A stretch of 64,000 bases of DNA. It comes from Ochrobactrum quorumnocens (GTDB taxonomy: Bacteria; Pseudomonadota; Alphaproteobacteria; Rhizobiales; Rhizobiaceae). Of the stretch, positions 1 through 64,000 are shown in pieces. The notes below the pieces were generated by a model that saw only the letters and a list, made by a program, of their open reading frames with translations, had not been told where the DNA came from and searched no databases. The number at the start of each line of letters is the position of its first letter. Position 1 is the stretch's first letter. A program made the translations under genes and the position numbers. The DNA is taken from the NCBI RefSeq assembly GCF_002278035.1, contig NZ_CP022603.1:1431501-1495500 (forward strand), in the 5' to 3' direction.

Positions 1-338
1 AAACTTGTTGCTGTGTTGAAGGCAAGGTCCGCCGGTACATTGCTCATACCCATCGGGTTAAAAGGCAGAGAACCTTGCGAGCGCTGCAGAAAGTAAAGAA
101 GCAGAAAGCCTGCAAGATTGAACAGCAGCATGGCGGCGGTATAGCTCGTCCAGTGCTGCTCTTCGCGTTCGCTTGTACCTGCTAAGCGAAAAAGCCCCCG
201 TTCGATGGGAACAAGGACAGGCGACAGGAAGGTGCGCTCCCCTGTGAAAACGCGCGTTATATAGCCGCCAAGCGGCTTTACGAGCGCGATGATGATCCCG
301 CAAAAGATGAGGATCTGTATCCATCCATTGATTGTCAT
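1..338 (-). CDS. kdpA: KdpA, potassium-transporting ATPase subunit A (N-terminal part)
   Basis: KdpA is the membrane subunit of the KdpFABC high-affinity K+ pump and carries the selectivity filter. About 112 residues are visible: a start MTINGWIQI, a first hydrophobic segment, the segment [13 protein letters not shown], and the family pattern PFNPx[15 protein letters not shown] just ahead of the first K+-filter loop. The reading frame is open to the window edge, so the gene continues to the left. The ATG at 338 has only a weak GGGA upstream. It lies 142 bp downstream of kdpF on the same strand, and that gap carries a palindromic repeat. The family call is secure from this stretch alone. Confidence 0.93.
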
Positions 339-360
339 GGTTTTTCCCAAGCCCTGATTA

Positions 361-470
361 GAGCACCGTGCGCCCAATCGGGCGCACAAGGGGCGCTCTA
401 ACACTAAATTGGAACATAATTTTTCCTGAAACTGATCCCAGTTTAAGGAATTATGCTCTGGCCTCAAATC
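361..470. repeat. intergenic palindromic repeat between kdpF and kdpA
   Basis: The segment begins with an inverted repeat (agagcaccgtgcgccc paired with gggcgcac...gggcgctct) and ends with a second imperfect dyad around ggaacataatttttcc and ggaattatgctc. It resembles the dispersed palindromic elements found elsewhere in the window. It sits inside the kdp operon, where a hairpin in the mRNA could lower or protect downstream message; that role is inference. Confidence 0.5.
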
Positions 471-480
471 GACTGCTTAT

Positions 481-570
481 TCAGAACCGTTCTGGACGAA
501 TGAGCGCGTAAAGAAGGTAGGCGGCAACAAAAGCCGCGACCAAGGCGCCTGCGATATATTCAATCAGCAT
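481..570 (-). CDS. kdpF: KdpF, small subunit of the Kdp potassium pump
   Basis: A 29-residue reading frame starting MLIEYIAGALVAAF and ending YALIRPERF. A single membrane helix followed by a short ARxE/RPERF-type tail is the hallmark of KdpF, which stabilises the KdpABC complex in the inner membrane. Length and position directly upstream of kdpA fit the family. The ATG at 570 is 10 bp from the stop of another tiny frame at 581-667. Confidence 0.9.
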   Translation of the reverse strand: MLIEYIAGALVAAFVAAYLLYALIRPERF

Positions 571-580
571 GGCGGGTTCC

Positions 581-667
581 TCAAAGCCTCTCGCAAAGGC
601 GCAAATAGCCAAGCAACATTGCGAAAAATGCGATGCCGATACCAAGAACGGCAATATCCATTGTCAT
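581..667 (-). CDS. 28-residue membrane peptide upstream of kdpF
   Basis: The frame from ATG 667 gives 28 residues: a short polar start MTMD, a hydrophobic helix and the tail YLRLCERL. It is spaced 10 bp from kdpF on the same strand, as for co-translated genes. Small frames ending in C-(D/E)-R-L before kdpF are familiar to me from other Kdp operons, but I know no established function or name. A role as an extra Kdp accessory subunit is inference; chance is possible for so short a frame. Confidence 0.6.
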   Translation of the reverse strand: MTMDIAVLGIGIAFFAMLLGYLRLCERL

Positions 668-812
668 TTTTGAATGCCCCTGGCTTGATTGCCTATGGGG
701 CTCCCTGTTTCACAGCGGGCATTATGTGGCGCACGCGCATAGGGTTTCGAGAGAGGAGAAAAGGCTGAAAAATAAAAAAGTCATATATGTGTTGGCGTCG
801 GGTGAGGGCCAG

Positions 813-853
813 AACGCATCCCGAAAAGTCGGACTCGGTTTTCGGGATGCGTT
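813..853. repeat. perfect 15-bp-arm palindrome (dispersed Rhizobiales-type repeat)
   Basis: Arms AACGCATCCCGAAAA (813-827) and TTTTCGGGATGCGTT (839-853) are exact reverse complements around an 11-bp loop. The core CCCGAAAAGT..GGTTTTCGGG matches the other palindromes listed in this window. It lies just beyond the terminator of the asparaginase operon. Confidence 0.7.
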
Positions 854-856
854 AAA

Positions 857-889
857 ACAAAAAGCGCGCCACAGAAAAAGGCGCGCTTT
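857..889 (-). terminator. rho-independent terminator after the asparaginase gene
   Basis: On the minus strand, AAAGCGCGCC and GGCGCGCTTT form a 10-bp stem with a 9-nt loop, followed by a T-rich run (TTTTTGTTTT). It lies 28 bp beyond the asparaginase stop codon. Confidence 0.8.
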
Positions 890-916
890 AGATTTTCTCC
901 CAGTTGCGGATGCGCT

Positions 917-1867
917 TTATGGGTTCAGATCGTCAAAAGCCTTTGTGAGCGCATCTTTTGGGCTTTTGCTGGCAACAAGGCTTGCCAGAAGAATGCGCGC
1001 CTGACCGGGGCGCAGGGTCTGCGAATGCACAGCACCGGCTGCAACCAGATCATGACCGCCACCACCGCCACCATAACCTGGCACCAGCACGCCGGTTGGA
1101 ACGCGGCTTGAAACCACGACCGGGATATTGCGTTTTGCGCATTGCTTCACAGCTTCAACGATTGTCGCATTGGCATTGCCGGAGCCGAGAGCTGCCAACA
1201 CTATGCCATCGCACCCTGCCTGAATGCTCGCCTGAAGATGCACATCATCACAGCCCGGATGGATGGCCACGATATCGATGCGTATAGCACTGACAGATGC
1301 AGGGAGGTTGATTGCATCAGGGGCTTCAAGATCGCGAACCGACCTGAAAGCATCGGCATGATCGCTGCTATATTTGAATGCACCCCATGCAGGCACGATC
1401 CGGCCGCCAAAGGCGATAAGCACGCCTTTTTCCCCATTGGCCGTGTCTGCAGCCAGATGGATTGCGGTCGTCAGATTGGATGGACCATCCGCATTGGGGT
1501 GATCGGCAGTGAACTGCGCGCCGGTGAAGATCACCGGCTTGGAAAGATGGCGCTGAAGATGCACGAGCAGCGCCGTTTCTTCCATGGCGTCAGTGCCATG
1601 CAACACGACAACGCCATTGATTTCCGGGTCTGCGATCTGCGCTTCAACAGCATCGCTGATGGTCTGCATGTCGATCAGCGTCAGGCTGGATGAATCCTTC
1701 GCCATCAGATCGATGGGGCGCAATCGTGCATCGACATGGCCCAGTGTTGCAAGCAGATCGTCGCCATTCAGCGTCGGCGTGCTTGCGCCATCTTCCCCGC
1801 GTTTGCTTGCAATAGTTCCACCGGTGGCGATGACCGCCACCAATGGTTTGAATTGCCTGTTATTCAC
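917..1867 (-). CDS. ansA: L-asparaginase, cytoplasmic type
   Basis: A 316-residue asparaginase/glutaminase-fold enzyme that hydrolyses L-asparagine to aspartate and ammonia. Visible active-site elements: TGGTIAS with the nucleophilic Thr at about residue 15, Ser-Ser at 60-61, HGTD with Thr92-Asp93, and Lys165 in GAFKYSSD, matching the two Thr-Lys-Asp triads of the family. There is no signal peptide, so a cytoplasmic enzyme is expected. The start is a GTG at 1867 preceded by GAGGGG. It is 13 bp downstream of an amino-acid permease and opposite aspartase, which fits Asn to Asp to fumarate catabolism. The symbol is by function only. Confidence 0.9.
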   Translation of the reverse strand: MNNRQFKPLVAVIATGGTIASKRGEDGASTPTLNGDDLLATLGHVDARLRPIDLMAKDSSSLTLIDMQTISDAVEAQIADPEINGVVVLHGTDAMEETALLVHLQRHLSKPVIFTGAQFTADHPNADGPSNLTTAIHLAADTANGEKGVLIAFGGRIVPAWGAFKYSSDHADAFRSVRDLEAPDAINLPASVSAIRIDIVAIHPGCDDVHLQASIQAGCDGIVLAALGSGNANATIVEAVKQCAKRNIPVVVSSRVPTGVLVPGYGGGGGGHDLVAAGAVHSQTLRPGQARILLASLVASKSPKDALTKAFDDLNP

Positions 1868-1880
1868 TCTTTCCCCTCAC

Positions 1881-3347
1881 TCAGCTGCTTTTCTTTGTAT
1901 CAGCCGCGCGTTGTTCCGCCAGACGATAGATTCGGTCTCGCAGACAATACCAGCCAATAACCAGTGCGGGTATAATGATAATCAGCGAACCGATGGTGTA
2001 GGAGCCGACAGGATAGTCCGCAGCCATCAGAACCAGAACGCCGAAGAGGAACAGAAGCGTCAGAATGCCGGTGTAAGGTGCGCCGAACATCCGGAAATCG
2101 GGACGGGCAATTTCACCCTTGCGTGACAGATGCCAGAGCTTGAGCTGGCAAAGGATGATCACACCCCAGGCAGTGATGATGCCGAGCGAAGCAAGATTGA
2201 GCGCAATTTCAAAGGCTGCGGCAGGCACGACGGCATTGAGTGCAACACCGATCGCTGTGACGACAGCGGTGACAGCAATGCCACCATAAGGCACGCCATT
2301 CTTGTTCATCTTGGCAAGTGCTGCCGGTGCCGAACCCGAAACAGCCATCGAGTGCAGAATGCGTCCGGTCGAATAAAGTCCGGCATTAAGCGATGACAGA
2401 ACCGCAGTCAGCACGACGAGGTTCATGATGATATCCGCACCCTGAACACCGATCTTGCTGAAGAAGGTTACAAACGGGCTTTCACTACCCGAATAAAGCG
2501 TATGCGGCAGCAACATGGTGAGAAGCAGAACCGAGCCGACATAAAAGACGATCAGGCGGAAAACGACGGTGCGGATTGCGCCGGGCATGATCTTGCGCGG
2601 GTCTTCGGTTTCACCCGCTGTCGTGCCGATTAGCTCGATCGAGGCATAGGCGAAGACGACGCCCTGTATGATCACGAGCGCGGGCAAGATGCCGTTGGGG
2701 AAGAAGCCGCCACTCTCACGAATGAGATGGAAGCCGGGCTGATGGCCGTCAATCGGTGTGCCGGATACGACGAAGTAAATGCCGACAGCTAAAAAGATTA
2801 CCAGCGACAGCACTTTGACGAGGCTGAACCAGAATTCCAGCTCACCGAAAACCTTGACCGAAAGCAGGTTCATCGAAAGCACGAGAACCAGTGCGGTCAT
2901 TGCAAACATCCACTGGTCGATACCTTCGAGCCATGGAACATAATGCTTGAAGAAATTCATGTAGAGCGCGACAGCGGTCACATCCGCAATTGATGTCATG
3001 GCCCAGTTGAGCCAGTACATCCAGCCTGCCGCAAAGGCCATCTTCTCGCCGTAGAATTCACGGGCATAAGAGACGAAGGAGCCGGAGCTTGGGCGATGCA
3101 TGATCAGCTCGCCAAGCGCACGCAGCACCAGAAACGCGAAAAAGCCACACACGGCATAAACGAACACAAGTGACGGGCCAGCCTGTGCCAGACGTCCGCC
3201 TGCACCAAGAAACAGACCCGTACCGATTGCTCCCCCGATGGCAATCATCTGGATCTGACGCGGCTTCAGTGCCTTGTGATAGCCGCGATCTTCTTCGGTG
3301 AAGACTTCGCGTTCGGCCGGTGTGGCCTTGATAAATTCCGTTGTCAT
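1881..3347 (-). CDS. amino-acid permease, APC superfamily (AAT-like)
   Basis: A 488-residue inner-membrane transporter of the amino acid-polyamine-organocation superfamily. The N-terminus has the AAT signature pattern QIQMIAIGGAIGTGLFLG, followed by about twelve hydrophobic segments and the FAYASIELIGTTAGE motif of helix 6. I chose ATG 3347 because GGGAGGAG lies 5 nt upstream; an in-frame ATG 36 nt earlier lacks this. The gene precedes asparaginase in the same transcription unit, so asparagine is the likely substrate (AnsP role). Proline or GABA permeases of the same family cannot be excluded from sequence alone. Confidence 0.85.
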   Translation of the reverse strand: MTTEFIKATPAEREVFTEEDRGYHKALKPRQIQMIAIGGAIGTGLFLGAGGRLAQAGPSLVFVYAVCGFFAFLVLRALGELIMHRPSSGSFVSYAREFYGEKMAFAAGWMYWLNWAMTSIADVTAVALYMNFFKHYVPWLEGIDQWMFAMTALVLVLSMNLLSVKVFGELEFWFSLVKVLSLVIFLAVGIYFVVSGTPIDGHQPGFHLIRESGGFFPNGILPALVIIQGVVFAYASIELIGTTAGETEDPRKIMPGAIRTVVFRLIVFYVGSVLLLTMLLPHTLYSGSESPFVTFFSKIGVQGADIIMNLVVLTAVLSSLNAGLYSTGRILHSMAVSGSAPAALAKMNKNGVPYGGIAVTAVVTAIGVALNAVVPAAAFEIALNLASLGIITAWGVIILCQLKLWHLSRKGEIARPDFRMFGAPYTGILTLLFLFGVLVLMAADYPVGSYTIGSLIIIIPALVIGWYCLRDRIYRLAEQRAADTKKSS

Positions 3348-3723
3348 CGCTCCTCCCTGAGAGCTCGGTTTTGATGAGGTCATCGCTTTATGCAGTGCTC
3401 ACAAGGGAAAACAGCAATCCCGAAGCTGTCAAAATACATGGGGCTCAAATGCGACCCGGCAATGCATCTTCAGTTGTGCTTTGACGCATATTTTTCTGAC
3501 ACGACCAAATTCTCGCAAAACGAGCCGGTCCTGAACATGCCTCAATGGTTCCCTGTTGAGTTTCTGTAAGGCTGCATGACAGATTTAATGGGGGTCTTAA
3601 CGCATATCGGAAAAGGCTAGTCAAGTTAACAAGTGTGTTGACGGCTACCGTAAGGAGGAGTAACCGAGTTAAATCTGTCAGACAGCATGACAGATAATAC
3701 CGTTTCGAGTTCAGGAGGAAAAC
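3348..3723. promoter_or_regulatory. divergent control region of permease/asparaginase and aspartase
   Basis: This 376-bp gap separates two divergent units. It contains TGACAGATTTAA at 3577-3588, its exact reverse complement TTAAATCTGTCA at 3669-3680, and a third partial copy GCATGACAGATAAT at 3685-3698 that repeats GCATGACAGATTTA at 3574-3587. The last two overlap in the palindrome CTGTCAGACAG (3675-3685). A strong Shine-Dalgarno AGGAGG (3713-3718) precedes the GTG start of aspartase. These are good candidate operators for the FadR-type regulator encoded at 5155-5880. Confidence 0.65.
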
Positions 3724-5127
3724 GTGGTCGGGACGCGCGTTGAACATGATCTGCTCGGTGCAAAGGAGGTGCCCGCAGATGCTTACTGGGGCGTCCATAC
3801 GGCGCGAGCAGTGGATAATTTTCAGATCACAGGTGTAAGCATCGGGCGTTATCCTTATCTGGTCCGTGGCCTGACTTTCGTGAAAGAAGCGGCAGCGCTC
3901 GCCAATCACGAGCTGGGCCTTTTGAGCCGCCAGCATTTCGATGCAATTGTCAGTGCCTGCCGCGAAATTCGTGACGGCGCGTTGCATGATCAGTTTGTCG
4001 TTGATGTCATTCAGGGCGGTGCGGGCACATCCACCAACATGAATGCCAACGAGGTGATTGCCAATCGTGCGCTGGAATTGCTGGGGTATGAGAAGGGCGA
4101 TTACGCGCATCTGCATCCAAACGATCACGTCAATCTCAGCCAGTCGACAAATGATGCCTATCCGACCGCCATCAATGTCGGGTTGATCGAAGCGATTGAC
4201 GAATTGGCTGATGCCATGGAAATTCTTCAGGCTTCGTTTGAGCGCAAGGCGCGCGCGTTTGACAAGATGCTGAAGGTCGGGCGCACGCAGCTTCAGGATG
4301 CTGTTCCGATGACGCTCGGTCAAGAGTTCCGTACCTTCGCGGTGATGCTCGGCGAGGATCGCTTGCGGCTTCTGGAATCGGCCAAGCTTCTGCACGAGAT
4401 CAATCTTGGTGCCACGGCAATCGGCACCGGGCTTAACGCGCCGAAAGGCTATGCTGCGCTTGCCTGTGAGCATCTTTCGGATCTGACCGGCCGTCCGCTG
4501 GTCACGGCCAGCGATCTTATTGAAGCAACCCAGGACCCCGGCGCTTTCGTGCATCTTTCGGGTGTTTTGAAGCGCGTTGCAGTCAAGCTTTCCAAGACCT
4601 GTAATGATTTGCGGCTATTGTCCTCTGGTCCGCGTGCTGGCATTGGCGAAATCAACTTGCCAGCCGTTCAGGCAGGCTCCAGCATTATGCCGGGCAAAGT
4701 CAATCCGGTAATCCCGGAAGTGGTCAATCAGGTAGCTTTTGCGGTTATCGGCAGCGATATAACGATCACCATGGCAGCCGAAGGTGGTCAGTTGCAGTTG
4801 AATGCTTTCGAGCCGATCATCGTGCGCTCTTTGTCTGAAAGCATCAGTCATCTTGGTGCGGCCTGCCGCCTTCTTGCAGAACGCTGCGTGGATGGCATTA
4901 CCGCCAACCCCGAAATCATGGCGCGCCGTGTGGAAGAATCCATCGGTCTTGCCACAGCGCTTAATCCGCTGATCGGCTACTATGCTGCCACCAAGGTTGC
5001 GCAGGAAGCGCTTGCTACCGGGCAGACCGTGCCTGAGGTCGTGCTTGCGCAGGGGCATATGACCGCCGACGAATTGCAGCAGGCACTCAAGCCTGAACAT
5101 CTCGCCAATCTGGTGGTTGAAACCTGA
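3724..5127 (+). CDS. aspA: aspartate ammonia-lyase (aspartase)
   Basis: A 467-residue member of the aspartase/fumarase superfamily, converting L-aspartate to fumarate and ammonia. The N-terminus EHDLLGAKEVPADAYWGVHT is typical of aspartases, QSTNDAYPTA and the superfamily signature GSSIMPGKVNP are present, the latter carrying the catalytic Ser. The start is GTG 3724 with AGGAGG at ideal distance. It is divergent from asparaginase and its permease and convergent with a GntR-type regulator gene. A fumarase is the main alternative, but the N-terminal wording and the asparaginase context favour aspartase. Confidence 0.92.
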   Translation: MVGTRVEHDLLGAKEVPADAYWGVHTARAVDNFQITGVSIGRYPYLVRGLTFVKEAAALANHELGLLSRQHFDAIVSACREIRDGALHDQFVVDVIQGGAGTSTNMNANEVIANRALELLGYEKGDYAHLHPNDHVNLSQSTNDAYPTAINVGLIEAIDELADAMEILQASFERKARAFDKMLKVGRTQLQDAVPMTLGQEFRTFAVMLGEDRLRLLESAKLLHEINLGATAIGTGLNAPKGYAALACEHLSDLTGRPLVTASDLIEATQDPGAFVHLSGVLKRVAVKLSKTCNDLRLLSSGPRAGIGEINLPAVQAGSSIMPGKVNPVIPEVVNQVAFAVIGSDITITMAAEGGQLQLNAFEPIIVRSLSESISHLGAACRLLAERCVDGITANPEIMARRVEESIGLATALNPLIGYYAATKVAQEALATGQTVPEVVLAQGHMTADELQQALKPEHLANLVVET

Positions 5128-5137
5128 TAACCGTGTG

Positions 5138-5172
5138 AAAGGTTCGCCTGATCTTTACTCCGGCGAGCCTTT
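5138..5172. terminator. bidirectional terminator between aspA and the GntR-type gene
   Basis: AGGTTCGCC and GGCGAGCCT form a 9-bp stem with one G-T pair, followed on the plus strand by TTTTTC. It overlaps the last codons of the convergent regulator gene, whose stop is at 5155. Confidence 0.65.
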
Positions 5173-5880
5173 TTCTTTGGCGATGATCGTCGTGACGGCC
5201 AGCTTCACTTGTCCGAGATGGTTCTGCATCGCAAGACGTGCCTGTTCCTCAGAACCAGCCTTGATAGCCTCGGCAATCTGGCGATGCTCGATATTGGAAG
5301 CCTCACGCCGACCGGCCATCAGATTGACGAGTTCCGATTGGCGTGAAAGTGCGACGCGGGCATCTGCAACGATCTTCCCAAACATCGCATTGCCTGACGC
5401 CAAAGCAATCATGCTGTGAAACTCGGTATCGAGCAGCACCCATTTATGCGGATCGGTCTGCTTGTCCATGCGGTCGCAAAGATCGATCAGCTTGGCCAGT
5501 TGCTCTTCCGTATGGCGTAGGGCTGCCCAGCCAGCTGCCGGCACTTCGATGAAAGGGCGAGCTTCGATAAGATCGCGCGCGGAATAACCGCCATAGCTCA
5601 GTTCCGGTCCAGGGGAGGTTTTGAGTACATAAGTGCCGCTACCGGTGCGTGTCTGGGTGAGGCCAAGTGTTTGCAAAGAACGTAGCGCCTCGCGCACGAT
5701 GGGGCGGCTGACACTGTATTTTTCGGCCAATTGGGCTTCGGAGGGCAGACGTGTTCCAACGATCAGCCGTCCGGTCGTGATCGCAGAGCGGATATCCTCG
5801 AACACGATTTCAGCCGCACTTTTCCGATTTACCGGACTGCTATTGGCCAACCATTCAATCACGACGCCGAACTCTCCCAC
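5155..5880 (-). CDS. GntR-family transcriptional regulator (FadR subfamily)
   Basis: About 241 residues with an N-terminal winged helix-turn-helix (LPSEAQLAEKYSVSRPIVREAL at about 45-65) and an all-helical FCD effector domain in the remainder, which in this subfamily often binds carboxylic acids through a metal. The open frame begins with GTG 5880, but GTG 5862 has GGGAGAG 9 nt upstream and may be the true start (235 residues). It converges on aspA across a shared terminator and probably controls the aspartase and asparaginase/permease units, with aspartate or fumarate as a possible effector; that is inference from position. Confidence 0.85.
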   Translation of the reverse strand: MGEFGVVIEWLANSSPVNRKSAAEIVFEDIRSAITTGRLIVGTRLPSEAQLAEKYSVSRPIVREALRSLQTLGLTQTRTGSGTYVLKTSPGPELSYGGYSARDLIEARPFIEVPAAGWAALRHTEEQLAKLIDLCDRMDKQTDPHKWVLLDTEFHSMIALASGNAMFGKIVADARVALSRQSELVNLMAGRREASNIEHRQIAEAIKAGSEEQARLAMQNHLGQVKLAVTTIIAKEKGSPE

Positions 5881-5973
5881 TTCTATGCAACTTGTCTAAC
5901 AGCTAGGCAATTTATGACAACAGGGCAACAAATGTTTCAAGCAAGTTGTGGGTTTAAGCGGAACTTGGACCAC

Positions 5974-6112
5974 GTCTCCCAAAAGTGGGAACCGGTTTTG
6001 GGGTAAAGACACGCCAGAGCGTGTTGCGCATAATCGCACCCATGGCGCTCGCTCTAGATTCTTTTAATTCTCGCATGTTCGCGAACGTTAAATGAATCCA
6101 TTTAACTGCGAC
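5974..6112. repeat. composite intergenic palindromic repeat
   Basis: TCCCAAAAGTGGGAACCGGTTTTGGGG at about 5977-6004 is the same core palindrome as elsewhere in the window. It is followed by an imperfect dyad gagcgtgt..gcgctcgctct and by CGCGAACGTTAAATG..CATTTAACTGCGACATG. The gap 5881-6117 between two minus-strand genes has no coding signal. Confidence 0.55.
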
Positions 6113-6117
6113 ATGCT

Positions 6118-6651
6118 TTAGCGTTTGAGGGCGTGATAGCGTCCGTGATGATAGACGAGCGGCTCTCCCTCGCCAGTGACGATCTTGAGCGCACGGCCAA
6201 TAACGATGGCGTGGGTGTGACGCTCGATGACCTCTTCAACCTCGCAATCGATAGAGGCAAGCGCGCCTTTCAGTGCCAAGGCGCCGCTTTCGAGTTCATA
6301 CCACTCAGCTTCGGCATAACGCGCCGCACCTCTTTCGCCATTCCGGCCTGCAAAACGGTCGGCTATGGCCTGCTGTTCGCCCGAAAGAATGTTGAGGCAG
6401 AAATGACGTTCTGCATTAATTGTCGGCCACACCGATGCAGTCAGATTGATATTGACGATGATTGTCGGTGGTTCGACCGAAAGAGCGGTCGCAGACGTGA
6501 CGGTTGCGCCGGTCTTGCTATCACCGGCTCCTGCGGTCAATACGCTGATGCCGGCAGCAAGCTGTCGCATCGCAGCTTTCAATTCATCCGCCGTGGCCGT
6601 ATCGGGCGGTAAATCAAGCGCTGCTGAGTTCAGTCTGTTCGGGTGTGCCAT
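6118..6651 (-). CDS. flavin reductase (FMN/FAD:NADH oxidoreductase), NtaB/HpaC-like
   Basis: A 177-residue flavin reductase-like domain protein. Features include AMRQLAAGISVLTAG near the N-terminus, the flavin-contact stretch VTSATALSVEPPTIIVNIN, FCLNILSGEQQAIADRFAG, and the C-terminal YHHGRYHAL. Such proteins supply reduced FMN to a partner monooxygenase. The partner is almost certainly the NtaA/SnaA-type enzyme encoded 108 bp upstream on the same strand. ATG 6651 is preferred over the TTG one codon earlier. It is the last gene of the ABC-monooxygenase operon. Confidence 0.88.
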   Translation of the reverse strand: MAHPNRLNSAALDLPPDTATADELKAAMRQLAAGISVLTAGAGDSKTGATVTSATALSVEPPTIIVNINLTASVWPTINAERHFCLNILSGEQQAIADRFAGRNGERGAARYAEAEWYELESGALALKGALASIDCEVEEVIERHTHAIVIGRALKIVTGEGEPLVYHHGRYHALKR

Positions 6652-6759
6652 CAATCATGCCAACCGGAAACGTTGGGAGCGCTTCCGGCCTTTTGTTTGG
6701 GGGAATTCAGTATTGTAGCCGCAACGCATTCTTGGGAGGGGGCGATGCGGCAACTGTCT

Positions 6760-8061
6760 TTATGTATGCTTTATTTCAGGCCGAGCAATATTGAGATGAT
6801 CACGTAATGTCGAGCCCGTATATTCAGTGCGGAACAGACCACGTTCCTGCAGGATCGGTACAACCTGTCTGTGGAAGTCTTCAAGACCGCCCGGGAAATA
6901 AGGTGGCATCACATTGAAACCATCTGCAGCTTTCCCCTCAAACCATTCCTGCATCCGGTCGGCGATCTGCAAAGGCGTGCCAAGCACGATGTGATGGCCG
7001 CGACCTGCGGCGACGCGAAGCGCAAGGTCACGGATTGTGAGATTCTCACGTCGTGCCAGATCGCGCAGAAGTTCTGCACGGCTGCGAAGCTGATCGGAAA
7101 TTGGCAGATCAGGCAGCGGACCGTCGAGATCATATTCGGCAAGGCTATGGCCGATGCGCTCTTCGAGAAGCGGCATGGCGCTCTTGATATCTGTCCAGCG
7201 GTTCAACTCCTTGAGCTTCTCCGCAGCACCTTCGAAACTATCGCCGATCACCGGCATGAAACCGGGCATTACCGCAACGCTGTCCGGTTCGCGACCGGCC
7301 TTCGCCACGCGTTCCTTCAGGCTTGCATAGAAGCCCTGCGCTTCGGCAAGGCTCTGCTGTGCAGTAAACACGATATCAGCAATGCGCGCTGCCAGATCCT
7401 GACCGGGACCGGATGAACCTGCCTGAATGAGAACCGGATGGCCTTGTGGGGAACGCGGAATGTTGAGCGGACCCTGCACCGAATAGTATTTGCCTGCATG
7501 GTTGAGCACATGCACCTTGTTTGGATCGGCATAGACGCCGTTTTCCTTGTCTTTCGGGAAAGCGTCGTCATCCCAGCTATCCCAAAGACCGCGCACGACA
7601 TCGACGAATTCTTCAGCCACCGCATAGCGCTCGTCATGCTCAGGATGGCTTTTCGAGAAGTTGTTTGCCGTGCGGGCATACGACGTGGTGACGATGTTCC
7701 ACGCAGCCCGTCCGTGGCTCAAATGGTCGATAGACGCAAAGGCGCGCGCCGTATGATAGGGTTCGCCATAGGTGGTCGAAGCTGTAGCTGCCAGACCGAT
7801 CTTGTCTGTGACCATCGCAAGTGCAGAAAGCAGCGTCAGCGGTTCAAAACGCGCAACCATCGATGGGTGAGCGTCAACGCCGCTAGTCAGGCCGTCAGCC
7901 AGAAATATCATGTCGAATTTCGCGTCTTCCGCTTCTTTCGCCACGCGGCGCAGCAGATCGAAATTCTCGCTGCCCGCTTCTGCATCCGGGTGCCGCCAGC
8001 CCGAAACATGGTGGCCTGCGCCTTGCAGGAAGAGGCCGAGATGCATTTGTTTCTTGGTCAT
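6760..8061 (-). CDS. FMNH2-dependent monooxygenase, NtaA/SnaA/DszA family
   Basis: A 433-residue bacterial luciferase-like (LLM) flavin monooxygenase. The N-terminus KQMHLGLFLQGAGHHVSGWR, the segments FDMIFLADGL, SHGRAAWNIVTT and HPVLIQAGSSGPGQDLAARI are characteristic of the nitrilotriacetate/EDTA/desulfurisation branch, longer than the alkanesulfonate branch. These enzymes use FMNH2 and O2 to cleave C-N or C-S bonds. ATG 8061 is chosen because it carries CCGGAG upstream and lies 6 bp from the end of the PrpD-like gene. Substrate is unknown; an N- or S-substituted carboxylate taken up by the neighbouring ABC importer is likely. Confidence 0.88.
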   Translation of the reverse strand: MTKKQMHLGLFLQGAGHHVSGWRHPDAEAGSENFDLLRRVAKEAEDAKFDMIFLADGLTSGVDAHPSMVARFEPLTLLSALAMVTDKIGLAATASTTYGEPYHTARAFASIDHLSHGRAAWNIVTTSYARTANNFSKSHPEHDERYAVAEEFVDVVRGLWDSWDDDAFPKDKENGVYADPNKVHVLNHAGKYYSVQGPLNIPRSPQGHPVLIQAGSSGPGQDLAARIADIVFTAQQSLAEAQGFYASLKERVAKAGREPDSVAVMPGFMPVIGDSFEGAAEKLKELNRWTDIKSAMPLLEERIGHSLAEYDLDGPLPDLPISDQLRSRAELLRDLARRENLTIRDLALRVAAGRGHHIVLGTPLQIADRMQEWFEGKAADGFNVMPPYFPGGLEDFHRQVVPILQERGLFRTEYTGSTLRDHLNIARPEIKHT

Positions 8062-8066
8062 GTCTT

Positions 8067-9395
8067 TTACTCCGGGGATTGGTTGAGCCACGAGATGAGC
8101 TTTTGCAAGTCGTCTGCGCTGGTCATGGATTGGACGAGGTCCGGGATACCTGCAAAGCGCGGATTATCCTTCGTTGCGTCCTTGAATTTTTCGATTGGAT
8201 CGCTGATGCTCGGCAGACCATCGACACGCTGCGAAAGCGTCGAGCCCTCCTTGAGCGTTACATCGATGATGACAAAGCGGGTTTTAGGATCGGGCGAGAG
8301 CCGCGGCGCATTCTCGTCATGGCGTCGTGTTACCTTCGCCGCAAGTTGTGCCAGATCGGCATCCACCGGACGATCATCGAAATGAGCAATCGCCAGCTTT
8401 CCGTCGCGCAATGCTGCCGCAAAGATATATTCCGGGCTGAACCGCGCATCGATGCCCGTCACAGGCCTGGTCGTCACAAGTGCAGCATCGCCGCCGGGCG
8501 GAAAGGTAATCGAAACCGCTGCGATCTGATCGGGCTGCAAAGCTTTCTCATTGCGTAGTGCCAGAGCGCCAACGCCAACCGGATGGGCGGCGGTGCAACA
8601 CGGGAAGGCTTTGAGTGTCAGTCCCGGCACGATGATCTGCCATGGCTCACCCCAGCCTTGCGTCACGCGCGATACTTCGTCTGCACCAAAGGCGAAGGCT
8701 TTGAAAAAGCCGTTTGTATTGTCAATGAAATCAGGCGCACCAAGGAAACCGGCTTCGGCCAGTCGGGCGGCAGTGAGACCCGCACGCGCGGCAAATCCTG
8801 CATGAAGCGGTTTTGCATCATAACCAAATTGCAGTCGAAGCCCCGCCGATTGTGTGGCGGCCAGACCGAGCGCAACGGCAGTGGTCGCCGCATCGAATTT
8901 GAGAAGATGCGCAATGGCTGCTGCAGCTCCGATGGTGCCGAGCGTTGCGGTTGCGTGAAAGCCGGTTTCATAATGTTTGGTGCCCATGGCAAGGCCAAGA
9001 CGCGCCATGGTTTCAAGCCCGACAATATAGGCGGCAACAAACGCGTCTGCACGGACGTTGTTTTCAGCTGCAACGGCCAGAAGGGCTGGGACAATGGCAA
9101 TTGTCGGGTGTCCGCGCACGCTGCCATGCACATCGTCATAATCAAGCACATGGGCCGCATGGCCGTTGATCAGCGCTGCCGTGAAAGGATCGGCTGTGCC
9201 ACTAGTTCCAATCAACGCGACATTGCCGCTGGCACCCAGAACCTTTCTGACAAGAAGCGTGCTGCGATCATTCGCTCCGCCAAGCGCACAGGCAAGAAAA
9301 TCAACAATTGCCGTGCGAGCAACAGCGATTGCCTCTGGCGATGGTTCAGAGCCGATAATAGCCTGACTTAGGGTCTTGGTTACATGATCGGTCAT
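8067..9395 (-). CDS. MmgE/PrpD family protein
   Basis: A 442-residue MmgE/PrpD protein, the family of 2-methylcitrate dehydratase, cis-aconitate decarboxylase and iminodisuccinate epimerase. Visible family segments: ARTAIVDFLACALGG at the N-terminus, NGHAAHVLDYDDVH (the family-defining motif), RGHPTIAIVPALLA, and KAFPCCTAAHP. ATG 9395 is selected (AAGGGA upstream); its codon lies 2 bp from the ABC ATPase stop. The absence of prpB/prpC nearby argues against methylcitrate metabolism. With an amino-acid importer and an NtaA-like enzyme next door, an epimerase or lyase-like role on an imported amino-dicarboxylate is plausible. Confidence 0.85.
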   Translation of the reverse strand: MTDHVTKTLSQAIIGSEPSPEAIAVARTAIVDFLACALGGANDRSTLLVRKVLGASGNVALIGTSGTADPFTAALINGHAAHVLDYDDVHGSVRGHPTIAIVPALLAVAAENNVRADAFVAAYIVGLETMARLGLAMGTKHYETGFHATATLGTIGAAAAIAHLLKFDAATTAVALGLAATQSAGLRLQFGYDAKPLHAGFAARAGLTAARLAEAGFLGAPDFIDNTNGFFKAFAFGADEVSRVTQGWGEPWQIIVPGLTLKAFPCCTAAHPVGVGALALRNEKALQPDQIAAVSITFPPGGDAALVTTRPVTGIDARFSPEYIFAAALRDGKLAIAHFDDRPVDADLAQLAAKVTRRHDENAPRLSPDPKTRFVIIDVTLKEGSTLSQRVDGLPSISDPIEKFKDATKDNPRFAGIPDLVQSMTSADDLQKLISWLNQSPE

Positions 9396-9396
9396 G

Positions 9397-10188
9397 TCAG
9401 ATCCCTTCGCCACCTTCATTGACGCGGCTTGCATTGCCACCAAGCCCGTTGACGAAGGCGCTTATGCGTGGGTTCGTTGACTTATAGAAAAGCTGCTCTG
9501 GCGAGCCTTGTTCGATGATGCGACCGTTTTCCGTGAAGACAATCGTATCGCTGATTTCTTCGGCAAAGCGCATTTCGTGGGTTACGAGAATGCTGGTCAT
9601 GCCTTCTTTGACGAGATCGCGAATAACCGAGAGCACCTCGCCGACCGTTTCTGGATCAAGTGCGGAGGTGACTTCATCGAACAGAACCAGTTCCGGCCGC
9701 ATGGCGAGCGCGCGGGCAATGGCGACGCGCTGTTGCTGACCGCCCGAAAGCTCACCCGGATAGGCATCCGTCTTGTGTTCAAGCCGCACTTTTTTCAGCA
9801 GTTCTTTTGCGTGGCGCTCGGCTTCGGCTTTAGGCGTACGCAGGATTTTGACCGGTGCAATGGCGATGTTTTCCAGAACCGTCAGGTGCGGAAACAAGTT
9901 GAACTGCTGGAACACAATGCCGATGCGCTTGCGCAGCGTAATGCGTTCAGGTTCGGTTTTAAGCTCGTCCACGCGGGTTGAGCCCACGGTGATCTTGCCC
10001 GATTGTGGGATCAGCAAACCGTTGATGCAGCGTAGGATCGTTGATTTTCCTGAACCCGACGGCCCGATGATCGAGACTGCATCGCCCTTGTTGATCTTGA
10101 GGTCGATGCCCTTGAGCACTTCATTCTGCCCGAAAGACAGATGAACGTTCTCCAGTTCGACCAGTGTAGTTTTGGTGGTGTCGCTCAT
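9397..10188 (-). CDS. amino-acid ABC transporter, ATP-binding protein (GlnQ/HisP type)
   Basis: A 263-residue ATPase with Walker A GPSGSGKST, Q-loop FQQFNLFPHLTVLEN, signature LSGGQQQRVAIARAL, Walker B LVLFDEVTSALDPE and the switch His in VTHEM, the classic set of the polar amino-acid importer class. It energises the two permeases encoded immediately upstream (18 bp gap). The C-terminus is followed within 2 bp by the PrpD-like gene, so transport and catabolism genes are co-transcribed. Confidence 0.92.
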   Translation of the reverse strand: MSDTTKTTLVELENVHLSFGQNEVLKGIDLKINKGDAVSIIGPSGSGKSTILRCINGLLIPQSGKITVGSTRVDELKTEPERITLRKRIGIVFQQFNLFPHLTVLENIAIAPVKILRTPKAEAERHAKELLKKVRLEHKTDAYPGELSGGQQQRVAIARALAMRPELVLFDEVTSALDPETVGEVLSVIRDLVKEGMTSILVTHEMRFAEEISDTIVFTENGRIIEQGSPEQLFYKSTNPRISAFVNGLGGNASRVNEGGEGI

Positions 10189-10206
10189 GTGAATTTCAGA
10201 TCCTTG

Positions 10207-10986
10207 TCAGCGGGAGGAGAGCCGCTTTTCGAGCCGCTGCGTGAAGCGCGACACGGGATAGCAGAAGAGGAAGAACGCCATCAGCACGGTCAGATAGATG
10301 ATGACGGTGAAGTCATTGCGCTGGACCGCGGTGCTTGCATCGGTTGCCGAATGCAACAGCTCATGCACACCCACGAGCGAGGCCAACGCCGTGCCCATGG
10401 TGATGGAGGTATAAAGGTTCATCCAGGGCGGCAGCGAACGCTTGACGCATTGCGGCAGGATGATCCAGCGCAGCGATTGAAGGCGAGAAAAGCCAAGGCC
10501 CTGCGCCGCTTCCCACTGCGCGGTCGGGATCGACTGGATGGAGCCGCGGGTGATTTCCGCAATATGTGCACTTGCCGGAATGGCAAGGCCGACAACCGCT
10601 TTGATCCAATCGGGGAAAGCGATGTAATTGCCGAAGATCACCAGCTCGAACGGGAAAATATAGGTCGCAGCAAAGATAAGCACGAGATGCGGCGCGTTGC
10701 GGAAAATCTGCACATAGGTCACAGCCGGTGCGCGGATGATCTTGTAAGGTGCCAGCTCCATGATGCCGAGCAACACGCCCGCAAAGGTGCCAAGCGTGAT
10801 CGCAAAAACGCTGATCAGCACGTTCATGGCAAAGCCTTTGCCAAGATAGGGCAGCCAGTCGAGCCAGACCTGACCAAGCGACGGATCAAGATAGAACCAG
10901 AGTGCAGTGGCCAGAATGATGGTCGTGAATGTAAGGGTCGCAGGCGACAGCCAGATGCTGGGCTTTTGTTCGATAGCGATGTTCAT
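10207..10986 (-). CDS. amino-acid ABC transporter permease (HisM/GltK type), second
   Basis: A 259-residue membrane protein of the polar amino-acid permease class. The family EAA-type loop is seen as EITRGSIQSIPTAQWEAAQGLGFS..ILPQCVKRSLPPW, and VQIFRNAPHLVLIF matches the conserved region after helix 2. It overlaps the upstream permease gene by 4 bp. The two permeases form the heterodimeric inner-membrane channel. Confidence 0.9.
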   Translation of the reverse strand: MNIAIEQKPSIWLSPATLTFTTIILATALWFYLDPSLGQVWLDWLPYLGKGFAMNVLISVFAITLGTFAGVLLGIMELAPYKIIRAPAVTYVQIFRNAPHLVLIFAATYIFPFELVIFGNYIAFPDWIKAVVGLAIPASAHIAEITRGSIQSIPTAQWEAAQGLGFSRLQSLRWIILPQCVKRSLPPWMNLYTSITMGTALASLVGVHELLHSATDASTAVQRNDFTVIIYLTVLMAFFLFCYPVSRFTQRLEKRLSSR

Positions 10987-11726
10987 TGGCCATATCCCGG
11001 AATTGCAAGGCGCTTTTCAAACCAGTAGCCAACGCGCGCGACGATCAGATTGATGGTGCTGAAGAACAGAAGAATGACCAGCATCAACTCGACCACATTA
11101 TCGCGCTGTGTCCAGATCAAGATCGAAGCATAAGTGATTTCACTGACCGCAATGGCCGAGCCAACTGTCGTGAGTTTCACCAGATTGACGAGGTTATTGA
11201 CAACAGCCGGAAGTGCCGTGCGGATTGCCAGCGGCAGCTCGACATAGATCAGCACCTGAAACGAATTGAAGCCGATGGCGCGTGCCGCTTCGATCGTTGT
11301 GCCGGGAACAGCTTCAATACCGCCGCGCAGCGCTTCCGCATGCAGGGCTGCAATATGCAGACCCGTGATCGCAACCAGCCAGAAGAATGGTGTGAGTGGA
11401 TTGTTCTGCGCGCCTCCAATGGCGTTGGAAATCAGCATATTGAGCACGAGAAAGCCGCACATCAGCTGAACGAGTGTAGGCGTATTGCGGGTGAGTTCGA
11501 CATAGCCGCGTACCGGCACCGACAGCCAGCGCTTGCCGGACGTCAGAGCGCCTGCGAACAAGACACCGAAAAACAGGCTTAGTGGAATGGTGATCGCGAC
11601 CAGCTCAAGCGTCGTGACCATGCCATTGAGCCACATATCAAGCTCATAGCCACTATTGAGAAATTCATAATTGAGGCCGATTGCGCTGGTGAGCTCGATG
11701 AAGCGCGAAATCAGAGCTTCTTTCAT
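10983..11726 (-). CDS. amino-acid ABC transporter permease (HisQ/GltJ type), first
   Basis: A 247-residue permease of the same class: YVELTRNTPTLVQLMCGF after the first helices and the EAA loop AEALRGGIEAVPGTTIEAARAIGFNS..ELPLAIRTALPA. It pairs with the permease at 10207-10986, with a 4-bp ATGA overlap. The gap to the binding-protein gene upstream (11727-11840) contains no gene and includes a dyad (agagcg..gcgctct) that may stabilise or attenuate the message. Confidence 0.9.
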   Translation of the reverse strand: MKEALISRFIELTSAIGLNYEFLNSGYELDMWLNGMVTTLELVAITIPLSLFFGVLFAGALTSGKRWLSVPVRGYVELTRNTPTLVQLMCGFLVLNMLISNAIGGAQNNPLTPFFWLVAITGLHIAALHAEALRGGIEAVPGTTIEAARAIGFNSFQVLIYVELPLAIRTALPAVVNNLVNLVKLTTVGSAIAVSEITYASILIWTQRDNVVELMLVILLFFSTINLIVARVGYWFEKRLAIPGYGQ

Positions 11727-11840
11727 TGAAATGATCCGATTGCGTTTTAGAGCGTTGATCTGTTTGCATAAGATCAGCGCTCTGAAATTGCGGACGGATG
11801 AACCGCCCGCAAATATTCTGACAAGGTAGCGTTTTGAGGC

Positions 11841-12677
11841 TTACTGGCTCTTGAGCTTGTTATGCTCTTCTTCGAGATAGCTCAGGTTCGGCAGACGGTT
11901 TGCCTTGGCAATCTCGATCATCTTGCCCGATGCGTGCAGATCGCGGACGATCTTGTCGAGAGCGGCTTCCGTGTCGTTCTCGTCCTTTTTCAGCCAGATG
12001 ACTGAATCCGAAGGGATGAGGTCGGTCGGGATCAGGATGCCATAATCCTTCCACTCCTCAGCACGGTCCTGAAGCATCAGGCCAAGTGTAGCGCTGACAT
12101 GCACGGAAACGTCGCAATTGCCGCCCTTGAGCGCCAGCATTGATTCCGGCTGGCTTGGCAGCGCCTTGACGTTTGCGCCATATTCTTCAATCAGCGGCTG
12201 GGTGTAGTTGGAGCCCTGCGAAACGCAGGCGATCTTACCTTTGAGGTCTTTCCAGTCCTTGATGCCGCTATCCTTGCGGCCAATCGCTGCCCCACCCATA
12301 CGGTCATAAGGCGTCTTCACATAGCCGAGCGACTTGGCGCGTTCTTCCGTATATTGCATGTTGGCGATCAGAATATCGACCTTGCCCTGCTGGAGGAACT
12401 GCACGCGGTTTGGCGGCGTAACGGTCTGCGTTGCAAGTTCCACGCCGAGGCCTTTCGCCAGTTCCTTGGCGATATCGATGTTAAGGCCCTTCTGTTCCTG
12501 CGTCTTGGAATCAATATAGCCGAACGGTGCGCCTGAAAGGATGATGCCAACGGTCAGTTTGCCCTTGGCTTTGATGCGATCCAGTGTTGCGTCTGCATGG
12601 GCCGCACCCGACGCGGCAAGGGCCATGAGAGAGCCCGCAATGAGGGTCTTGGTGAGGTTTTTGACGCTGAGGATCAT
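11841..12677 (-). CDS. periplasmic substrate-binding protein of the amino-acid ABC importer
   Basis: A 278-residue family 3 solute-binding protein. It starts with a signal peptide (MILSVKNLTKTLIAGSLMALAASGAAHA, cleavage after AHA), then LDRIKAKGKLTVGIILSGAPFGYID and GLNIDIAKELAKGLG, the standard family opening, and PPNRVQFLQQGKVDILIANMQYTEER. First gene of the operon, with an AAGGAAG Shine-Dalgarno. The ligand cannot be read from the sequence; the catabolic genes downstream suggest an N- or S-containing carboxylic acid rather than a common amino acid. Confidence 0.9.
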   Translation of the reverse strand: MILSVKNLTKTLIAGSLMALAASGAAHADATLDRIKAKGKLTVGIILSGAPFGYIDSKTQEQKGLNIDIAKELAKGLGVELATQTVTPPNRVQFLQQGKVDILIANMQYTEERAKSLGYVKTPYDRMGGAAIGRKDSGIKDWKDLKGKIACVSQGSNYTQPLIEEYGANVKALPSQPESMLALKGGNCDVSVHVSATLGLMLQDRAEEWKDYGILIPTDLIPSDSVIWLKKDENDTEAALDKIVRDLHASGKMIEIAKANRLPNLSYLEEEHNKLKSQ

Positions 12678-12765
12678 GGGGGACTTCCTTCGATTAAGCT
12701 GGCGCGAATTTACAGGAAGGAGAACCCTCTTTACGACGAACGGAATTCCATTGCTGGAAACAGAA

Positions 12766-12782
12766 TTAGAATATCGTTCTAA
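12766..12782. promoter_or_regulatory. operator-like dyad upstream of the ABC/monooxygenase operon
   Basis: TTAGAATATCGTTCTAA has perfect 6-bp arms (7 bp if the flanking A and T are counted) around a 5-bp spacer, typical of a dimeric regulator site. It lies 89 bp upstream of the binding-protein start. The 12678-13006 gap is otherwise AT-rich and non-coding. No regulator gene for this operon lies inside the window. Confidence 0.5.
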
Positions 12783-13006
12783 TAATTTTGAAAATTGGCA
12801 TGAATTTCTGGCCTGCCGATTAAGCTACAGCTAAAAGAAGCCTTGTCTGGTCAGGTTAGTCCTGTATCAGAGTCTATTCAGAAGTTCAGACACGAATCCA
12901 ACTATCCAGCTCTGGATAAATTGATAAGGTCTGTTCTGGAGAGCGTGCGGGTCTGGTTCGATGACATCCGTGCGGAATGAGGGACAACTACAGAAGAGTG
13001 ACATTC

Positions 13007-16000
13007 ATGTCTGTTCGGTTTAATCGGCTGATACTGGCCTTTACGACTGCGTTCTGCCTTGCGACATCATTCGGATTATCCTTTGGGGCTAGTGCTGCCG
13101 AAACACGACGCATCGAGACCACGCCCGATAGCGATTATTTCGGCTTCGATTTGAGAACCGAAAAGAATGTCTCGCTCGATCAGTGCAAAAGCATCTGTCT
13201 TGGCGATAATTCCTGTCTGGCCTTCACCTATAATCCGAAGGTCAAATGGTGCTTTCTGAAAGCCGATTTCAACAAGCTCAATCAGTCCGTCGGCTCTATC
13301 GCTGGAAAGGTTGTGACCGAAGCAAAGGCTGCCAAGGGCGAAGATCTTGGTGCCGCACCCGCCATCTCGTTCTTTGCCGCCAATCTGGTTGATGAAGCCC
13401 GTCGTCTGAAGCGCGAAATCAGCGGACTTGAAAGCTCTGACAGCCTGCGCGATCTGCGCAATGAGGCAGGCGCTGCTGGCATGAATGGCGATCCGCGCAC
13501 GGCAATGGAAAAGTTCCGCCTGGCTGCCAGCATGTCCCCCGACGAAAGCGAAATCTGGGCCGGATATGCGCTGTCGGCGCTTGCGACCGAGCCGTCCAAT
13601 GGCCAGGAACGTTCCAAGTTCCAGCGCGATGCGACGTCTGCCTCGTGGTTTGCCTACCAGACTTCACGCACCAAGGATGAGCGCGCGCAAGCGCTTGCCG
13701 TCATGGCGCAGGCACTGGAAAAACGCGATGCATCGCGCCCGGCATTGCAGGCCTATGAAGCCAGCCTTGATCTCGTCAATTCCGCATCCGTTCGTGCAGC
13801 CTATGAAGATCTGAAAGCCCGCAAAGGCTTCCGCATCGTCAACAACACGGTTGATAATGACAATGCAGCACCACGCATCTGCGCGCAATTCTCGGAAGAG
13901 CTGGTGAAAAGCGGTGTCGATTATTCTAGCTTCGTCAAGCTCGACAATGGTTCCCCGCAGGCGGTTGAGGCCAAGGATCGCCAGATTTGCGTTGAGGGTC
14001 TGGAACATGGCCGCAATTACACAGTGACGTTCCGTCAGGGCCTGCCATCGGCTGTTGGCGAAGTGCTGCCAGCCCCGGTTAATCTTTCGATCTATGTGCA
14101 GGATCGTGCGCCATCCGTGCGCTTTACCGGCGACAGCTTCGTGCTGCCTGCCAAGGCACGTCGCGGCATTCCGCTGGTCAGCGTCAATCTCGATGCGGCC
14201 AAGGTCAAGCTGTACCGTGTTGGCGACCGTTCGCTCGCACAGCTTCTTTCCGGTTATCAGTTCCTGCGCCAGCTCGACAGCTACGACCTCAGCACGGTTT
14301 CTGAACAGATGGGCGCGCCTGTCTGGGAAGGCGAGATCGAGGTTGCAGGCAACGAGCTGAACAAGGAAGCGACAACCAGCTTCCCGGTCGATGAAGCATT
14401 GCCGGAACGCAAGCCCGGCGTTTATGTGCTGACCGCCGAGCCGCTGGTCCAGAAGTCCGATGACGAATACGGCACCAAGGCAACGCAGTGGTTTGTCGTC
14501 TCCGACATCGGCCTTTCGACCTATACCGGACAGGACGGCATCAATGTGTTTGCCCGTTCACTGGAAAGTGCAGAACCGCTTAAAGGCGTTAAGCTGACGC
14601 TGCTTGCACGCAACAATGAAGTGCTGGGCGAAGCGACCACCGACAGCGATGGCCGCGCAACGTTCACGCCCGGTCTGACCCGCGGCACGGACGGCATGAT
14701 GCCAGCGGTGCTGATGGCCAGTCAGAATGATGATGATTTCACATTCCTCGATATGGCGCGCGCTGGTTTTGATCTTTCCGATCGTGGTGTGACGGGCCGT
14801 GCAGTGCCCAAGGCGCTTGATCTTTATGCATGGACCGAGCGTGGCATCTATCGCGCTGGCGAAGTTGTGCATGTGGGTGCGCTGGCGCGCGATGATCGTG
14901 CTGAGGCAATTGACGACCTGCCGCTTACTTTCATCTTCACGCGTCCTGATGGTGTGGAAGATCGCCGTCTTGTTTCCGACAGCAAGCTCGCCGGTGGTCA
15001 TGCTATTGATCTGACATTGCCGACAAACGCCATGCGCGGCACTTGGAATGTTTCGATCTATACCGATCCAAAACAGCCAGCGATTGCCACGCAGATGTTT
15101 CTGGTTGAAGATTTTGTACCGGACCGGATCGAGTTCGATCTGACGTCTGACAAACCAGAAATCGCCGTGGGTGAAACGGCCAATATCACCGTAGACGGTC
15201 GTTTCCTCTATGGTGCGCCTGCTGCCGGTCTTGCGCTTGAAGGCGAAGTAACACTTTCAACCAAGCGCCAATGGGACCGCTTCAAGGGCTATTATTTCGG
15301 TCTGGCCGACGAGGAACAGGGCGAAGCCACGCGCCTTCCGCTCGATGGCCTGTCGAAGGTCGACGAAAACGGCAAAGCGACTTTCCCGGTTGCTGTTGAT
15401 GAGATGCCATCGACGACACGTCTCGTCAACGCAGCCGTGACCGTTCGTATGCGTGAAACCGGCGGTCGTGCGGTCGAGCGCAAAATCGATGTCGCTATCC
15501 AGCCGGAAACTGATCTCATCGGCATTCGTCCCGATTTTTCCGGCGATGAAGTCCCGCAGGGCGGAACGGCGAAGTTCAGCCTGATCGCATCTGACAGCAA
15601 GGGTGATCGCAAGGCGCTTGATGGCGCACAATGGTCGCTGGTCAAGATCGAGCGTAATTATCAGTGGTATCGCAGCGGCAACAGCTGGAATTACGAGCCG
15701 GTGACCTTCACCAAGGCCATCTCCAACGGCAAGATCGATCTGAAAACCGATAGCGAGGCTGAAATCAGCCTGCCGGTCGATTGGGGTCGTTATCGTCTGG
15801 AAATCGAAACTGCAGATGCTTCGGGGCCGACCACCAGCTATGAATTCGATGCTGGCTGGTATGTTAGCTCGACCTCGACCGAAACACCTGACGGGCTCGA
15901 AATCGCGCTCGACAAGGAACATTACGCAGTCGGCGATACGGCTGAACTGAAAGTGTCTCCGCGTTTTGCCGGTGAGCTGCTCATCACCATTGGCGCGGAA

Positions 16001-18511
16001 AAGCTGCTCAAGACAATCACCGCAAGCGTGCCGGAAGGTGGAACAACCATCGAAATTCCGGTCGGCGAGGATTGGGGTGCTGGTGCCTATGTCACGGCCA
16101 CCCTGTTCCGTCCGGGCGAGGCGATCGAAAGCCGTATGCCCGCGCGCGCCATCGGTCTGAAATGGCTGAAGGTTGACCCGGCCGACAAGCAGCTTGCGGT
16201 CAAACTCACCCCGCCTGAAAAGATCGCACCACGCGGAACCCTGTCCATCCCCGTTTCAGTCGAAAATGCGGGTGGCGAGCAGGCCTATGTGATGGTAGCA
16301 GCGGTCGATGTTGGCATCCTCAATTTGACGCGTTACCAGCCGCCGAACCCCGAAAACTGGTTCTTCGGTCAACGTCAGCTCGGCCTTGAAATGCGCGATA
16401 TGTATGGTCGCCTGATCGATGGTTCGCTCGGTGTTACCGGCAAGCTGCGCACAGGTGGCGACGGTGGCAATATGGCAGCCGAAGGCAGCCCGCCCACCGA
16501 GAAGCTGGTCGCGCTGTTCTCCGGTCCGGTTGAACTCGACAGCGACGGCAAGGCGATCATAGATTTCGACATACCGCAGTTCAACGGCACCGCGCGTGTC
16601 ATGGCGGTGGCATGGACGAAAAAGGCCGTCGGTCACGCCGTTACCGATGTGATCATTCGCGATCCGGTGGTCATTACTGCTGGTCTGCCACGCTTCATGG
16701 CTCCCGGCGATCAGGCAAATATCCGTTTCGATATCGCCAATACAGATGCGCCGGACGGCAATTATCGTGTGAGCCTCGAGACCACCGATAATCTTGGTGT
16801 CGAAGTAGGCTCCTATCCTGAAACAATCGCACTTGCCGGTGGCAAACGACAGTCGATCAGCGTGCCGCTCAACGCGGTGGCCACGGGTGCCGGTGGTGTG
16901 ACGATCCGGCTTTCCAACGATGCGGGCCTCTCGATCGAACAGGCTTTGGCATTGCCAGTACGTCCGGTCGATCTGCCGGTCACGAACCGTCAAGTCGTCA
17001 ATCTCGCGGCCAATGGCGGAAGCCTCAAGGTTGATGGCGGTCTTCTGTCTGAAAGCCTGCTTGATGGTGCCTTTATCAGCGTTGGCGTCACGCGCAGCGC
17101 GGCATTCGATGTGCCAGCTCTGTTGATGGCACTCGACCGTTATCCTTATGGTTGCACCGAGCAGACCACCAGCCGCGCATTGCCGCTGCTTTATTTGAGC
17201 GAAATGGCGGCAGGCACCGAAGCTGCTGCGGGTCTGGAAAGTCAGGAAGAGCTTAAGAAGCGCGTTCAGGATTCCATCTTCCGCGTGCTCAACAACCAGT
17301 CTTCGAGCGGTTCGTTTGGTCTGTGGTCGCCGGGATCGGGTGATCTCTGGATGGACGCCTATGTGACCGACTTCCTCACGCGTGCTCGTGAAAAGGGCTA
17401 TGACGTTCCGCAGCAGGCGATGCTTTCGGCTCTTGCCAATCTGCAGAATGCGCTCGGCTACACCACCGATGTCAAGGAACGTGGCAACGATATCGCCTAT
17501 GCGCTCTATGTTCTGGCACGCAACAAGAAGGCTTCAGTTGGCGATCTGCGCTATTTCGCCGACACCCAGCTTGAAAACTTCGCAAGCCCGATGGCAACCG
17601 CGCAGCTCGCGGCGGCTCTCGCTCTTTATGGTGACCAGCCACGTTCAGAACGCGTGTTCAATTCGTCGCTCCAGCTGGCAACCAGCCAGTCCAGCTACGA
17701 TTATAATCGCTCCGATTATGGTTCGCCTCTGCGTGATGGTGCGGCCATGCTGGCCTTGGCTTCTGAAACCAAGCCTGCACCGAAAGTGCTTCCTGCCCTC
17801 ATCACGCTGGTCGAGTTCCAGCGTGAAAAGGCACGTTACCTTAGCACGCAGGATCAGGCATGGATGCTGCTTGCAGCACGCGGGCTTCAGGATGACAATG
17901 GCGCAATCAGCCTCGACATCAACGGCACAGCGCATCAAGGCGCGTTCTCCGAGCGTCTGAACGGTTCAGCGCTTGAAGCACAGCCTCTGGTCGTTACCAA
18001 CACCGGCAAAGGCTCGGTCGATGCTGTTGTGACGGCGGTCGCACCGCCTGCACAATCTCTGCCAGCAGGTGGTGAGGGTTTCAACATCGAGCGCACTTAC
18101 TATACGCTTGATGGCGAACCGGCCAATGTTACAGGCGTCAATCAGAATGAACGCTACGTGGTTGTTCTGAAAATCGACGATTTGCAGCAATGGCAGTCGC
18201 GTCTGCTTGTGACCGATCTGCTGCCAGCTGGTTTCGAGATCGACAATCCGGGCCTTGTTTCGAGTGCCGATCTTGGCAATTTCCCATGGCTTGAAAGCAC
18301 ACAGGCAGCGCATCTCGAATTCCGCAACGACCGTTTTGTGGCTGCTTTCGACCGCTCCGCAGGCGAGAAGAAGCCGATCACGCTGGCCTATGTCGTGCGT
18401 GCGGTGACGCCGGGGCTCTTTACCCATCCGGCAGCAACCGTTGAGGACATGTATCGTCCGCAATTTGCAGCGCGCACGGCAACGGGCATGATGGAGGTGG
18501 CAGCTCCCTAA
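13007..18511 (+). CDS. bacterial alpha-2-macroglobulin with N-terminal PAN/apple domain
   Basis: An 1834-residue secreted protein. A signal peptide (MSVRFNRLILAFTTAFCL.., cleavage at ASA-AE) is followed by a cysteine-rich PAN/apple domain at about 30-95 (SLDQCKSICLGDNSCLAFTYNP..WCFLKADFN), a helical region with a TPR-like character, then repeated macroglobulin domains and the complement-like thioester motif PYGCTEQ, Cys at about residue 1383. Bacterial A2Ms trap proteases that reach the periplasm. ATG 13007 is chosen because the signal peptide begins there; the frame opens 10 codons earlier. PBP1C follows directly, the widespread A2M-pbpC pairing. No lipobox is seen, unlike the E. coli lipoprotein form. 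Confidence 0.92.
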   Translation: MSVRFNRLILAFTTAFCLATSFGLSFGASAAETRRIETTPDSDYFGFDLRTEKNVSLDQCKSICLGDNSCLAFTYNPKVKWCFLKADFNKLNQSVGSIAGKVVTEAKAAKGEDLGAAPAISFFAANLVDEARRLKREISGLESSDSLRDLRNEAGAAGMNGDPRTAMEKFRLAASMSPDESEIWAGYALSALATEPSNGQERSKFQRDATSASWFAYQTSRTKDERAQALAVMAQALEKRDASRPALQAYEASLDLVNSASVRAAYEDLKARKGFRIVNNTVDNDNAAPRICAQFSEELVKSGVDYSSFVKLDNGSPQAVEAKDRQICVEGLEHGRNYTVTFRQGLPSAVGEVLPAPVNLSIYVQDRAPSVRFTGDSFVLPAKARRGIPLVSVNLDAAKVKLYRVGDRSLAQLLSGYQFLRQLDSYDLSTVSEQMGAPVWEGEIEVAGNELNKEATTSFPVDEALPERKPGVYVLTAEPLVQKSDDEYGTKATQWFVVSDIGLSTYTGQDGINVFARSLESAEPLKGVKLTLLARNNEVLGEATTDSDGRATFTPGLTRGTDGMMPAVLMASQNDDDFTFLDMARAGFDLSDRGVTGRAVPKALDLYAWTERGIYRAGEVVHVGALARDDRAEAIDDLPLTFIFTRPDGVEDRRLVSDSKLAGGHAIDLTLPTNAMRGTWNVSIYTDPKQPAIATQMFLVEDFVPDRIEFDLTSDKPEIAVGETANITVDGRFLYGAPAAGLALEGEVTLSTKRQWDRFKGYYFGLADEEQGEATRLPLDGLSKVDENGKATFPVAVDEMPSTTRLVNAAVTVRMRETGGRAVERKIDVAIQPETDLIGIRPDFSGDEVPQGGTAKFSLIASDSKGDRKALDGAQWSLVKIERNYQWYRSGNSWNYEPVTFTKAISNGKIDLKTDSEAEISLPVDWGRYRLEIETADASGPTTSYEFDAGWYVSSTSTETPDGLEIALDKEHYAVGDTAELKVSPRFAGELLITIGAEKLLKTITASVPEGGTTIEIPVGEDWGAGAYVTATLFRPGEAIESRMPARAIGLKWLKVDPADKQLAVKLTPPEKIAPRGTLSIPVSVENAGGEQAYVMVAAVDVGILNLTRYQPPNPENWFFGQRQLGLEMRDMYGRLIDGSLGVTGKLRTGGDGGNMAAEGSPPTEKLVALFSGPVELDSDGKAIIDFDIPQFNGTARVMAVAWTKKAVGHAVTDVIIRDPVVITAGLPRFMAPGDQANIRFDIANTDAPDGNYRVSLETTDNLGVEVGSYPETIALAGGKRQSISVPLNAVATGAGGVTIRLSNDAGLSIEQALALPVRPVDLPVTNRQVVNLAANGGSLKVDGGLLSESLLDGAFISVGVTRSAAFDVPALLMALDRYPYGCTEQTTSRALPLLYLSEMAAGTEAAAGLESQEELKKRVQDSIFRVLNNQSSSGSFGLWSPGSGDLWMDAYVTDFLTRAREKGYDVPQQAMLSALANLQNALGYTTDVKERGNDIAYALYVLARNKKASVGDLRYFADTQLENFASPMATAQLAAALALYGDQPRSERVFNSSLQLATSQSSYDYNRSDYGSPLRDGAAMLALASETKPAPKVLPALITLVEFQREKARYLSTQDQAWMLLAARGLQDDNGAISLDINGTAHQGAFSERLNGSALEAQPLVVTNTGKGSVDAVVTAVAPPAQSLPAGGEGFNIERTYYTLDGEPANVTGVNQNERYVVVLKIDDLQQWQSRLLVTDLLPAGFEIDNPGLVSSADLGNFPWLESTQAAHLEFRNDRFVAAFDRSAGEKKPITLAYVVRAVTPGLFTHPAATVEDMYRPQFAARTATGMMEVAAP

Positions 18512-18513
18512 AC

Positions 18514-18556
18514 CGTGATCCCGAAAAGTGGGGACCGATTTTCGGACAAGATCATG
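18514..18556. repeat. dispersed palindrome overlapping the start of pbpC
   Basis: CGTGATCCCGAAAAGTGGGG and the imperfectly matching CCGATTTTCGGACAAGATCATG form a long hairpin of the family seen at 813-853 and 5974-6112. It occupies the whole gap between the macroglobulin stop and the pbpC start, and its last ATG is the likely start codon of pbpC, so the repeat supplies part of the translation start region. Confidence 0.65.
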
Positions 18557-20650
18557 GTCAAAAAGATGAAAAGGCGTTGGAAAATAGCCATTGGCGGTGC
18601 CGCGTTTCTCGGCATCTCAGCTTTGGGCGTGGTGGGGCTAGACTGGCTCGACCGCGCTTTTCCTCCCCCTTTGCCTGAACGGCTGACCATTTCCACCGAA
18701 GTCATGGATCGCGATGGCGCTTTGCTGCGCGCCTATGCAACGCCGGATGGTTATTGGCGGCTTAATACGCGCATTGAAGATGTCGATCCGAAATTCGTCA
18801 AAATGCTGATCGCCTATGAAGACAAGCGTTTTTACGATCACGGCGGCATTGATTTCTGGGCATTGGCGCGGGCGGCAACACAGCTTGCAGGCAGTGGGCG
18901 CATTGTATCTGGCGGCTCCACCCTTTCCATGCAGCTTGCCCGACTGATCGAGCCGCGTGAAAGCCGCAGCTTCGGTTCCAAATTCCGACAGCTGGCGCGT
19001 GCGATCCAGATCGAACGACGGCTAAGCAAGCCTGAAATTCTCGAACGCTATCTGACACTTGCACCCTATGGCGGCAATCTGGAAGGCGTGCGTTCGGCAT
19101 CATTAGCCTATTTTGGCAAGGAGCCGCTGCGCCTTACCACATCGGAAGCCGCATTGCTTGTGGCTCTGCCGCAACTGCCTGAACGCCGCCGTCCGGATCG
19201 CGAGATAGAGAACGCGGTTGCCGCGCGGGATCGTGTTTTAAAACGCATGGTTTCGTCCGATGTTTTCACAAGCGAGGAAGCCGAGCGTGCATCGCGTGAG
19301 CGCATATCCGCTACGCGTCATCCCTTGCCTTCATTGGCTGCCCACTTTGCTGATCTCGCCTTAAAGCAGGCACCGACCGAGGCCCGACATCACCTGACGC
19401 TTAAGAAGTCGGTGCAGGCAGGGCTTGAAGTTGTGGCACGCGAAGCTGCTGCGAAGCTTGGGCCAAAAGTATCGGTCGCCATGGTGCTGGCTGACAGTCG
19501 CAACGGCAATGTCTTAGGTGAAGTCGGCTCGGCTGATTATTTCGATGGCAAGCGACAGGGCTGGATCGATATGACCCGCGCCGTGCGTTCGCCCGGCTCG
19601 ACGCTCAAACCCTTTATTTATGGCCTAGCTTTCGAGCAGGGCCTGATTGCACAGGAAACCATTATCGAGGACCGCCCGCAGGATTTTGCGGGTTATCGTC
19701 CACGCAATTTCGATATGAGCTATCAGGGCGATGTCAGCATCCGTCAGGCGCTGCAAATGTCGTTGAATGTCCCAACTATCAGCCTACTTGATGCTGTGGG
19801 TCCAGCGCGGCTGACGACGCGCATTCGTCAGGCGGCGGTCAATCTGCAACTTCCAAAAGGCGAAGCGCCGGGCCTTGCCATTGGTCTTGGCGGTGCAGGC
19901 ATCAGTCTGCGCGATCTGGTGCAGCTTTATACCGGGCTTGCCAATGGTGGTCGCGGTACGGCACTGCGAGACGGCACCGAAGGTTCCGAGCCGGTGCAGC
20001 CTTCCGCTCCCATTCTAAGTGAGCAGGCTTCGTGGCAGATCGGCGATATTCTGGCCGGTGTCGTGCCGCCGCAAGGGGCGAAGCGCCTCGGCCTCGCTTA
20101 CAAGACCGGCACGTCCTATGGTTATCGCGACGCATGGTCGGTCGGTTATGACGGTCGCTATGTGCTGGGTGTCTGGGTCGGTCGCGCAGATGGTGGTTCT
20201 GTGCCGGGCCTTGCTGGCTATGTTTCAGCGGCTCCCATCCTTTTTGAAGCCTTTGTGCGTTCCGGTGTTGCTCAAGTGCCATTGCCGCGTGCGCCAGCCG
20301 GCGCGTTTCGCACAGCACGCGCCGATCTTCCGGTAACACAGATACGCTTTTCGTCTGTGAGCGACCCCCTGCCTGTTCTCAAAGCCTCGATTGAACCTGC
20401 GCCGCGCATCGTGTTTCCACCTGATGGCGCGCATGTGGAGCTGAAAGCGCTCACTGATAATGCATCGCCGCTGGTGCTGAAATTACAGGGCGGACGCGCA
20501 CCGTTCCGCTGGCTTGCCAATGGCAAACCTATTTCCGAACCAAATCGCCGCCGCACGGCGACATGGTTGCCGGATGGCACCGGCTATTCGACATTGACCG
20601 TTGTTGATGCAGGCGGACGGGCTACAAGTGTGAAGGTTTTCATTGAATGA
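18554..20650 (+). CDS. pbpC: penicillin-binding protein 1C (peptidoglycan glycosyltransferase/transpeptidase)
   Basis: A 698-residue bifunctional class A PBP. After a basic tail and one membrane helix (KIAIGGAAFLGISALGVVGL) comes the glycosyltransferase domain with EDKRFYDHGGID (catalytic Glu) and GGSTLSMQLAR, then the transpeptidase domain with SPGSTLKPF (catalytic Ser in SxxK), SLNVP and KTGTSYG, and a C-terminal BiPBP_C domain near 610-695. The frame is open from GTG 18515, but that stretch is a palindromic repeat, so ATG 18554 or 18566 is the likely start. Pairing with alpha-2-macroglobulin suggests joint envelope repair and defence. Confidence 0.93.
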   Translation: MVKKMKRRWKIAIGGAAFLGISALGVVGLDWLDRAFPPPLPERLTISTEVMDRDGALLRAYATPDGYWRLNTRIEDVDPKFVKMLIAYEDKRFYDHGGIDFWALARAATQLAGSGRIVSGGSTLSMQLARLIEPRESRSFGSKFRQLARAIQIERRLSKPEILERYLTLAPYGGNLEGVRSASLAYFGKEPLRLTTSEAALLVALPQLPERRRPDREIENAVAARDRVLKRMVSSDVFTSEEAERASRERISATRHPLPSLAAHFADLALKQAPTEARHHLTLKKSVQAGLEVVAREAAAKLGPKVSVAMVLADSRNGNVLGEVGSADYFDGKRQGWIDMTRAVRSPGSTLKPFIYGLAFEQGLIAQETIIEDRPQDFAGYRPRNFDMSYQGDVSIRQALQMSLNVPTISLLDAVGPARLTTRIRQAAVNLQLPKGEAPGLAIGLGGAGISLRDLVQLYTGLANGGRGTALRDGTEGSEPVQPSAPILSEQASWQIGDILAGVVPPQGAKRLGLAYKTGTSYGYRDAWSVGYDGRYVLGVWVGRADGGSVPGLAGYVSAAPILFEAFVRSGVAQVPLPRAPAGAFRTARADLPVTQIRFSSVSDPLPVLKASIEPAPRIVFPPDGAHVELKALTDNASPLVLKLQGGRAPFRWLANGKPISEPNRRRTATWLPDGTGYSTLTVVDAGGRATSVKVFIE

Positions 20651-20702
20651 GGATAGACGATACAGGCCGCTCAAGCGGGAGAATTGATAGTTGGAGATTT
20701 TA

Positions 20703-21398
20703 ATGCGCGCTCGTTCTCTTTTGATCCCGTTCGCATTGGTGCCCGCGCTTTCAATCGCGCTTTTTTCCACGACATTGGCCAATGGAGCAGGCACTCACAA
20801 CGGTGCAGGCACTCTGGCCGAGGTTCCTGCAGGCGCAACATCATGCGCGTTCAATGCATGGACCAACAATGACAAGGCCTCGATTGAGGTGCGCGCAGCG
20901 CCGTCTGCCGACGCTCAAATTGTGGGGCAGATACCGACAGATTCCGCTGCCGGACAAGCTGAATATGCCTACAGCATCAGCTTTGATGTGCTTGAAGCGA
21001 AAGACGGTTGGCTGAAAATAACCAACGCCAGCGACGCCTATAATGAAGAAAGTGACGATTATGTTCCGCGCGAGGTCTACAAGGGCGAAGGCTGGATAAA
21101 ATCAGACGAAGCCAGAGTTGGCATTCAGTCGGCGCGCGGCTTTCTCAAACCAGATTCTGAAAGCGAGCGGCTGCTTGATATTGGCAGCGACTGGCTGACA
21201 GAAATGGGCAGGGTTAACAACATCCTCGCCTGCCACGAGAATTGGGTGCTGTTGGATTACACGGTGCTGCGCAAGCGCATGGCGGGGGAAGAACTTGCCG
21301 ATCTTGCCAACGATGAACAGTTGACCGGGCGCGCCTGGTTTCGGGGTATATGTTCGAACGCAGAAACAACCTGCGATATGAAGTCAGTTGATCAATAA
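20703..21398 (+). CDS. secreted protein with bacterial SH3 domain
   Basis: A 231-residue exported protein: signal peptide MRARSLLIPFALVPALSIALF.. up to about residue 29, then an SH3b-like domain (SIEVRAAPSADAQIVGQIPTD.. to about residue 115) and a C-terminal part with CHENWVLLDYTVL and several Cys that could form disulfides. SH3b domains bind cell-wall or protein ligands. ATG 20703 has TTGGAG 6 nt upstream. It follows pbpC by 52 bp and precedes an LprI-like gene by 16 bp, so all are likely co-transcribed as an envelope set. Exact role unknown. Confidence 0.75.
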   Translation: MRARSLLIPFALVPALSIALFSTTLANGAGTHNGAGTLAEVPAGATSCAFNAWTNNDKASIEVRAAPSADAQIVGQIPTDSAAGQAEYAYSISFDVLEAKDGWLKITNASDAYNEESDDYVPREVYKGEGWIKSDEARVGIQSARGFLKPDSESERLLDIGSDWLTEMGRVNNILACHENWVLLDYTVLRKRMAGEELADLANDEQLTGRAWFRGICSNAETTCDMKSVDQ

Positions 21399-21414
21399 CT
21401 TTCAGGTATTTGAC

Positions 21415-22254
21415 ATGAATTTGAAACTAACCGCTCTGCGTCTTTCCGTTCTGGCTGCTCTGTGTGCTTTGTCCGCACCGGCATGGGCAATTGATTGCAG
21501 CAAGGCACAAACGCCAAGCGAAAAGCTGATCTGCTCAAGCAAATCGCTCCAGAAAGCCGATAGCAGGCTGAATAAAACCTATGCTGCAACGCTGAAGGCT
21601 GCACCCGACGAGGAAATCCGCACTATGCTGGTGGCCAGCCAGAAACGCTGGATTGCAGCCCGCGACAAGGCACTCGAAGGCATTATTGAAGAACCCGACA
21701 GCGCACCGGATAATAAAAGTGCAACTCAGGTCGCCAACGATATGATTGCCGAACGCACAGCGCAGCTTGAGGAAAAGGGCAGAACGAGCCTCATTGAAGT
21801 GGCACGCAAACAGCAGGCTTTTCTCAAGCAGTTCAGTGGTGGTGACTACGCGGGCTATGAGACATCTTGCGAAATGCTGCCGCCTGATCAGACCTACAAT
21901 TGCTTTCCAACGCGTCATTATCAGAATGATGATCGTGTGTGCAGCGTCGAGGAATATTGGGCGACCAATACCGGTTACACCAAACGCTTTATTGCCGATA
22001 TCGTCGATGGAAAGCCAAAGCTGATTGCCAGCTGTTCATTCAATGGTGACGATAACACCTGCCCCACGTCGAGCGGGGAAGGGCGGAGCTGGAATGTGAA
22101 GCCAAAAGCGCAGTCGGCACTCTACAGTTCAAAACCAGATATGAAGCTTGACGGCGAAGTCAACGATAGCGACGACTATGACTGGCTCAAGACCTGCCTG
22201 ACGGACAAGAGCTTTCCTGTTGCTGATCCGACCAGTTCCGGCGTTGCGGAATAA
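21415..22254 (+). CDS. LprI-like (DUF1311) secreted protein
   Basis: A 279-residue protein with a signal peptide ending APAWA-IDC, then the LprI/DUF1311 pattern CSKAQTPSEKLICSSKSL..ADSRLNKTYAATL..QKRWIAARD at residues 22-85. Some LprI proteins inhibit lysozyme. The rest (CEMLPPDQTYNCFPTRHYQ..CSVEEYW) is Cys-rich and unassigned. ATG 21415 is preferred over an in-frame ATG at 21388 that would overlap the preceding gene. Next to a protease-trapping macroglobulin and PBP1C, a lysozyme-shielding role is attractive but unproven. Confidence 0.75.
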   Translation: MNLKLTALRLSVLAALCALSAPAWAIDCSKAQTPSEKLICSSKSLQKADSRLNKTYAATLKAAPDEEIRTMLVASQKRWIAARDKALEGIIEEPDSAPDNKSATQVANDMIAERTAQLEEKGRTSLIEVARKQQAFLKQFSGGDYAGYETSCEMLPPDQTYNCFPTRHYQNDDRVCSVEEYWATNTGYTKRFIADIVDGKPKLIASCSFNGDDNTCPTSSGEGRSWNVKPKAQSALYSSKPDMKLDGEVNDSDDYDWLKTCLTDKSFPVADPTSSGVAE

Positions 22255-22259
22255 TCTGT

Positions 22260-23978
22260 TCAGGAAAGAGCAGCTTGCAATTCGGTCTGGCGGGAAGCTT
22301 TTTGGCTTTCCGCAGACTGCATTCCAAGACGATATTTGCGATAGGCGACAAAGCCCGACAGATAGTGCTCGACATCGTCAATACGCACGCGAAAAGCGTG
22401 GTGACGAATGAAGAAGCTGCCATTGATCCGTGCCGGATTGGCATAAAACATCGCAAGTTCGGGCCAGAAATGGCCATTGAGTAAGTGGTGCGCACGTCTT
22501 TCCAGCGCGAAATAAAACTTCTTGAGATCGACCTCGGCCAGAAGCGGCGCGAGCTTCGGATCGGCCTCAATCCGTTTGACCATCTGCTGCGCTGCCATCA
22601 TCAGTTCGAGAAGCGTCGGGAATGTGGTGATGCGGTTGCTGACAAAGTTCAGATAATCCGCAAAATTACGGATGCCGAATTCGTAATATTTCTGTTGCGG
22701 TCGATAACGGGTCAGTTCATTGACGGCATAGGAAAGCCAGTGATCATGTGCCTTCCAGTGATCGGCTTCGATGAAATGCTGAAAAGCTTTTTCCACCGCG
22801 TCCAGCCATCGGGCGTCGTGGGTTAGCGAATAAAGTCGCATCAGCCCGAATGCTGCTTCGCCATCGTAATAGATGATGCGGAAAGGTTCTTTGACGCTCA
22901 GCGATGGATAATTGAGGACGTGGTTGAATTTTCCCGTCTCCCGATCCTGCATATGCAGAATGCCGAGCGCGAGTTTTTCCAGCAATGCCAGATAGCGGTC
23001 GGTTCCCACCAACTCGCTGTATTTGACCAGAGCCAGCAGGCAAACGGCATTGCCGCCAAGTTTGATTTCGCCATTGTCTTCCGTGAGAAAAGCCAGCTCC
23101 TTATCATCGTTATCGACTGTCTTGATAAGCTTGGTGGTGAGATGCATAAGCCCGCGCTCAATCGCATCTTTCAGCGCGTCGTCTCGGGTGACTTCCCAGG
23201 ATTCAAGCATTGCATAAAGCGTGCTCGTGTGGCGGAGCGTGTTGTAGGTCTTGATCTGATTGTCGAAGCACGGATGCCAGCCATAGATAAAGCGTCCGTC
23301 CTCACCCACCTGGCTTGTGAGAAACCGACTGCCGCGTTCAATCAGCCCGTCGACATCGGCGATATCCATCATTTCGACTGTTCTGCGTCCGGCGTTTGGC
23401 CCCGAACCGGGGATCAGTTGGACGGTATCGTCGTCATCAGTCGTGAACAGCGCTTTTGTGGAGAAAACATAAAACTGCTCTACTTCTGACACCGGAATTT
23501 TCTCAAATCCCCGCGAGCGCTTTGCATAGCGGTTGAAGTTTGCTTCATTGAGAATTGCGGTCGGGATCGATGGACCGCCGTAAAGCATAGCGTTGCCATT
23601 CAGTTCAGTTTCGAGAAAAGCTGTCTGAAATCGCGCATCGAGTGCGATGCCATAGCGGAAATAATTCCGTTTGACTTGACGAAGCCGCTTGATCAGTTCC
23701 TGGCCATCGATCTCTTCAACGCTTTCCACCCAATCGACCCGCAGCCATTTTATATCGATTTTCGACTTGGCGATGGCCTGTTGCAATTTCTCCAGGCCTG
23801 CATTCCAGCAGTCTTTGAAGCTTCCGGCGGTGGCGGTCAGTGTTTGGGCGCGGGATTTCGTGTCGGTGAAAGAAAAGAAAAGAATAAAGGGAGGCGTTTG
23901 CCCATTGAGTGGCTGGATATCTCGTTCAAGTGCCTGATGAACACGCGAAATCATGTTTTGCAGCTTGTCTGATACCAT
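22260..23978 (-). CDS. unknown 572-residue protein, probable (alpha/alpha)-barrel
   Basis: I do not recognise a characterised family. The N-terminal 160 residues contain FILFFSFTDTKSRAQTLTATAGSF and KNYFRYGIALDARFQTAFLETELNGNAMLYGG, suggesting a small alpha/beta domain of the AMMECR1-like sort. The rest has repeated helical pairs with LGGNAVCLLALVKYSEL, YYDGEAAFGLMRLYSLT and HDHWLSYAVNELTRY, the look of six-hairpin glycosidases or terpene-cyclase barrels. No signal peptide. ATG 23978 has GGGAGA 7 nt upstream; a TTG five codons earlier opens the frame. It converges on the LprI-like gene with only 5 bp between stops. Confidence 0.65.
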   Translation of the reverse strand: MVSDKLQNMISRVHQALERDIQPLNGQTPPFILFFSFTDTKSRAQTLTATAGSFKDCWNAGLEKLQQAIAKSKIDIKWLRVDWVESVEEIDGQELIKRLRQVKRNYFRYGIALDARFQTAFLETELNGNAMLYGGPSIPTAILNEANFNRYAKRSRGFEKIPVSEVEQFYVFSTKALFTTDDDDTVQLIPGSGPNAGRRTVEMMDIADVDGLIERGSRFLTSQVGEDGRFIYGWHPCFDNQIKTYNTLRHTSTLYAMLESWEVTRDDALKDAIERGLMHLTTKLIKTVDNDDKELAFLTEDNGEIKLGGNAVCLLALVKYSELVGTDRYLALLEKLALGILHMQDRETGKFNHVLNYPSLSVKEPFRIIYYDGEAAFGLMRLYSLTHDARWLDAVEKAFQHFIEADHWKAHDHWLSYAVNELTRYRPQQKYYEFGIRNFADYLNFVSNRITTFPTLLELMMAAQQMVKRIEADPKLAPLLAEVDLKKFYFALERRAHHLLNGHFWPELAMFYANPARINGSFFIRHHAFRVRIDDVEHYLSGFVAYRKYRLGMQSAESQKASRQTELQAALS

Positions 23979-24082
23979 GCCAGCATCTCCCAATGTGTTT
24001 TCAAATCTTTCGGCATGCGTTTCCGAGATTGCAGATATAATTGGGCAAACGGCAATTACGATTGTTCTGCCGATCCCGTGTT

Positions 24083-24511
24083 CTAAGCGAGATCAGTTTC
24101 AGCAAAGTCATTGCCTTTATAGATAAGCGGTAAGCGGTGAACTTTGGCCGCAGCATAAGAAAAACAGTCCCCAAAATTCAACGCCGCCGGATGACCGCCA
24201 ACCTTGCCATACTCGGCCAAGGCATCCAGTGCGCGGTTTCCAATGGCTGCATCGATCGCGATTTCTTTAGCTTCGAGCGCCTGTATGAAATCGTCAACGA
24301 CTTCTCGCGCCGCAGTAATGACTTTGGTGCGATCAATTTTACCATTAGCCGCTGTGATGTGCATCCGTGAGATGGCCATCACAGCTTCAAACCGTACAAG
24401 CGAGGTTATGTAAAAGCGCGCCTTGGTATCGTTCAGGCGCTTCTCGATCTCTTCAAAGCCGGGTTCCTCATTAATAATGGCCACGATAGCCGATGCATCA
24501 ACGAAGCTCAT
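24083..24511 (-). CDS. vapC: VapC-type PIN-domain toxin (ribonuclease)
   Basis: A 142-residue PIN-domain protein. The acidic residues expected at the Mg2+ site are visible: Asp5 in SFVDASAIVAII, Glu43 in VRFEAVMAI and Asp115 in NFGDCFSYAAA. VapC toxins cleave tRNA or rRNA. The gene overlaps the antitoxin frame by 4 bp, typical of type II toxin-antitoxin pairs. The frame is intact, so the pair may be functional. It sits beside IS and Fic debris, consistent with mobile origin. Confidence 0.88.
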   Translation of the reverse strand: MSFVDASAIVAIINEEPGFEEIEKRLNDTKARFYITSLVRFEAVMAISRMHITAANGKIDRTKVITAAREVVDDFIQALEAKEIAIDAAIGNRALDALAEYGKVGGHPAALNFGDCFSYAAAKVHRLPLIYKGNDFAETDLA

Positions 24512-24759
24512 TCACCGTTCTCCCAAAGGTTGTCCATAAGCTTCTTTTGATCCACACCGGCTATAGGACGACCAAGGAGGTCGCTACGTTTATCTCTGAT
24601 AGCAGCGAACTTGTCGCGCAATGGAGTGTTGCGGCTTATGCGTTCAACCTCATGCTGCAGGGCGATGCGAACGGCATCAACTTTCGTTTTAACGCCTCCC
24701 TGTTTCATGATTTGATCAAGTAGATTCTCTACGTTAGAATCCTTGATATAAAGAGCCAT
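24508..24759 (-). CDS. vapB: VapB-type antitoxin
   Basis: An 83-residue antitoxin of the Rv0623-like VapB group: MALYIKDSNVENLLDQIMK, then KTKVDAVRIALQHEVER (DNA-binding and dimer part), and a C-terminal region rich in charged residues ending DNLWENGE that would wrap the toxin. ATG 24759 is preferred (AAGGA 8 nt upstream) over the ATG two codons earlier. First gene of the vapBC operon. Confidence 0.85.
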   Translation of the reverse strand: MALYIKDSNVENLLDQIMKQGGVKTKVDAVRIALQHEVERISRNTPLRDKFAAIRDKRSDLLGRPIAGVDQKKLMDNLWENGE

Positions 24760-24770
24760 GCGCATATCCT

Positions 24771-24808
24771 TTTTTATATATATGCCATATCTTATTTTAT
24801 ATATATCA
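24771..24808. promoter_or_regulatory. AT-rich dyad region upstream of vapB
   Basis: Two TATATATA runs flank GCCATATCTTATTTTA just upstream of the vapB ribosome site. Their placement suits a promoter with an autoregulatory VapB site, but low complexity makes the dyad weak evidence. Confidence 0.35.
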
Positions 24809-24854
24809 GGTCATTTAGACAGAGTAAACCTGTCTCATCCATTCAGTTACGGTC

Positions 24855-25671
24855 GGATCTGTTGCAAACTTTTCAGTCAGTTAAAGGCGTGCTTATCCTT
24901 GGGTACACTTATGCTGCGAGGTCCGCAAAGATCTGAAATGGCGAACGGTTGTCGTTGTCGAATTGGTTCTTGCGGTTCATGTGGGCTACTTCGATGCCTG
25001 CGATGGTGGCCGAGGCGGAATGGAATGCCTTGAAGCCCATCATTGGTTTGGTAGTCCGTTTGATAAAGCGGTGGTCTTGCTCAAGGATATTATTGAGGTA
25101 TTTGATCTGGCGGATTTCAATGATATCGCCTGTACCTGCGAATTTCAGGATGGTGTTAACAGCTTGAAGGCCAGCCAGATTGGCGCTGCTTTTGTCAATG
25201 ACAACCTTCTCGGGAACGCCGTTAGTTGCAATGGCTTTCTTGAAGAAACGCCGCGCCGCGGCCAGATTCCGACGTTCAGACAGCATGAAATCAAGCGTTT
25301 GGCCATCGCGGTCGACAGCTCGATACAGATAGGTCCATTTACCCCGAACCTTGAGATAAGTTTCATCGACACGCCAGGAACTGGCCGTGAGGCGTTTGCG
25401 TAATTGAGCTTGCTCCGCGATCTGCGGTGCATAACGAGTGACCCAACGGTTCAAGGTTGCATGATCAACGGCTACTCCGCGTTCGGTCAGAATTTCCTGA
25501 AGGTCACGATAGGAAACCGGATATCATACGTAAAAGAACACCGCGTGCATAATGACGCTTTTGGGGAAATGTGCGCCTTTGAAATCGACCGCCATCCGCT
25601 TCCGCTTCACTCAAGTCCTACATAGTTTCATGTGATAACTCATCAGATGTAAAAAAATTTGCGACACAACC
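24855..25671 (-). mobile_element. IS6-family insertion sequence, 817 bp
   Basis: The ends are GGATCTGTTGCAAACTT at 24855 and, on the other strand, GGTTGTGTCGCAAATTT ending at 25671, both matching the GG(t/c)TCTGTTGCAAA-type terminal repeat of the IS6/IS26 family. Length and the single transposase gene fit. The adjacent 8-bp flanks (TTACGGTC and ACCTTGTT) differ, so there is no target duplication, suggesting later recombination. The transposase is interrupted by a stop codon. Confidence 0.85.
24909..25610 (-). pseudogene. IS6-family transposase broken by an internal TGA
   Basis: Reading from GTG 25610 gives MKRKRMAVDFKGAHFPKS.., the usual IS6 N-terminus, then a TGA where the family has Arg in FFYVRYPVSYRDL (codon about 29). 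Downstream the frame stays open to 24909 with the catalytic DDE residues in WRVDETYLKVRG, VVIDKSSANLAG and NNILEQDHRFIKR. Only the downstream 181-residue piece could be translated (TTG 25454), and it lacks the N-terminal DNA-binding part. Confidence 0.85.
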
Positions 25672-25981
25672 ACCTTGTTCGCGACGCGCTTTGGTGAGAT
25701 TACGCTCGACAGATTGCGCCGCGTCATCCGGTGCCCGCCAGCGTGCATACCCAAAGATGACGCCAGCGGCCGCGCCGCGCCAAGCGGCCAGCAACTCTTA
25801 ACTCGCGAGTTGACGCGGCGTACGCTACGCCCCTAAGTCCGAGGCGGCTGACCCGCCGGCCATCGAACCGGCCATTTCTGCGGGATATCTTCCGCTGTCA
25901 CTTTAATTACGCCTATGATATCATTAGCGAATTGAACGATAAGAATGCGGCCATTAAAGCGGCCAGAAAGCCAGCCTTACT
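25672..25981. other. decayed sequence between IS6 and the Fic remnant
   Basis: No intact gene. The segment is much more GC-rich around 25740-25870 than its surroundings. One minus-strand frame gives GVIFGYARWRAPDDAAQSVERN, which looks protein-like, but it lacks start and stop in a sensible place and I cannot assign it. It is probably the remains of accessory DNA. Confidence 0.4.
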
Positions 25982-26375
25982 GTGCCAATCCGAGACGATG
26001 GCGAAACAACAGGACTATTCGAGCCGCTGCTGGTTTCAGAAAGCTCGAAACACCGCGGGAAGCTGGCCGATCTCGTGCGGTCGATGAACTGCTATTACAG
26101 CAATCTGATCGAGGGGCATAATACCCATCCGGTCGATATCGAGCGCGCGCTGATGGCGGCATTATCGCGTCCCCGACTAATCCAGATGTTATTCGGGAGA
26201 TACACCGGCGCTTTTGCCCAAAGAGTTGTTGTTTGTGAATGACCCGACCACCGGAGAGGATGTCGAGGTCATTCTCGGCGCGCTACGCGAGCGCGATGTG
26301 CAGGTCGGACGGCACATTGCTATCAGCGCCCGGCGCGGTGCCGCGTTTTCTGGCGCGCATGGATGCCGCCTCGCG
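25982..26375 (+). pseudogene. Fic-family protein remnant
   Basis: The first frame gives [14 protein letters not shown] then [23 protein letters not shown], the N-terminal Fic segment with the inhibitory-helix motif SNLIEG (S/T-x3-E-G/N). A further segment [12 protein letters not shown] follows after an apparent deletion, then the frame shifts to [28 protein letters not shown] and shifts again to PGAVPRFLARMDAA. The catalytic HxFx(D/E)GN(G/K)R loop is missing. At least two frameshifts and internal deletions make it a clear pseudogene of an AMP-transferase-type protein. Confidence 0.85.
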
Positions 26376-26550
26376 CTCGGCCATCATTTCATTCAGATTG
26401 CGCAGGCTCAGATTGTAAGCCAAATACCATCGAACACACAAAAGGATGACGGACTTATCAAAATGGCGGCCTTTGAACATCAAACAACACAGCGTTTTGA
26501 AACCTAGAAACTTATATCGTGTTCATTGACGAAAAGTTTGCAACACAGCC
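26373..26550 (-). mobile_element. fragment of a second IS6-family element
   Basis: The outer end reads GGCTGTGTTGCAAACTT on the minus strand (ending at 26550), an IS6 terminal repeat. From ATG 26480 the frame MFKGRHFDKSVILLCVRWYL..LNEMMAER matches an IS6 transposase N-terminus of a subgroup different from the element at 24855. Homology stops at about 26373, where the Fic remnant begins on the other strand, so only the first 36 codons survive. Confidence 0.8.
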
Positions 26551-26748
26551 AGCAACAATGGGTCCTCGCCTCAGCGCCACCACTTTCTCTCAAGCAACAG
26601 TTTACAGCGCTCGCAGCATAACTACGTCCAAAGTTAAGCCGTGTTCTGTGCCAAACTAATTTTTGCAGCGGAACCCTTGCGCCATGGCATGGAAGTTTGC
26701 CACAACCGACGCTATGTTCGGCGGTAATTGCAATCGTGGAGAATTCCA

Positions 26749-27672
26749 TTGAAGATATTCATTTTCGGCAGTGTGAACGTGGATGTAAGCGCCAGAATGG
26801 CAGCACTGCCGCGTCCCGGCCAGACACTCAATGCGTCGGGCTATGGCATTGGCCTTGGCGGTAAGGGGGCCAATCAGGCGGTAGCTGTGGCAAAGCTTGG
26901 CGGGGACATTCGCTTTGTCGGTGCAGTCGGCAAAGATGCTTTTGGCGAACTGGCTGTCAAAGAGATGCAGCAGTTCGGTCTGAATACCGACGGGGTTCGA
27001 ATGATTGATGGTGTCGATACCGGCATTGCGATCATTCAGGTCGAAGAAGCAGGGCAGAACACGATTGTTGTTTGCGCTGGTGCCAATGCCAATTGGGCGG
27101 CTTCCGATATTAATCCCTATGCGTCTGATATCGCCAAGGCAAAGATCACGCTGTTGCAGCGCGAAGTCCCGCATGAAGCCAATCTGGCTGTTGCAAAGGC
27201 TGTGAAAACTGCTGGTGGCACCGTGCTGCTCGACCCCGCACCTGTGGGTGATGCAAGCCGCATGGCTGACTTGATTTCCTTGAGCGAGATCATTTCGCCT
27301 AATGAAACCGAAGCCGCTGAAATTACCGGCATTGAACCCACCGATATTGCCTCTGCGGAAGCTGCTGCGCGCAAGCTTCTCGAACGTGGCCCGAAGATTG
27401 TCATCGTCAAGCTGGGCGGGCGCGGCTCATTGCTTGTGACCGCTGATGAGGTCAAGCATTTCGAACCGTTCAAGGTGAAGGTTGTCGATACGGTTGCGGC
27501 TGGTGACAGTTTCAATGGCGGCTTTGCCGTTGCATATTCGCAAGGGCAGTCGCTGCATGATTGCGTGCGTTTTGCGTCTGCCGCAGGTGCGATTGCTGTG
27601 ACCCGCGCTGGTGCCGGTTCGGCTGCACCGACAGCAAAAGAAGTCGCGGAACTTCTGCAAAAACAGCAGTAA
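26749..27672 (+). CDS. rbsK: ribokinase
   Basis: A 307-residue PfkB-family sugar kinase. The N-terminal [39 protein letters not shown] and the C-terminal ATP/anion-hole signature [17 protein letters not shown] (catalytic Asp) identify ribokinase, which makes ribose 5-phosphate. A TTG at 26749 preceded by GTGGAG is the best start; an upstream TTG at 26728 opens the frame. It converges on a nucleoside hydrolase operon, so it probably phosphorylates the ribose that enzyme releases. A gap of about 200 bp separates it from the IS6 remnant. Confidence 0.88.
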
Positions 27673-27704
27673 AATCGCACAAAAAGCCCTTTAAATAAAG
27701 GCTA

Positions 27705-27737
27705 AGTAGCCGCAATTTTATGGTAATTGCGGCTACT
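27705..27737. terminator. bidirectional terminator between ribokinase and nucleoside hydrolase
   Basis: AGTAGCCGCAATT and AATTGCGGCTACT are perfect 13-bp arms around a 7-nt loop, in the gap between the two convergent genes. T-rich sequence follows on both strands. Confidence 0.85.
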
Positions 27738-27754
27738 TTGTGGCGACTATGTGT

Positions 27755-28690
27755 TTAGAGCGTTGCGAGACGCTCGGTCAGCAGTGCAAAGAAGCCATCC
27801 GCATCGACGTCCTTGATGAAGAGCGCGTTCTTCGGACGATCAGTCACTTCCCACCAGTCGACGACTGTTTCACCAATCGTCAGTTCCGAGTTGATCTCAA
27901 TTTCCACGTTACAATGACGGCCTGAGTAAAGTTCTGGCTTCAGCAGATAGGCGATGACGTTCGGATCATGCAGAGGGCCGCCGTCGGTGCCGTATTTCGC
28001 TTCATCGTAACGCTCGAAGAATTCGAGCCATGCCGCGACCACCTCACCAACATGCGTGCCGATGCCGCGAATGGCTGCGATGCGCTTTTCGGTGGTCAGT
28101 ACCTTATGGGTGACATCGAGCGGCATCATGGTGATCTGGATGCCAGATTTGAAGACAACCGCAGCAGCATGTGGATCAACATAGATGTTGAATTCTGCCG
28201 ATGGCGTGATGTTGCCACCTTCAAAATAGCCGCCGCCCATCAGAACGATTTCCTTGACGCGTTGAGCGATCTTCGGCTCGCGGATCAGCGCAGATGCGAT
28301 ATTTGTAAGAGGGCCAAGCGGGCAGAGCGTAACGGTGCCAGCTTCTTCCTTCATCAGCGTTTCAATAATGAAATCAACGCCATGTTGCGCCTGAAGTGGC
28401 ATAGTTGGCTGTGGCAGATCATAGCCATCTAGACCGGTTTTGCCATGGACGTTTTCAGCCGTTACCAGCGGACGCACCAGTGGACGGATCGAACCGGCGA
28501 AGACTTTTGTATCTGGCTTTTTTGCCACTTCGCAAATGGTGCGGGTGTTGATCTCTGTACGCGCCAGCGGGCCATTGCCAGCAACTGCCGTGATGCCAAG
28601 AATATCGAGTTCCGGGCTTGCGAGTGCCAGAAGAATGGCGACTGCATCGTCCTGACCTGGATCGGTGTCGATAATGATTTTACGGGCCAT
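27755..28690 (-). CDS. inosine-uridine-type nucleoside hydrolase
   Basis: A 311-residue ribonucleoside hydrolase that cleaves nucleosides to base and ribose. The Ca2+-binding signature DTDPGQDDAVAI is at residues 8-19, with GPLTNIASAL and VLMGG(GY)..NITPSAEFNIYVDPHAA also typical. It is the last gene of a minus-strand operon with an ADP-ribosylglycohydrolase-like gene and a BMP-type importer, giving uptake followed by hydrolysis. Base specificity cannot be read. Confidence 0.92.
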   Translation of the reverse strand: MARKIIIDTDPGQDDAVAILLALASPELDILGITAVAGNGPLARTEINTRTICEVAKKPDTKVFAGSIRPLVRPLVTAENVHGKTGLDGYDLPQPTMPLQAQHGVDFIIETLMKEEAGTVTLCPLGPLTNIASALIREPKIAQRVKEIVLMGGGYFEGGNITPSAEFNIYVDPHAAAVVFKSGIQITMMPLDVTHKVLTTEKRIAAIRGIGTHVGEVVAAWLEFFERYDEAKYGTDGGPLHDPNVIAYLLKPELYSGRHCNVEIEINSELTIGETVVDWWEVTDRPKNALFIKDVDADGFFALLTERLATL

Positions 28691-28709
28691 GAAGGGTTCC
28701 TGCGTTAAA

Positions 28710-28753
28710 GCTTTTCCTGCAAAAGTGGGAAGCGGTTTTGCGTTCGGAAAAGC
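28710..28753. repeat. dispersed palindrome between two salvage genes
   Basis: GCTTTTCC (28710-28717) pairs with GGAAAAGC (28746-28753) and encloses TGCAAAAGTGGGAAGCGGTTTTGCG, a second nested dyad of the same family core as the other repeats. It sits in the operon between the ADP-ribosylglycohydrolase-like gene and the nucleoside hydrolase. Confidence 0.65.
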
Positions 28754-28764
28754 GTGAAAAAGAT

Positions 28765-30171
28765 TTAAACTGCGTTGCGCGCTGCATCAACGGTCTGGTC
28801 GACGAGCGCTTTGAAGGAGATTTTCGCCGGACGGCGCATATAGGTGACAATGTCGTCGGCTAGAAGCGGTTTTGACCAGCGTTCCGCGATGATGCCGGGG
28901 CCGTGCTGGATGGCGATCATGCTTAGAATCTGTGCTGCATTGCAGTCGACATCGTGGCCGATGCCGCAGACGATTTCGAGCATGCGGTCGAAATCACCTT
29001 CGCCAAACCAAAGTGCCACCACTTGTGCTGCGGCGTTTGGTGTGACGTGAATCCAGTTATACTCGGCATATTCCGCATCGCATTTTGCCCATGCATCCTG
29101 CCATTTATCGGCAGAGCGGCAGGCATTCAGCGCAAACGCCAGCACCGCACCATATTCGGTCTCGGTCGAAAAAAGCGCTGCCGTGGAGACGAGTAATTCG
29201 CGTGTGTCGCTCATTGCAAAGGCGCGTGCGGCCATGACGGCATTGAAAACTTCGCCCAAAATTCCGTTTCCGGCATGGGAGATTTCCGCATCCATCCATG
29301 CGAGACGGGCAGCTTCGCGCGCGCGTCCCGGCACAACCATCCCGCAGATTGTGCCGCGCATCTGTGCGCCAATCCATTCGTCGAACGGATTGTCAGATGT
29401 GCCGGTTTCAGGCGCTGTAAGCCCCCGACGCATGTTGGAAAGTGCGATTGCCTCCGCAGACCAGCCAAGCGGGATGAGCGACGTCCAGCGTTCGGCAATG
29501 TCGGCGCTGGTAACGGCAGAGCCCTTGTCGCCAAAGGCTTCAAGAAAGGCGATCTCGAAGGTGATATCGTCATTATAGGTGTTGGGTTCGCGTACATAAT
29601 CGCGGATCGGGCCGAAGACTTCTGCGATGTTTTCGGCTGTATAGCCTTCAAGGGCCGTGCCAGCGGCTGCCCCCACCAGCTGTGCCATCCACGCGCCCGA
29701 GGTGCGCGCGCGGAAATCATCGGAGCTAAGATCATAAGCCACGTCTTCCGGCCATTTGACCGTTGCGTCAAAGGCTTCCCATGATGCAAAACGCGTAGTC
29801 TTTTGCGATGGGTGGTTCGGGTCCGGCTTTGCCGCCCGCATCAGCACGCGCAAACGCATATCGATGCGATAAAGCGTTTCAAAGTCGCCGCGCTCCAGCG
29901 CTGCAAGCCCATCGCGCAGAAGCTCCGCATATGGTGCCAGCACATAGCCCTTGTTCTCCAGCGATTGCAGCGCGCCAGCCATCAGACATTCAGGCGCTGC
30001 CGATCCCGGCACATTGCTTTTCCAGAACATTGCCATGAGGTCGTCCTGCGCCTTCATGACTGCACTTGCATCCCATGTCTGTTCTTCTGCTGTGCGCACA
30101 ACAGGTTTGGTGTCGCGCAACAGATCGCGTGTAAGCTCCCAGGCTTTCATGTTTTTCTCATTCTTATGCAT
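28765..30171 (-). CDS. ADP-ribosylglycohydrolase-family protein
   Basis: A 468-residue protein with an ADP-ribosylglycohydrolase (DraG/ARH) fold in the last 330 residues: AQLVGAAAGTALEGYT at the start of the domain, NTYNDDITFEIAFLEAF carrying the first metal-site acids, and GHDVDCNAAQIL near the C-terminus in place of the usual GGDTDTxAA. The first 140 residues are a helical extension. The enzyme family removes ADP-ribose from N- or O-glycosidic links. Being locked between a nucleoside importer and a nucleoside hydrolase, it more likely acts on a small N-riboside. Start is ATG 30171 or 30150. Confidence 0.85.
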   Translation of the reverse strand: MHKNEKNMKAWELTRDLLRDTKPVVRTAEEQTWDASAVMKAQDDLMAMFWKSNVPGSAAPECLMAGALQSLENKGYVLAPYAELLRDGLAALERGDFETLYRIDMRLRVLMRAAKPDPNHPSQKTTRFASWEAFDATVKWPEDVAYDLSSDDFRARTSGAWMAQLVGAAAGTALEGYTAENIAEVFGPIRDYVREPNTYNDDITFEIAFLEAFGDKGSAVTSADIAERWTSLIPLGWSAEAIALSNMRRGLTAPETGTSDNPFDEWIGAQMRGTICGMVVPGRAREAARLAWMDAEISHAGNGILGEVFNAVMAARAFAMSDTRELLVSTAALFSTETEYGAVLAFALNACRSADKWQDAWAKCDAEYAEYNWIHVTPNAAAQVVALWFGEGDFDRMLEIVCGIGHDVDCNAAQILSMIAIQHGPGIIAERWSKPLLADDIVTYMRRPAKISFKALVDQTVDAARNAV

Positions 30172-30172
30172 G

Positions 30173-31069
30173 TCAGGATTTTTTCAATTGTCTTGCACGC
30201 CGCTGTCTTCTGGCGGCATGCACTGTCAGCACCACGACTGGCACGAGATAGGGGATCATCTGCATCAGCTCGAACGGAAGTCCGAGGCTTTGCAGCGTAA
30301 TGGCAAGAGATTCTGCTGCGGCCAGTACAAGGCTTGCGGCCAGTGTTCCCCACGCAGTTCCCTGTCCCATAACCTCCGCTGCAATGGCAATGAAGCCGCG
30401 TCCGGCAGTCATGTTCTGGCCGAACCATGTGACATAGCCGAGCGAAAGATAAGCACCCGCTGCACCACCAAAAATGCCCGAAAGCACCAGCGCCTGCATT
30501 TGTACGCGCTTGACGTGAATGCCTGCCGCGCGAGCGGATTTTGGATCAACACCCGTTGCACGCACATGAAGGCCAAAGCGTGTACGCATCATCATGAGGC
30601 TAACAGCAGGCACAGCGAGCAATGCTGCAAAGCTTAGTATGTGGATATTGCCGATATAAGGTATGGCAAAGCTTGGGAGTGCGCCGCTTTTCAACGCGCC
30701 TGACATGCCTTTGTCGCCGGTAGCAAGAAAAAGCCCCAGCGTCGTGCCTGCAGCCGCTGCAATGTTGAGCGCGATACCGGTCATGATGAGATCAGTACCG
30801 AGCCGATTGACGGACAATGACATCAGCCAGCCAAGGAAGGCCCCCACAATAAGAGCTGCGAGCAGGCCGATGGCAGGACTTCCCGTTGCGGCACTTGCGA
30901 GAACGGCAATCAATGCTGCAATCAGCATCATGCCTTCCATGCCGATATTGAGCACGCCTGCGCGGTCAGAGATCATCACGCCCAATGCCGCCAACAAAAG
31001 AGGCGTGGCGACCCGCAGGATTGTTGCGATGAAGGAAGGATCGAGAATTTGTGCAAGAACGGCGCTCAT
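30173..31069 (-). CDS. nucleoside-type ABC transporter permease (second)
   Basis: A 298-residue permease of the BPD_transp_2 class (as in NupC/YufQ). Features: GVMISDRAGVLNIGMEGMML, the invariant start motif, and DPKSARAAGIHVKRVQMQALVLSGIFGGAAGAYL. ATG 31069 is inferred from the ATGA overlap with the upstream permease; the open frame extends upstream only as an overlap with that gene. Works with the permease at 31066-32133. Confidence 0.9.
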   Translation of the reverse strand: MSAVLAQILDPSFIATILRVATPLLLAALGVMISDRAGVLNIGMEGMMLIAALIAVLASAATGSPAIGLLAALIVGAFLGWLMSLSVNRLGTDLIMTGIALNIAAAAGTTLGLFLATGDKGMSGALKSGALPSFAIPYIGNIHILSFAALLAVPAVSLMMMRTRFGLHVRATGVDPKSARAAGIHVKRVQMQALVLSGIFGGAAGAYLSLGYVTWFGQNMTAGRGFIAIAAEVMGQGTAWGTLAASLVLAAAESLAITLQSLGLPFELMQMIPYLVPVVVLTVHAARRQRRARQLKKS

Positions 31070-32133
31070 GACTGTTCTCCTTCCCGGTTGCGCAAGTTTC
31101 GGATCAGACGTAGCACAGTTGGATGATTGTGAATGACGCTGGCCGTTGCACCCACCATGATGGCGGCGGTCACAAGTCCCACGACTTCGGTCGGAATATT
31201 CATGTTCCGTGCCAAAAGATCGCCACCCACTTGAACAAAGCCTAAGAACAATGCTGCCGGAATAACCAGAAACGGGTTTTCTCGTGCGAGAATTGCAACG
31301 ACCAGACCAGTCCAGCCATAACCGGGCAGATCGAGCCATGCGAAACGATTGTGCAGGCCCAGAACTTCCAACGCACCAGCCATGCCCGCCACCAGACCGC
31401 CAATGATCTGCGCACGCATGACAATGCCTTTGAGCGGCAAGCCAAGATGGTTGGCGAGGCCGGGGCTGGACCCTGCAATACGGATATTGAGGCCCGAGCG
31501 CGTCCAGTAGAGCCAGATGCCGCCCGCAATACAGGCGATGATCGCGATAATCGAGCCGCTGTTAAGGCGCGTGCCTGCCAGAAGTCGTTCGAGCTTGGCG
31601 TCAGGCGGAATGCGCATGGACATCATACCGCCCGCTGCCGGATCGCGGATCACGTAATTGAGCACGAACAGCCCCAAAAACAGGAAGGCATAGTTCAGAA
31701 CCAGTGATGTCACCATTTCGGATGCGCCAAAGCGCAGGCGCAATGCCGCTGGAATGGTGCAGGCAAAGCTACCCGCAACCGCACCGCATAAAATGGCGAC
31801 AGGCAGCGAGAACCAGCCAAGCGACGGCAGCAGAACCGCACCCGCAACCGCACCCAGACCACCAAGATAAAAGCCGCTTTCAGCGCCGAGGTTAAACAGG
31901 CCGGACCGGAACAAAATGGTGATGGCAAGACCTGTGAGCATGATCGGCGTTGCGGCTTCAACCACATTGCCCATATGGCGAATGCTGCCAAAGGGGCCGA
32001 GGAAGAAGGTTCTGAGAACGCCTGCCGGATTATCCTGCATCAATGCCAGAGGCACCAGCAGGACCGCCATGATGACGCCGATTACCAGCACGGTCAGAAA
32101 GAAGGGAATAAGATAGGATATAAATCTACGCAT
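31066..32133 (-). CDS. nucleoside-type ABC transporter permease (first)
   Basis: A 355-residue BPD_transp_2 permease (NupB/YufP type): ITILFRSGLFNLGAESGFYLGG, FGASEMVTSLVLNY and GLANHLGLPLKGIVMRAQIIGGL. ATGA overlaps on both sides (32133 with the ATPase, 31066 with the second permease) indicate tight translational coupling. Confidence 0.9.
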   Translation of the reverse strand: MRRFISYLIPFFLTVLVIGVIMAVLLVPLALMQDNPAGVLRTFFLGPFGSIRHMGNVVEAATPIMLTGLAITILFRSGLFNLGAESGFYLGGLGAVAGAVLLPSLGWFSLPVAILCGAVAGSFACTIPAALRLRFGASEMVTSLVLNYAFLFLGLFVLNYVIRDPAAGGMMSMRIPPDAKLERLLAGTRLNSGSIIAIIACIAGGIWLYWTRSGLNIRIAGSSPGLANHLGLPLKGIVMRAQIIGGLVAGMAGALEVLGLHNRFAWLDLPGYGWTGLVVAILARENPFLVIPAALFLGFVQVGGDLLARNMNIPTEVVGLVTAAIMVGATASVIHNHPTVLRLIRNLRNREGEQS

Positions 32134-33716
32134 CAGGCAACATTCCTCGTGCCAAGCATATACGGGCCGAGAACCGCTGGAGTGATGTCTGGTCCATTCT
32201 TGAGAACGGCAACAATGCGACCATTGAAAAGCACGACGATACGGTCGCTGAGCCGCAGCAATTCATCAAGATCAGCACTGACCAGAAGCACAGCACAGCC
32301 ACCCTGCGCAACCTCATCAATACGACGATGCAGGAAGGCTGCTGCTGAAACGTCGATGCCGCGTGTGGGCTGGTCGGCGATCAGGAATTTTGGATTGGTG
32401 GCGAGTTCACGTGCGGCGATGAGCTTCTGAGCATTGCCGCCCGATAAAGAATCGAGCCGTTCGGTGATTGCACCTGCGCGCACCGAATATTGTTTGATCA
32501 TGCCGCTGACGCGCGCCTTGATCGCATTCCAGCGCAGGAAAGGACCCCAATAGATTGGAGCACCGGCGGTCTTGTTGTTACGACCGGTTCCGGCAATAGC
32601 ATTTTCCGCAAGCGAAAGACCGGGTGCGCCGCCCTGCGAAAAGCGATCGGCTGGCAGATAAGCCAAGCCTTTTTTGCGCCAGCTTGCGGTTTTGGCAGCA
32701 AGCATGTCTGCGCCGTTCAGACGAATGGACCCGCTGCTCGCTTCCATAAGACCGGAGAGGACCGAAACAAGTCCGCGTTGTCCGCTGCCATCGACACCGG
32801 CAACGCCAACGATTTCGCCCGCACCAATTGTCAGGCTTACATCGCGGATACGGTCGGCGGGGTCGAGCGCCAGTGTGGTAACGCCCTGCATTTCGAGAAC
32901 CGTTTCCGTCGGACCCTGCTTATGGGCACGCTTAGGAATATCGACGGCGTGCCCCATCACCATTTCCATGATGGCATCATCAGGCACGTCGGCGAGCTTT
33001 TCGGTGCCAGTGACCATGCCCCCGCGCAACACGGTGACGCTTTCAGCAAGTTCGCGCACTTCGTTGAGCTTGTGCGAAATGAAAACAATGGTGATGCCTT
33101 CGTCGCGCAGCGCTTTCAGCCTGCGCATCAGCTCTTCGATTTCCGGTGGCGAGAGAACAGCGGTCGGCTCGTCAAGGATCAGCAGGCGCGTGCGCCGCGA
33201 CAGCGCCTTGAGAATCTCAATCTTCTGTTGTGCAGCAACGGACAATGTACCGGTGATCGCGTCCGGGTCGGCATGCAAATCATAATGCTGCATCAGCTCT
33301 TCGACCATTTTACGTGCGCTTACACGGTCAATAAAGCCGCTCTTCACCGGCTCATGGCCGAGGATAATATTCTCCGTGACCGTCAGCGTCGGCACAAGCG
33401 AGAAATGCTGGTGCACCATGCCGATACCCTTGGCCGCGGCGTCTTCCGGCGACCAGGAGGCAATCTGCTGGCCGTCGATGACGATTTCGCCTGCAGTGGC
33501 ATTCTCGATGCCGAAGAGGATTTTCATGAGTGTGGATTTGCCAGCGCCGTTTTCGCCGCAAATGGCGTGGATAGACCCGGCGCGGATCGAGAACGACACA
33601 TCACGTAAAGCCTGCGTGCCGTTCGGATAGACCTTGCTCACATCGCGGAAGGCAACGATTGGGCGGAAGGCGACGATTGCATCGCCGCCTTCATTGTTTT
33701 CAGCTTGTTTTTCCAC
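32133..33716 (-). CDS. nucleoside-type ABC transporter ATPase with two nucleotide-binding domains
   Basis: A 527-residue duplicated ATPase of the sugar/nucleoside class (NupA/YufO, RbsA-like). The first half has Walker A GENGAGKST and Walker B LLILDEPTAVL; the second half has the degenerate G-VDGSGQRG site and signature LSGGNAQKL with LIADQPTRGID. The frame begins GTG 33716, 2 bp beyond the binding-protein stop. The N-terminus carries the curious near-repeat AIVAFRPIVAFRD, so a start a few codons further in is possible. Confidence 0.9.
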   Translation of the reverse strand: MEKQAENNEGGDAIVAFRPIVAFRDVSKVYPNGTQALRDVSFSIRAGSIHAICGENGAGKSTLMKILFGIENATAGEIVIDGQQIASWSPEDAAAKGIGMVHQHFSLVPTLTVTENIILGHEPVKSGFIDRVSARKMVEELMQHYDLHADPDAITGTLSVAAQQKIEILKALSRRTRLLILDEPTAVLSPPEIEELMRRLKALRDEGITIVFISHKLNEVRELAESVTVLRGGMVTGTEKLADVPDDAIMEMVMGHAVDIPKRAHKQGPTETVLEMQGVTTLALDPADRIRDVSLTIGAGEIVGVAGVDGSGQRGLVSVLSGLMEASSGSIRLNGADMLAAKTASWRKKGLAYLPADRFSQGGAPGLSLAENAIAGTGRNNKTAGAPIYWGPFLRWNAIKARVSGMIKQYSVRAGAITERLDSLSGGNAQKLIAARELATNPKFLIADQPTRGIDVSAAAFLHRRIDEVAQGGCAVLLVSADLDELLRLSDRIVVLFNGRIVAVLKNGPDITPAVLGPYMLGTRNVA

Positions 33717-33718
33717 GA

Positions 33719-34825
33719 TCAGGGACGAACCTTGTTGCGGATCGCGTTGAGATCCTCGGTGCTCATGCCAAACGCGGTTGGAACCGTGATCTTGCCTTCG
33801 GAAATCTCGTCGGAAGCCTTCTTGATGGCATCCTTCATGTCCTGTGAGGCCATGGACGCCATATTGCCGTCCTGTACGATGCCCACAGCGCCTTCCTTCA
33901 GGCCGAGCGCTTCCGCTTTGCCGAATGGCAGATTGCCCTCCTTGAAGCGGTCATAGGCCTGCAAAAGACTGACATCGACGTTCTTCAGAACGGAGCTGAC
34001 AACCTGCTTGGCCATCGCCGGATCGCTGTCCTTGAAGATGCCTTCCTGATCGGAATCAACGCCCAGAACATATTTGCCGGTTTCTTTCGCTGCTGAAAGC
34101 TGGCCAAGGCCGGTCTGGGAGGCAACGACGAAGCCGAGCGCCACATCGGAGCGATATTGTGCGAGGCCGAGTTCCTTGCCCTTTGCCGCATCCATGAAGG
34201 AGCCTGCATAGGAAATGGCGATTTTCACGTCTGGCGACATTGCCTGAGCACCGGCAACATAGCCGACGAGGAAGTCGTTGATGACCGGAATGTCCATGCC
34301 GCCGAGGAAGCCGAGATTCTTGCCGACATCACCAAGCTTGCCTTGCTTGAGAAGCTCTGCCGCAAGCATACCGCCCAGGTAAGAACCTTCGTTCTGCTTG
34401 TACTGGATCGAATAGACGTTGTCGTAGCCGCCTTCTTCATAAGGCACGCTTGCATCATAAAGGACATATTTCTTGTCCGGATACTGCTGCGCGACTGAGC
34501 CTACGGTTTCCGACATCTGATAGGTGCCGCCGATGATCAGGTCCCAGTCCTGTTCGGACGCATCAAGGAAAACCGGCTCCCATTTGGTCGGATCGTCACC
34601 GATTTCCAAAATCTTGGTTTCGACGTCGTCGCCGTATTTGTCCTTGATCATCTTCATGCCATTGGCAGCGGAATCGAAGAAGGATTTATCGCCGAGCGCG
34701 CCGTTGATGATGAGCAGGATCTTGTCCTGCGCTTGCGCTGCCGTGGTGGCAACAGTGCCCATCGCTGTGGAAGCGGCGAGCGCAAAAGCAAGATGAAACA
34801 TTCCCCGTCTGGTGGACTTGAACAC
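33719..34825 (-). CDS. BMP-family substrate-binding protein (nucleoside/purine importer)
   Basis: A 368-residue protein with a signal peptide (cleavage near TAAQAQ) and the BMP/PnrA-like opening LLIINGALGDKSFFDSAANGM, followed by DLIIGGTYQMSETVGSVA and NLGFLGGMDIPVINDFLVGYVAGA. Not a lipoprotein, since there is no lipobox Cys. PnrA-like proteins bind purine nucleosides. It is the first gene of the importer operon; the 184-bp gap to the IclR gene probably holds its promoter. Confidence 0.9.
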   Translation of the reverse strand: MFKSTRRGMFHLAFALAASTAMGTVATTAAQAQDKILLIINGALGDKSFFDSAANGMKMIKDKYGDDVETKILEIGDDPTKWEPVFLDASEQDWDLIIGGTYQMSETVGSVAQQYPDKKYVLYDASVPYEEGGYDNVYSIQYKQNEGSYLGGMLAAELLKQGKLGDVGKNLGFLGGMDIPVINDFLVGYVAGAQAMSPDVKIAISYAGSFMDAAKGKELGLAQYRSDVALGFVVASQTGLGQLSAAKETGKYVLGVDSDQEGIFKDSDPAMAKQVVSSVLKNVDVSLLQAYDRFKEGNLPFGKAEALGLKEGAVGIVQDGNMASMASQDMKDAIKKASDEISEGKITVPTAFGMSTEDLNAIRNKVRP

Positions 34826-35009
34826 AACAGAACTCCATTTTTATAACAATATAGAGATGGAATTTCTGCTTTGGGCTTATCGCCTCTTTCTACAGATCCC
34901 CCACACTTGCTCGATCAAACGACGGCGCATGGTGCAAGTCAATCTCCAATTTAGGGGGCTGCTGTGGACAAGGTAAGGCTATTGCGTCGAAACCTGTTAA
35001 AGCTTTCGA

Positions 35010-35840
35010 TTATTTCACGAGCGCCTGGCTTGGGTGGCGCAGAGTGGGATCAAAAGGATTGAGTTTCTCGGTAATAATGGCTGCTTCCTTACGTAAAAGC
35101 TCGGTGATCGTGTGCTGACGTTTTTCTGTTAATCGTGAAGCCAAAGTGCCGATACTGAGTGCCGCTACTGCTTCGCCATTGCGATTGAGCACAGGAACGC
35201 CAAGGCCTGCCATGCCGTCGATCATGTTGAAGTTGAAGGTGGATGCACCGGTTTCGCGCACTTCCGCAATCATGATGCGAAGATCAACTTCGTCAATGGT
35301 GGCCTTGTCCAGAATGCGGGGCATGTTGAAGCGAATGATGGCTTCGCGCTCTTCTTCCGGCAGAAAGGACAGAATGGCGAGACTGCCCTGACCGATGCCG
35401 AGCGGCACTTTGCCGCCGATATCGCCGGTATAGGAGCGGATCGGAAACGGGCCTTCCACGCGATCAAGACAGACGGCATCGAAATTGCTGCGCACCAGCA
35501 AAAAGACGGTATCATTGAACGTCGTTGAAAGCCGCAGGAGCGACGGGCGCGCAAGGCTTAGAATGCCATCGCGCTGACGGGCCTGGGCTGCCATGGCGAA
35601 AAAGTCCAACGACAGGCGATAGGCTTTCTTGTCGGGAAGCTGCTCGACAAGGTCCTCGGCAATCAGCGTCTTCAACAATCGATGTGCCGATGGCTGGCTC
35701 AATTCGAGATCGCGCGCCAGATCGATGAGCCGAACGCCGTCTTCCGTGCTGGCCGCCAGACCTTTTAAAATATGAATTGCCTTCACCAGACTTGAGTTAA
35801 GCGAGGCACCAGATTTCGTATTCTCTGATATATCATCCAT
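35010..35840 (-). CDS. IclR-family transcriptional regulator
   Basis: A 276-residue IclR protein: winged helix at residues 15-80 (LIDLARDLELSQPSAHRLLKTL) and an effector domain with GIGQGSLAILSFLPEEER and MIDGMAGLGVPVLNRNGEAVAALSIG. It is oriented with the nucleoside-importer operon downstream and divergent from the oxidoreductase/ABC operon starting at 36202, so it could control either or both. Effectors of this family are usually small metabolites of the regulated pathway. Confidence 0.9.
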   Translation of the reverse strand: MDDISENTKSGASLNSSLVKAIHILKGLAASTEDGVRLIDLARDLELSQPSAHRLLKTLIAEDLVEQLPDKKAYRLSLDFFAMAAQARQRDGILSLARPSLLRLSTTFNDTVFLLVRSNFDAVCLDRVEGPFPIRSYTGDIGGKVPLGIGQGSLAILSFLPEEEREAIIRFNMPRILDKATIDEVDLRIMIAEVRETGASTFNFNMIDGMAGLGVPVLNRNGEAVAALSIGTLASRLTEKRQHTITELLRKEAAIITEKLNPFDPTLRHPSQALVK

Positions 35841-36201
35841 AAAGTTGCATCCAAATTCTGTATTTTGAAAGAAATATATAATTTATTCCGAAATTGAAAA
35901 TTATAATTTGTAATCGTTCAAAATTTTCTGCCATTTGAAATCGTCGCCAATGGGAAGGTCAGGCAAGGCATTGAATGGATGCCGAGCGGATCGGCGGTGT
36001 TTGCTTCAGACTTGGGGAACGCTGCGGCTGCACAAGCGGTCGAACGGTCATGCGTTCAAACAATCAGGTCCGATAAGCGCTCAAATGCGCGATCAAGCCG
36101 CTCCCCTCAGCCAGTCCTATGAAGAGGCGACGTGAACCAATATCGCGGCGCTTCCGTTCCCCCACTTTGACTGGCGGAAGTCTTGCCGAGAGGGAGACGC
36201 A
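35841..36201. promoter_or_regulatory. divergent gap between iclR-type gene and ABC/oxidase operon
   Basis: The left 90 bp are very AT-rich with several dyad-like pieces (attttgaaagaaat, tccgaaattgaaaatt), a likely promoter/operator zone. The rest is ordinary composition with a short open frame at 35935-36135 that does not resemble a protein. AGAGGGAG precedes the start at 36202. Confidence 0.4.
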
Positions 36202-37248
36202 ATGAGCTTTTTGACCCTTTCCAATATTTCCCGTTACTACGGCAAGTTCGCAGCCGTTGATAACTTCAATCTGGAGATTGAAAAGGGAGAGTTCATTTCA
36301 CTTCTCGGTCCCTCGGGTTGCGGCAAAACCACGACATTGCAGATGATCGCCGGTCTTGTGCCACCATCATCAGGTGCGATTACGCTCGATGGACGCGATA
36401 TCACCCGGCTGGCTCCTGCCAAGCGAGAGTTGGGTGTGGTGTTCCAGAGCTATGCGCTGTTTCCGCATATGACGGTTGCGCAGAATGTCAGCTTCGGTCT
36501 GGAAATGCGCAAAGTGCCAAAGGCGGAACGCGAAAAGCGTGTACGCGATGTGCTGGAACTGGTTCGCCTGAGCGCATTGGCCGAGCGCTATCCGCGCGAA
36601 ATGTCGGGCGGTCAGCGTCAGCGCGTCGCCATCGCGCGCGCGCTGGTCATCAACCCGCCGGTGCTTTTGCTTGATGAACCTCTGTCCAATCTTGATGCGC
36701 AGCTGCGCGAAGAAATGCAGTTTGAACTGCGCCGCATCCAGCGCACCGTTGGCATTACCACCATCATGGTGACCCACGATCAGGCCGAAGCGCTGTCGAT
36801 CAGCGACCGCATCGTGGTGATGGAAAAGGGTGTGATTACGCAGGTTGATGCGCCTTACAAGCTCTATGAGCACCCGCATAACCACTTTATTTCCAACTTT
36901 GTTGGCAAGTCGAACTTCCTGAAGGCGCAGGCCGATGGTGCGACTGTTTCGGTTGCCGAAACCGATATTCGCTTTCCGTCAGCTGACCAGAGCGTTTCGG
37001 GTGAAGTTTCGGTATTCATTCGCCCGGAAAAAGTCCATCTCGTTGATGCAGGCGAAGGCCAGATCAGCGGCGAGGTGACAACACGCTACTTCATGGGCAG
37101 CCAGTGGCTGCTCGGTGTATCGACCAAGGCTGGTCAGCTTTCCGTGGCTTTGCCAAATCTGGGCAATCCACCTCCTGCGGAAGGTACAACGGTTGGTCTT
37201 GCCTGGAACCATGAAGATTGCCGCATCCTGAATGCAGGAGCGAACTGA
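36202..37248 (+). CDS. PotA-type ABC transporter ATP-binding protein
   Basis: A 348-residue ATPase of the spermidine/putrescine/iron(III) class: Walker A GPSGCGKTT, Q-loop FQSYALFPHMTVAQN, signature MSGGQRQRVAIARAL, Walker B VLLLDEPLSNLDA, and a C-terminal TOBE domain from about residue 270 (VFIRPEKVHLVDAG). First gene of a seven-gene plus-strand operon; a strong AGAGGGAG precedes it. Confidence 0.9.
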   Translation: MSFLTLSNISRYYGKFAAVDNFNLEIEKGEFISLLGPSGCGKTTTLQMIAGLVPPSSGAITLDGRDITRLAPAKRELGVVFQSYALFPHMTVAQNVSFGLEMRKVPKAEREKRVRDVLELVRLSALAERYPREMSGGQRQRVAIARALVINPPVLLLDEPLSNLDAQLREEMQFELRRIQRTVGITTIMVTHDQAEALSISDRIVVMEKGVITQVDAPYKLYEHPHNHFISNFVGKSNFLKAQADGATVSVAETDIRFPSADQSVSGEVSVFIRPEKVHLVDAGEGQISGEVTTRYFMGSQWLLGVSTKAGQLSVALPNLGNPPPAEGTTVGLAWNHEDCRILNAGAN

Positions 37249-37250
37249 TC

Positions 37251-38138
37251 ATGAGCGCCGTTTCACAGACAACGTCCGGGGAAACAAAAGAGCGGCGGAA
37301 TTATTTGCCGTTATTCCTGACCGGACCTTCCACCCTGTTGTTCTTCGCGCTGGTGCTTTTGCCCCTGGCGCTGACCGTCATGCTGTCGTTCAACTCGTAC
37401 AGCTATGACAAGGGCATTCAGGACGTCTTCACCGTCGCCAATTACACGCAGGTGCTTCAGGACCCTTATTACCTCAACATCTTCTGGCGCACATTGCGGC
37501 TTGCGCTGATTACCACGGTGATTGCAGTCATTATCGGCGTGCCGGAAGCCTATATTCTTTCGAACATGCGCGCGCCTTGGCGCTCGATCTTCCTGTTGGT
37601 CATCATCGGGCCGCTTCTGGTTTCGGTTGTGGTGCGTACATTCGGCTGGAGTATGCTTTTAGGCCGCAATGGTCTCGTCAACAGCACGCTTGAACTGCTG
37701 GGCCTGCCCGCAGCGCAGATCCTTTATACCGAAACCGCAATCGTGATTGGTCTTGTGCATATCATGCTGCCATTCATGGTGATCCCGGTCTGGACCGTGC
37801 TGCAAAAGCTTGATCCGACGGTTGAAGCTGCAGCGCTGACACTGGGTGCCTCGCGTTTTACAGCACTTCGTCGCGTGGTGTTCCCACAGGCCGTTCTTGG
37901 CATTTTGTCTGGTAGCCTGATCGTCTTCGCGCTCTCGGCAAGCTCGTTCGCAATCCCCGGTCTGTTGGGTGGTCGCCGTCTCAAGATGGCGGCAACGGTT
38001 GTCTATGACGAGTTCCTGATTGAGCTCAACTGGCCGCTTGGTGCCGCCATCGCGATCATCGTTCTCCTCGCCAATCTCATCATCATGATTGCCTATAATC
38101 GCATGCTCGAAGGGCAAGCGAGAAAGAAGCTGGGGTAA
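37251..38138 (+). CDS. PotB-type ABC transporter permease
   Basis: A 295-residue permease with the PotB/AfuB pattern: hydrophobic segments starting PLFLTGPSTLLFFALVLL, and the EAA loop AAALTLGASRFTALRRVVFPQAVLGILSG. ATG 37251 lies 2 bp after the ATPase stop; the frame opens earlier inside that gene. Confidence 0.9.
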   Translation: MSAVSQTTSGETKERRNYLPLFLTGPSTLLFFALVLLPLALTVMLSFNSYSYDKGIQDVFTVANYTQVLQDPYYLNIFWRTLRLALITTVIAVIIGVPEAYILSNMRAPWRSIFLLVIIGPLLVSVVVRTFGWSMLLGRNGLVNSTLELLGLPAAQILYTETAIVIGLVHIMLPFMVIPVWTVLQKLDPTVEAAALTLGASRFTALRRVVFPQAVLGILSGSLIVFALSASSFAIPGLLGGRRLKMAATVVYDEFLIELNWPLGAAIAIIVLLANLIIMIAYNRMLEGQARKKLG

Positions 38139-38143
38139 CCGCA

Positions 38144-38938
38144 ATGACAAAGAACGGTCCTTTCGCACTCTTCTTTCACACGCTGGTCGTCATCTTCATG
38201 CTGGCGCCGATGGTTGTGGTCTGCCTTGTGGCGTTCACGCCGGAAAACACACTGTCCATGCCATGGAACGGCTTGTCGCTGCGCTGGTTCAAGGCGGTGT
38301 TTGCGCATAATGATTTCATGACTTCGTTCTCGAACTCGCTGAAGCTCGCCTTCTTCTCGGCGACGATTTCAACACTGCTTGCTGTTCCTTCCGGCCTTGC
38401 AATCGCTCAGTACAAGTTTCGGGGGCGTGATGCGCTCAATGCGTTGTTTCTCTCGCCGCTGATCATCCCGCATCTGGTGCTGGGCGTCGCGTTTTTGCGC
38501 CTGTTCTCGCTGATGGGCCTGACCGGCTCGTTCGCATGGCTGGTGGCAACCCACGTGATCGTCGTCACACCTTATGCGCTGCGTCTGATTCTGGCATCGC
38601 TGAGCGGTATGGATCGCAATGCGGAAAATGCAGCCCGCACTTTGGGTGCCGGTGAATGGACAGTGTTCCGCCGCGTTACGCTGCCACTTTTGCTGCCGGG
38701 GTTGTCGGGCGGCTGGTTGCTTGCCTTCATCAATTCATTCGATGAACTGACCATGTCGATCTTCGTCACCTCGCCATCAACCGTCACGTTGCCGGTGCGC
38801 ATGTATATGTATGCAAGCGAATCCATCGATCCGATGATGGCTGCGGTGTCGGCGCTGATGATCCTGGTTGCGACTGTGACCATGGTGATTATCGACCGCC
38901 TGTTTGGTCTCGACCGCGTCCTCGTGGGCAAGGGCTGA
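38144..38938 (+). CDS. PotC-type ABC transporter permease
   Basis: A 264-residue permease: AFTPENTLSMPWNGLSLRWF near the N-terminus and the EAA loop AARTLGAGEWTVFRRVTLPLLLPGLSGG. It starts 5 bp after the preceding permease and together they form the channel of the importer. Confidence 0.9.
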   Translation: MTKNGPFALFFHTLVVIFMLAPMVVVCLVAFTPENTLSMPWNGLSLRWFKAVFAHNDFMTSFSNSLKLAFFSATISTLLAVPSGLAIAQYKFRGRDALNALFLSPLIIPHLVLGVAFLRLFSLMGLTGSFAWLVATHVIVVTPYALRLILASLSGMDRNAENAARTLGAGEWTVFRRVTLPLLLPGLSGGWLLAFINSFDELTMSIFVTSPSTVTLPVRMYMYASESIDPMMAAVSALMILVATVTMVIIDRLFGLDRVLVGKG

Positions 38939-38954
38939 TAGGGGCGCACATATC

Positions 38955-39263
38955 ATGGCGGTTACAGTTTCGCCTTTAACGGCTCAGTTCCGCAGGCGGT
39001 ATCGTCTCAATGAACAGCCGATTGGCTTCCTGCTCGATGGCGCCCCCTTTGAGGGACGCCGTGGAGACACAGTGCTAACAGCTATTCTCTCGGTGCAGGG
39101 TAAAGTGCGTCATACAGAATTTACCGGTGAGCCGCGTGCAGGCTTCTGCCTCATTGGTGCGTGTCAGGATTGTCATGTCATGACGGTGGAAGGCAAACGC
39201 CTGCGCGCCTGTACAACGCTGCTTGAAGACGGCATGGAATTTGTGACAGGAGCAGCGCTATGA
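38955..39263 (+). CDS. 2Fe-2S subunit of an HcnA/opine-oxidase-like dehydrogenase
   Basis: A 102-residue protein with a plant-type-like 2Fe-2S pattern: GFCLIGACQDCHVMTVEGKRLRAC, i.e. C-x4-C-x2-C-x11-C. Small subunits of this kind (HcnA, OoxA-associated, hydroxyproline dehydrogenase gamma) join an FAD/BFD-type subunit and a DAO-type subunit. It starts at ATG 38955, 16 bp after the permease, and overlaps the next gene by 4 bp. Confidence 0.88.
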   Translation: MAVTVSPLTAQFRRRYRLNEQPIGFLLDGAPFEGRRGDTVLTAILSVQGKVRHTEFTGEPRAGFCLIGACQDCHVMTVEGKRLRACTTLLEDGMEFVTGAAL

Positions 39264-40654
39264 CTGTAGCTCTCGCGCCTGTCATTGTTGGGGCTGGCCC
39301 TGCGGGCATTCGCGCCGCAGAAATGCTGGTGAAAGCCGGTCATCGTCCGATTGTGCTTGATGAGGGCATGCGTGCTGGGGGACAGATTTACCGTCGTCCA
39401 CCTTTCGATGACGGTCGCAGCTATAAAGCGCGTTATGGTTCGGAAGCCCATAAGGCGAAAGCGCTGCACACGACCTTCGATCATTTGCGCGACGCAGTTG
39501 ATTATCGTCCCGAAACGCTGGTCTGGAACATTTCACGCGACAATGGCAACAGCCTTGATCTCCTGACGGACGGGGTTCATACGCAACTTCCCTTCAGCCA
39601 TTTGTTGCTTGCGACGGGGGCTACAGATCGTGTCTTGCCGTTTTCAGGCTGGACCAAGCCGGGTGTCTATACGCTCGGTGCCTCGCAAACGGCGCTGAAA
39701 GCACAAGGCTGCACAATCGGCGAGCGCGTTGTCTTCATGGGGTCCGGGCCGCTGCTTTATCTCGTTGCGTGGCAATACCACCATGCCGGTGCGAAGGTTG
39801 CGGCAGTTCTGGATACTGCTCCCTTCCGTTCGAAACTTTATCTCGCGCATCTTGCCCTGCACACGCCGCGCATTGTGGCGCTCGGTGCTTACTATGGCTT
39901 CCGCCTGATGCTTGGTGGCGTGCCGGTCCATTACAATGTGCGGCCTGAACAAGTGTTGGGCGAGGGCCACGTCGAGGGTATTCGGTATCAAAAGGCTGGC
40001 CGCAGCCGGGAAATCGAATGCGATGCGCTGGCCTACGGTTTTGCATTGCGTCCCGAGACCCAGCTTGCTGATCTTGCCGGTTGTGAATTTGGCTTTGAAG
40101 ATCGTGACCGTGCCTGGCTTCCTGTCGCGGACCCGCTTGGCCGGACCAGTCAGGCCGGGGTTTATGTTGCGGGCGATGGTGCAGGTATTGCAGGCGCAGA
40201 TGCGGCTGAAATTCGTGGGACATTGGCGGCGATTGCCATGATCCGTGATCTTGGGGGTACGGCGGACACGACGCTCGAACGCCGTCTTCTTGGCGAGCTT
40301 GATGCGATCTATCGTCAACGTCTGATCGTGGAGAAGGTTTTTCCATTTCCGCGCGATTGGTTTGAAACGGTTGGTCAGGACGTAACGCTCTGCCGTTGCG
40401 AAGAGATTAAGCTCAGCGAAGCCCGCGCGGTGATCAGTGACGGCAATACAAGCGAGATCAATCGACTGAAAGCGCTGAGCCGTGTGGGTATGGGCCGTTG
40501 TCAGGGCCGTATGTGCTCGGCTGCTGCGGCCGAACTTCTGGCAGCAATGCAGGATAAATCTCCATCGGAAGCAGGCCGCATTCGCGCACAGGCTCCGGTC
40601 AAGCCGATCCCGCTTGGCTTCGGCGCAAAATCTGCGCACGAGATGCGGTCATGA
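39260..40654 (+). CDS. FAD-dependent oxidoreductase with BFD-like 2Fe-2S domain (HcnB/OoxA-like)
   Basis: A 464-residue pyridine-nucleotide-type flavoprotein. The N-terminus has the dinucleotide fold VIVGAGPAGIRAAEML, then LATGATDRVLPFSGW and VYVAGDGAGIAGADAAEIRG. The C-terminus has LCRCEEIKLSEARAVI..LSRVGMGRCQGRMCS, four Cys of a BFD-like cluster. This is the alpha-type subunit of opine, hydroxyproline or HCN-synthase-like enzymes. Coupled by 4-bp overlaps to both neighbours. Confidence 0.9.
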   Translation: MTVALAPVIVGAGPAGIRAAEMLVKAGHRPIVLDEGMRAGGQIYRRPPFDDGRSYKARYGSEAHKAKALHTTFDHLRDAVDYRPETLVWNISRDNGNSLDLLTDGVHTQLPFSHLLLATGATDRVLPFSGWTKPGVYTLGASQTALKAQGCTIGERVVFMGSGPLLYLVAWQYHHAGAKVAAVLDTAPFRSKLYLAHLALHTPRIVALGAYYGFRLMLGGVPVHYNVRPEQVLGEGHVEGIRYQKAGRSREIECDALAYGFALRPETQLADLAGCEFGFEDRDRAWLPVADPLGRTSQAGVYVAGDGAGIAGADAAEIRGTLAAIAMIRDLGGTADTTLERRLLGELDAIYRQRLIVEKVFPFPRDWFETVGQDVTLCRCEEIKLSEARAVISDGNTSEINRLKALSRVGMGRCQGRMCSAAAAELLAAMQDKSPSEAGRIRAQAPVKPIPLGFGAKSAHEMRS

Positions 40655-41790
40655 CAAAGCACCTTCAGGCTGATGCTTTGATTATCGGCGGTGGAATTGT
40701 TGGCGGTTCAGCGGCGCTTTTCATGCGCCAAGCCGGGTTGTCGGTTATCCTTCTCGACAAAGGCTTCTGTGGTGCGCAGGCAAGCGGCGTCAATTATGGC
40801 GGCGTGCGCAGGCAGGGTCGCGAACCTGAGCAAATCCCTTTGTCGCAGCGTTCGTTTGATCTCTGGGCGCGTCTGTCGGAACTCATTGGCATCGACGGCG
40901 AATATGTTCGCAGCGGTCATTTGAAACTTGCACGTACGCCAGAGAGCTTTGCGTCTCTTGAAGCCTATGCGGAACGGGTCAGGCCGCTTGGACTTGAGCT
41001 GGAACTGATTGGTGGCAACGCCGTGAAAGAGCGCTTTCCATGGCTGACGGGTGATGTGGCTGGCGCCTCGCTTTGTGCGGAAGATGGTCACGCAAATCCG
41101 CGTCTTGTTTCGCCTGCCTTTGCGCGCGCTGCAAAGGCTCTGGGTGCAACGGTACTGGAAAATACGCCTGTCCACGAAGTGCAGACAACAGGTGATGGTT
41201 TCGCGGCGCTGGCGGGTGACGGCATCGAAATTCGTGCAAGCATGGTCTTCAATTGCGCAGGTGCCTGGTCGGACCGCTTTGCAGCATCCTTTGGCGAGCC
41301 GGTTCCATTGAAGCGGATTTATCCCTCGATGGTGGTGACCGAGCCGATGCCTTTGCGCTTGCCGATGAGTCTCGGCGAAGAGGGCGGTGGTTTCTATGGT
41401 CGTCAGGTCACGCGTGGCAATTATGTGATGGGTGGCGGGCGTGCAACGCCGCTTGAAAACCCGGATTTCTCGCGTCCTTCTGTCAATGCTGCATCATCTG
41501 TGATGCTGCGAGCCATCGAACTGTTTCCGCATCTTCAGCATGCGCAAGTCATCCGCTTCTGGTCGGGGACCGAAGCCGAGATGCCGGATGATAATCCGGT
41601 TATCGGGCCAAGCGGCCGCGTCAAAAACCTCTTTCATGGCTTCGGCTTTAACGGTGCGGGTTTTCAGACCGGGCCTGCCGTCGGCGCTGTGCTGTGCGAT
41701 CTGGCCGTCAGAGGCGAGACAGAAACACCGATCGAGGCTTTCTCGATCAATCGATTTAACCATCCAACCTCAAATCACAAAGGGAACTAG
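40651..41790 (+). CDS. FAD-dependent amine/amino-acid dehydrogenase (DAO family, HcnC/OoxB-like)
   Basis: A 379-residue DAO-family flavoprotein: ADALIIGGGIVGGSAALFM (FAD fold), GVRRQGREPEQIPLSQRS, VFNCAGAWSDRFA and the C-terminal FHGFGFNGAGFQTGPAVG. It is the catalytic beta-type subunit, oxidising a C-N bond of the substrate. With the two preceding genes it makes a three-subunit membrane-linked dehydrogenase. Substrate is probably an opine, N-methyl or D-amino acid or hydroxyproline-like compound; the sequence alone cannot settle which. Confidence 0.9.
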   Translation: MTKHLQADALIIGGGIVGGSAALFMRQAGLSVILLDKGFCGAQASGVNYGGVRRQGREPEQIPLSQRSFDLWARLSELIGIDGEYVRSGHLKLARTPESFASLEAYAERVRPLGLELELIGGNAVKERFPWLTGDVAGASLCAEDGHANPRLVSPAFARAAKALGATVLENTPVHEVQTTGDGFAALAGDGIEIRASMVFNCAGAWSDRFAASFGEPVPLKRIYPSMVVTEPMPLRLPMSLGEEGGGFYGRQVTRGNYVMGGGRATPLENPDFSRPSVNAASSVMLRAIELFPHLQHAQVIRFWSGTEAEMPDDNPVIGPSGRVKNLFHGFGFNGAGFQTGPAVGAVLCDLAVRGETETPIEAFSINRFNHPTSNHKGN

Positions 41791-41791
41791 C

Positions 41792-42847
41792 ATGAAAAGG
41801 CAACACATGACTGCAATGTCCGCGCTCGCGCTTGGCCTGTCAGCAGCTTTCGTTTCGGGCGCGTCCGCTCAGACGAAGACGCTTTATATTGGCATGAACG
41901 GTGGCAATATGGAGCGCGCTTATACCGAAAACGTGCTGCCGGAATTCGAGAACGCCAACGATGTAAAGGTCGTTGTCGTGCCGGGTACATCTGCCGATAT
42001 TCTCGCCAAGGCGACCGCGCAGAAAGACAATCCGCAGATGCACGTTATGCTGCTCGATGACGGTGTAATGGTGCGCGCAATCAATGCAGGCCTTTGCCAG
42101 AAAATCTCCGATGATCCGGTTCTCGCCGACATTCAGCCAGCGGCACGTCTCAAGGATGACATGGCAATCGGCGTCGATATGGGCATGACCGGCATCGCTT
42201 ATAACAAGAAGCTATTCGACGAAAAAGGCTGGGCCGCGCCAACCTCATGGATGGATTTCGCCGACGAGAAATACAACAAGGCTGTTGTTTTTCAGTCTGC
42301 GTCCGCTTCGACCTTCGGCCTTCATGCATTCCTGATGTTTAACCGTATTCAGGGTGGCGACGACAAGAACCTTGAGCCGGGCTTTGAGAAGTTCCCGGAT
42401 CTGATCGGCAAGAACGTTCTGGAATTCATCCCGTCATCGGCAAAGATTTCGGAAATGGTTCAGACTGGTGAAGCTGCAATCTTCCCGCTGACACCAACCG
42501 GTGTGAATAACCTCAAGGACAAGGGCATTCCGGTTGAATACGCCCAGCCGAAGGAAGGCTCAGTCGTTCTCGCTGTCACCGAATGCGTTCTGGCTGGCAA
42601 CAACGAACCAGAACTGAGCCAGAAGCTCGCCCATTATCTGCTTTCAGCCGATGCTCAGAGCAAGGCGCTTGATCATGGCAATGTGATCCCGTCAAACCAG
42701 AAGGCCAAGGCCGGTTCGCCAGACGCGCAGGCCAAGCTCGATGCGTTCAACGGTTACATGAAGACAGCCAACACGCTTGATTGGGATGCCGTCAACGAAG
42801 GTCGTCAGCAGCTAAACAACCGCTGGAACCGTACGATCGAACAATAA
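41792..42847 (+). CDS. periplasmic substrate-binding protein of the PotABC-type importer
   Basis: A 351-residue protein with a signal peptide (cleavage at GASAQ) and the PotD/Fbp-like opening LYIGMNGGNMERAYTENVLPEFENAND, then GVDMGMTGIAYNKKLFDEKGW. ATG 41792 has AAAGGGA upstream; the frame opens much earlier only as a shadow of the oxidase gene. It is last in the operon, unusual for a binding protein, but the set ATPase-permease-permease-binding protein is complete. Confidence 0.9.
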   Translation: MKRQHMTAMSALALGLSAAFVSGASAQTKTLYIGMNGGNMERAYTENVLPEFENANDVKVVVVPGTSADILAKATAQKDNPQMHVMLLDDGVMVRAINAGLCQKISDDPVLADIQPAARLKDDMAIGVDMGMTGIAYNKKLFDEKGWAAPTSWMDFADEKYNKAVVFQSASASTFGLHAFLMFNRIQGGDDKNLEPGFEKFPDLIGKNVLEFIPSSAKISEMVQTGEAAIFPLTPTGVNNLKDKGIPVEYAQPKEGSVVLAVTECVLAGNNEPELSQKLAHYLLSADAQSKALDHGNVIPSNQKAKAGSPDAQAKLDAFNGYMKTANTLDWDAVNEGRQQLNNRWNRTIEQ

Positions 42848-43118
42848 TACCAAGGCGCTAGAGCGTTTTCAATTTTTTCTGAACCAGAGGAAACGCTCTA
42901 AGTACTTGTTTTTGAGCATGTCTTTATCCCATCGTAGCGGGATCAGCAATCAGTCCGGTGGACTGATTGCCCCGCGAAGGCGGTTCCCATTTTTGGGAGA
43001 TCTGCTCTAGGATGCTCACGCATCACGCCTTGAGAAAGTTCAAGCGTCACTCGGGCTTAATCAAAGTCCAATGAGCTTCACTCAATGAACTTTGGTACAA
43101 GATCATCTGTCGAACAAG
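42848..43118. repeat. palindromic repeats after the binding-protein gene
   Basis: TAGAGCGTTTTC (42859-) pairs with GAAACGCTCTA (42890-42900) around a T-rich loop and may also terminate the operon. A composite element follows with GCAATCAGTCCGGTGGACTGATTGC (a perfect stem near 42949-42973) and GGTTCCCATTTTTGGGAGATCTGCTCTAG, related to the core palindrome of the other elements. No gene is visible in this gap. Confidence 0.6.
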
Positions 43119-43156
43119 AAAAAGCCCGCTCCGAGCAATCGGGGCGGGCTTTCTTG
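43119..43156. terminator. terminator beside the MFS gene
   Basis: AAAGCCCGCTCCGA and TCGGGGCGGGCTTT form a long stem with a short loop, flanked by A-rich and T-rich runs. It ends directly before the MFS stop codon at 43157 and could serve both strands. Confidence 0.8.
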
Positions 43157-44353
43157 TTAAGCTATGCTTTGAGCTTTCTGCTTTCGGGCCGACTGCCAGA
43201 CCAGCGGAACGAGAATGAGCGCAACAGTCGGGAAGATCAGCCAGTTGATTGTCTCCCAGCCGGATGAATGCAACAGGGAACCGGCAAAGAAGGAAGCACA
43301 GGCAACCGTGCCGAAGACGAGAAAATCATTGGCACCCTGCGCCTTACCACGTTCTTCCGGCGTATGACATTCGGCGATCATGGCTGTTGCGCCAATGAAG
43401 CCAAAATTCCAGCCGACGCCAAGAAGGATCAGCGAAATCCAGAAGTGGGTTAGATCAAGGCCGGACAGAGCGACGATTGCAGACAACGCGATAATCAGAA
43501 GGCCGATTGCAGTAATACGCTCTTTTCCGAAACGGGTGATGAGCATGCCGGTGAAGAAGCTCGGCCCAAACATAGCCAGCACATGCCACTGAATACCCAG
43601 CGCTGCGTGATTGACGGAATGACCGTGGCCAACCATGGCAATCGGTGCTGCGGTCATCACGAAGGTCATCAGCCCATAGGAGACAACACCAGAAGCCACT
43701 GCCAGCATGTAACGCGGGCTTAGCAAGATCTCCTTGAGTGGGCGTCCATTGCTTCCGGCATTGGCAGATTTTGCGGCTTTGGGTGAGCGCAAAAGCAACA
43801 AGACAGGAATTGCCATCAGCGCGAGAGCCGCCTGACTCAGAAAGCTGCCAGCATAGGGCGTGTTGGGCAGAGCATCCCGCGTCCAGATGACAAGTTGCGG
43901 GCCGATGATGGCTGCGATCAGACCGCCGACCATAACCCAGGAAATGGCGCGGGCCCTGAGCGGTCCTGTTGCGGCATCAGTTGCAGCAAAGCGATAGCTC
44001 TGCACGTAAGCGGCATAAAAGCCCGCGATGAAGGTGCCGAAGCAGAAAATGACGAAGGAGGCCGAGAAGATGCCAAAAGCAGCGACAAGACCGGCCGTCA
44101 TGCCAAAGCCAGCGCCGAGCAGATAGCCATTGCGGCGTCCGAAGGACCGCATGACGAAAGCCGCGGGCAAAGTTCCCAGCGCCAGACCAAGATTGAACAG
44201 GCTGACAGGAAGTGTGACCAGCGCCGGATCAGAAGAAAGCTGCTGCCCGACCAATCCACCCAGCGAAATGACGATCGGTGGGCTTGCTGCACCCAGAGCC
44301 TGTGCCGCAGTCAGCACGAATATATTGCGTCTGGCGATTGTCTGGTCGGTCAT
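43157..44353 (-). CDS. MFS transporter
   Basis: A 398-residue major facilitator superfamily protein with twelve hydrophobic segments. The loop after helix 2 reads MRSFGRRNGYLLGAGFGM, a degenerate form of the GxxxDrxGRR motif, and GVGWNFGFIGATAMIAECHTPEERGKAQGANDF resembles the helix 10 loop of small-molecule exporters. It lies 41 bp downstream of an ArsR-type gene on the same strand, so its expression is probably derepressed by that sensor. Substrate not evident. Confidence 0.85.
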   Translation of the reverse strand: MTDQTIARRNIFVLTAAQALGAASPPIVISLGGLVGQQLSSDPALVTLPVSLFNLGLALGTLPAAFVMRSFGRRNGYLLGAGFGMTAGLVAAFGIFSASFVIFCFGTFIAGFYAAYVQSYRFAATDAATGPLRARAISWVMVGGLIAAIIGPQLVIWTRDALPNTPYAGSFLSQAALALMAIPVLLLLRSPKAAKSANAGSNGRPLKEILLSPRYMLAVASGVVSYGLMTFVMTAAPIAMVGHGHSVNHAALGIQWHVLAMFGPSFFTGMLITRFGKERITAIGLLIIALSAIVALSGLDLTHFWISLILLGVGWNFGFIGATAMIAECHTPEERGKAQGANDFLVFGTVACASFFAGSLLHSSGWETINWLIFPTVALILVPLVWQSARKQKAQSIA

Positions 44354-44394
44354 GTCTGCACTTCTTCAAAGTTGCCTTGATAATCGTGCCGGGC

Positions 44395-44718
44395 CTATTC
44401 AGCTGGCACCTGGAAATGTGTGCAAATCACCGCCATCACCTGCCGCGCTATATCGCTTTCAACGCGATACCAGATCGTTTGCCCATCGCGACGCCCGGCG
44501 ATGATGCCATCACGTCGCAGCAAAGCCAAATGCTGCGAGACAGTGGAGGCACGCAAGCCAATCAGTTCGGCAAGCTGCCCCACTGACTTCTCACCACCAT
44601 GCAACCGGCAGAGGATCATGAGCCGGTGATTGTTGGCGATTGCCTTGAGGAATTCACTTGCCTCGTCGGCCGCAAGATGGGTTTTTACGCCGGGGTCGAT
44701 TGGGTGAGCTTTATTCAT
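44395..44718 (-). CDS. ArsR-family regulator with two BigR/SqrR-like cysteines
   Basis: A 107-residue winged-helix protein with LRASTVSQHLALLRRDGIIAGRRDGQTIWYRV as recognition helix and wing. The metal-binding ELCVCDL box of ArsR/SmtB sensors is absent (KSVGQLAELIGL instead). Two cysteines, Cys37 in LMILCRLHGGE and Cys99 in VICTHF, sit where persulfide sensors SqrR and BigR have their reactive pair. It precedes the MFS gene as an operon and likely represses its own promoter. Redox or sulfide sensing is inferred from the residue pattern. Confidence 0.85.
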   Translation of the reverse strand: MNKAHPIDPGVKTHLAADEASEFLKAIANNHRLMILCRLHGGEKSVGQLAELIGLRASTVSQHLALLRRDGIIAGRRDGQTIWYRVESDIARQVMAVICTHFQVPAE

Positions 44719-44889
44719 GCATTCGTACCTACGAAACTATGAAGATATAGTCAATCTTACTCAAAAAACGGATATCAGGAAATTTCATTCCGATTTCCGG
44801 TTCGAACTGTAAGGGGTGGTGAAAGCGCTTCTGTCTGCAGCAATGATATTGTAGCGTTGGCGGATTGCTGTTTTTGGGTTGGAGTCGTC

Positions 44890-45483
44890 GTGCGTATATC
44901 GGTCTTGTGGGTTGTGTTTGGAGTTTTATTGTCTGGTCAGGCTTATGCAGAAGATGACTGGAAAGCCGTCGAAGTTATAAAACCTTATGCAATTACTGGC
45001 CGCTCCGGCCCTGAGCTTTATGAATCCATCGGCGAGCGCGGCCCTAAAGCCGGCAAATCCCGCGTGATCGCGCACACGACCTTTGTGTTGACCTGGGATC
45101 GCAAGTTCGACAATTCCAACAATGGCTGCACAATTGTTTCGGCCAAGCCCAAGCTGAAAATCACCTATACACTGCCCAAGCCCTCACAGAAGCTGTCCTC
45201 ACCGGTGAGAGAGAACTGGGAACGCTTCTATGATGGCATCTATAAGCACGAGCTTGTTCATGGCGACACCGCCAAAGATATGACACGCGAAATCGTCCGC
45301 ACAACTGTTGGGCTTTCGATCCCGAACGATCCAAAGTGCCAGAAAATGCGCCGGGAACTGATCAATCGCATTACTGCGCTGGTCGAGGTTCAGCGCCAGC
45401 AAGGCCGTGATTTCGACCGTGTTGAAATGGGGTCCGGCGGCAATGTCGAGCAGCTCATTCTGGCGTTGGTGAATGGAGGCTAG
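44890..45483 (+). CDS. secreted DUF922 putative zinc protease
   Basis: A 197-residue exported protein. The signal peptide MRISVLWVVFGVLLSGQAYA is followed by a DUF922 domain with the segment WERFYDGIYKHELVHGDTAKD, in which HELVH is a zinc-metalloprotease HExxH motif. GTG 44890 has GGAG 6 nt upstream; an in-frame TTG at 44857 is less likely. Stand-alone gene between the ArsR/MFS unit and metE; role unknown beyond a likely periplasmic or secreted hydrolase. Confidence 0.8.
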   Translation: MRISVLWVVFGVLLSGQAYAEDDWKAVEVIKPYAITGRSGPELYESIGERGPKAGKSRVIAHTTFVLTWDRKFDNSNNGCTIVSAKPKLKITYTLPKPSQKLSSPVRENWERFYDGIYKHELVHGDTAKDMTREIVRTTVGLSIPNDPKCQKMRRELINRITALVEVQRQQGRDFDRVEMGSGGNVEQLILALVNGG

Positions 45484-45566
45484 AATTTCCAGCAATAGTG
45501 CGTGAGCCTTTTGCGTCGTAATGCGTTATGAAAAAGATAGAGCGGGTCCCAATGGGAACCGCTCTG

Positions 45567-45596
45567 GCCCATGCCTGCAATCCGGCATGGGCTTTT
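45567..45596 (+). terminator. terminator between DUF922 gene and metE
   Basis: GCCCATGCC and GGCATGGGC form a 9-bp stem, then CTTTTGTG on the plus strand. A second stem, GAGCGGGTCCC/GGGAACCGCTC, lies directly upstream. Confidence 0.75.
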
Positions 45597-45600
45597 GTGT

Positions 45601-47961
45601 TTAAGTGAGTTCGGCGCGTAGCGCTTTGGCTGCCGCCACCATGTTGACGAGGGCAGGGCGCACCTCGTCCCATTTGCGGGTTTTCAAACCGCAATCGGGA
45701 TTGACCCAGAGCTGTTCATCGGAAAGCTGCTTTCGGGCAAGCGCCAGCAGTTCCGTCATTTCGCTGACTTCCGGCACACGTGGCGAATGGATGTCATAAA
45801 CGCCCGGCCCGATATCGTTCGGGTATTTAAACGACTTGAACGCATCGAGCAGCTCCATGCGTGAGCGTGAAGTTTCAATCGAAATCACGTCGGCATCCAT
45901 ATGAGCAATGGCATCGATGATGTCATTGAACTCCGAATAGCACATGTGGGTATGGATCTGTGTTTGGTCGGCCACACCGCTTGAACACAGACGGAAGCTT
46001 TCGACAGCCCAATCGAGGTAGGTCGACCAGTCAGTGCGACGCAGCGGCAAGCCTTCGCGCAAGGCGGCCTCGTCGATCTGGATCATGGTGGCACCCGCAT
46101 CTTCCAGATCGCTCACTTCGTCACGGATGGCGAGCGCGATCTGTCGGCAGGTTGCGGCGCGTGAAATGTCATCACGAACAAACGACCAGTTGAGGATCGT
46201 CACAGGCCCGGTCAACATGCCCTTCATAGGCTTATCCGTCAGTGACTGCGCGTATTTCCACCAGTCAACCGTCATCGGCTCAGGACGGGAAACGTCACCG
46301 AAAATGATCGGAGGGCGGACATAGCGCGAGCCATAGCTCTGCACCCAGGCGTATTTTGTGAAAGCGAAGCCCGAGAGCTGCTCGCCAAAATACTGAACCA
46401 TGTCGTTACGCTCGAACTCGCCATGCACCAGTACATCGAGGCCGATTTCTTCCTGCCAGCGAATGGCGGCTTCAGTTTCGCGCTGGATGAAGCTCTCATA
46501 CTGCGCATTGCTGATCTCACCTTTGTTGACCGCTGCGCGTGCTTTGCGCACTTCAGGGGTCTGCGGAAAAGAGCCGATCGTCGTGGTGGGGAAAGTGGGT
46601 AAGCCGAGCTTGTCGCTTTGAATTTTGCGTCGCTCGGTGAACACGCTGTTGCGCTTCTTTTGAGCTTCCGTGACAGCGGCAACGCGCTGTTCAACAGCCA
46701 GACTGTGGACCTTTGGCGATGTGCGGCGGGCTGCAATGGCCTCACTTGCGGCTTTCAGTTCTGCAAGAACCGTGCTTTTGCCTGACGAAAGCGCACGTCC
46801 GAGGATAGCAATCTCATCGATCTTTTGTGCTGCAAAAGCGAGCCAGTTTTTAAGTTCTGCATCGAGTCCGGTTTCCAGTTCAAGATCAATCGGTACATGC
46901 AGGAGCGAGCAGGATGGGGCAATTTCGATGCGTTCCAGCCCGTGCTTTTCAACGATGGGCAGAATGTGGTCGATGATGGCATTGAGATCGGCGCGCCAGA
47001 TATTGCGGCCGTCAATCACACCGAGAGACAGATGCTGATCGGGGCGTGCTTTCGCTACAATGTCGTTAAGCTGATTTGCGCCGCGTACCAGATCGACGTG
47101 AAGACCTGCGACCGGCAAAGCCAATGCAGTGTCGAGATTGTGGCCCAGCTCACCGAAATAGGTCGCAAGCAGGATTTTTGCGTCGGAAGCTGTGGCAAGA
47201 CGCTGGTAAGCAAGTTCAAATGCGGCCTGTTCATTTGGGGTGAGATCGAGAACCAGCGCTGGTTCGTCAATCTGCACCCAGTCGGCACCGGCATTTGCAA
47301 GTTCACGCAGCAACTCTTCATAAACCGGCAGCAGCTTTGGCAGCAAGGCTACAGGATTAAAGCCTTCAGCGGTGGATTTAGCCAGCTTCAGGAATGTAAC
47401 CGGGCCAAGAATAACTGGACGTGTGTGGATACCCAGTGCCTTGGCTTCGAGGAAGTGTTCCACCGGCTTGCGGGCGACAAGCCTGAACTCCTGATCGTCG
47501 GTGAGTTCTGGCACCATGTAGTGATAATTGGTGTCGAACCACTTGGTCATTTCAAGCGCAGTCACACCATGACTATGTGCGTGCCCATTCTCACGCCCAT
47601 GTTCTTGATTGCCACAACCGCAATCGTTGCTTGTTTTGCCTTCGCTGCCACGCGCCATGGCGAAATAGGTCTGGAGCGATACGTCGCCGCCGGACCAGCC
47701 GTAACGGGCAGGGATGGCGCCGACCATTACAGCTGTATCGAGCACATGATCGTAAAGGGAGAAGTCGTTGGATGGAATTTTCGTGATGCCGTGATCGCGC
47801 AGTTCGGCCCAATTGGCCGCGCGCAAAGCGCTGGCAATCGTGAGCAGTTCTGCTTCAGACGATTTACCCGCCCAGAAAGCTTCGAGTGCAAATTTCAGTT
47901 CGCGATGACGGCCGATGCGCGGCACACCAAGGGTGGCGGTAGCGACGGTGGTTTGTGACAT
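45601..47961 (-). CDS. metE: cobalamin-independent methionine synthase
   Basis: A 786-residue enzyme transferring a methyl group from 5-methyltetrahydropteroyl-glutamate to homocysteine. The N-terminal half carries the related folate-barrel repeat; the catalytic half has VLVHGEFERNDMVQYF, the zinc-ligand motif IHTHMCYSEF and VNPDCGLKTR with the last Cys ligand. A Cys/His-rich insert near residue 115 (NDCGCGNQEHGRENGHAHSH) is unusual. A long leader holds a cobalamin riboswitch, so B12 should shut the gene off in favour of MetH. Start ATG 47961. Confidence 0.95.
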   Translation of the reverse strand: MSQTTVATATLGVPRIGRHRELKFALEAFWAGKSSEAELLTIASALRAANWAELRDHGITKIPSNDFSLYDHVLDTAVMVGAIPARYGWSGGDVSLQTYFAMARGSEGKTSNDCGCGNQEHGRENGHAHSHGVTALEMTKWFDTNYHYMVPELTDDQEFRLVARKPVEHFLEAKALGIHTRPVILGPVTFLKLAKSTAEGFNPVALLPKLLPVYEELLRELANAGADWVQIDEPALVLDLTPNEQAAFELAYQRLATASDAKILLATYFGELGHNLDTALALPVAGLHVDLVRGANQLNDIVAKARPDQHLSLGVIDGRNIWRADLNAIIDHILPIVEKHGLERIEIAPSCSLLHVPIDLELETGLDAELKNWLAFAAQKIDEIAILGRALSSGKSTVLAELKAASEAIAARRTSPKVHSLAVEQRVAAVTEAQKKRNSVFTERRKIQSDKLGLPTFPTTTIGSFPQTPEVRKARAAVNKGEISNAQYESFIQRETEAAIRWQEEIGLDVLVHGEFERNDMVQYFGEQLSGFAFTKYAWVQSYGSRYVRPPIIFGDVSRPEPMTVDWWKYAQSLTDKPMKGMLTGPVTILNWSFVRDDISRAATCRQIALAIRDEVSDLEDAGATMIQIDEAALREGLPLRRTDWSTYLDWAVESFRLCSSGVADQTQIHTHMCYSEFNDIIDAIAHMDADVISIETSRSRMELLDAFKSFKYPNDIGPGVYDIHSPRVPEVSEMTELLALARKQLSDEQLWVNPDCGLKTRKWDEVRPALVNMVAAAKALRAELT

Positions 47962-47990
47962 GGCTATATATACCCCGATATAGATGGGGG
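47959..47990 (-). promoter_or_regulatory. metE ribosome-binding region with alternative hairpins
   Basis: On the minus strand, the run CCCC pairs with CGGGG, the probable Shine-Dalgarno of metE, and CTATAT between them can instead pair with ATATAG just before the start codon. The two pairings cannot form together fully. This is a plausible translational expression platform for the upstream riboswitch; structure is read by eye only. Confidence 0.45.
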
Positions 47991-48081
47991 CGCGGGTTTA
48001 CAGACGTGCGCGAAAAGGCTGCTTTTGGCAACCAGACCTGCGACACTCCGGGACACCCCGCCCGTGGACGTTGTTTTGTCA

Positions 48082-48320
48082 TGGCAGGTCTCCTGGCTCG
48101 CGGGTCAGCGCTTCGATCCGCCTTCCCGAAACTTTCGTTCCAGTGGCATGATGGATTTCAGCTCGCCGCTTACAGTTGCGGGGGCAGCACCGGTTTTGCA
48201 GGATTATCTTTATCCTCACGCATGACCTTATCCGAAAAGTCGATAGACTTTTCGAGGATCAACGCTCGCGCACCGGTTTCCCTCTTAGCTTCCGTCGCAC
48301 AGGTTGACGGAAGAACCATA
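48082..48320 (-). ncRNA. cobalamin (B12) riboswitch controlling metE
   Basis: On the minus strand the leader contains the conserved B12-element boxes in order: AAGAGGGAAACCGGTGCG (48267-48287 region), GCTGCCCCCGCAACTGTAAGCGG (about 48164-48188, the B12 box core) and GCCAGGAGACCTGCC at 48082-48096. Spacing and order match the family. It ends about 120 nt upstream of the metE start, with a hairpin-rich stretch between. In alphaproteobacteria such elements repress metE when B12 is present. Confidence 0.93.
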
Positions 48321-48705
48321 ACGTTCATTAGTTTGTCGGAAGCTCTGAGTTGTGTCAATATCATATAAAGAAATGTTTATATGTTTATGACGTTGAAGTT
48401 CCTGCTGCCGATTTTTATTGGCCTAAAGATGGAGGTGGATGACTGGAAGATTAGATAGAGAATTAAAGAAAACTCTAATAACAACATATAATTAGGGGAG
48501 TAGGCATAGTTTTTGTAAGCGTGTGCAATCTCAATTGATATGGCTCCGATGAGTGACTCGTGCTAACGGTGCAAATATTGGGCTGGTTTCGTTGTCAGTT
48601 ATCTAACTTAGATGTCTGATATCACTGATTAAAAAGAGTTGAATTGGGCCGAATCCTCATCGGCGATTGATCGTTTTCCGCCTTGAGGGGGGCAGGATAT
48701 ATTCT
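48321..48705. promoter_or_regulatory. divergent promoter region of metE and wbkD-like gene
   Basis: CATATAAA-N6-TTTATATG at 48362-48383 is a perfect 22-bp dyad, 42 bp upstream of the riboswitch and so well placed as an operator at the metE promoter. The rest is AT-rich with no gene. GGCAGGA precedes the start at 48706. Confidence 0.55.
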
Positions 48706-50574
48706 ATGAGTTTCAGATATCCCTGGCAAAGACTGGCTTTGTTACCGCGTGTCGGTAAGCAGATCATACTTCTGCTGAGCGACTGCCTTTTGTTGTTGCT
48801 CAGTGCCTATCTCGCCTTTGTTATGCGTCTTGGCTTTGTTTTTATCCCAACGCAGACGCAGATTTTCCTGATCGCCATCGCTCCGGCTCTGGCTATTCCA
48901 GTCTTTGTTCGTTTTGGTCTTTATCGAGCGATTATTCGCTATCTCGCCGAACGGGCCATCTGGCCGATTTTTCAGGCAACGGCGATCGCGGCGCTCTTCT
49001 GGGTGGCGCTGGTCTTTCTTATGGAATCCTATGGCGGCTCTGGTTTGCCGCGTTCGGTTCCGCTGCTCTACTGGCTTTTGAGCACTGTCCTTGTTTCGGC
49101 GAGCCGCTTTGGTGCAAAATGGCTTCTACGCAGTGCTGAAACCAGCAAGGTCTATTCAAGTACCGCGCTGATTATTGGCGTGGGCGAACCCGGACGCCAA
49201 CTGGCGACAGCACTGAGAAGCCATAGCGATACACATGTGATCGGTTTTGTGGACCCGACGGGCCAGCTCAGTGGAATGGATATTATCGGGCTTCGCGTCT
49301 ATGATGTATCTCAGATCCCCAACCTGATCGAAAACTTTGGAATTAGTCAGGTCGTCATTTCTGAGCCGGAACTGGATCAGAAGCAGCGGCAGGAGTTTGC
49401 GCGTCTGCTTGGCCGTCTCCCCGTCAGTACGCGTATTCTGCCCCCAATCGCTGATCTGACTGCGGGCAAATATCTTGTCAGCGCTCTGCGCAATGTCGAG
49501 ATTGACGATTTGCTTGGGCGCTCGCCTGTACCGCCAGATGTCGATCTCCTCCGTGAAGTTGTCGAAGGCCGACGCATCATGGTGACGGGCGCTGGCGGGT
49601 CGATAGGTAGTCAGCTTTGCCGCACAATTGCACAGTGGAATCCCAGCTGTATCGTGCTGTTTGAATCCAGTGAATTTGCACTTTATCAGATCGAGCGGCA
49701 GCTACGTCAGATGGCACCTTGTGTTGTCATTCCGGTGCTTGGCACAGTCGCAAACCAGCATTGCGTTGAAAAAGCAATTCAAACACACGCTGTTGATACG
49801 GTCTATCATTGCGCGGCCTATAAGCATGTGCCGCTTGTCGAACAAAACCCGCTGGTCGGTATCAGCAACAATGTGTTTGGAACGCTGAACGTTGCAGCGG
49901 CAGCGCTTGCGACCGATGTCGAACGGATGGTGCTGATTTCATCTGACAAGGCCGTACGGCCAACGAATGTCATGGGCGCGACAAAGCGCTGGGCGGAACT
50001 TGTCGTTTATTACTACGGAACACTCGCTGAAAAGGCGGGCCAACATAAGTCGTTCTATTCCGTTCGCTTCGGCAATGTTCTGGGCTCTAACGGTTCAGTG
50101 GTTCCGCTTTTCCGCGAACAGATTGCCAATGGTGGACCGATTACGCTCACACACGAAGACATGACGCGTTATTTCATGTCGATCAAGGAAGCAGCCGAGC
50201 TCATCGTGCAATCCGGTGCAATTGCCAAATCCGGCGATACCGTACTTCTCGAAATGGGTGATCCAGTCAAGGTTCGTGATCTGGCCGAGAATATGATCCT
50301 GCTTGCAGGGCTGACGGTGCGTAGCGCAGACAATCCCGATGGTGATATTGCGATCGAGGTGACGGGCATTCGCGAAGGCGAGAAGATGTATGAAGAGCTT
50401 TTCTACGATCCATCTCAGGTTCAGACGACGCGCCACCCCAAAATCATGCGCGCTCCCAAGGGTCAGAAGGTTGCTGTGGATGTCCCTAGAAGCCTTGATA
50501 GCCTTCGTGCTGCGATGGAGACAGAAGATGTCAACGCTGTCCGCACAGTTCTGTTTGATGTCATAACTTCCTGA
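48706..50574 (+). CDS. wbkD: membrane nucleotide-sugar epimerase/dehydratase (WbkD/WbpM/CapD-like)
   Basis: A 622-residue enzyme with four membrane helices in the first 130 residues, a nucleotide-binding CoA-like domain (SSTALIIGVGEPGRQLATAL at about 150), and a C-terminal short-chain dehydrogenase domain with TGAGGSIGSQLCRTI (NAD fold) and SSDKAVRPTNVMGATKRWAE, where the Met-Gly-Ala-Thr-Lys replaces the usual YxxxK as in WbpM/FlaA1. It makes a 4-keto-6-deoxy UDP-sugar for surface polysaccharide. The gene converges on a wbkF-like gene with a 14-bp stop overlap. The WbkD name is by analogy with Brucella. Confidence 0.85.
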   Translation: MSFRYPWQRLALLPRVGKQIILLLSDCLLLLLSAYLAFVMRLGFVFIPTQTQIFLIAIAPALAIPVFVRFGLYRAIIRYLAERAIWPIFQATAIAALFWVALVFLMESYGGSGLPRSVPLLYWLLSTVLVSASRFGAKWLLRSAETSKVYSSTALIIGVGEPGRQLATALRSHSDTHVIGFVDPTGQLSGMDIIGLRVYDVSQIPNLIENFGISQVVISEPELDQKQRQEFARLLGRLPVSTRILPPIADLTAGKYLVSALRNVEIDDLLGRSPVPPDVDLLREVVEGRRIMVTGAGGSIGSQLCRTIAQWNPSCIVLFESSEFALYQIERQLRQMAPCVVIPVLGTVANQHCVEKAIQTHAVDTVYHCAAYKHVPLVEQNPLVGISNNVFGTLNVAAAALATDVERMVLISSDKAVRPTNVMGATKRWAELVVYYYGTLAEKAGQHKSFYSVRFGNVLGSNGSVVPLFREQIANGGPITLTHEDMTRYFMSIKEAAELIVQSGAIAKSGDTVLLEMGDPVKVRDLAENMILLAGLTVRSADNPDGDIAIEVTGIREGEKMYEELFYDPSQVQTTRHPKIMRAPKGQKVAVDVPRSLDSLRAAMETEDVNAVRTVLFDVITS

Positions 50575-51568
50575 AACGACCGCGAAAATCGAGCAGCAGC
50601 AAAAGCACGGCTACCACAGCGATAAGCACGAAGATGATCTGCGAAAGCATATGGTCGAAAATCATAATTGCTGCCGCACATGCTGTCAGAATGATATTGA
50701 GCAGGGCGACATGGCTCACCACCTTCCAAACGCTCCATCCGGCCCGTTTGGCGACCTGATAGGCGTGTTTTGAATGTGCTTTCAGAATGTTCTCGCCTGC
50801 CAGACCGCGTAAGATGATCGTCGTGCCGGCATCAAGCACGTAATAGAGCGGCAGAATAAGCGCGACCGCTATATGCGTTTCCCGTGCCAGAAGCAAAAGC
50901 GCGGTTCCGGCAAGCAGCCCCAGCGGAAAGCTGCCGGAATCGCCCAAAAAAACGCTTGCGGGTGGGCGGTTGTAAAAAGCAAACCCGAGAAGCCCGCCCG
51001 CTGTGATTGCAGCGATCGTGCCGCTTTCGATGCCCGCGAGATGAAATGTCGCCAGCAACGCAATTCCAGCCATCGGCACGCCAACGCCTGCAACGGTCAT
51101 ACAATCCAGGCCATCCATGAAATTTGTGACATTGATTGCGGCAACAAGCGTGATGACAATCAGCGTGATCTCTGCCCAATGGGGCAATAGCTCAGGCAAT
51201 AGCCGGAAATCGGGGCCGAGCCCATAAACCACGAGGCATGCGGCCACAAACTGCGAGCCAAAGCGTGTTGTGACGGAAAGCTCGAAACGATCATCAATAC
51301 CTCCGATAACCCAGAGTAATAAACAGGCACCGCTTAGACTGAGGACCAGATCAATAGTTAGGCCAAGATCTGTGCCGAACATTAAAAGCGAGACAATAAT
51401 CGCCGGTATGAGCGCAAGGCCGCCGATTTGCCGGGCGGCGACGCTATGATTGGAGCGCGCATTGAATTTTGCCGCAAGAAAGCTTGCTGGCAGAAGCGCG
51501 GACAAAACATAAAGACCGACGCCGCAAAAAATGGCGCTTGCAAGAAAGGAGACTAGCAGCAAGATCAT
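50561..51568 (-). CDS. wbkF: undecaprenyl-phosphate glycosyl-1-phosphate transferase (WbkF/WecA-like)
   Basis: About 335 residues with ten or eleven hydrophobic segments of the MraY/WecA family. The acidic motifs GGIDDRFEL, NFMDGLDCM and FLGDSGSFPLG and the late HAYQ motif are all present. It starts O-polysaccharide synthesis by loading a sugar phosphate onto the lipid carrier. ATG 51568 is chosen; a TTG 12 nt upstream opens the frame and neither has a good ribosome site. It overlaps the wbkD-like gene tail-to-tail. The name follows the Brucella wbkD-wbkF pairing. Confidence 0.83.
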   Translation of the reverse strand: MILLLVSFLASAIFCGVGLYVLSALLPASFLAAKFNARSNHSVAARQIGGLALIPAIIVSLLMFGTDLGLTIDLVLSLSGACLLLWVIGGIDDRFELSVTTRFGSQFVAACLVVYGLGPDFRLLPELLPHWAEITLIVITLVAAINVTNFMDGLDCMTVAGVGVPMAGIALLATFHLAGIESGTIAAITAGGLLGFAFYNRPPASVFLGDSGSFPLGLLAGTALLLLARETHIAVALILPLYYVLDAGTTIILRGLAGENILKAHSKHAYQVAKRAGWSVWKVVSHVALLNIILTACAAAIMIFDHMLSQIIFVLIAVVAVLLLLLDFRGRFRKL

Positions 51569-51785
51569 TGCAACAACCAATAAAAAATGACTCTGTCATC
51601 GGATTACCAGCTTTGGATGCGAAGGCAAATCCTGTGCTTGTCGGATTTGCGCCACTCATCATACTCTGAGGAAATTCTTTATCCCCAGGCCTCGTAAAGC
51701 TTGTCAGATTTCGTCGATAGGCGATTGCACTTGGCGCGGGGAGCGGCTATAAGCCCGCCCAATCAGTCGCATTGATCTGATTTGT

Positions 51786-51860
51786 TGGGGCGTAGCCAAG
51801 CGGTAAGGCACCGGTTTTTGGTACCGGCATCCCCTGGTTCGAATCCAGGCGCCCCAGCCA
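51786..51860 (+). tRNA. tRNA-Gln (anticodon TTG)
   Basis: A cloverleaf is readable: acceptor TGGGGCG (51786-51792) with CGCCCCA (51850-51856), D arm AGCC..GGTAAGGC, anticodon arm CCGGTTTTTGGTACCGG with TTG in the loop, T arm CTGGTTCGAATCCAG, and an encoded CCA end. It marks the left side of the AT-rich polysaccharide block and is a class of gene often used for island integration. Confidence 0.97.
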
Positions 51861-52454
51861 TGAATTAAGAGCAACATCAGCGGCCTATTGATTTTGTTCA
51901 AATTTCCCTCTGGCTGGGAATCCTCATTATTTTCATATTCGCCGGGCGTGCACTTAACTGTGGCAACGAGCTATGACACATGCCGATTCTGATGAACCGC
52001 GGTTTCGTGTCAGCTCCAGATGACGGATATGACATGGCAGTCAGACATCAGGTTCAGAATCTTCAGCGGCGCGGAAATATTTTCTAATGGCGTCCGCGTC
52101 TCCTCCACACTTTTGGGACGCAATATCGGCGCGCGTCACCTTGCTTTCAGTCTCAAACAACCTGATCGCTGCTGGCGGCGATACTGAGATAAAATAGCTC
52201 GCTAAACACATCAGAATGATGCGCTATAATAAAGAGCACCAAAATTTAAATTACATCAGGATGATTTGGATTTTACCAACCCGCGGCGAATGTGACTGAC
52301 ATTAATGCAGAATAAGGCCCCAAAAGCGCCTCATTCACGGGCGACCAGAGTGTTGACATCGCAGATTTTTTCTTCAATTAACCTATTAAGGCGTTGAATC
52401 CAAATTCATTCCAGAAAGTGACAATCGTGAAAAATAGAAGAGTAGACGGACAAT
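51861..52454. other. non-coding region between tRNA-Gln and wzm
   Basis: No open frame of protein-like character in 594 bp on either strand. Composition falls from ordinary near the tRNA to AT-rich toward 52400. I see no integrase remnant and no repeat of the tRNA 3' end elsewhere in the window. Confidence 0.5.
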
Positions 52455-53309
52455 ATGATGAGCACAGACATTTCTAGTGTAGCTGTGCCTCACGAAGCTG
52501 TAATCGCCGAGCCGACAAAAGGTGCCGCAGTCGCTATTCGCGATATTAGTGAGGCCCTGTTAAAGTATCGACTGGCTTTGATTTTCGGCTGGCAGGATGT
52601 TGCTCAGCGCTATCGCCGCTCTAGGGTAGGTGCTTTCTGGCTTACCTTGAACATGGCTGTGTTTATCGGCGCGCTTGGGTTAATTTTTGGAACGCTTTTT
52701 CAAAGCGAGATGCATGAGTTCCTGCCATATTTGTGTGCGGGCGTTATTACTTGGGGCTTTATCTCTACTTGTCTAAACGAAGGATGTACGACATTTACTT
52801 CTTCTGACGGCATAATTTTACAAGTTCGAATGCCATTGTTCACCCATATAATGCGTGCGGTTTGGCGCAATATAATAATTTTTGCTCATAATATTGTCAT
52901 ATTTCCTGTTCTACTTCTCATTTTCGGCAAAGTAATTAGTTTAAGCGCGCTTTGGGCAATTCCAGGTATTTTATTGTTGATTGTTAACTTAGCTTGGATG
53001 ATGCTTATTCTAGCAACGCTTTGTGCCAGATTTCGAGATATGACCCAAGTGGTAACAAATATTCTGCAAGTACTTTTCTATGCTACTCCTATCATGTGGA
53101 TGGTTAAGATACTGCCCGATCATGTTTCGCGTGCGTTCATCGAATGGAACCCATTTTATCACTTTATCGAGCTAGTAAGAGCTCCGTTGTTCGGTTTTCC
53201 GCCGACTCTGCTTGATTGGACCTTCGGCTTTGCATGTGCGATAATTGGTTGGACCATCGCAATTGTATTTTTCGGGCGGTATCGTTGGCGCGTAGCATAT
53301 TGGTTGTAG
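52455..53309 (+). CDS. wzm: O-polysaccharide ABC exporter permease (Wzm-like)
   Basis: A 284-residue ABC-2-type permease: a 40-residue cytoplasmic start, DVAQRYRRSRVGAFWLTLNM (family entry motif), six hydrophobic segments and IMWMVKILPDHVSRAFIEWNPFYHFIELVRAP near the end. With the ATPase directly downstream it exports the lipid-linked polysaccharide across the inner membrane before ligation to lipid A core. Two adjacent ATG codons start the frame. AT-rich base composition, unlike genes left of the tRNA. Confidence 0.9.
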   Translation: MMSTDISSVAVPHEAVIAEPTKGAAVAIRDISEALLKYRLALIFGWQDVAQRYRRSRVGAFWLTLNMAVFIGALGLIFGTLFQSEMHEFLPYLCAGVITWGFISTCLNEGCTTFTSSDGIILQVRMPLFTHIMRAVWRNIIIFAHNIVIFPVLLLIFGKVISLSALWAIPGILLLIVNLAWMMLILATLCARFRDMTQVVTNILQVLFYATPIMWMVKILPDHVSRAFIEWNPFYHFIELVRAPLFGFPPTLLDWTFGFACAIIGWTIAIVFFGRYRWRVAYWL

Positions 53310-53312
53310 AAA

Positions 53313-54056
53313 ATGAGTTTAATTCAGCTTCAGAATGTTAGCATTGAGTTCCCGATTTACAACTCAACCAGCCGCTCGCTCAAAAATAGAGTCCTTAGCA
53401 TAGCAACGGGTGGTAAAATAGAAAGGCGCACGGACCGCTTAGTGATTGTTCGTGGTCTTGATGATGTTTCCATGACATTTAGGGACGGGGATCGCGTAGG
53501 TTTGATCGGTCATAACGGATCTGGAAAAACTACTCTTCTTCGCGTTTTGTCGGGTATTTATACACCCACTCACGGTAGCTCAGTGATAAACGGTAATTGC
53601 GTATCATTGATTAATATCAATCTGGGTATTGATCCTGATGCAACGGGACGGGAGAATATCCGTCTTCGCTCAGCTATGATGGGAATGTCGCCAAACGAAA
53701 TAGCAGAGAAGTTTGATCAGATTGCGGATTTTTCGGGCCTAGGAGAGTTTCTCGATGTTCCGTTCCGTACCTATTCGTCTGGAATGCAACTAAGATTGGC
53801 TTTTGCTACATCTACTGCCGTTCGCCCTGAAATCCTAATAATGGATGAGTGGCTTTCAACTGGCGATCAGGACTTTAAGGAGCGCGCTAATGGACGTATG
53901 CGCGAGCTGGTGGATTCAACACGAATCTTGATCCTCGCCAGCCATTCGAAAGAATTAATGGAAAAGAATTGTAACCGAGTTATCTGGCTCGAGCATGGCC
54001 GAGTCAAAATGGACGGTATTCCTGGTGACGTTTTACCTGCTTACTTTGGAAATTAG
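53313..54056 (+). CDS. wzt: O-polysaccharide ABC exporter ATP-binding protein (Wzt-like, short form)
   Basis: A 247-residue ATPase: Walker A GHNGSGKTT, LININ(LGIDPDATGREN) loop of polysaccharide exporters, signature YSSGMQLRLAFATS and Walker B ILIMDEWLS with the conserved TGD. It has no C-terminal carbohydrate-binding domain, so chain ends are not recognised by Wzt itself, as in the Brucella type. It starts 3 bp after wzm, forming an exporter operon. Confidence 0.9.
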   Translation: MSLIQLQNVSIEFPIYNSTSRSLKNRVLSIATGGKIERRTDRLVIVRGLDDVSMTFRDGDRVGLIGHNGSGKTTLLRVLSGIYTPTHGSSVINGNCVSLININLGIDPDATGRENIRLRSAMMGMSPNEIAEKFDQIADFSGLGEFLDVPFRTYSSGMQLRLAFATSTAVRPEILIMDEWLSTGDQDFKERANGRMRELVDSTRILILASHSKELMEKNCNRVIWLEHGRVKMDGIPGDVLPAYFGN

Positions 54057-54251
54057 CTAACTCTGTCTAAATGTTGAGCGTTGAAATCGAGTTAGGTGAA
54101 TATCTAATATTTTGAATGCGTTCAATTAGTTCAAAATCCCCCAAGTTCGAGGAATTCAGTTAGAAACTGCGCTCCTTTGTGGGGTCAGCCACTAATGGTT
54201 TCTAGGTCAGCCCTTTTCCATTTAAATCCTAGCGATTGGAATTTCTCCATC

Positions 54252-55928
54252 ATGTCAGAGCTTTCAAGAAGATTTAGGCAACTGTCAAACGCGATCCGTT
54301 ATTTGGCGCGAGGAGACTTTTCCGGGTTTTTTAGCCGCTTAAAGTGGTACGGACGGGAATACTCCCACATCCAATTAAGTCGAAAGTTAGCTAACGGAAA
54401 TGGCATCGTGTGGGGAATTCTTTGCACGCCGCATACACTTTTCATCGCGCAAACAATAGCTGAGCGCTTAGCACACCATGGAATTGAAAGCGAAATTGTA
54501 ACGGGTTCGGTAAAGAGCTATGATCATGATTTCTATATCGTGTTATGTGCTCAGATGTTCAAACGTCTGCCTCCAGCAAACAAAAGATTGATCTTTCAGC
54601 TGGAACAATCTGTAAGTTCTCGATGGTTTACGCCAGAGTACTTGAAGGTGCTCAACGATTCATTCGGAATTCTCGAATATTCGCTAACGAATATCGAATT
54701 TCTTGCCAACAATGGAATAAGCTATCCCAAAGTGCACTATTTACCGATTGGTGCATCGCCGGACGTTGATACTTTAAATGTTAAAGAGCCTAAACAATAT
54801 GACTTTATTTTTTATGGCGATAGTTTGAGTAGTGAAAGAAGGCGAATTTTTCTTAAAAAGCTACAAGAAAAATACAGCGTAAAAGTATGTAATGATTTGT
54901 TTGGTGATGAACTCTACGCCCTCATTCGTAAAGCGAAAATCGTTATCAACATTCACTACTATGAAGGTGCTTTGTTGGAAATGCCCCGCCTATGCGAGTG
55001 TATCTCGTTGGGCGTACCGGTTCTTTCTGAAGGTACCACTGATCAAGTTGAGTATCCTGAACTTGAAGGTGCAGTAAAGTTTTTCAGTCAAGGTTGTGTC
55101 GACAGTATGATGACGCAAGCGTCGGACATGCTGGATAATTTGGCAATGATAGATCTAACGGTTGGAAGCGCGGTTACTGCTAGCGCCGCACGTTTCAATT
55201 TTATGATGGATCGCTTTTTAGTAGCCATTGGAGTAGTTCCAGCCAATATCATTCTCGGCCAACCGATATACATGGTCAAAAAAAGTGACTTTTATGCACT
55301 TTCGCTGCCCGAGACAATAGAACGACGAAGAGCAATAGCGCAGTCGCTGCCAGAGGGCTGTGAATTGTTTGACGGCATTCGACACAGCTTGGGGTGGATC
55401 GGTTGTGGTGGTAGCTTTAGCGCTTTATCACGCTTTGCTCTTGCAAATAATTTGAGTATGCTAACCGTTATTGAAGATGACGTAGAACTTCCAAACGACT
55501 TTAATCATGTCCTTAAAGAGATTAATGAGTATCTCGATGCAAGAAAATCAAGTTGGGATATTTTTTCGGGCTTGATGGCGGATGTGCATCCTTCAGCAAA
55601 AATTCTTGCTGTCGAAGAGGTAGGTGGGCGCACCTATGTCACCATCGATAAGATGACCAGCACAGTGTTTAATATATATAGTAAAAGTGCGTTGGAAATT
55701 ATTTCTCAATGGAATCCTCTCAATACCGATGCTGTGAATAATACTATTGATAGATATTTGGAGCGTCGCGCGGGCCTTCGCGTTGTAGTGACGCTCCCAT
55801 TTATTGCTGGTCATAAGGAGGACGCGACCTCGACTCTTTGGGGCTTCGAAAACGAGCGCTACACTCCAATGATCGCGGAAGCACAGAGGAAAATTGAAGC
55901 GATGGTTCGGGATTGGCAGCTTCTCTAG
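54252..55928 (+). CDS. two-domain glycosyltransferase (GT-B-like plus GT25-like)
   Basis: About 558 residues in two parts. Residues 1-320 contain YDHDFYIVLCAQMFKRLPPANKR, YDFIFYGDSLSSERRRIFL and VINIHYYEGALLEMPRLCECISLGVPVLSE, a CgeB-like GT-B pattern. Residues 340-558 have LPETIERRRAIAQSL and LSMLTVIEDDVELPNDF, the E-D-D motif of LPS GT25-type galactosyltransferases. The start is uncertain: ATG 54252 gives the most natural N-terminus, ATG 54195 and TTG 54177 are also in frame. A bifunctional enzyme adding two sugars in sequence is plausible. Confidence 0.7.
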   Translation: MSELSRRFRQLSNAIRYLARGDFSGFFSRLKWYGREYSHIQLSRKLANGNGIVWGILCTPHTLFIAQTIAERLAHHGIESEIVTGSVKSYDHDFYIVLCAQMFKRLPPANKRLIFQLEQSVSSRWFTPEYLKVLNDSFGILEYSLTNIEFLANNGISYPKVHYLPIGASPDVDTLNVKEPKQYDFIFYGDSLSSERRRIFLKKLQEKYSVKVCNDLFGDELYALIRKAKIVINIHYYEGALLEMPRLCECISLGVPVLSEGTTDQVEYPELEGAVKFFSQGCVDSMMTQASDMLDNLAMIDLTVGSAVTASAARFNFMMDRFLVAIGVVPANIILGQPIYMVKKSDFYALSLPETIERRRAIAQSLPEGCELFDGIRHSLGWIGCGGSFSALSRFALANNLSMLTVIEDDVELPNDFNHVLKEINEYLDARKSSWDIFSGLMADVHPSAKILAVEEVGGRTYVTIDKMTSTVFNIYSKSALEIISQWNPLNTDAVNNTIDRYLERRAGLRVVVTLPFIAGHKEDATSTLWGFENERYTPMIAEAQRKIEAMVRDWQLL

Positions 55929-56305
55929 AGCCCGTTGTATGCGGTTAAACACGGTTTGCAATAATTGATGAGGCTCTTGTCTGAAGTATATCAGTTTATC
56001 TAAGATTTAGTAACTGGTTAGAAAAGCGTAAATAAGATTCTCGGAACCAGTCTTTTCATTTTTTACCTGTGCAATGCGCGGGGTGTTGTTGTTGGATCTG
56101 CCTTTAATAACCTAAGTTGGGCTCTTTCATTGCGCTTCACCAATTCATCGATTTGGGAGATGATTAGATCGATTAGAATTGAAACTGGCAATGTTATTTC
56201 TCAATAAAGCCTTGTCGGTTGTAGCGTTTACTGCAATAGCAATCGGAATTTGGGCTTCCGACAAACGATAAATCAAGCGTGGCGCAAAAATGGAGCAATC
56301 TGACT
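55929..56305. other. AT-rich gap with a possible 26-residue hydrophobic peptide
   Basis: Mostly non-coding. At 56191-56271 a plus-strand ATG frame encodes 26 residues (MLFLNKALSVVAFTAIAIGI plus ASDKR-like tail) with one membrane helix. No ribosome site is evident, so I do not call it a gene. The rest may hold the promoter of the next gene. Confidence 0.3.
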
Positions 56306-57403
56306 GTGATAATCAATTCGAGTAAGAATATCGCTTACATCGGGCGAATGGACCATTTACGTTTCTATGCAGCAGCACTTGTAGTCGTATACCACGGGTT
56401 CGTAGAAAGTATTGGTCATTTCGGAGAGGTCAGTTTGAATCCAATAAAAGGCCTTTTCATGCAGGGTCATACAGGTGTTGGCCTTTTTCTTGTACTAAGT
56501 GGGTTCTTATTTGGAAGCATCGGAGATGGTAGGGAAATACAATATGGAAAATATCTCTTTAATCGTATAACCAGAATATATCCTCTATATATATTTGCTA
56601 TAGTAATAGCATTATCGATGAACTATACAGAGTATTCATCTGTGCAAACATTGCTTTTGACATTTCCAGTTTTTAGTCTCGTTGAACTGTCAAAGATACC
56701 AATGTTTGGCCAGCTCTGGACTATTGCGGTTGAGTTTCAATTCTATTTAATTTTCCCGTTTATTATGATGGCTGTCAATCGTCGAGGCATACGTTACGCG
56801 TTTCTTTTACTCGCATTAATGGTTTTTCTGAAACTCTGGATCTTTCTTATGAAGGGGACAGTGCGCGAAATCTCTTACATGACTCTTGTAGGACGCTTGG
56901 ATCAATTTTTAATTGGGATGATCTTCGCCCACTTTATGAGCAGGTATAAAGAAGCCCTGCGAAACCCGTTCCACCTTATTTTGTCGGCAGCTATTGTATT
57001 GGCCATAATGTTTACATTTAACTTGGCTGGAGGTTATTTTGGCACGCCCCATCTCAGCATCTGGGTGGTTTGGCCCACAATTGAAGCAATCATGTGGGGA
57101 TACTTTGCTTGTTCATATATGCGCTGCTCAATAGATATGCCTCATACGTTGGATAAAGTGGTAAGATTTTTGGGTGAGACTAGCTATTCTATTTATATAA
57201 TGCATATGGTTGCCATATCATTTACGTACAGATTAATCCCTCGTCTACATATTACTGATACGGAAAGATTAGACGCGCTCGTTACATCTTTCCTTATTGC
57301 CTTCCCCGCCTCACTATCTCTGGCAGTGTGTACATTTTTTCTTATTGAGAGGCCTTTTTTTCATTTCAAGAAAAAGTATACAACGTCCATTAACGCATCT
57401 TAA
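56306..57403 (+). CDS. acyltransferase family 3 membrane protein (OafA-like)
   Basis: About 365 residues with ten hydrophobic segments of the acyltransferase-3 family. The motif MDHLRFYAAALVVVYHG near residue 15 is the family opening (RxxRxxAAxxVxxxH), GHTGVGLFLVLSGFLFG is the second hallmark, and FGQLWTIAVEFQFYLIFP the third. Such proteins O-acetylate sugars on the periplasmic side and would decorate the exported glycan. GTG 56306 has GGAG 10 nt upstream; GTG 56279 is an alternative start. Confidence 0.85.
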   Translation: MIINSSKNIAYIGRMDHLRFYAAALVVVYHGFVESIGHFGEVSLNPIKGLFMQGHTGVGLFLVLSGFLFGSIGDGREIQYGKYLFNRITRIYPLYIFAIVIALSMNYTEYSSVQTLLLTFPVFSLVELSKIPMFGQLWTIAVEFQFYLIFPFIMMAVNRRGIRYAFLLLALMVFLKLWIFLMKGTVREISYMTLVGRLDQFLIGMIFAHFMSRYKEALRNPFHLILSAAIVLAIMFTFNLAGGYFGTPHLSIWVVWPTIEAIMWGYFACSYMRCSIDMPHTLDKVVRFLGETSYSIYIMHMVAISFTYRLIPRLHITDTERLDALVTSFLIAFPASLSLAVCTFFLIERPFFHFKKKYTTSINAS

Positions 57404-57744
57404 CGCTGCTTTTGCTAGGTAGTCACCGATTGTTCAAAGCCAATTTGAGAGGAAGGTCGTTGTCTCGTTCGCAGGCCAAATGTAGTGAGAGAAGAAGCTT
57501 GCAAAAACACATCTATTGTAAAAGTTAAACGCAATTCAAACGGACGGAGTTAAAAGTGAGTTGCAATGATGTGGTGCAAAAAAGAAAAACAGAGCCACTT
57601 CCTTGTGTGGGTAGGTGTCTTTTTCATACCAAAATTTGGTGAGATTGAAGATTCGGACACTGAATCAATGTTGTTGATATCAATATAAAATATTAACCCG
57701 AGATCGAAGTCACGTTAGTTTCCATCGAATTAATCGTCCATACA
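57404..57744. other. AT-rich gap before the methyltransferase gene
   Basis: No reading frame of protein-like character. Probably promoter and leader of the four-gene run from 57745; no clear terminator seen. Confidence 0.4.
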
Positions 57745-58641
57745 ATGCAAACCTACCGATATAGGGAGAGACCTTTGGTTAATCATTCTGAGATTTTTGG
57801 GTGGGCATTAACGGAGTGCCTTTTTGCACTCCCTGCAACTCACACACCCAACACATTGCTCGGTCATATACCGCCGATTAGCCTTTTAACGCGGCTCTCC
57901 ACTCCCAATGTCATCGTTGATCTTGGTGTAGCGAATAGCTCTGTTCTGGAAGCAGTCAGTTCGGCAGTCCGTCATTTCAAACTAGATACGTCCTGCTATG
58001 GAATATTCGATGGTAAAAACACTGAAGCTAACTCCCAAATCGAGCATATTTTGAGGAGTGTTGCCAATAATTATCCGCAATCCACCGTAACGGTTGGCGA
58101 AATGGAAAAAAGCCATGAATTATTTGATGATGGTTCCGTTGACCTACTGACGATTTCCCATCTTCATGACAGAGAACAAATCTCCACAGTTATGGACAGA
58201 TGGATGCCCAAAATGTCGACTGATGGGATAGTTATTATTACAACTGTCAATCATCCGAATCCGATCGATCCTGTGCGATTATACTGGCATAATGTCAAAA
58301 ATAATTATCCGTCGTTCGAGATGTCTCACCAGTTTGGCTTAGGTATTCTTTTCGCGGGACCAGAACAAAAGCCGTTAATCAGGGAGTTGATGGATAACTT
58401 GTCGAACAATGCCTATTTTTCCACGCTGTTCAAATCGATGTGCGAGTATAACGGTGGAATCATGCTTGATCGATTAACTCGCGGTTCAAATTCAGCGACT
58501 AGCTCTTTGCAGCCTACAAGGTCTCACTATATTGCTGAACGTGCCGATCTGCTATTCAAACATAGTCGAGCATGGAAGCTATTAGCGCCATTTCTACGCC
58601 GAATTAGCGGTTTTCGCAGACTGGAAGAGGCTACGCGATGA
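57745..58641 (+). CDS. SAM-dependent methyltransferase-like protein
   Basis: A 298-residue protein with a Rossmann-type SAM motif NVIVDLGVANSSVLEAV at about 55-70, DDGSVDLLTISHLHDRE in place of motif II and WMPKMSTDGIVIITTV in place of motif III. These suit the methyltransferase-24 class often fused to glycosyltransferases in O-antigen loci. Start ATG 57745, or TTG 57775 which has GGGAGAG upstream. The last bases overlap the next gene by 4 bp. Acceptor unknown. Confidence 0.7.
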   Translation: MQTYRYRERPLVNHSEIFGWALTECLFALPATHTPNTLLGHIPPISLLTRLSTPNVIVDLGVANSSVLEAVSSAVRHFKLDTSCYGIFDGKNTEANSQIEHILRSVANNYPQSTVTVGEMEKSHELFDDGSVDLLTISHLHDREQISTVMDRWMPKMSTDGIVIITTVNHPNPIDPVRLYWHNVKNNYPSFEMSHQFGLGILFAGPEQKPLIRELMDNLSNNAYFSTLFKSMCEYNGGIMLDRLTRGSNSATSSLQPTRSHYIAERADLLFKHSRAWKLLAPFLRRISGFRRLEEATR

Positions 58642-59528
58642 AGACGCGCGTTGCTTGTCTAGGGCACAGAGTTTACTTCGAAAACCACTTCTGTGAGTTA
58701 AAGTCACGTTTCTTTGACGTTGCCTGGTTTGACTACGATCATTTTTCCAATGTTGTCTATGACGATATAAGATTGTTTAGGCCGGACATAACCCTAATTT
58801 ATCGACCAGAATTACATAAAGCTGCGAATCTAACCGCCATTCCTGGGTATAAGATAGGCTTTTCTACAGAACCTCTTCCCAAAATTGCAGTCGACGGTAC
58901 CGTAAAAACATCCTCGGAAACGGACCGCAGGCTTTCGATGATTTCTCATCTGCAGAAGGATGGCTTTAATCGAATTTATCACTACGATAAGGGCTCGAAA
59001 TCTTTCATAGAACAAAACGGCCTTCCTATTGATGATTATGCTGTCATACCCGTAAACACTAATTACTTTAATCCTAGCCGCATGCCCAAGCAAAAGTGGG
59101 ACATTCTTTTTCTTGGTAAGGCGACGGAGAGACGGTCAAGGATTCTATCCCGTTTGAAAAACCATAACGTGTCATTTCTTTGGATTGAACATGGGGTTAG
59201 CGGGAGTGAACTAGGAAAATTATTCAAGCGCTCCCGGTGCATCCTCAACATACATGCGGATGATATCCAAGCACTAGCACCTCGTGTTTATCTAGCTGCT
59301 GCTTGTGGTGTACCCGTATTGACGGATCCGACCGGTGACACGGACTTCCCTTTTTCCAGATTAGTTCGTACGGTAGATATGAACGAGCTATCACTCAATG
59401 TAGTGAAATATAATGTAGAGGATGTGAAGGATTCGGGCGTGTTATCTGATCGAGAGTATCTAGATAGATGTCTAGATGACATCTCTGTAGAACGTTTTTT
59501 GATGAATACTATAGATAAGATTATTTGA
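58638..59528 (+). CDS. CgeB-like glycosyltransferase
   Basis: A 296-residue GT-B-type protein of the CgeB/DUF3880 group. It lacks membrane segments. PDITLIYRPELHKAANL, PVNTNYFNPSRMPKQKWDILFLGKATERRSRIL and RVYLAAACGVPVLTD are the recognisable pieces. ATGA overlap with the upstream gene. Sugar donor and acceptor unknown; part of the island's assembly set. Confidence 0.7.
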   Translation: MKTRVACLGHRVYFENHFCELKSRFFDVAWFDYDHFSNVVYDDIRLFRPDITLIYRPELHKAANLTAIPGYKIGFSTEPLPKIAVDGTVKTSSETDRRLSMISHLQKDGFNRIYHYDKGSKSFIEQNGLPIDDYAVIPVNTNYFNPSRMPKQKWDILFLGKATERRSRILSRLKNHNVSFLWIEHGVSGSELGKLFKRSRCILNIHADDIQALAPRVYLAAACGVPVLTDPTGDTDFPFSRLVRTVDMNELSLNVVKYNVEDVKDSGVLSDREYLDRCLDDISVERFLMNTIDKII

Positions 59529-59539
59529 ACGAGGCCACT

Positions 59540-61081
59540 ATGAGTAACGTCGAGATCAACGAATTTCATATGCCGATTTCATATAAAGAACGGCTTGAAA
59601 ATGATTATTTTGATGACCGTTCTTTTTTAAGTAAGATAGTTGTTCATCAGCCGGAGATTTACTACGCGGCTGATTTCATATTTCGTCAAACTGAACGTAG
59701 TATAATTGTTGATATTGGATCAGGTAACGGTAAGAAACTTGCTTCAATAGGTTCCACAGCAAAGAAAAAATATGCGATTGACTTCGGCGTAAACGTTGCT
59801 TTTTTTAAAGAGCATTATCCCGAATGCGTAACTTTTGACCTAGATCTAGAGAATTCCAACCGGAATCAATTGCCAAAAATTGATTGGAAAGCGTCAGTTG
59901 TTATCTGTGCTGACGTGATTGAACATCTTAGGTCTCCGTTGGGGCTAATTGATTGTTTAAAGCATATATACGATTCTGGTGGCATTATTGTTTTATCGAC
60001 CCCTGACCGCGAAAAGCTGCACGGATATTTGCATGATGGTCCACCTGTAAATCCGGCGCATGTTCGGGAATGGACGCTGTCTGAGCTCTCCGCTTTATTT
60101 GCAGCACATAGCATGAAGCCCGCATTCGCTGGCTACTCCATAAGCGATAATATGAAACGGAAAAAGTACAACAGCGTCATTATATTGGATCGTGCGATCA
60201 ATAGGAATTGCGAAGATCTTTCTATAAGTCCTTTAGGAATCGTATCATGCTTTAATGACTCGGACATCATTGAGCAGTTGTCTAGAAAGCACCTGGACAG
60301 CGGAATAGATCTTCATTTTCTCGATAACTGGTCAAATGATGGCACATTTGAAATACTTCAAAACTTACAAGTAGAATATCCCAGCAGAGTTACACTCGAA
60401 AGATTCCCTTCTGAGCCTACAACGGAATACGTTTGGAGAGCGATACTAACGCGTAAAGCTGAAATCGGCTTTGGTTTTATGGGGCGCTGGATAATTCATA
60501 TCGATAGTGACGAGTTACGTACATCACCATGGTCAGACATCTCATTAAGCCGTGGGCTCGCAATCGCCCAAGAATACGGAAGCAGTGCTGTTGAATTTGG
60601 CGTTGTCGAGTATCCACCGCTAGATGACGATTTCTGTGGTAAAATTGATCCTGTTGAGCATTTCACGCACTGCTATTTTTCCAAGCAGCCATCCCATTTT
60701 CTGCAGACCAAAGCGTGGCTGCAAGGAAGCCATTTGATTGACCTTTCATCAACAGGCGGGCATCACGCGCAGTTCCCAGGAAAGCGAGTTTTTCCATATA
60801 GATTTATTCTTGACCATTTTCCTATTCGGTCGACGCAGCACGGGTTGAAGAAAGTCCTGAAAGATCGAAAGCCGCGATTTAGCCAACAAGAAGTGAACGA
60901 TCTCGGGTGGCACACCCATTATGATATCGTCTCAGACGGTTATCGGTTCCTCAGTCTGAAGGAATTTCATATTGAGCACGGTGCTGACTTCTTGGTGAAC
61001 AACGTTCTTGAAATTGTCACGGACGTCGTTCTTCAACGAATGCAGGGGCGCTTAGTTTTCCCCAGCAATAATGATTTTTAG
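59540..61081 (+). CDS. methyltransferase-glycosyltransferase fusion protein
   Basis: A 513-residue two-domain protein. Residues 40-210 form a class I SAM methyltransferase: SIIVDIGSGNGKKLASIG, KYAIDFGVNVAFF, VVICADVIEHLRSPLGLID and GGIIVLSTPDREKLHG. From about 225 a GT2/GT92-like glycosyltransferase follows: IVSCFNDSDIIEQLSRKHL..LHFLDNWSNDGTFEIL and WIIHIDSDELRTSP. The fused layout suggests coupled sugar transfer and methylation, for example end-capping. ATG 59540 has GAGG upstream; a TTG at 59525 opens the frame. Confidence 0.78.
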   Translation: MSNVEINEFHMPISYKERLENDYFDDRSFLSKIVVHQPEIYYAADFIFRQTERSIIVDIGSGNGKKLASIGSTAKKKYAIDFGVNVAFFKEHYPECVTFDLDLENSNRNQLPKIDWKASVVICADVIEHLRSPLGLIDCLKHIYDSGGIIVLSTPDREKLHGYLHDGPPVNPAHVREWTLSELSALFAAHSMKPAFAGYSISDNMKRKKYNSVIILDRAINRNCEDLSISPLGIVSCFNDSDIIEQLSRKHLDSGIDLHFLDNWSNDGTFEILQNLQVEYPSRVTLERFPSEPTTEYVWRAILTRKAEIGFGFMGRWIIHIDSDELRTSPWSDISLSRGLAIAQEYGSSAVEFGVVEYPPLDDDFCGKIDPVEHFTHCYFSKQPSHFLQTKAWLQGSHLIDLSSTGGHHAQFPGKRVFPYRFILDHFPIRSTQHGLKKVLKDRKPRFSQQEVNDLGWHTHYDIVSDGYRFLSLKEFHIEHGADFLVNNVLEIVTDVVLQRMQGRLVFPSNNDF

Positions 61082-61488
61082 TACAGCATCTGGAGTATTT
61101 TGCATAAGCTAAAACAACAATTGCAACTCTATTAAACGGTGGCGAGTAGCTTTCATATTACAGTGGCATAGGGCGTTCAGAACGTAATGGCCCGATTGCC
61201 ACCACCTGTTGAAGCAAGGCCTCGTGACGTAAGACACGTCTTTAGCGACGTCGTTAAAGACGTGTCTTGAGATTGAGGTCGACGGTGCGGACGGAGACTG
61301 GGCCGCGAACGCCAATGTCGGTGGAGGGTGGTAAAGAAGTGGTTCGGTAAAGTTCCTACATGCCTTGCACTGAGCCCCAACATTGGACCGCCGAGAATTA
61401 GAATTATCCGGCTCTCACCCCAATGGCTGGCTGATAACGCCACCGGGATTATGCAAGGCAATCGGTACGTTATATCCGATTGCCGAAT
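61082..61488. other. unassigned region with a 38-bp near-perfect palindrome
   Basis: Between the last glycan gene and the IS4 element lies 407 bp with no gene I can support. At 61231-61268 AAGACACGTCTTTAGCGAC is followed by GTCGTTAAAGACGTGTCTT, arms of 19 bp with one mismatch and no loop. The right part is GC-richer than the glycan genes and may be older IS or chromosomal debris. Confidence 0.6.
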
Positions 61489-63017
61489 GGTAATCCCCCC
61501 GGCAATTAACTATCTAATGCACACATCTCTGAGCAACTAGCATTTCTTGTAAAAGACTGATTCACTGAGTGCTGATTTGCTCAGGAGGTTGAGATGGGCA
61601 TCAACGGTATTGAATTGAAGCGGTTTTCAGTCGGCAGATTTGGCGATCTGCGGCTAGAAAAAAGGGGACGTGGTGCCATGAGGCGTTGGTGGCTCGGCCA
61701 GGCTCATGTATTCATGAGCTTGCTAAAGGCCAGCGGCGCGGCGAGGTTGGCTTTGGGCGATTTTTACGCAACCCCTCGGTGACAGTTGCAGCTTTGAGCG
61801 AAGCCGCAGGCAATAGAACTAGGGAGCGTGTCGCGGGCCGCGATATTCTGGCCATCCAGGACACTAGCGAGATTGTGCTGGGCGGGCCGAAGTTGCGGAA
61901 GGCGGGTTTTGGGCCAGTCGGTCGTGGTGGCTTTCTGGGCGGAGTTCTGCTGCATCCTGTGCTGGCGGTCGATGCAATGAGTGGTGAGTTGGTGGGTCTC
62001 GCCGACATTGCGGTGTGGAACCGCGGTAAACGAAATGACTTGCATCACGCACGCAGGCCCCTGGAGCAAAAGGAATCCCAGAAATGGCTCAATGGCGCAA
62101 GGCGGGCCAGCGAGGTTTTGGCCAAGGCTTTGCGCATCACGGTCGTTTCAGACAGGGAAAGCGATCTTTATGAGGATTTTGCACTGAAGCCTGAGAATGT
62201 GCAGGTGCTGATCCGAGCCAGTGCCAACCGCAACCTTGTTAACGGCGAGAAGTTGTTTGGATATGCTTCCCGTTTGCCGGAAGCTGAACGCATAAATGTC
62301 ACGATCCCCGCCAGTCCTGGCAGGCCAATCCGAGAGGTGCGTCTGGCGCTGCGCTTCGGCCCCGTGACGATCAAGAGACCGGAACGCGGCATGCCAAGCC
62401 TTGACCTCAAATGCTTGCCTGAGATGGTCAAACTTAATCTGGTTGATATCTGTGAAATTGATCCCCCGAATGGTGCAGAGCCCATCCACTGGCGCTTGCT
62501 CACCAGCCATGAGGTTGAAGACTTTTGCATGGCCCATCTGATGCTGGATTTTTACCGCAAGCGCTGGCTTATCGAAGAATATTTCCGCACCCTGAAGTCG
62601 GCGGGGTTCAAGATAGAGAATGCCAGGATGAGTGACCCGAAGGTCTTCATGAATTTCGCTGCCCTTGCAGCCATTGCTGCAGTGACGGTCACCCAGATGC
62701 TGCGCGCCCGCGACAATCCTTCCGGTCAGGCACTCGTCGATGCCTTTGATCCTGATGACAGGCCTTTGCTTCTCGCAATCTGTAAGGACTACGAAGGCGA
62801 GGCTCCAACCGCACGCCAGAAAAATCCTCATCCGCCGAACACGTTGGCTTTTGCCACTTGGATCATCGCAAGGCTTGGAGCTTGGACCGGCTACTACGGC
62901 AAGCCTGGCCCCGCAACGCTCTCACGCGGCCTCAGGCGTTATTATGAGATCAAATACGGTGCACGAATATCAGCGGGAATTGTGTGAATCGCATAGGTTA
63001 AAAACGGGGGGATTACC
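61489..63017 (+). mobile_element. IS4-family insertion sequence, about 1.53 kb
   Basis: GGTAATCCCCCCG at 61489-61501 is inverted at the other end (CGGGGGGATTACC, 63005-63017), with weaker matching inwards to about 37 bp (TTAAC..CACAC on both sides). The enclosed gene is an IS4-type transposase. The immediate flanks do not repeat each other, so no target duplication is visible. Confidence 0.85.
61594..62987 (+). pseudogene. IS4-family transposase with an apparent N-terminal frameshift
   Basis: The first frame starts ATG 61594 (MGINGIELKRFSVGRFGDLR), after a strong AGGAGG. Homology then moves one base back at the run of six A at 61658-61663, continuing as ..HEALVARPGSCIHELAKGQ.. to 62987. The main part has DILAIQDTSEI, VVSDRESDLYEDF and the IS4 signature Y-(2)-R-(3)-E-(6)-K in YRKRWLIEEYFRTLK. 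Either a mutation, a base-call error in the A run, or programmed -1 slippage; IS4 elements do not usually slip, so loss of function is my first reading. Confidence 0.8.
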
Positions 63018-63076
63018 TTCTCGACCAAGCGAAAATCCCTTCGACGGACGCTCACGAACCACAGTTAGTAGGGTAC

Positions 63077-64000
63077 TCAATCGAAATGGTTGGTTGGCTT
63101 AAACTTCAGGAATTGGTACAGTTTTCGGACGCTCTTTATTGCCCAGCGACTGGCCTTCCTTTGAGGCAGTGGCACTAACATTTGGTCCGCGGTTTCGTCG
63201 GCCGAAATTGGGGGGGGCTGAGAGGGAAAAAACAGTCGCTGGCTTTGTAAACTGATAGCGGATGCACCAAAGTAGAATGGATGATGTTTTGCCCGCTGAT
63301 ACGGTTTCCCTACAAGCAGCTGGTACTCGGCTTCAAACTGGGGGTAGGGATGTTGCTCCCAAGGCACGTTTGTGGCAGTGCCGCCGTGAACTTGGTGAAA
63401 GGTCGCTTCGCCAAGCAACATTACAGGAATCAGTCCTGTTGTCCCCACTGCCCGATTAAAAAAATCGAGGTTTACATATCCGCCGCCTGGCGTCTGGAAG
63501 CGCCGGTCCAGACCACCAAGGGAGGACCACGCAGATCGCGTCAGAGCGAAGCAGTTACTCTCATTTAACTGCGAAAAGAAGCCGTTGTGCGCCGAGTGTG
63601 CCAACGAAGATATATCAAACAAGCGATAGCCGTCATCTATCCACGCTACGCTGTTCAGCAGTTCGTCCTCAACGGTCTGATTGTATCCTTTTAAGATAGA
63701 ATTGTTTTGAAGTTCCGGCCCAATATGCATTCCAAGCGTATATACGAAAGGATCCTTTAGCGCCTGAAAACAACGATAGATCAGAGCAAGGATGCCCGGT
63801 GAAAGTATCCGCGCGCCATCAATGATGATCACGACGATGTGTGCTTCGCTCCCAGAAGCGTAGTAATTGATAGCATCAACTGGCGAAACACTATCACTGT
63901 AATGTGGCGCATATCGGAACTCGGCGCCGAAAGATCTCACGTCTGCTTCAGGTATTTTTTCAAGTGAGTTGTTATCAATCGCAACAACTTCGTACTGAAT
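63077..64000 (-). CDS. glycosyltransferase family 2-like protein (5' end outside the window)
   Basis: About 307 residues are visible, open to the right edge. YEVVAIDNNSLEKIP and VVIIIDGARILSPGIL correspond to the GT2 nucleotide-sugar fold with the acidic metal site in IIDGA, and NCFALTRSAWSSLGGLDRRF is the acceptor-side motif with the conserved Gly-Gly-x-Asp/Glu. The C-terminal tail is basic. It faces the opposite way to the glycan genes across the IS, showing that the polysaccharide region goes on to the right. Confidence 0.82.
   Translation of the reverse strand: MQYEVVAIDNNSLEKIPEADVRSFGAEFRYAPHYSDSVSPVDAINYYASGSEAHIVVIIIDGARILSPGILALIYRCFQALKDPFVYTLGMHIGPELQNNSILKGYNQTVEDELLNSVAWIDDGYRLFDISSLAHSAHNGFFSQLNESNCFALTRSAWSSLGGLDRRFQTPGGGYVNLDFFNRAVGTTGLIPVMLLGEATFHQVHGGTATNVPWEQHPYPQFEAEYQLLVGKPYQRAKHHPFYFGASAISLQSQRLFFPSQPPPISADETADQMLVPLPQRKASRWAIKSVRKLYQFLKFKPTNHFD

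What the first reader, a model, noticed from the sequence alone, without database searches (positions are those of the whole stretch)
51786..64000. AT-rich O-polysaccharide island behind tRNA-Gln with unusual fused enzymes
Seen: a tRNA-Gln, then an abrupt drop in GC content, Wzm/Wzt exporter genes, a two-domain glycosyltransferase, OafA-like acyltransferase, a methyltransferase, a CgeB-like transferase and a methyltransferase-GT2 fusion, closed by an IS4 element and another GT2. Known: Brucella-type O-chains are exported by Wzm/Wzt and built near wbkD/wbkF. The enzyme set here does not contain the perosamine genes (gmd, per) of Brucella inside the window, so the glycan is probably different, possibly methylated and acetylated.
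Basis: partly seen in the sequence, partly recalled or inferred. Interest (0 to 1): 0.75.

Follow-up and report, generated by a model that had tools for sequence, protein, structure and literature searches.

The report
Sulfated-type O-antigen island beside tRNA-Gln
A soil-type relative of Brucella carries, next to a tRNA gene, a gene island that very probably builds a rhamnose-containing surface sugar chain decorated with methyl, acyl and, unexpectedly, sulfate groups.

Summary
In detail: tRNA-Gln at 51786-51860, then GC falls from 54% to 43% over a Wzm/Wzt-led glycan cluster. The window edge cuts it. In the source genome it runs about 19 kb further: more glycosyl- and acyltransferases, three sulfotransferase-like genes, a sulfate-activation set (cysD, cysNC fusion, cysQ), rfbACBD (dTDP-rhamnose) and glmS, then a VirB/TraG/relaxase conjugation module. 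Perosamine genes were not seen there. In B. pituitosa and B. grignonensis a TonB-receptor cluster follows the tRNA directly; here about 66 kb lies between. The island-type cysNC was found in 1 of 35 genus genomes, besides the ordinary copy; its nearest relative found (90%) is named Brucella intermedia. Best reading: an ABC-exported, rhamnose-containing O-chain locus at the known wbkF variable site, carrying a sulfation module. The wbkF hotspot, rhamnose O-antigens and sulfated-glycan clusters are each known; sulfation at this site is the new part, predicted and not shown chemically. The fusions are real, but the methyltransferase-GT2 fusion is common, and the IS4 element does not close the island.

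The parts
48667..50574 (+). wbkD-like nucleotide-sugar dehydratase (conserved left flank, not part of the island)
   Evidence: Pfam Polysacc_synt_2 E 7.6e-114; found near wbkF in 23 of 24 named relatives' loci
50561..51580 (-). wbkF-like polyprenyl-phosphate sugar-1-phosphate transferase (conserved left flank; probable chain initiator)
   Evidence: PF00953 97.2 bits, over cut-off; NCBIfam matches below cut-off; 96% to B. pituitosa
51786..51860 (+). tRNA-Gln(TTG); homology with four relatives ends at its 3' end
   Evidence: homology to L006, L009, L015, L020 stops at 51860/51861
52455..53309 (+). Wzm, ABC-2 exporter permease
   Evidence: PF01061 over cut-off; NF050109 Wzm/RfbD 271 bits, under its equivalog cut-off of 380; 88% to Pseudochrobactrum plasmid protein
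53313..54056 (+). Wzt, ABC exporter ATPase, 247 aa, i.e. without the C-terminal glycan-binding domain of longer Wzt proteins (that comparison is recalled)
   Evidence: PF00005 over cut-off; NF050108 268 bits, under its cut-off of 400; nearest solved chains RfbE-type O-antigen exporter 9qhw/9qfx, E 1e-70
54177..55928 (+). two-domain glycosyltransferase, Glyco_trans_1_2-like half plus GT25-like half with invariant EDD
   Evidence: 9 of 394 family genomes at E 1e-60 or better
56279..57403 (+). OafA-like membrane acyltransferase
   Evidence: PF01757 115 bits
57745..58641 (+). methyltransferase-like protein
   Evidence: PF13578 23.8 bits, under cut-off 26.3
   Evidence: PF13524 30.2 bits, over cut-off
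59525..61081 (+). methyltransferase-GT2 fusion
   Evidence: PF13489 38.4 bits over cut-off, PF13704 25.6 bits under cut-off; family profile reaches solved methyltransferases and, weakly, GT2 enzymes; 293 homologues
61489..63017 (+). IS4-family element with 13 bp terminal repeats and no visible target-site duplication; sits inside the island
   Evidence: NF033590 over cut-off; repeats; three near-full copies on contig C4 at 98-100%
63077..64000 (-). putative glycosyltransferase (gene continues to 64099), first gene of the part that holds the sulfation genes
   Evidence: ORF; no family match

Best explanation
This is the left part of an O-polysaccharide locus seated at the wbkD-wbkF-tRNA-Gln variable site. 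Shown: gene content, order and base composition; that the relatives examined carry other gene sets at this place (six of 24 share Wzm/Wzt); and a second, divergent cysNC found in this one of 35 genus genomes. Inferred: WbkF (with WbkD's sugar) primes undecaprenyl phosphate; the two-domain GT, the Glyco_trans_1_2-type GT, the methyltransferase-GT2 protein and the other GTs build a chain from dTDP-rhamnose (rfbACBD) and probably a HexNAc (extra glmS); CysD/CysNC make PAPS, three sulfotransferases place sulfate on the chain and CysQ clears PAP; acyl- and methyltransferases add further groups; the short Wzt with Wzm exports the chain (without a terminal-cap reader, as recalled for Klebsiella galactan); ligation to lipid A-core gives a sulfated smooth LPS.
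For: Sulfate set over curated cut-offs: CysD 526 bits (cut-off 397), CysN/CysC fusion 969 (715), APS kinase domain 242 (139), CysQ 272 (229). ST3 is over Pfam cut-offs for Sulfotransfer_1 and _3; in the PDB its best match is 3rnl, a sulfotransferase (E 8e-15), then heparan sulfate glucosamine 3-O-sulfotransferases (best E 2e-10). ST1 and ST2 score 26.0 and 23.1 bits against a cut-off of 27 but match both simple PAPS-binding-type patterns; ST3 matched only the second pattern as I wrote it (motifs recalled). Island CysNC only in G000 of 35 genomes, beside the ordinary copy at C3:213999; Sulfotransfer_3 in 2 of 35. RfbA and RfbB over NCBIfam, RfbC and RfbD over Pfam cut-offs. No KpsC/S-type (PF05159) match in the genome; the control rang in E. 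coli and B. subtilis of 14. Published: PAPS genes plus sulfotransferases in a glycan cluster are called a hallmark of sulfated polysaccharide (PMC11641403, passages); M. loti sulfated LPS needs nodPQ (as told in review PMC6192434, passage).
Against: No chemistry was found for this strain. Nothing proves that the chain is LPS rather than another exported glycan; the ligase was not searched for. ST1 and ST2 fall just below Pfam cut-offs, and any of the three could act on something else. The sulfation part (gene GC 0.45-0.50) differs in composition from the Wzm/Wzt part (0.40-0.45), and IS elements or remnants lie between, so the two parts may have different origins or serve two glycans. Of the 24 other genus genomes with this Wzm, 23 have no Sulfotransfer_3 match, so this exporter does not need sulfation.
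Confidence: 0.68

Rival explanations
1. Ordinary rhamnose-type O-antigen locus of atypical Brucella/Ochrobactrum, with the sulfation genes a passenger that acts on another glycan or is silent.
For: Frog Brucella isolates each have a unique set behind conserved wbkF, some with rmlACBD and rfbD/tagH exporters (PMC5353553, passages). The ends of this locus (wzm-wzt-two-domain GT ... GT2-rfbACBD-glmS) recur in G032, which has no Sulfotransfer_3 match. The sulfation part lies between an IS4 copy and a 93% IS4 remnant and has a higher GC than the left part.
Against: The sulfation genes are open frames and interleave with glycosyl- and acyltransferase genes rather than forming a separate block.
Confidence: 0.2
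2. A capsule or exopolysaccharide locus, not LPS.
For: The closest published cluster by content that I read (Cobetia marina: dTDP-Rha, ABC exporter, cysNC/cysD/cysQ, sulfotransferases) makes a sulfated capsule (PMC11766843, passages).
Against: No Capsule_synth (KpsC/S) match in the genome; Wzm/Wzt are nearest to RfbD/RfbE O-antigen types; wbkF/wbkD adjoin.
Confidence: 0.1
3. A defunct island: disrupted by IS elements, producing no glycan.
For: IS4, IS630-type and IS4/5-type transposase genes or pieces sit inside it.
Against: The 23 island genes translated (two of them transposases) have no internal stop; cysNC, wzm and the two-domain GT have full-length homologues.
Confidence: 0.07

Closest known systems
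Variable wbk region of atypical Brucella (BO2, B13-0095, African bullfrog isolates)
   Same: Conserved flank up to wbkF, then a strain-specific O-antigen set; rmlACBD in some; RfbD/TagH-type exporter; B13-0095 and BO2 lack the perosamine genes (PMC5353553 and PMC5040101, passages)
   Different: No sulfate activation or sulfotransferase genes are named in the passages read; their DNA was not compared here
Sulfated capsule clusters of Cobetia marina KMM 1449 and Vibrio sp. KMM 8419
   Same: dTDP-rhamnose genes, ABC exporter, cysN/C and cysD (cysQ in Cobetia; second copies in Vibrio), sulfotransferase genes (PMC11766843, PMC11641403, passages)
   Different: Marine gammaproteobacteria; Kps-type capsule exporter; the glycan chemistry was done there
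nodPQ-dependent sulfated surface polysaccharide of Mesorhizobium loti; LpsS of Sinorhizobium meliloti
   Same: Dedicated PAPS enzymes feeding LPS sulfation in alphaproteobacteria (PMC6192434, PMC12445080, passages)
   Different: LpsS is listed there as an Stf0-family sulfotransferase; here the three genes are of Sulfotransfer_1/_3 type and lie in an O-antigen-type island
Plasmid pPB07_3 of Pseudochrobactrum algeriensis
   Same: wzm-wzt-two-domain GT at 88/90/74% protein identity, then rfbACBD, on a 33.6 kb plasmid
   Different: No match to this island's cys or sulfotransferase proteins and none annotated; other middle genes (pyruvyltransferase, galE)
Klebsiella-type galactan Wzm/Wzt (NF050108/NF050109)
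   Same: Best NCBIfam matches for both exporter subunits
   Different: Below the equivalog cut-offs; the glycan genes differ (recalled)

Membership tests
ABC-exporter-dependent O-antigen locus | Wzm and Wzt encoded with the glycan genes | tested here: met
ABC-exporter-dependent O-antigen locus | polyprenyl-phosphate sugar-1-phosphate transferase at hand | tested here: met
   wbkF-like gene adjoins, PF00953 over cut-off
ABC-exporter-dependent O-antigen locus | no Wzx/Wzy in the locus | tested here: met
   no such family among the 19 island proteins scanned with Pfam (17, RfbC and RfbD; transposases and glmS not counted); one of them, 63077-64099, matches no family; small ORFs were not scanned
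ABC-exporter-dependent O-antigen locus | chain joined to lipid A-core (ligase, smooth LPS) | not tested
   no ligase search was made; needs chemistry
Sulfated-polysaccharide gene cluster | PAPS synthesis genes in the cluster | tested here: met
   CysD, CysNC, CysQ over NCBIfam cut-offs
Sulfated-polysaccharide gene cluster | sulfotransferase genes in the cluster | tested here: met
   ST3 over Pfam cut-offs; ST1 and ST2 just under, with PAPS-binding-type patterns
Sulfated-polysaccharide gene cluster | sulfate on the glycan | not testable with these tools
   needs chemical analysis
wbk-site rhamnose O-antigen of atypical Brucella | variable set behind conserved wbkF, with rmlACBD | tested here: met
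Classical Brucella N-formylperosamine O-chain locus | gmd and per in the locus | tested here: not met
   gmd: only match over cut-off in the genome is at C4:63444. per: not searched as a family; none recognised among the ORFs read to C2:1533500
Kps-type (group 2/3) capsule | KpsC/KpsS enzymes | tested here: not met
   0 matches to PF05159 in the genome; control rang in 2 of 14 genomes, E. coli among them
tRNA-integrated conjugative element (ICE) | T4SS, coupling protein, relaxase | tested here: met
   VirB4 and TraG-Ti over NCBIfam cut-offs; MobA_MobL relaxase 223 bits
tRNA-integrated conjugative element (ICE) | flanking copy of the tRNA 3' end (attR) and an integrase | tested here: not met
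   no second copy with at most 3 mismatches in 25 near the right end; local matches no better than shuffled. Integrase: none recognised by eye among the ORFs listed, most of which were not family-scanned

The most novel reading that the evidence does not exclude
Sulfated O-antigens are a moving trait in the Brucella/Ochrobactrum clade: a cassette of dedicated PAPS enzymes and three sulfotransferases has been inserted into a standard rhamnose O-antigen locus at the wbkF/tRNA-Gln site, travels with plasmid-type conjugation genes, and recurs in some Brucella intermedia strains. If so, it would be the first sulfated O-chain of the clade that my searches know of, convergent with rhizobial LPS sulfation.
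Probability: 0.35. Interest if true: 0.62.

Novelty: new variant of a known kind. Interest (0 to 1): 0.45.

Why it matters
O-chain chemistry shapes how Brucella-clade bacteria meet phages, plants, serum and diagnostic antibodies (general knowledge). A sulfated, strongly anionic O-chain would be a new antigen class in this clade and would show that the site next to wbkF, already known to differ from isolate to isolate, can take up an entire decoration system with relatives in rhizobia. It also gives a simple genomic marker (a second, divergent cysNC near wbkF) to look for in other isolates.

Tried and rejected
Rejected or weakened: (1) unusual fusion as the main novelty: the methyltransferase-GT2 protein has 293 homologues; the 120 listed, itself aside, are 34-86% identical. 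(2) Composite IS4 transposon carrying the sulfation genes: the intact IS4 is 98-100% identical to three copies on C4, whereas the remnant on the other side is 93%, so they are of different age; the intact copy shows no target-site duplication, which only hints at rearrangement. (3) A clean tRNA-integrated ICE: no attR. (4) Duplicated housekeeping cysNC as source: the tree puts the island copy outside the Brucella + Phyllobacterium housekeeping clade (100/99 for that clade), but the island row is a long branch and its own place is unsure. (5) Insertion direction: the 66 kb could be gain here or loss/rearrangement in B. pituitosa and B. grignonensis, which keep their own wzm/wzt beyond the TonB cluster; and in L015 and L020 a wzm also lies within about 0.4 kb of the tRNA, so that neighbourhood is not unique to this genome. 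Wzm is 76% to B. pituitosa, 89% to B. rhizosphaerae and 88% to the Pseudochrobactrum plasmid, whereas wbkF/wbkD/metE are 96/93/92% and 91/95/94% to the first two: about equal kinship but unequal wzm, which favours exchange without proving it. Led nowhere: solved-structure searches with the two fusions and ST2 as single sequences (no match); papers on sulfated LPS in Ochrobactrum or Brucella (13 papers, all listed; 397 papers, 15 listed; 87 papers, 15 listed; 21, all listed; titles and abstract starts seen, none on a sulfated O-antigen of this clade).
Full report
WHERE IT IS. The window is G000:C2:1431501-1495500 of a 5.65 Mb, four-contig genome. By wbkF the nearest named relative found is Brucella (Ochrobactrum) pituitosa CCUG 50899, 96% at protein level; B. 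rhizosphaerae and B. grignonensis follow at 91%. The species was not determined. Below, positions above 64000 are window-equivalent (C2 position minus 1431500).

THE OBSERVATION. tRNA-Gln is at 51786-51860. GC falls from 0.541 (40000-51860) to 0.429 (51861-61300), is 0.475 at 63000-69000, 0.484 at 71500-77700 and 0.548 in the conjugation module at 84000-103000. Families of the in-window genes are and in the parts list.

BEYOND THE EDGE. Own-genome stretches with Pfam and NCBIfam give: putative GT 63077-64099(-), no family; ST1 64101-64892(-), Sulfotransfer_3 26.0 bits, cut-off 27; acyltransferase 65157-66158(+), over cut-off; GT-D-like 66224-67165(-), over cut-off; ST2 67404-68534(+), Sulfotransfer_3 23.1 bits; IS630-type and IS4/5-type transposase pieces 69129-70787; cysD 71592-72491(+); cysNC fusion 72491-74362(+); cysQ about 74358-75173(+); ST3 75281-76021(+), Sulfotransfer_1 and _3 over cut-off; IS4 remnant 76324-76787; GT2 76839-77675(-); rfbA, rfbC, rfbB, rfbD 77796-81188(+); glmS 81406-83229(+); then VirB-type genes including VirB4 (86000-88402), TraG (95707-97635, -) and a MobA_MobL relaxase ORF of 1545 aa (98368-103005).

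A DEDICATED SULFATION SET. CysD, CysNC, the APS kinase domain and CysQ all pass curated cut-offs. All 35 genus genomes searched have a CysN/CysC match. Apart from G000 the best matches are 58-60% identical, except in three genomes (G002, G009, G022) where only pieces matched, at 55-65%. Only G000 shows the island copy, and it also has the ordinary one at C3:213999. Only CysNC was searched this way, not CysD or CysQ. Sulfotransfer_3 is found in 2 of 35 genomes: G000, three times and all in the island, and G007 once, a strong match whose surroundings I did not read. So the extra CysNC and the three sulfotransferases were seen together in this genome alone. The nearest database relatives are 90% (CysNC, P0241, where only the 8000 candidates sharing most words were scored) and 80% (ST2, P0122), both named Brucella intermedia; whether they come from one strain is not known. 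After these come CysNC proteins at 63-68% (the named ones mostly from Rhizobium, Martelella, Mesorhizobium, Shinella and kin) and ST2 relatives at 36-51% (60% for one over half the length), many of the named ones Mesorhizobium. In the family-wide search, 25 of 394 genomes have an ST3 match at E 1e-15 or better, the others than G000 at 26-41% identity. Of 312 plasmid records with a related CysNC, 15 were listed and I looked at 7. Five were annotated: 3 of 5 (Shinella pShin-11, S. chiapasense, Neorhizobium) list a sulfotransferase in the stretch read, the S. chiapasense one in a nod cluster (nodA-type, nodB, nodC, nodS, nodU, nodI); Shinella WSC3-e has glycosyltransferases and rfbACBD but no sulfotransferase in view; Hoeflea has a glycosyltransferase but none either; two had no annotation. 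In the PDB, ST3 matches 3rnl (a sulfotransferase, E 8e-15) and then heparan sulfate glucosamine 3-O-sulfotransferases, compatible with a glucosamine acceptor but far from proof.

SITE AND MOBILITY. Of 24 named loci found through wbkF, 23 also have wbkD, 19 have a recognised tRNA-Gln, two have a tRNA with an odd anticodon loop at that place (L006, L012) and three have none there (L010, L011, L013). Wzm/Wzt of this type lie within the fetched flank in 6 of 24 (L006, L007, L009, L012, L015, L020), the two-domain GT in 2 of 24 (L007, cut at the locus end, and L015). At E 1e-5 the acyl-, methyl- and sulfotransferases of this island were found in none, apart from a 28% match of part of the methyltransferase-GT2 protein in L015; flanks were at most 10 kb, so later genes of those loci were not seen. 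Nine loci were compared at nucleotide level: homology stops at 51860/51861, the last base of the tRNA, in L006, L009, L015 and L020; at 51865 in L008; it runs on to about 52160 in L007 and L014; in L010 and L013 it ends before the tRNA. In L006 and L009 a TonB-receptor cluster (Pfam), here at 117.8-124.3 kb, follows the tRNA directly, so about 66 kb more lies between the two here. No attR was found. B. rhizosphaerae carries a phage-integrase-family gene in the 6 kb between the tRNA and its wzm.

CONSERVED ENDS, CHANGING MIDDLE. Pseudochrobactrum plasmid pPB07_3 and genome G032 share the left end (wzm-wzt-two-domain GT) and the right end (rfbACBD; in G032 also GT2 and glmS), with other genes between. 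In G032 wbkF was not found in the 20 kb stretch that holds wzm. Wzm of this type is in 25 of 35 genus genomes at E 1e-60 or better. This is the layout expected of an O-antigen locus whose middle is exchanged. The extra glmS is 99.9% identical over the gene (1833 bp, 2 differences) to the other copy at C2:134932, which suggests recent gene conversion or copying; 3 of 35 genomes have two strong glmS matches and 2 of 35 had none at the threshold used.

THE FUSIONS. The methyltransferase-GT2 protein belongs to a large family (293 homologues; profile). The two-domain GT has a GT25-like C-terminal half with an invariant EDD (11 sequences); its matches to solved GT25-type chains are weak (best E 0.0012); it is rare (9 of 394 family genomes). 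Related loci show other fusions: a protein with methyltransferase, group-1 GT and GT2 matches in L015, and in L078 a methyltransferase domain in the same frame as the two-domain GT. Fused transferases thus recur in such clusters.

LITERATURE. The wbkF variable site and rhamnose O-antigens in frog and BO2 isolates are published (PMC5353553, PMC5040101; passages), as are partly O-acetylated D-fucose O-chains in Ochrobactrum (PMC10888714; passages) and sulfated glycan clusters with a very similar enzyme set in marine bacteria (PMC11641403, PMC11766843; passages). LPS sulfation in rhizobia is cited in PMC6192434 and PMC12445080 (passages). My searches (titles and abstract starts of the papers listed) showed no sulfated O-antigen of Ochrobactrum or Brucella; two of these lists were capped and subscription journals are mostly not held, so this is weak evidence of absence.

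VERDICT. A real O-polysaccharide island at a known hotspot, most likely acquired. The new element is a complete sulfation set. That the product is a sulfated O-chain is inferred.

Noticed in passing
G000:C2:1512906-1514729 and C2:134932-136752: Two glmS copies, 99.9% identical over 1833 bp that begin 10 bases before the gene and stop at its end, with no homology outside; looks like recent gene conversion.
   Followed up: partly
L005 (Pseudochrobactrum algeriensis plasmid pPB07_3, 33.6 kb): A small plasmid with an annotated MobQ relaxase carries an O-antigen-type locus (wzm-wzt, GTs, pyruvyltransferase, rfbACBD), a possible vehicle for such loci.
   Followed up: partly
L021-L023, L025, L027, L029, about 3.4-8.3 kb: In 6 of 9 Phyllobacterium loci a cysD-cysNC-cysQ set lies near the same tRNA-Gln/wbkF site; the tree groups its CysNC with Brucella housekeeping copies, so the link to this island's set may be coincidence.
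   Followed up: partly
G000:C2:1515600-1534505: VirB/TraG/relaxase module right of glmS; a TraG relative is in 12 of 35 genus genomes at E 1e-100 or better, and 4 of the 15 matches hold one in-frame stop. The relaxase ORF has a sub-threshold BID-domain match near its C-terminal side (24.6 bits, cut-off 29.5).
   Followed up: partly
G000:C4:54001-74000: Separate cluster with gmd, an epimerase-family gene, a Poly_export gene and several ORFs that look like glycosyltransferases; probably another surface polysaccharide.
   Followed up: partly
L015:1934-4792 and L078:1474-4452: Larger fusions: methyltransferase with group-1 GT and GT2 matches (953 aa) and a methyltransferase domain joined to the two-domain GT family (993 aa).
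   Followed up: no
window 48066-48335: Cobalamin riboswitch (minus strand) upstream of the metE-like ORF at 45601-47961.
   Followed up: no
L006:9732-9807 and L012:9722-9795: tRNA at the Gln site with an extra or missing base in the anticodon in two assemblies; perhaps sequencing errors.
   Followed up: no
G000:C2:1555821-1570184: Right of the TonB cluster lies another set with a pyruvyltransferase, two group-1 glycosyltransferases and an HlyD/ABC pair, where B. pituitosa has its wzm/wzt.
   Followed up: partly
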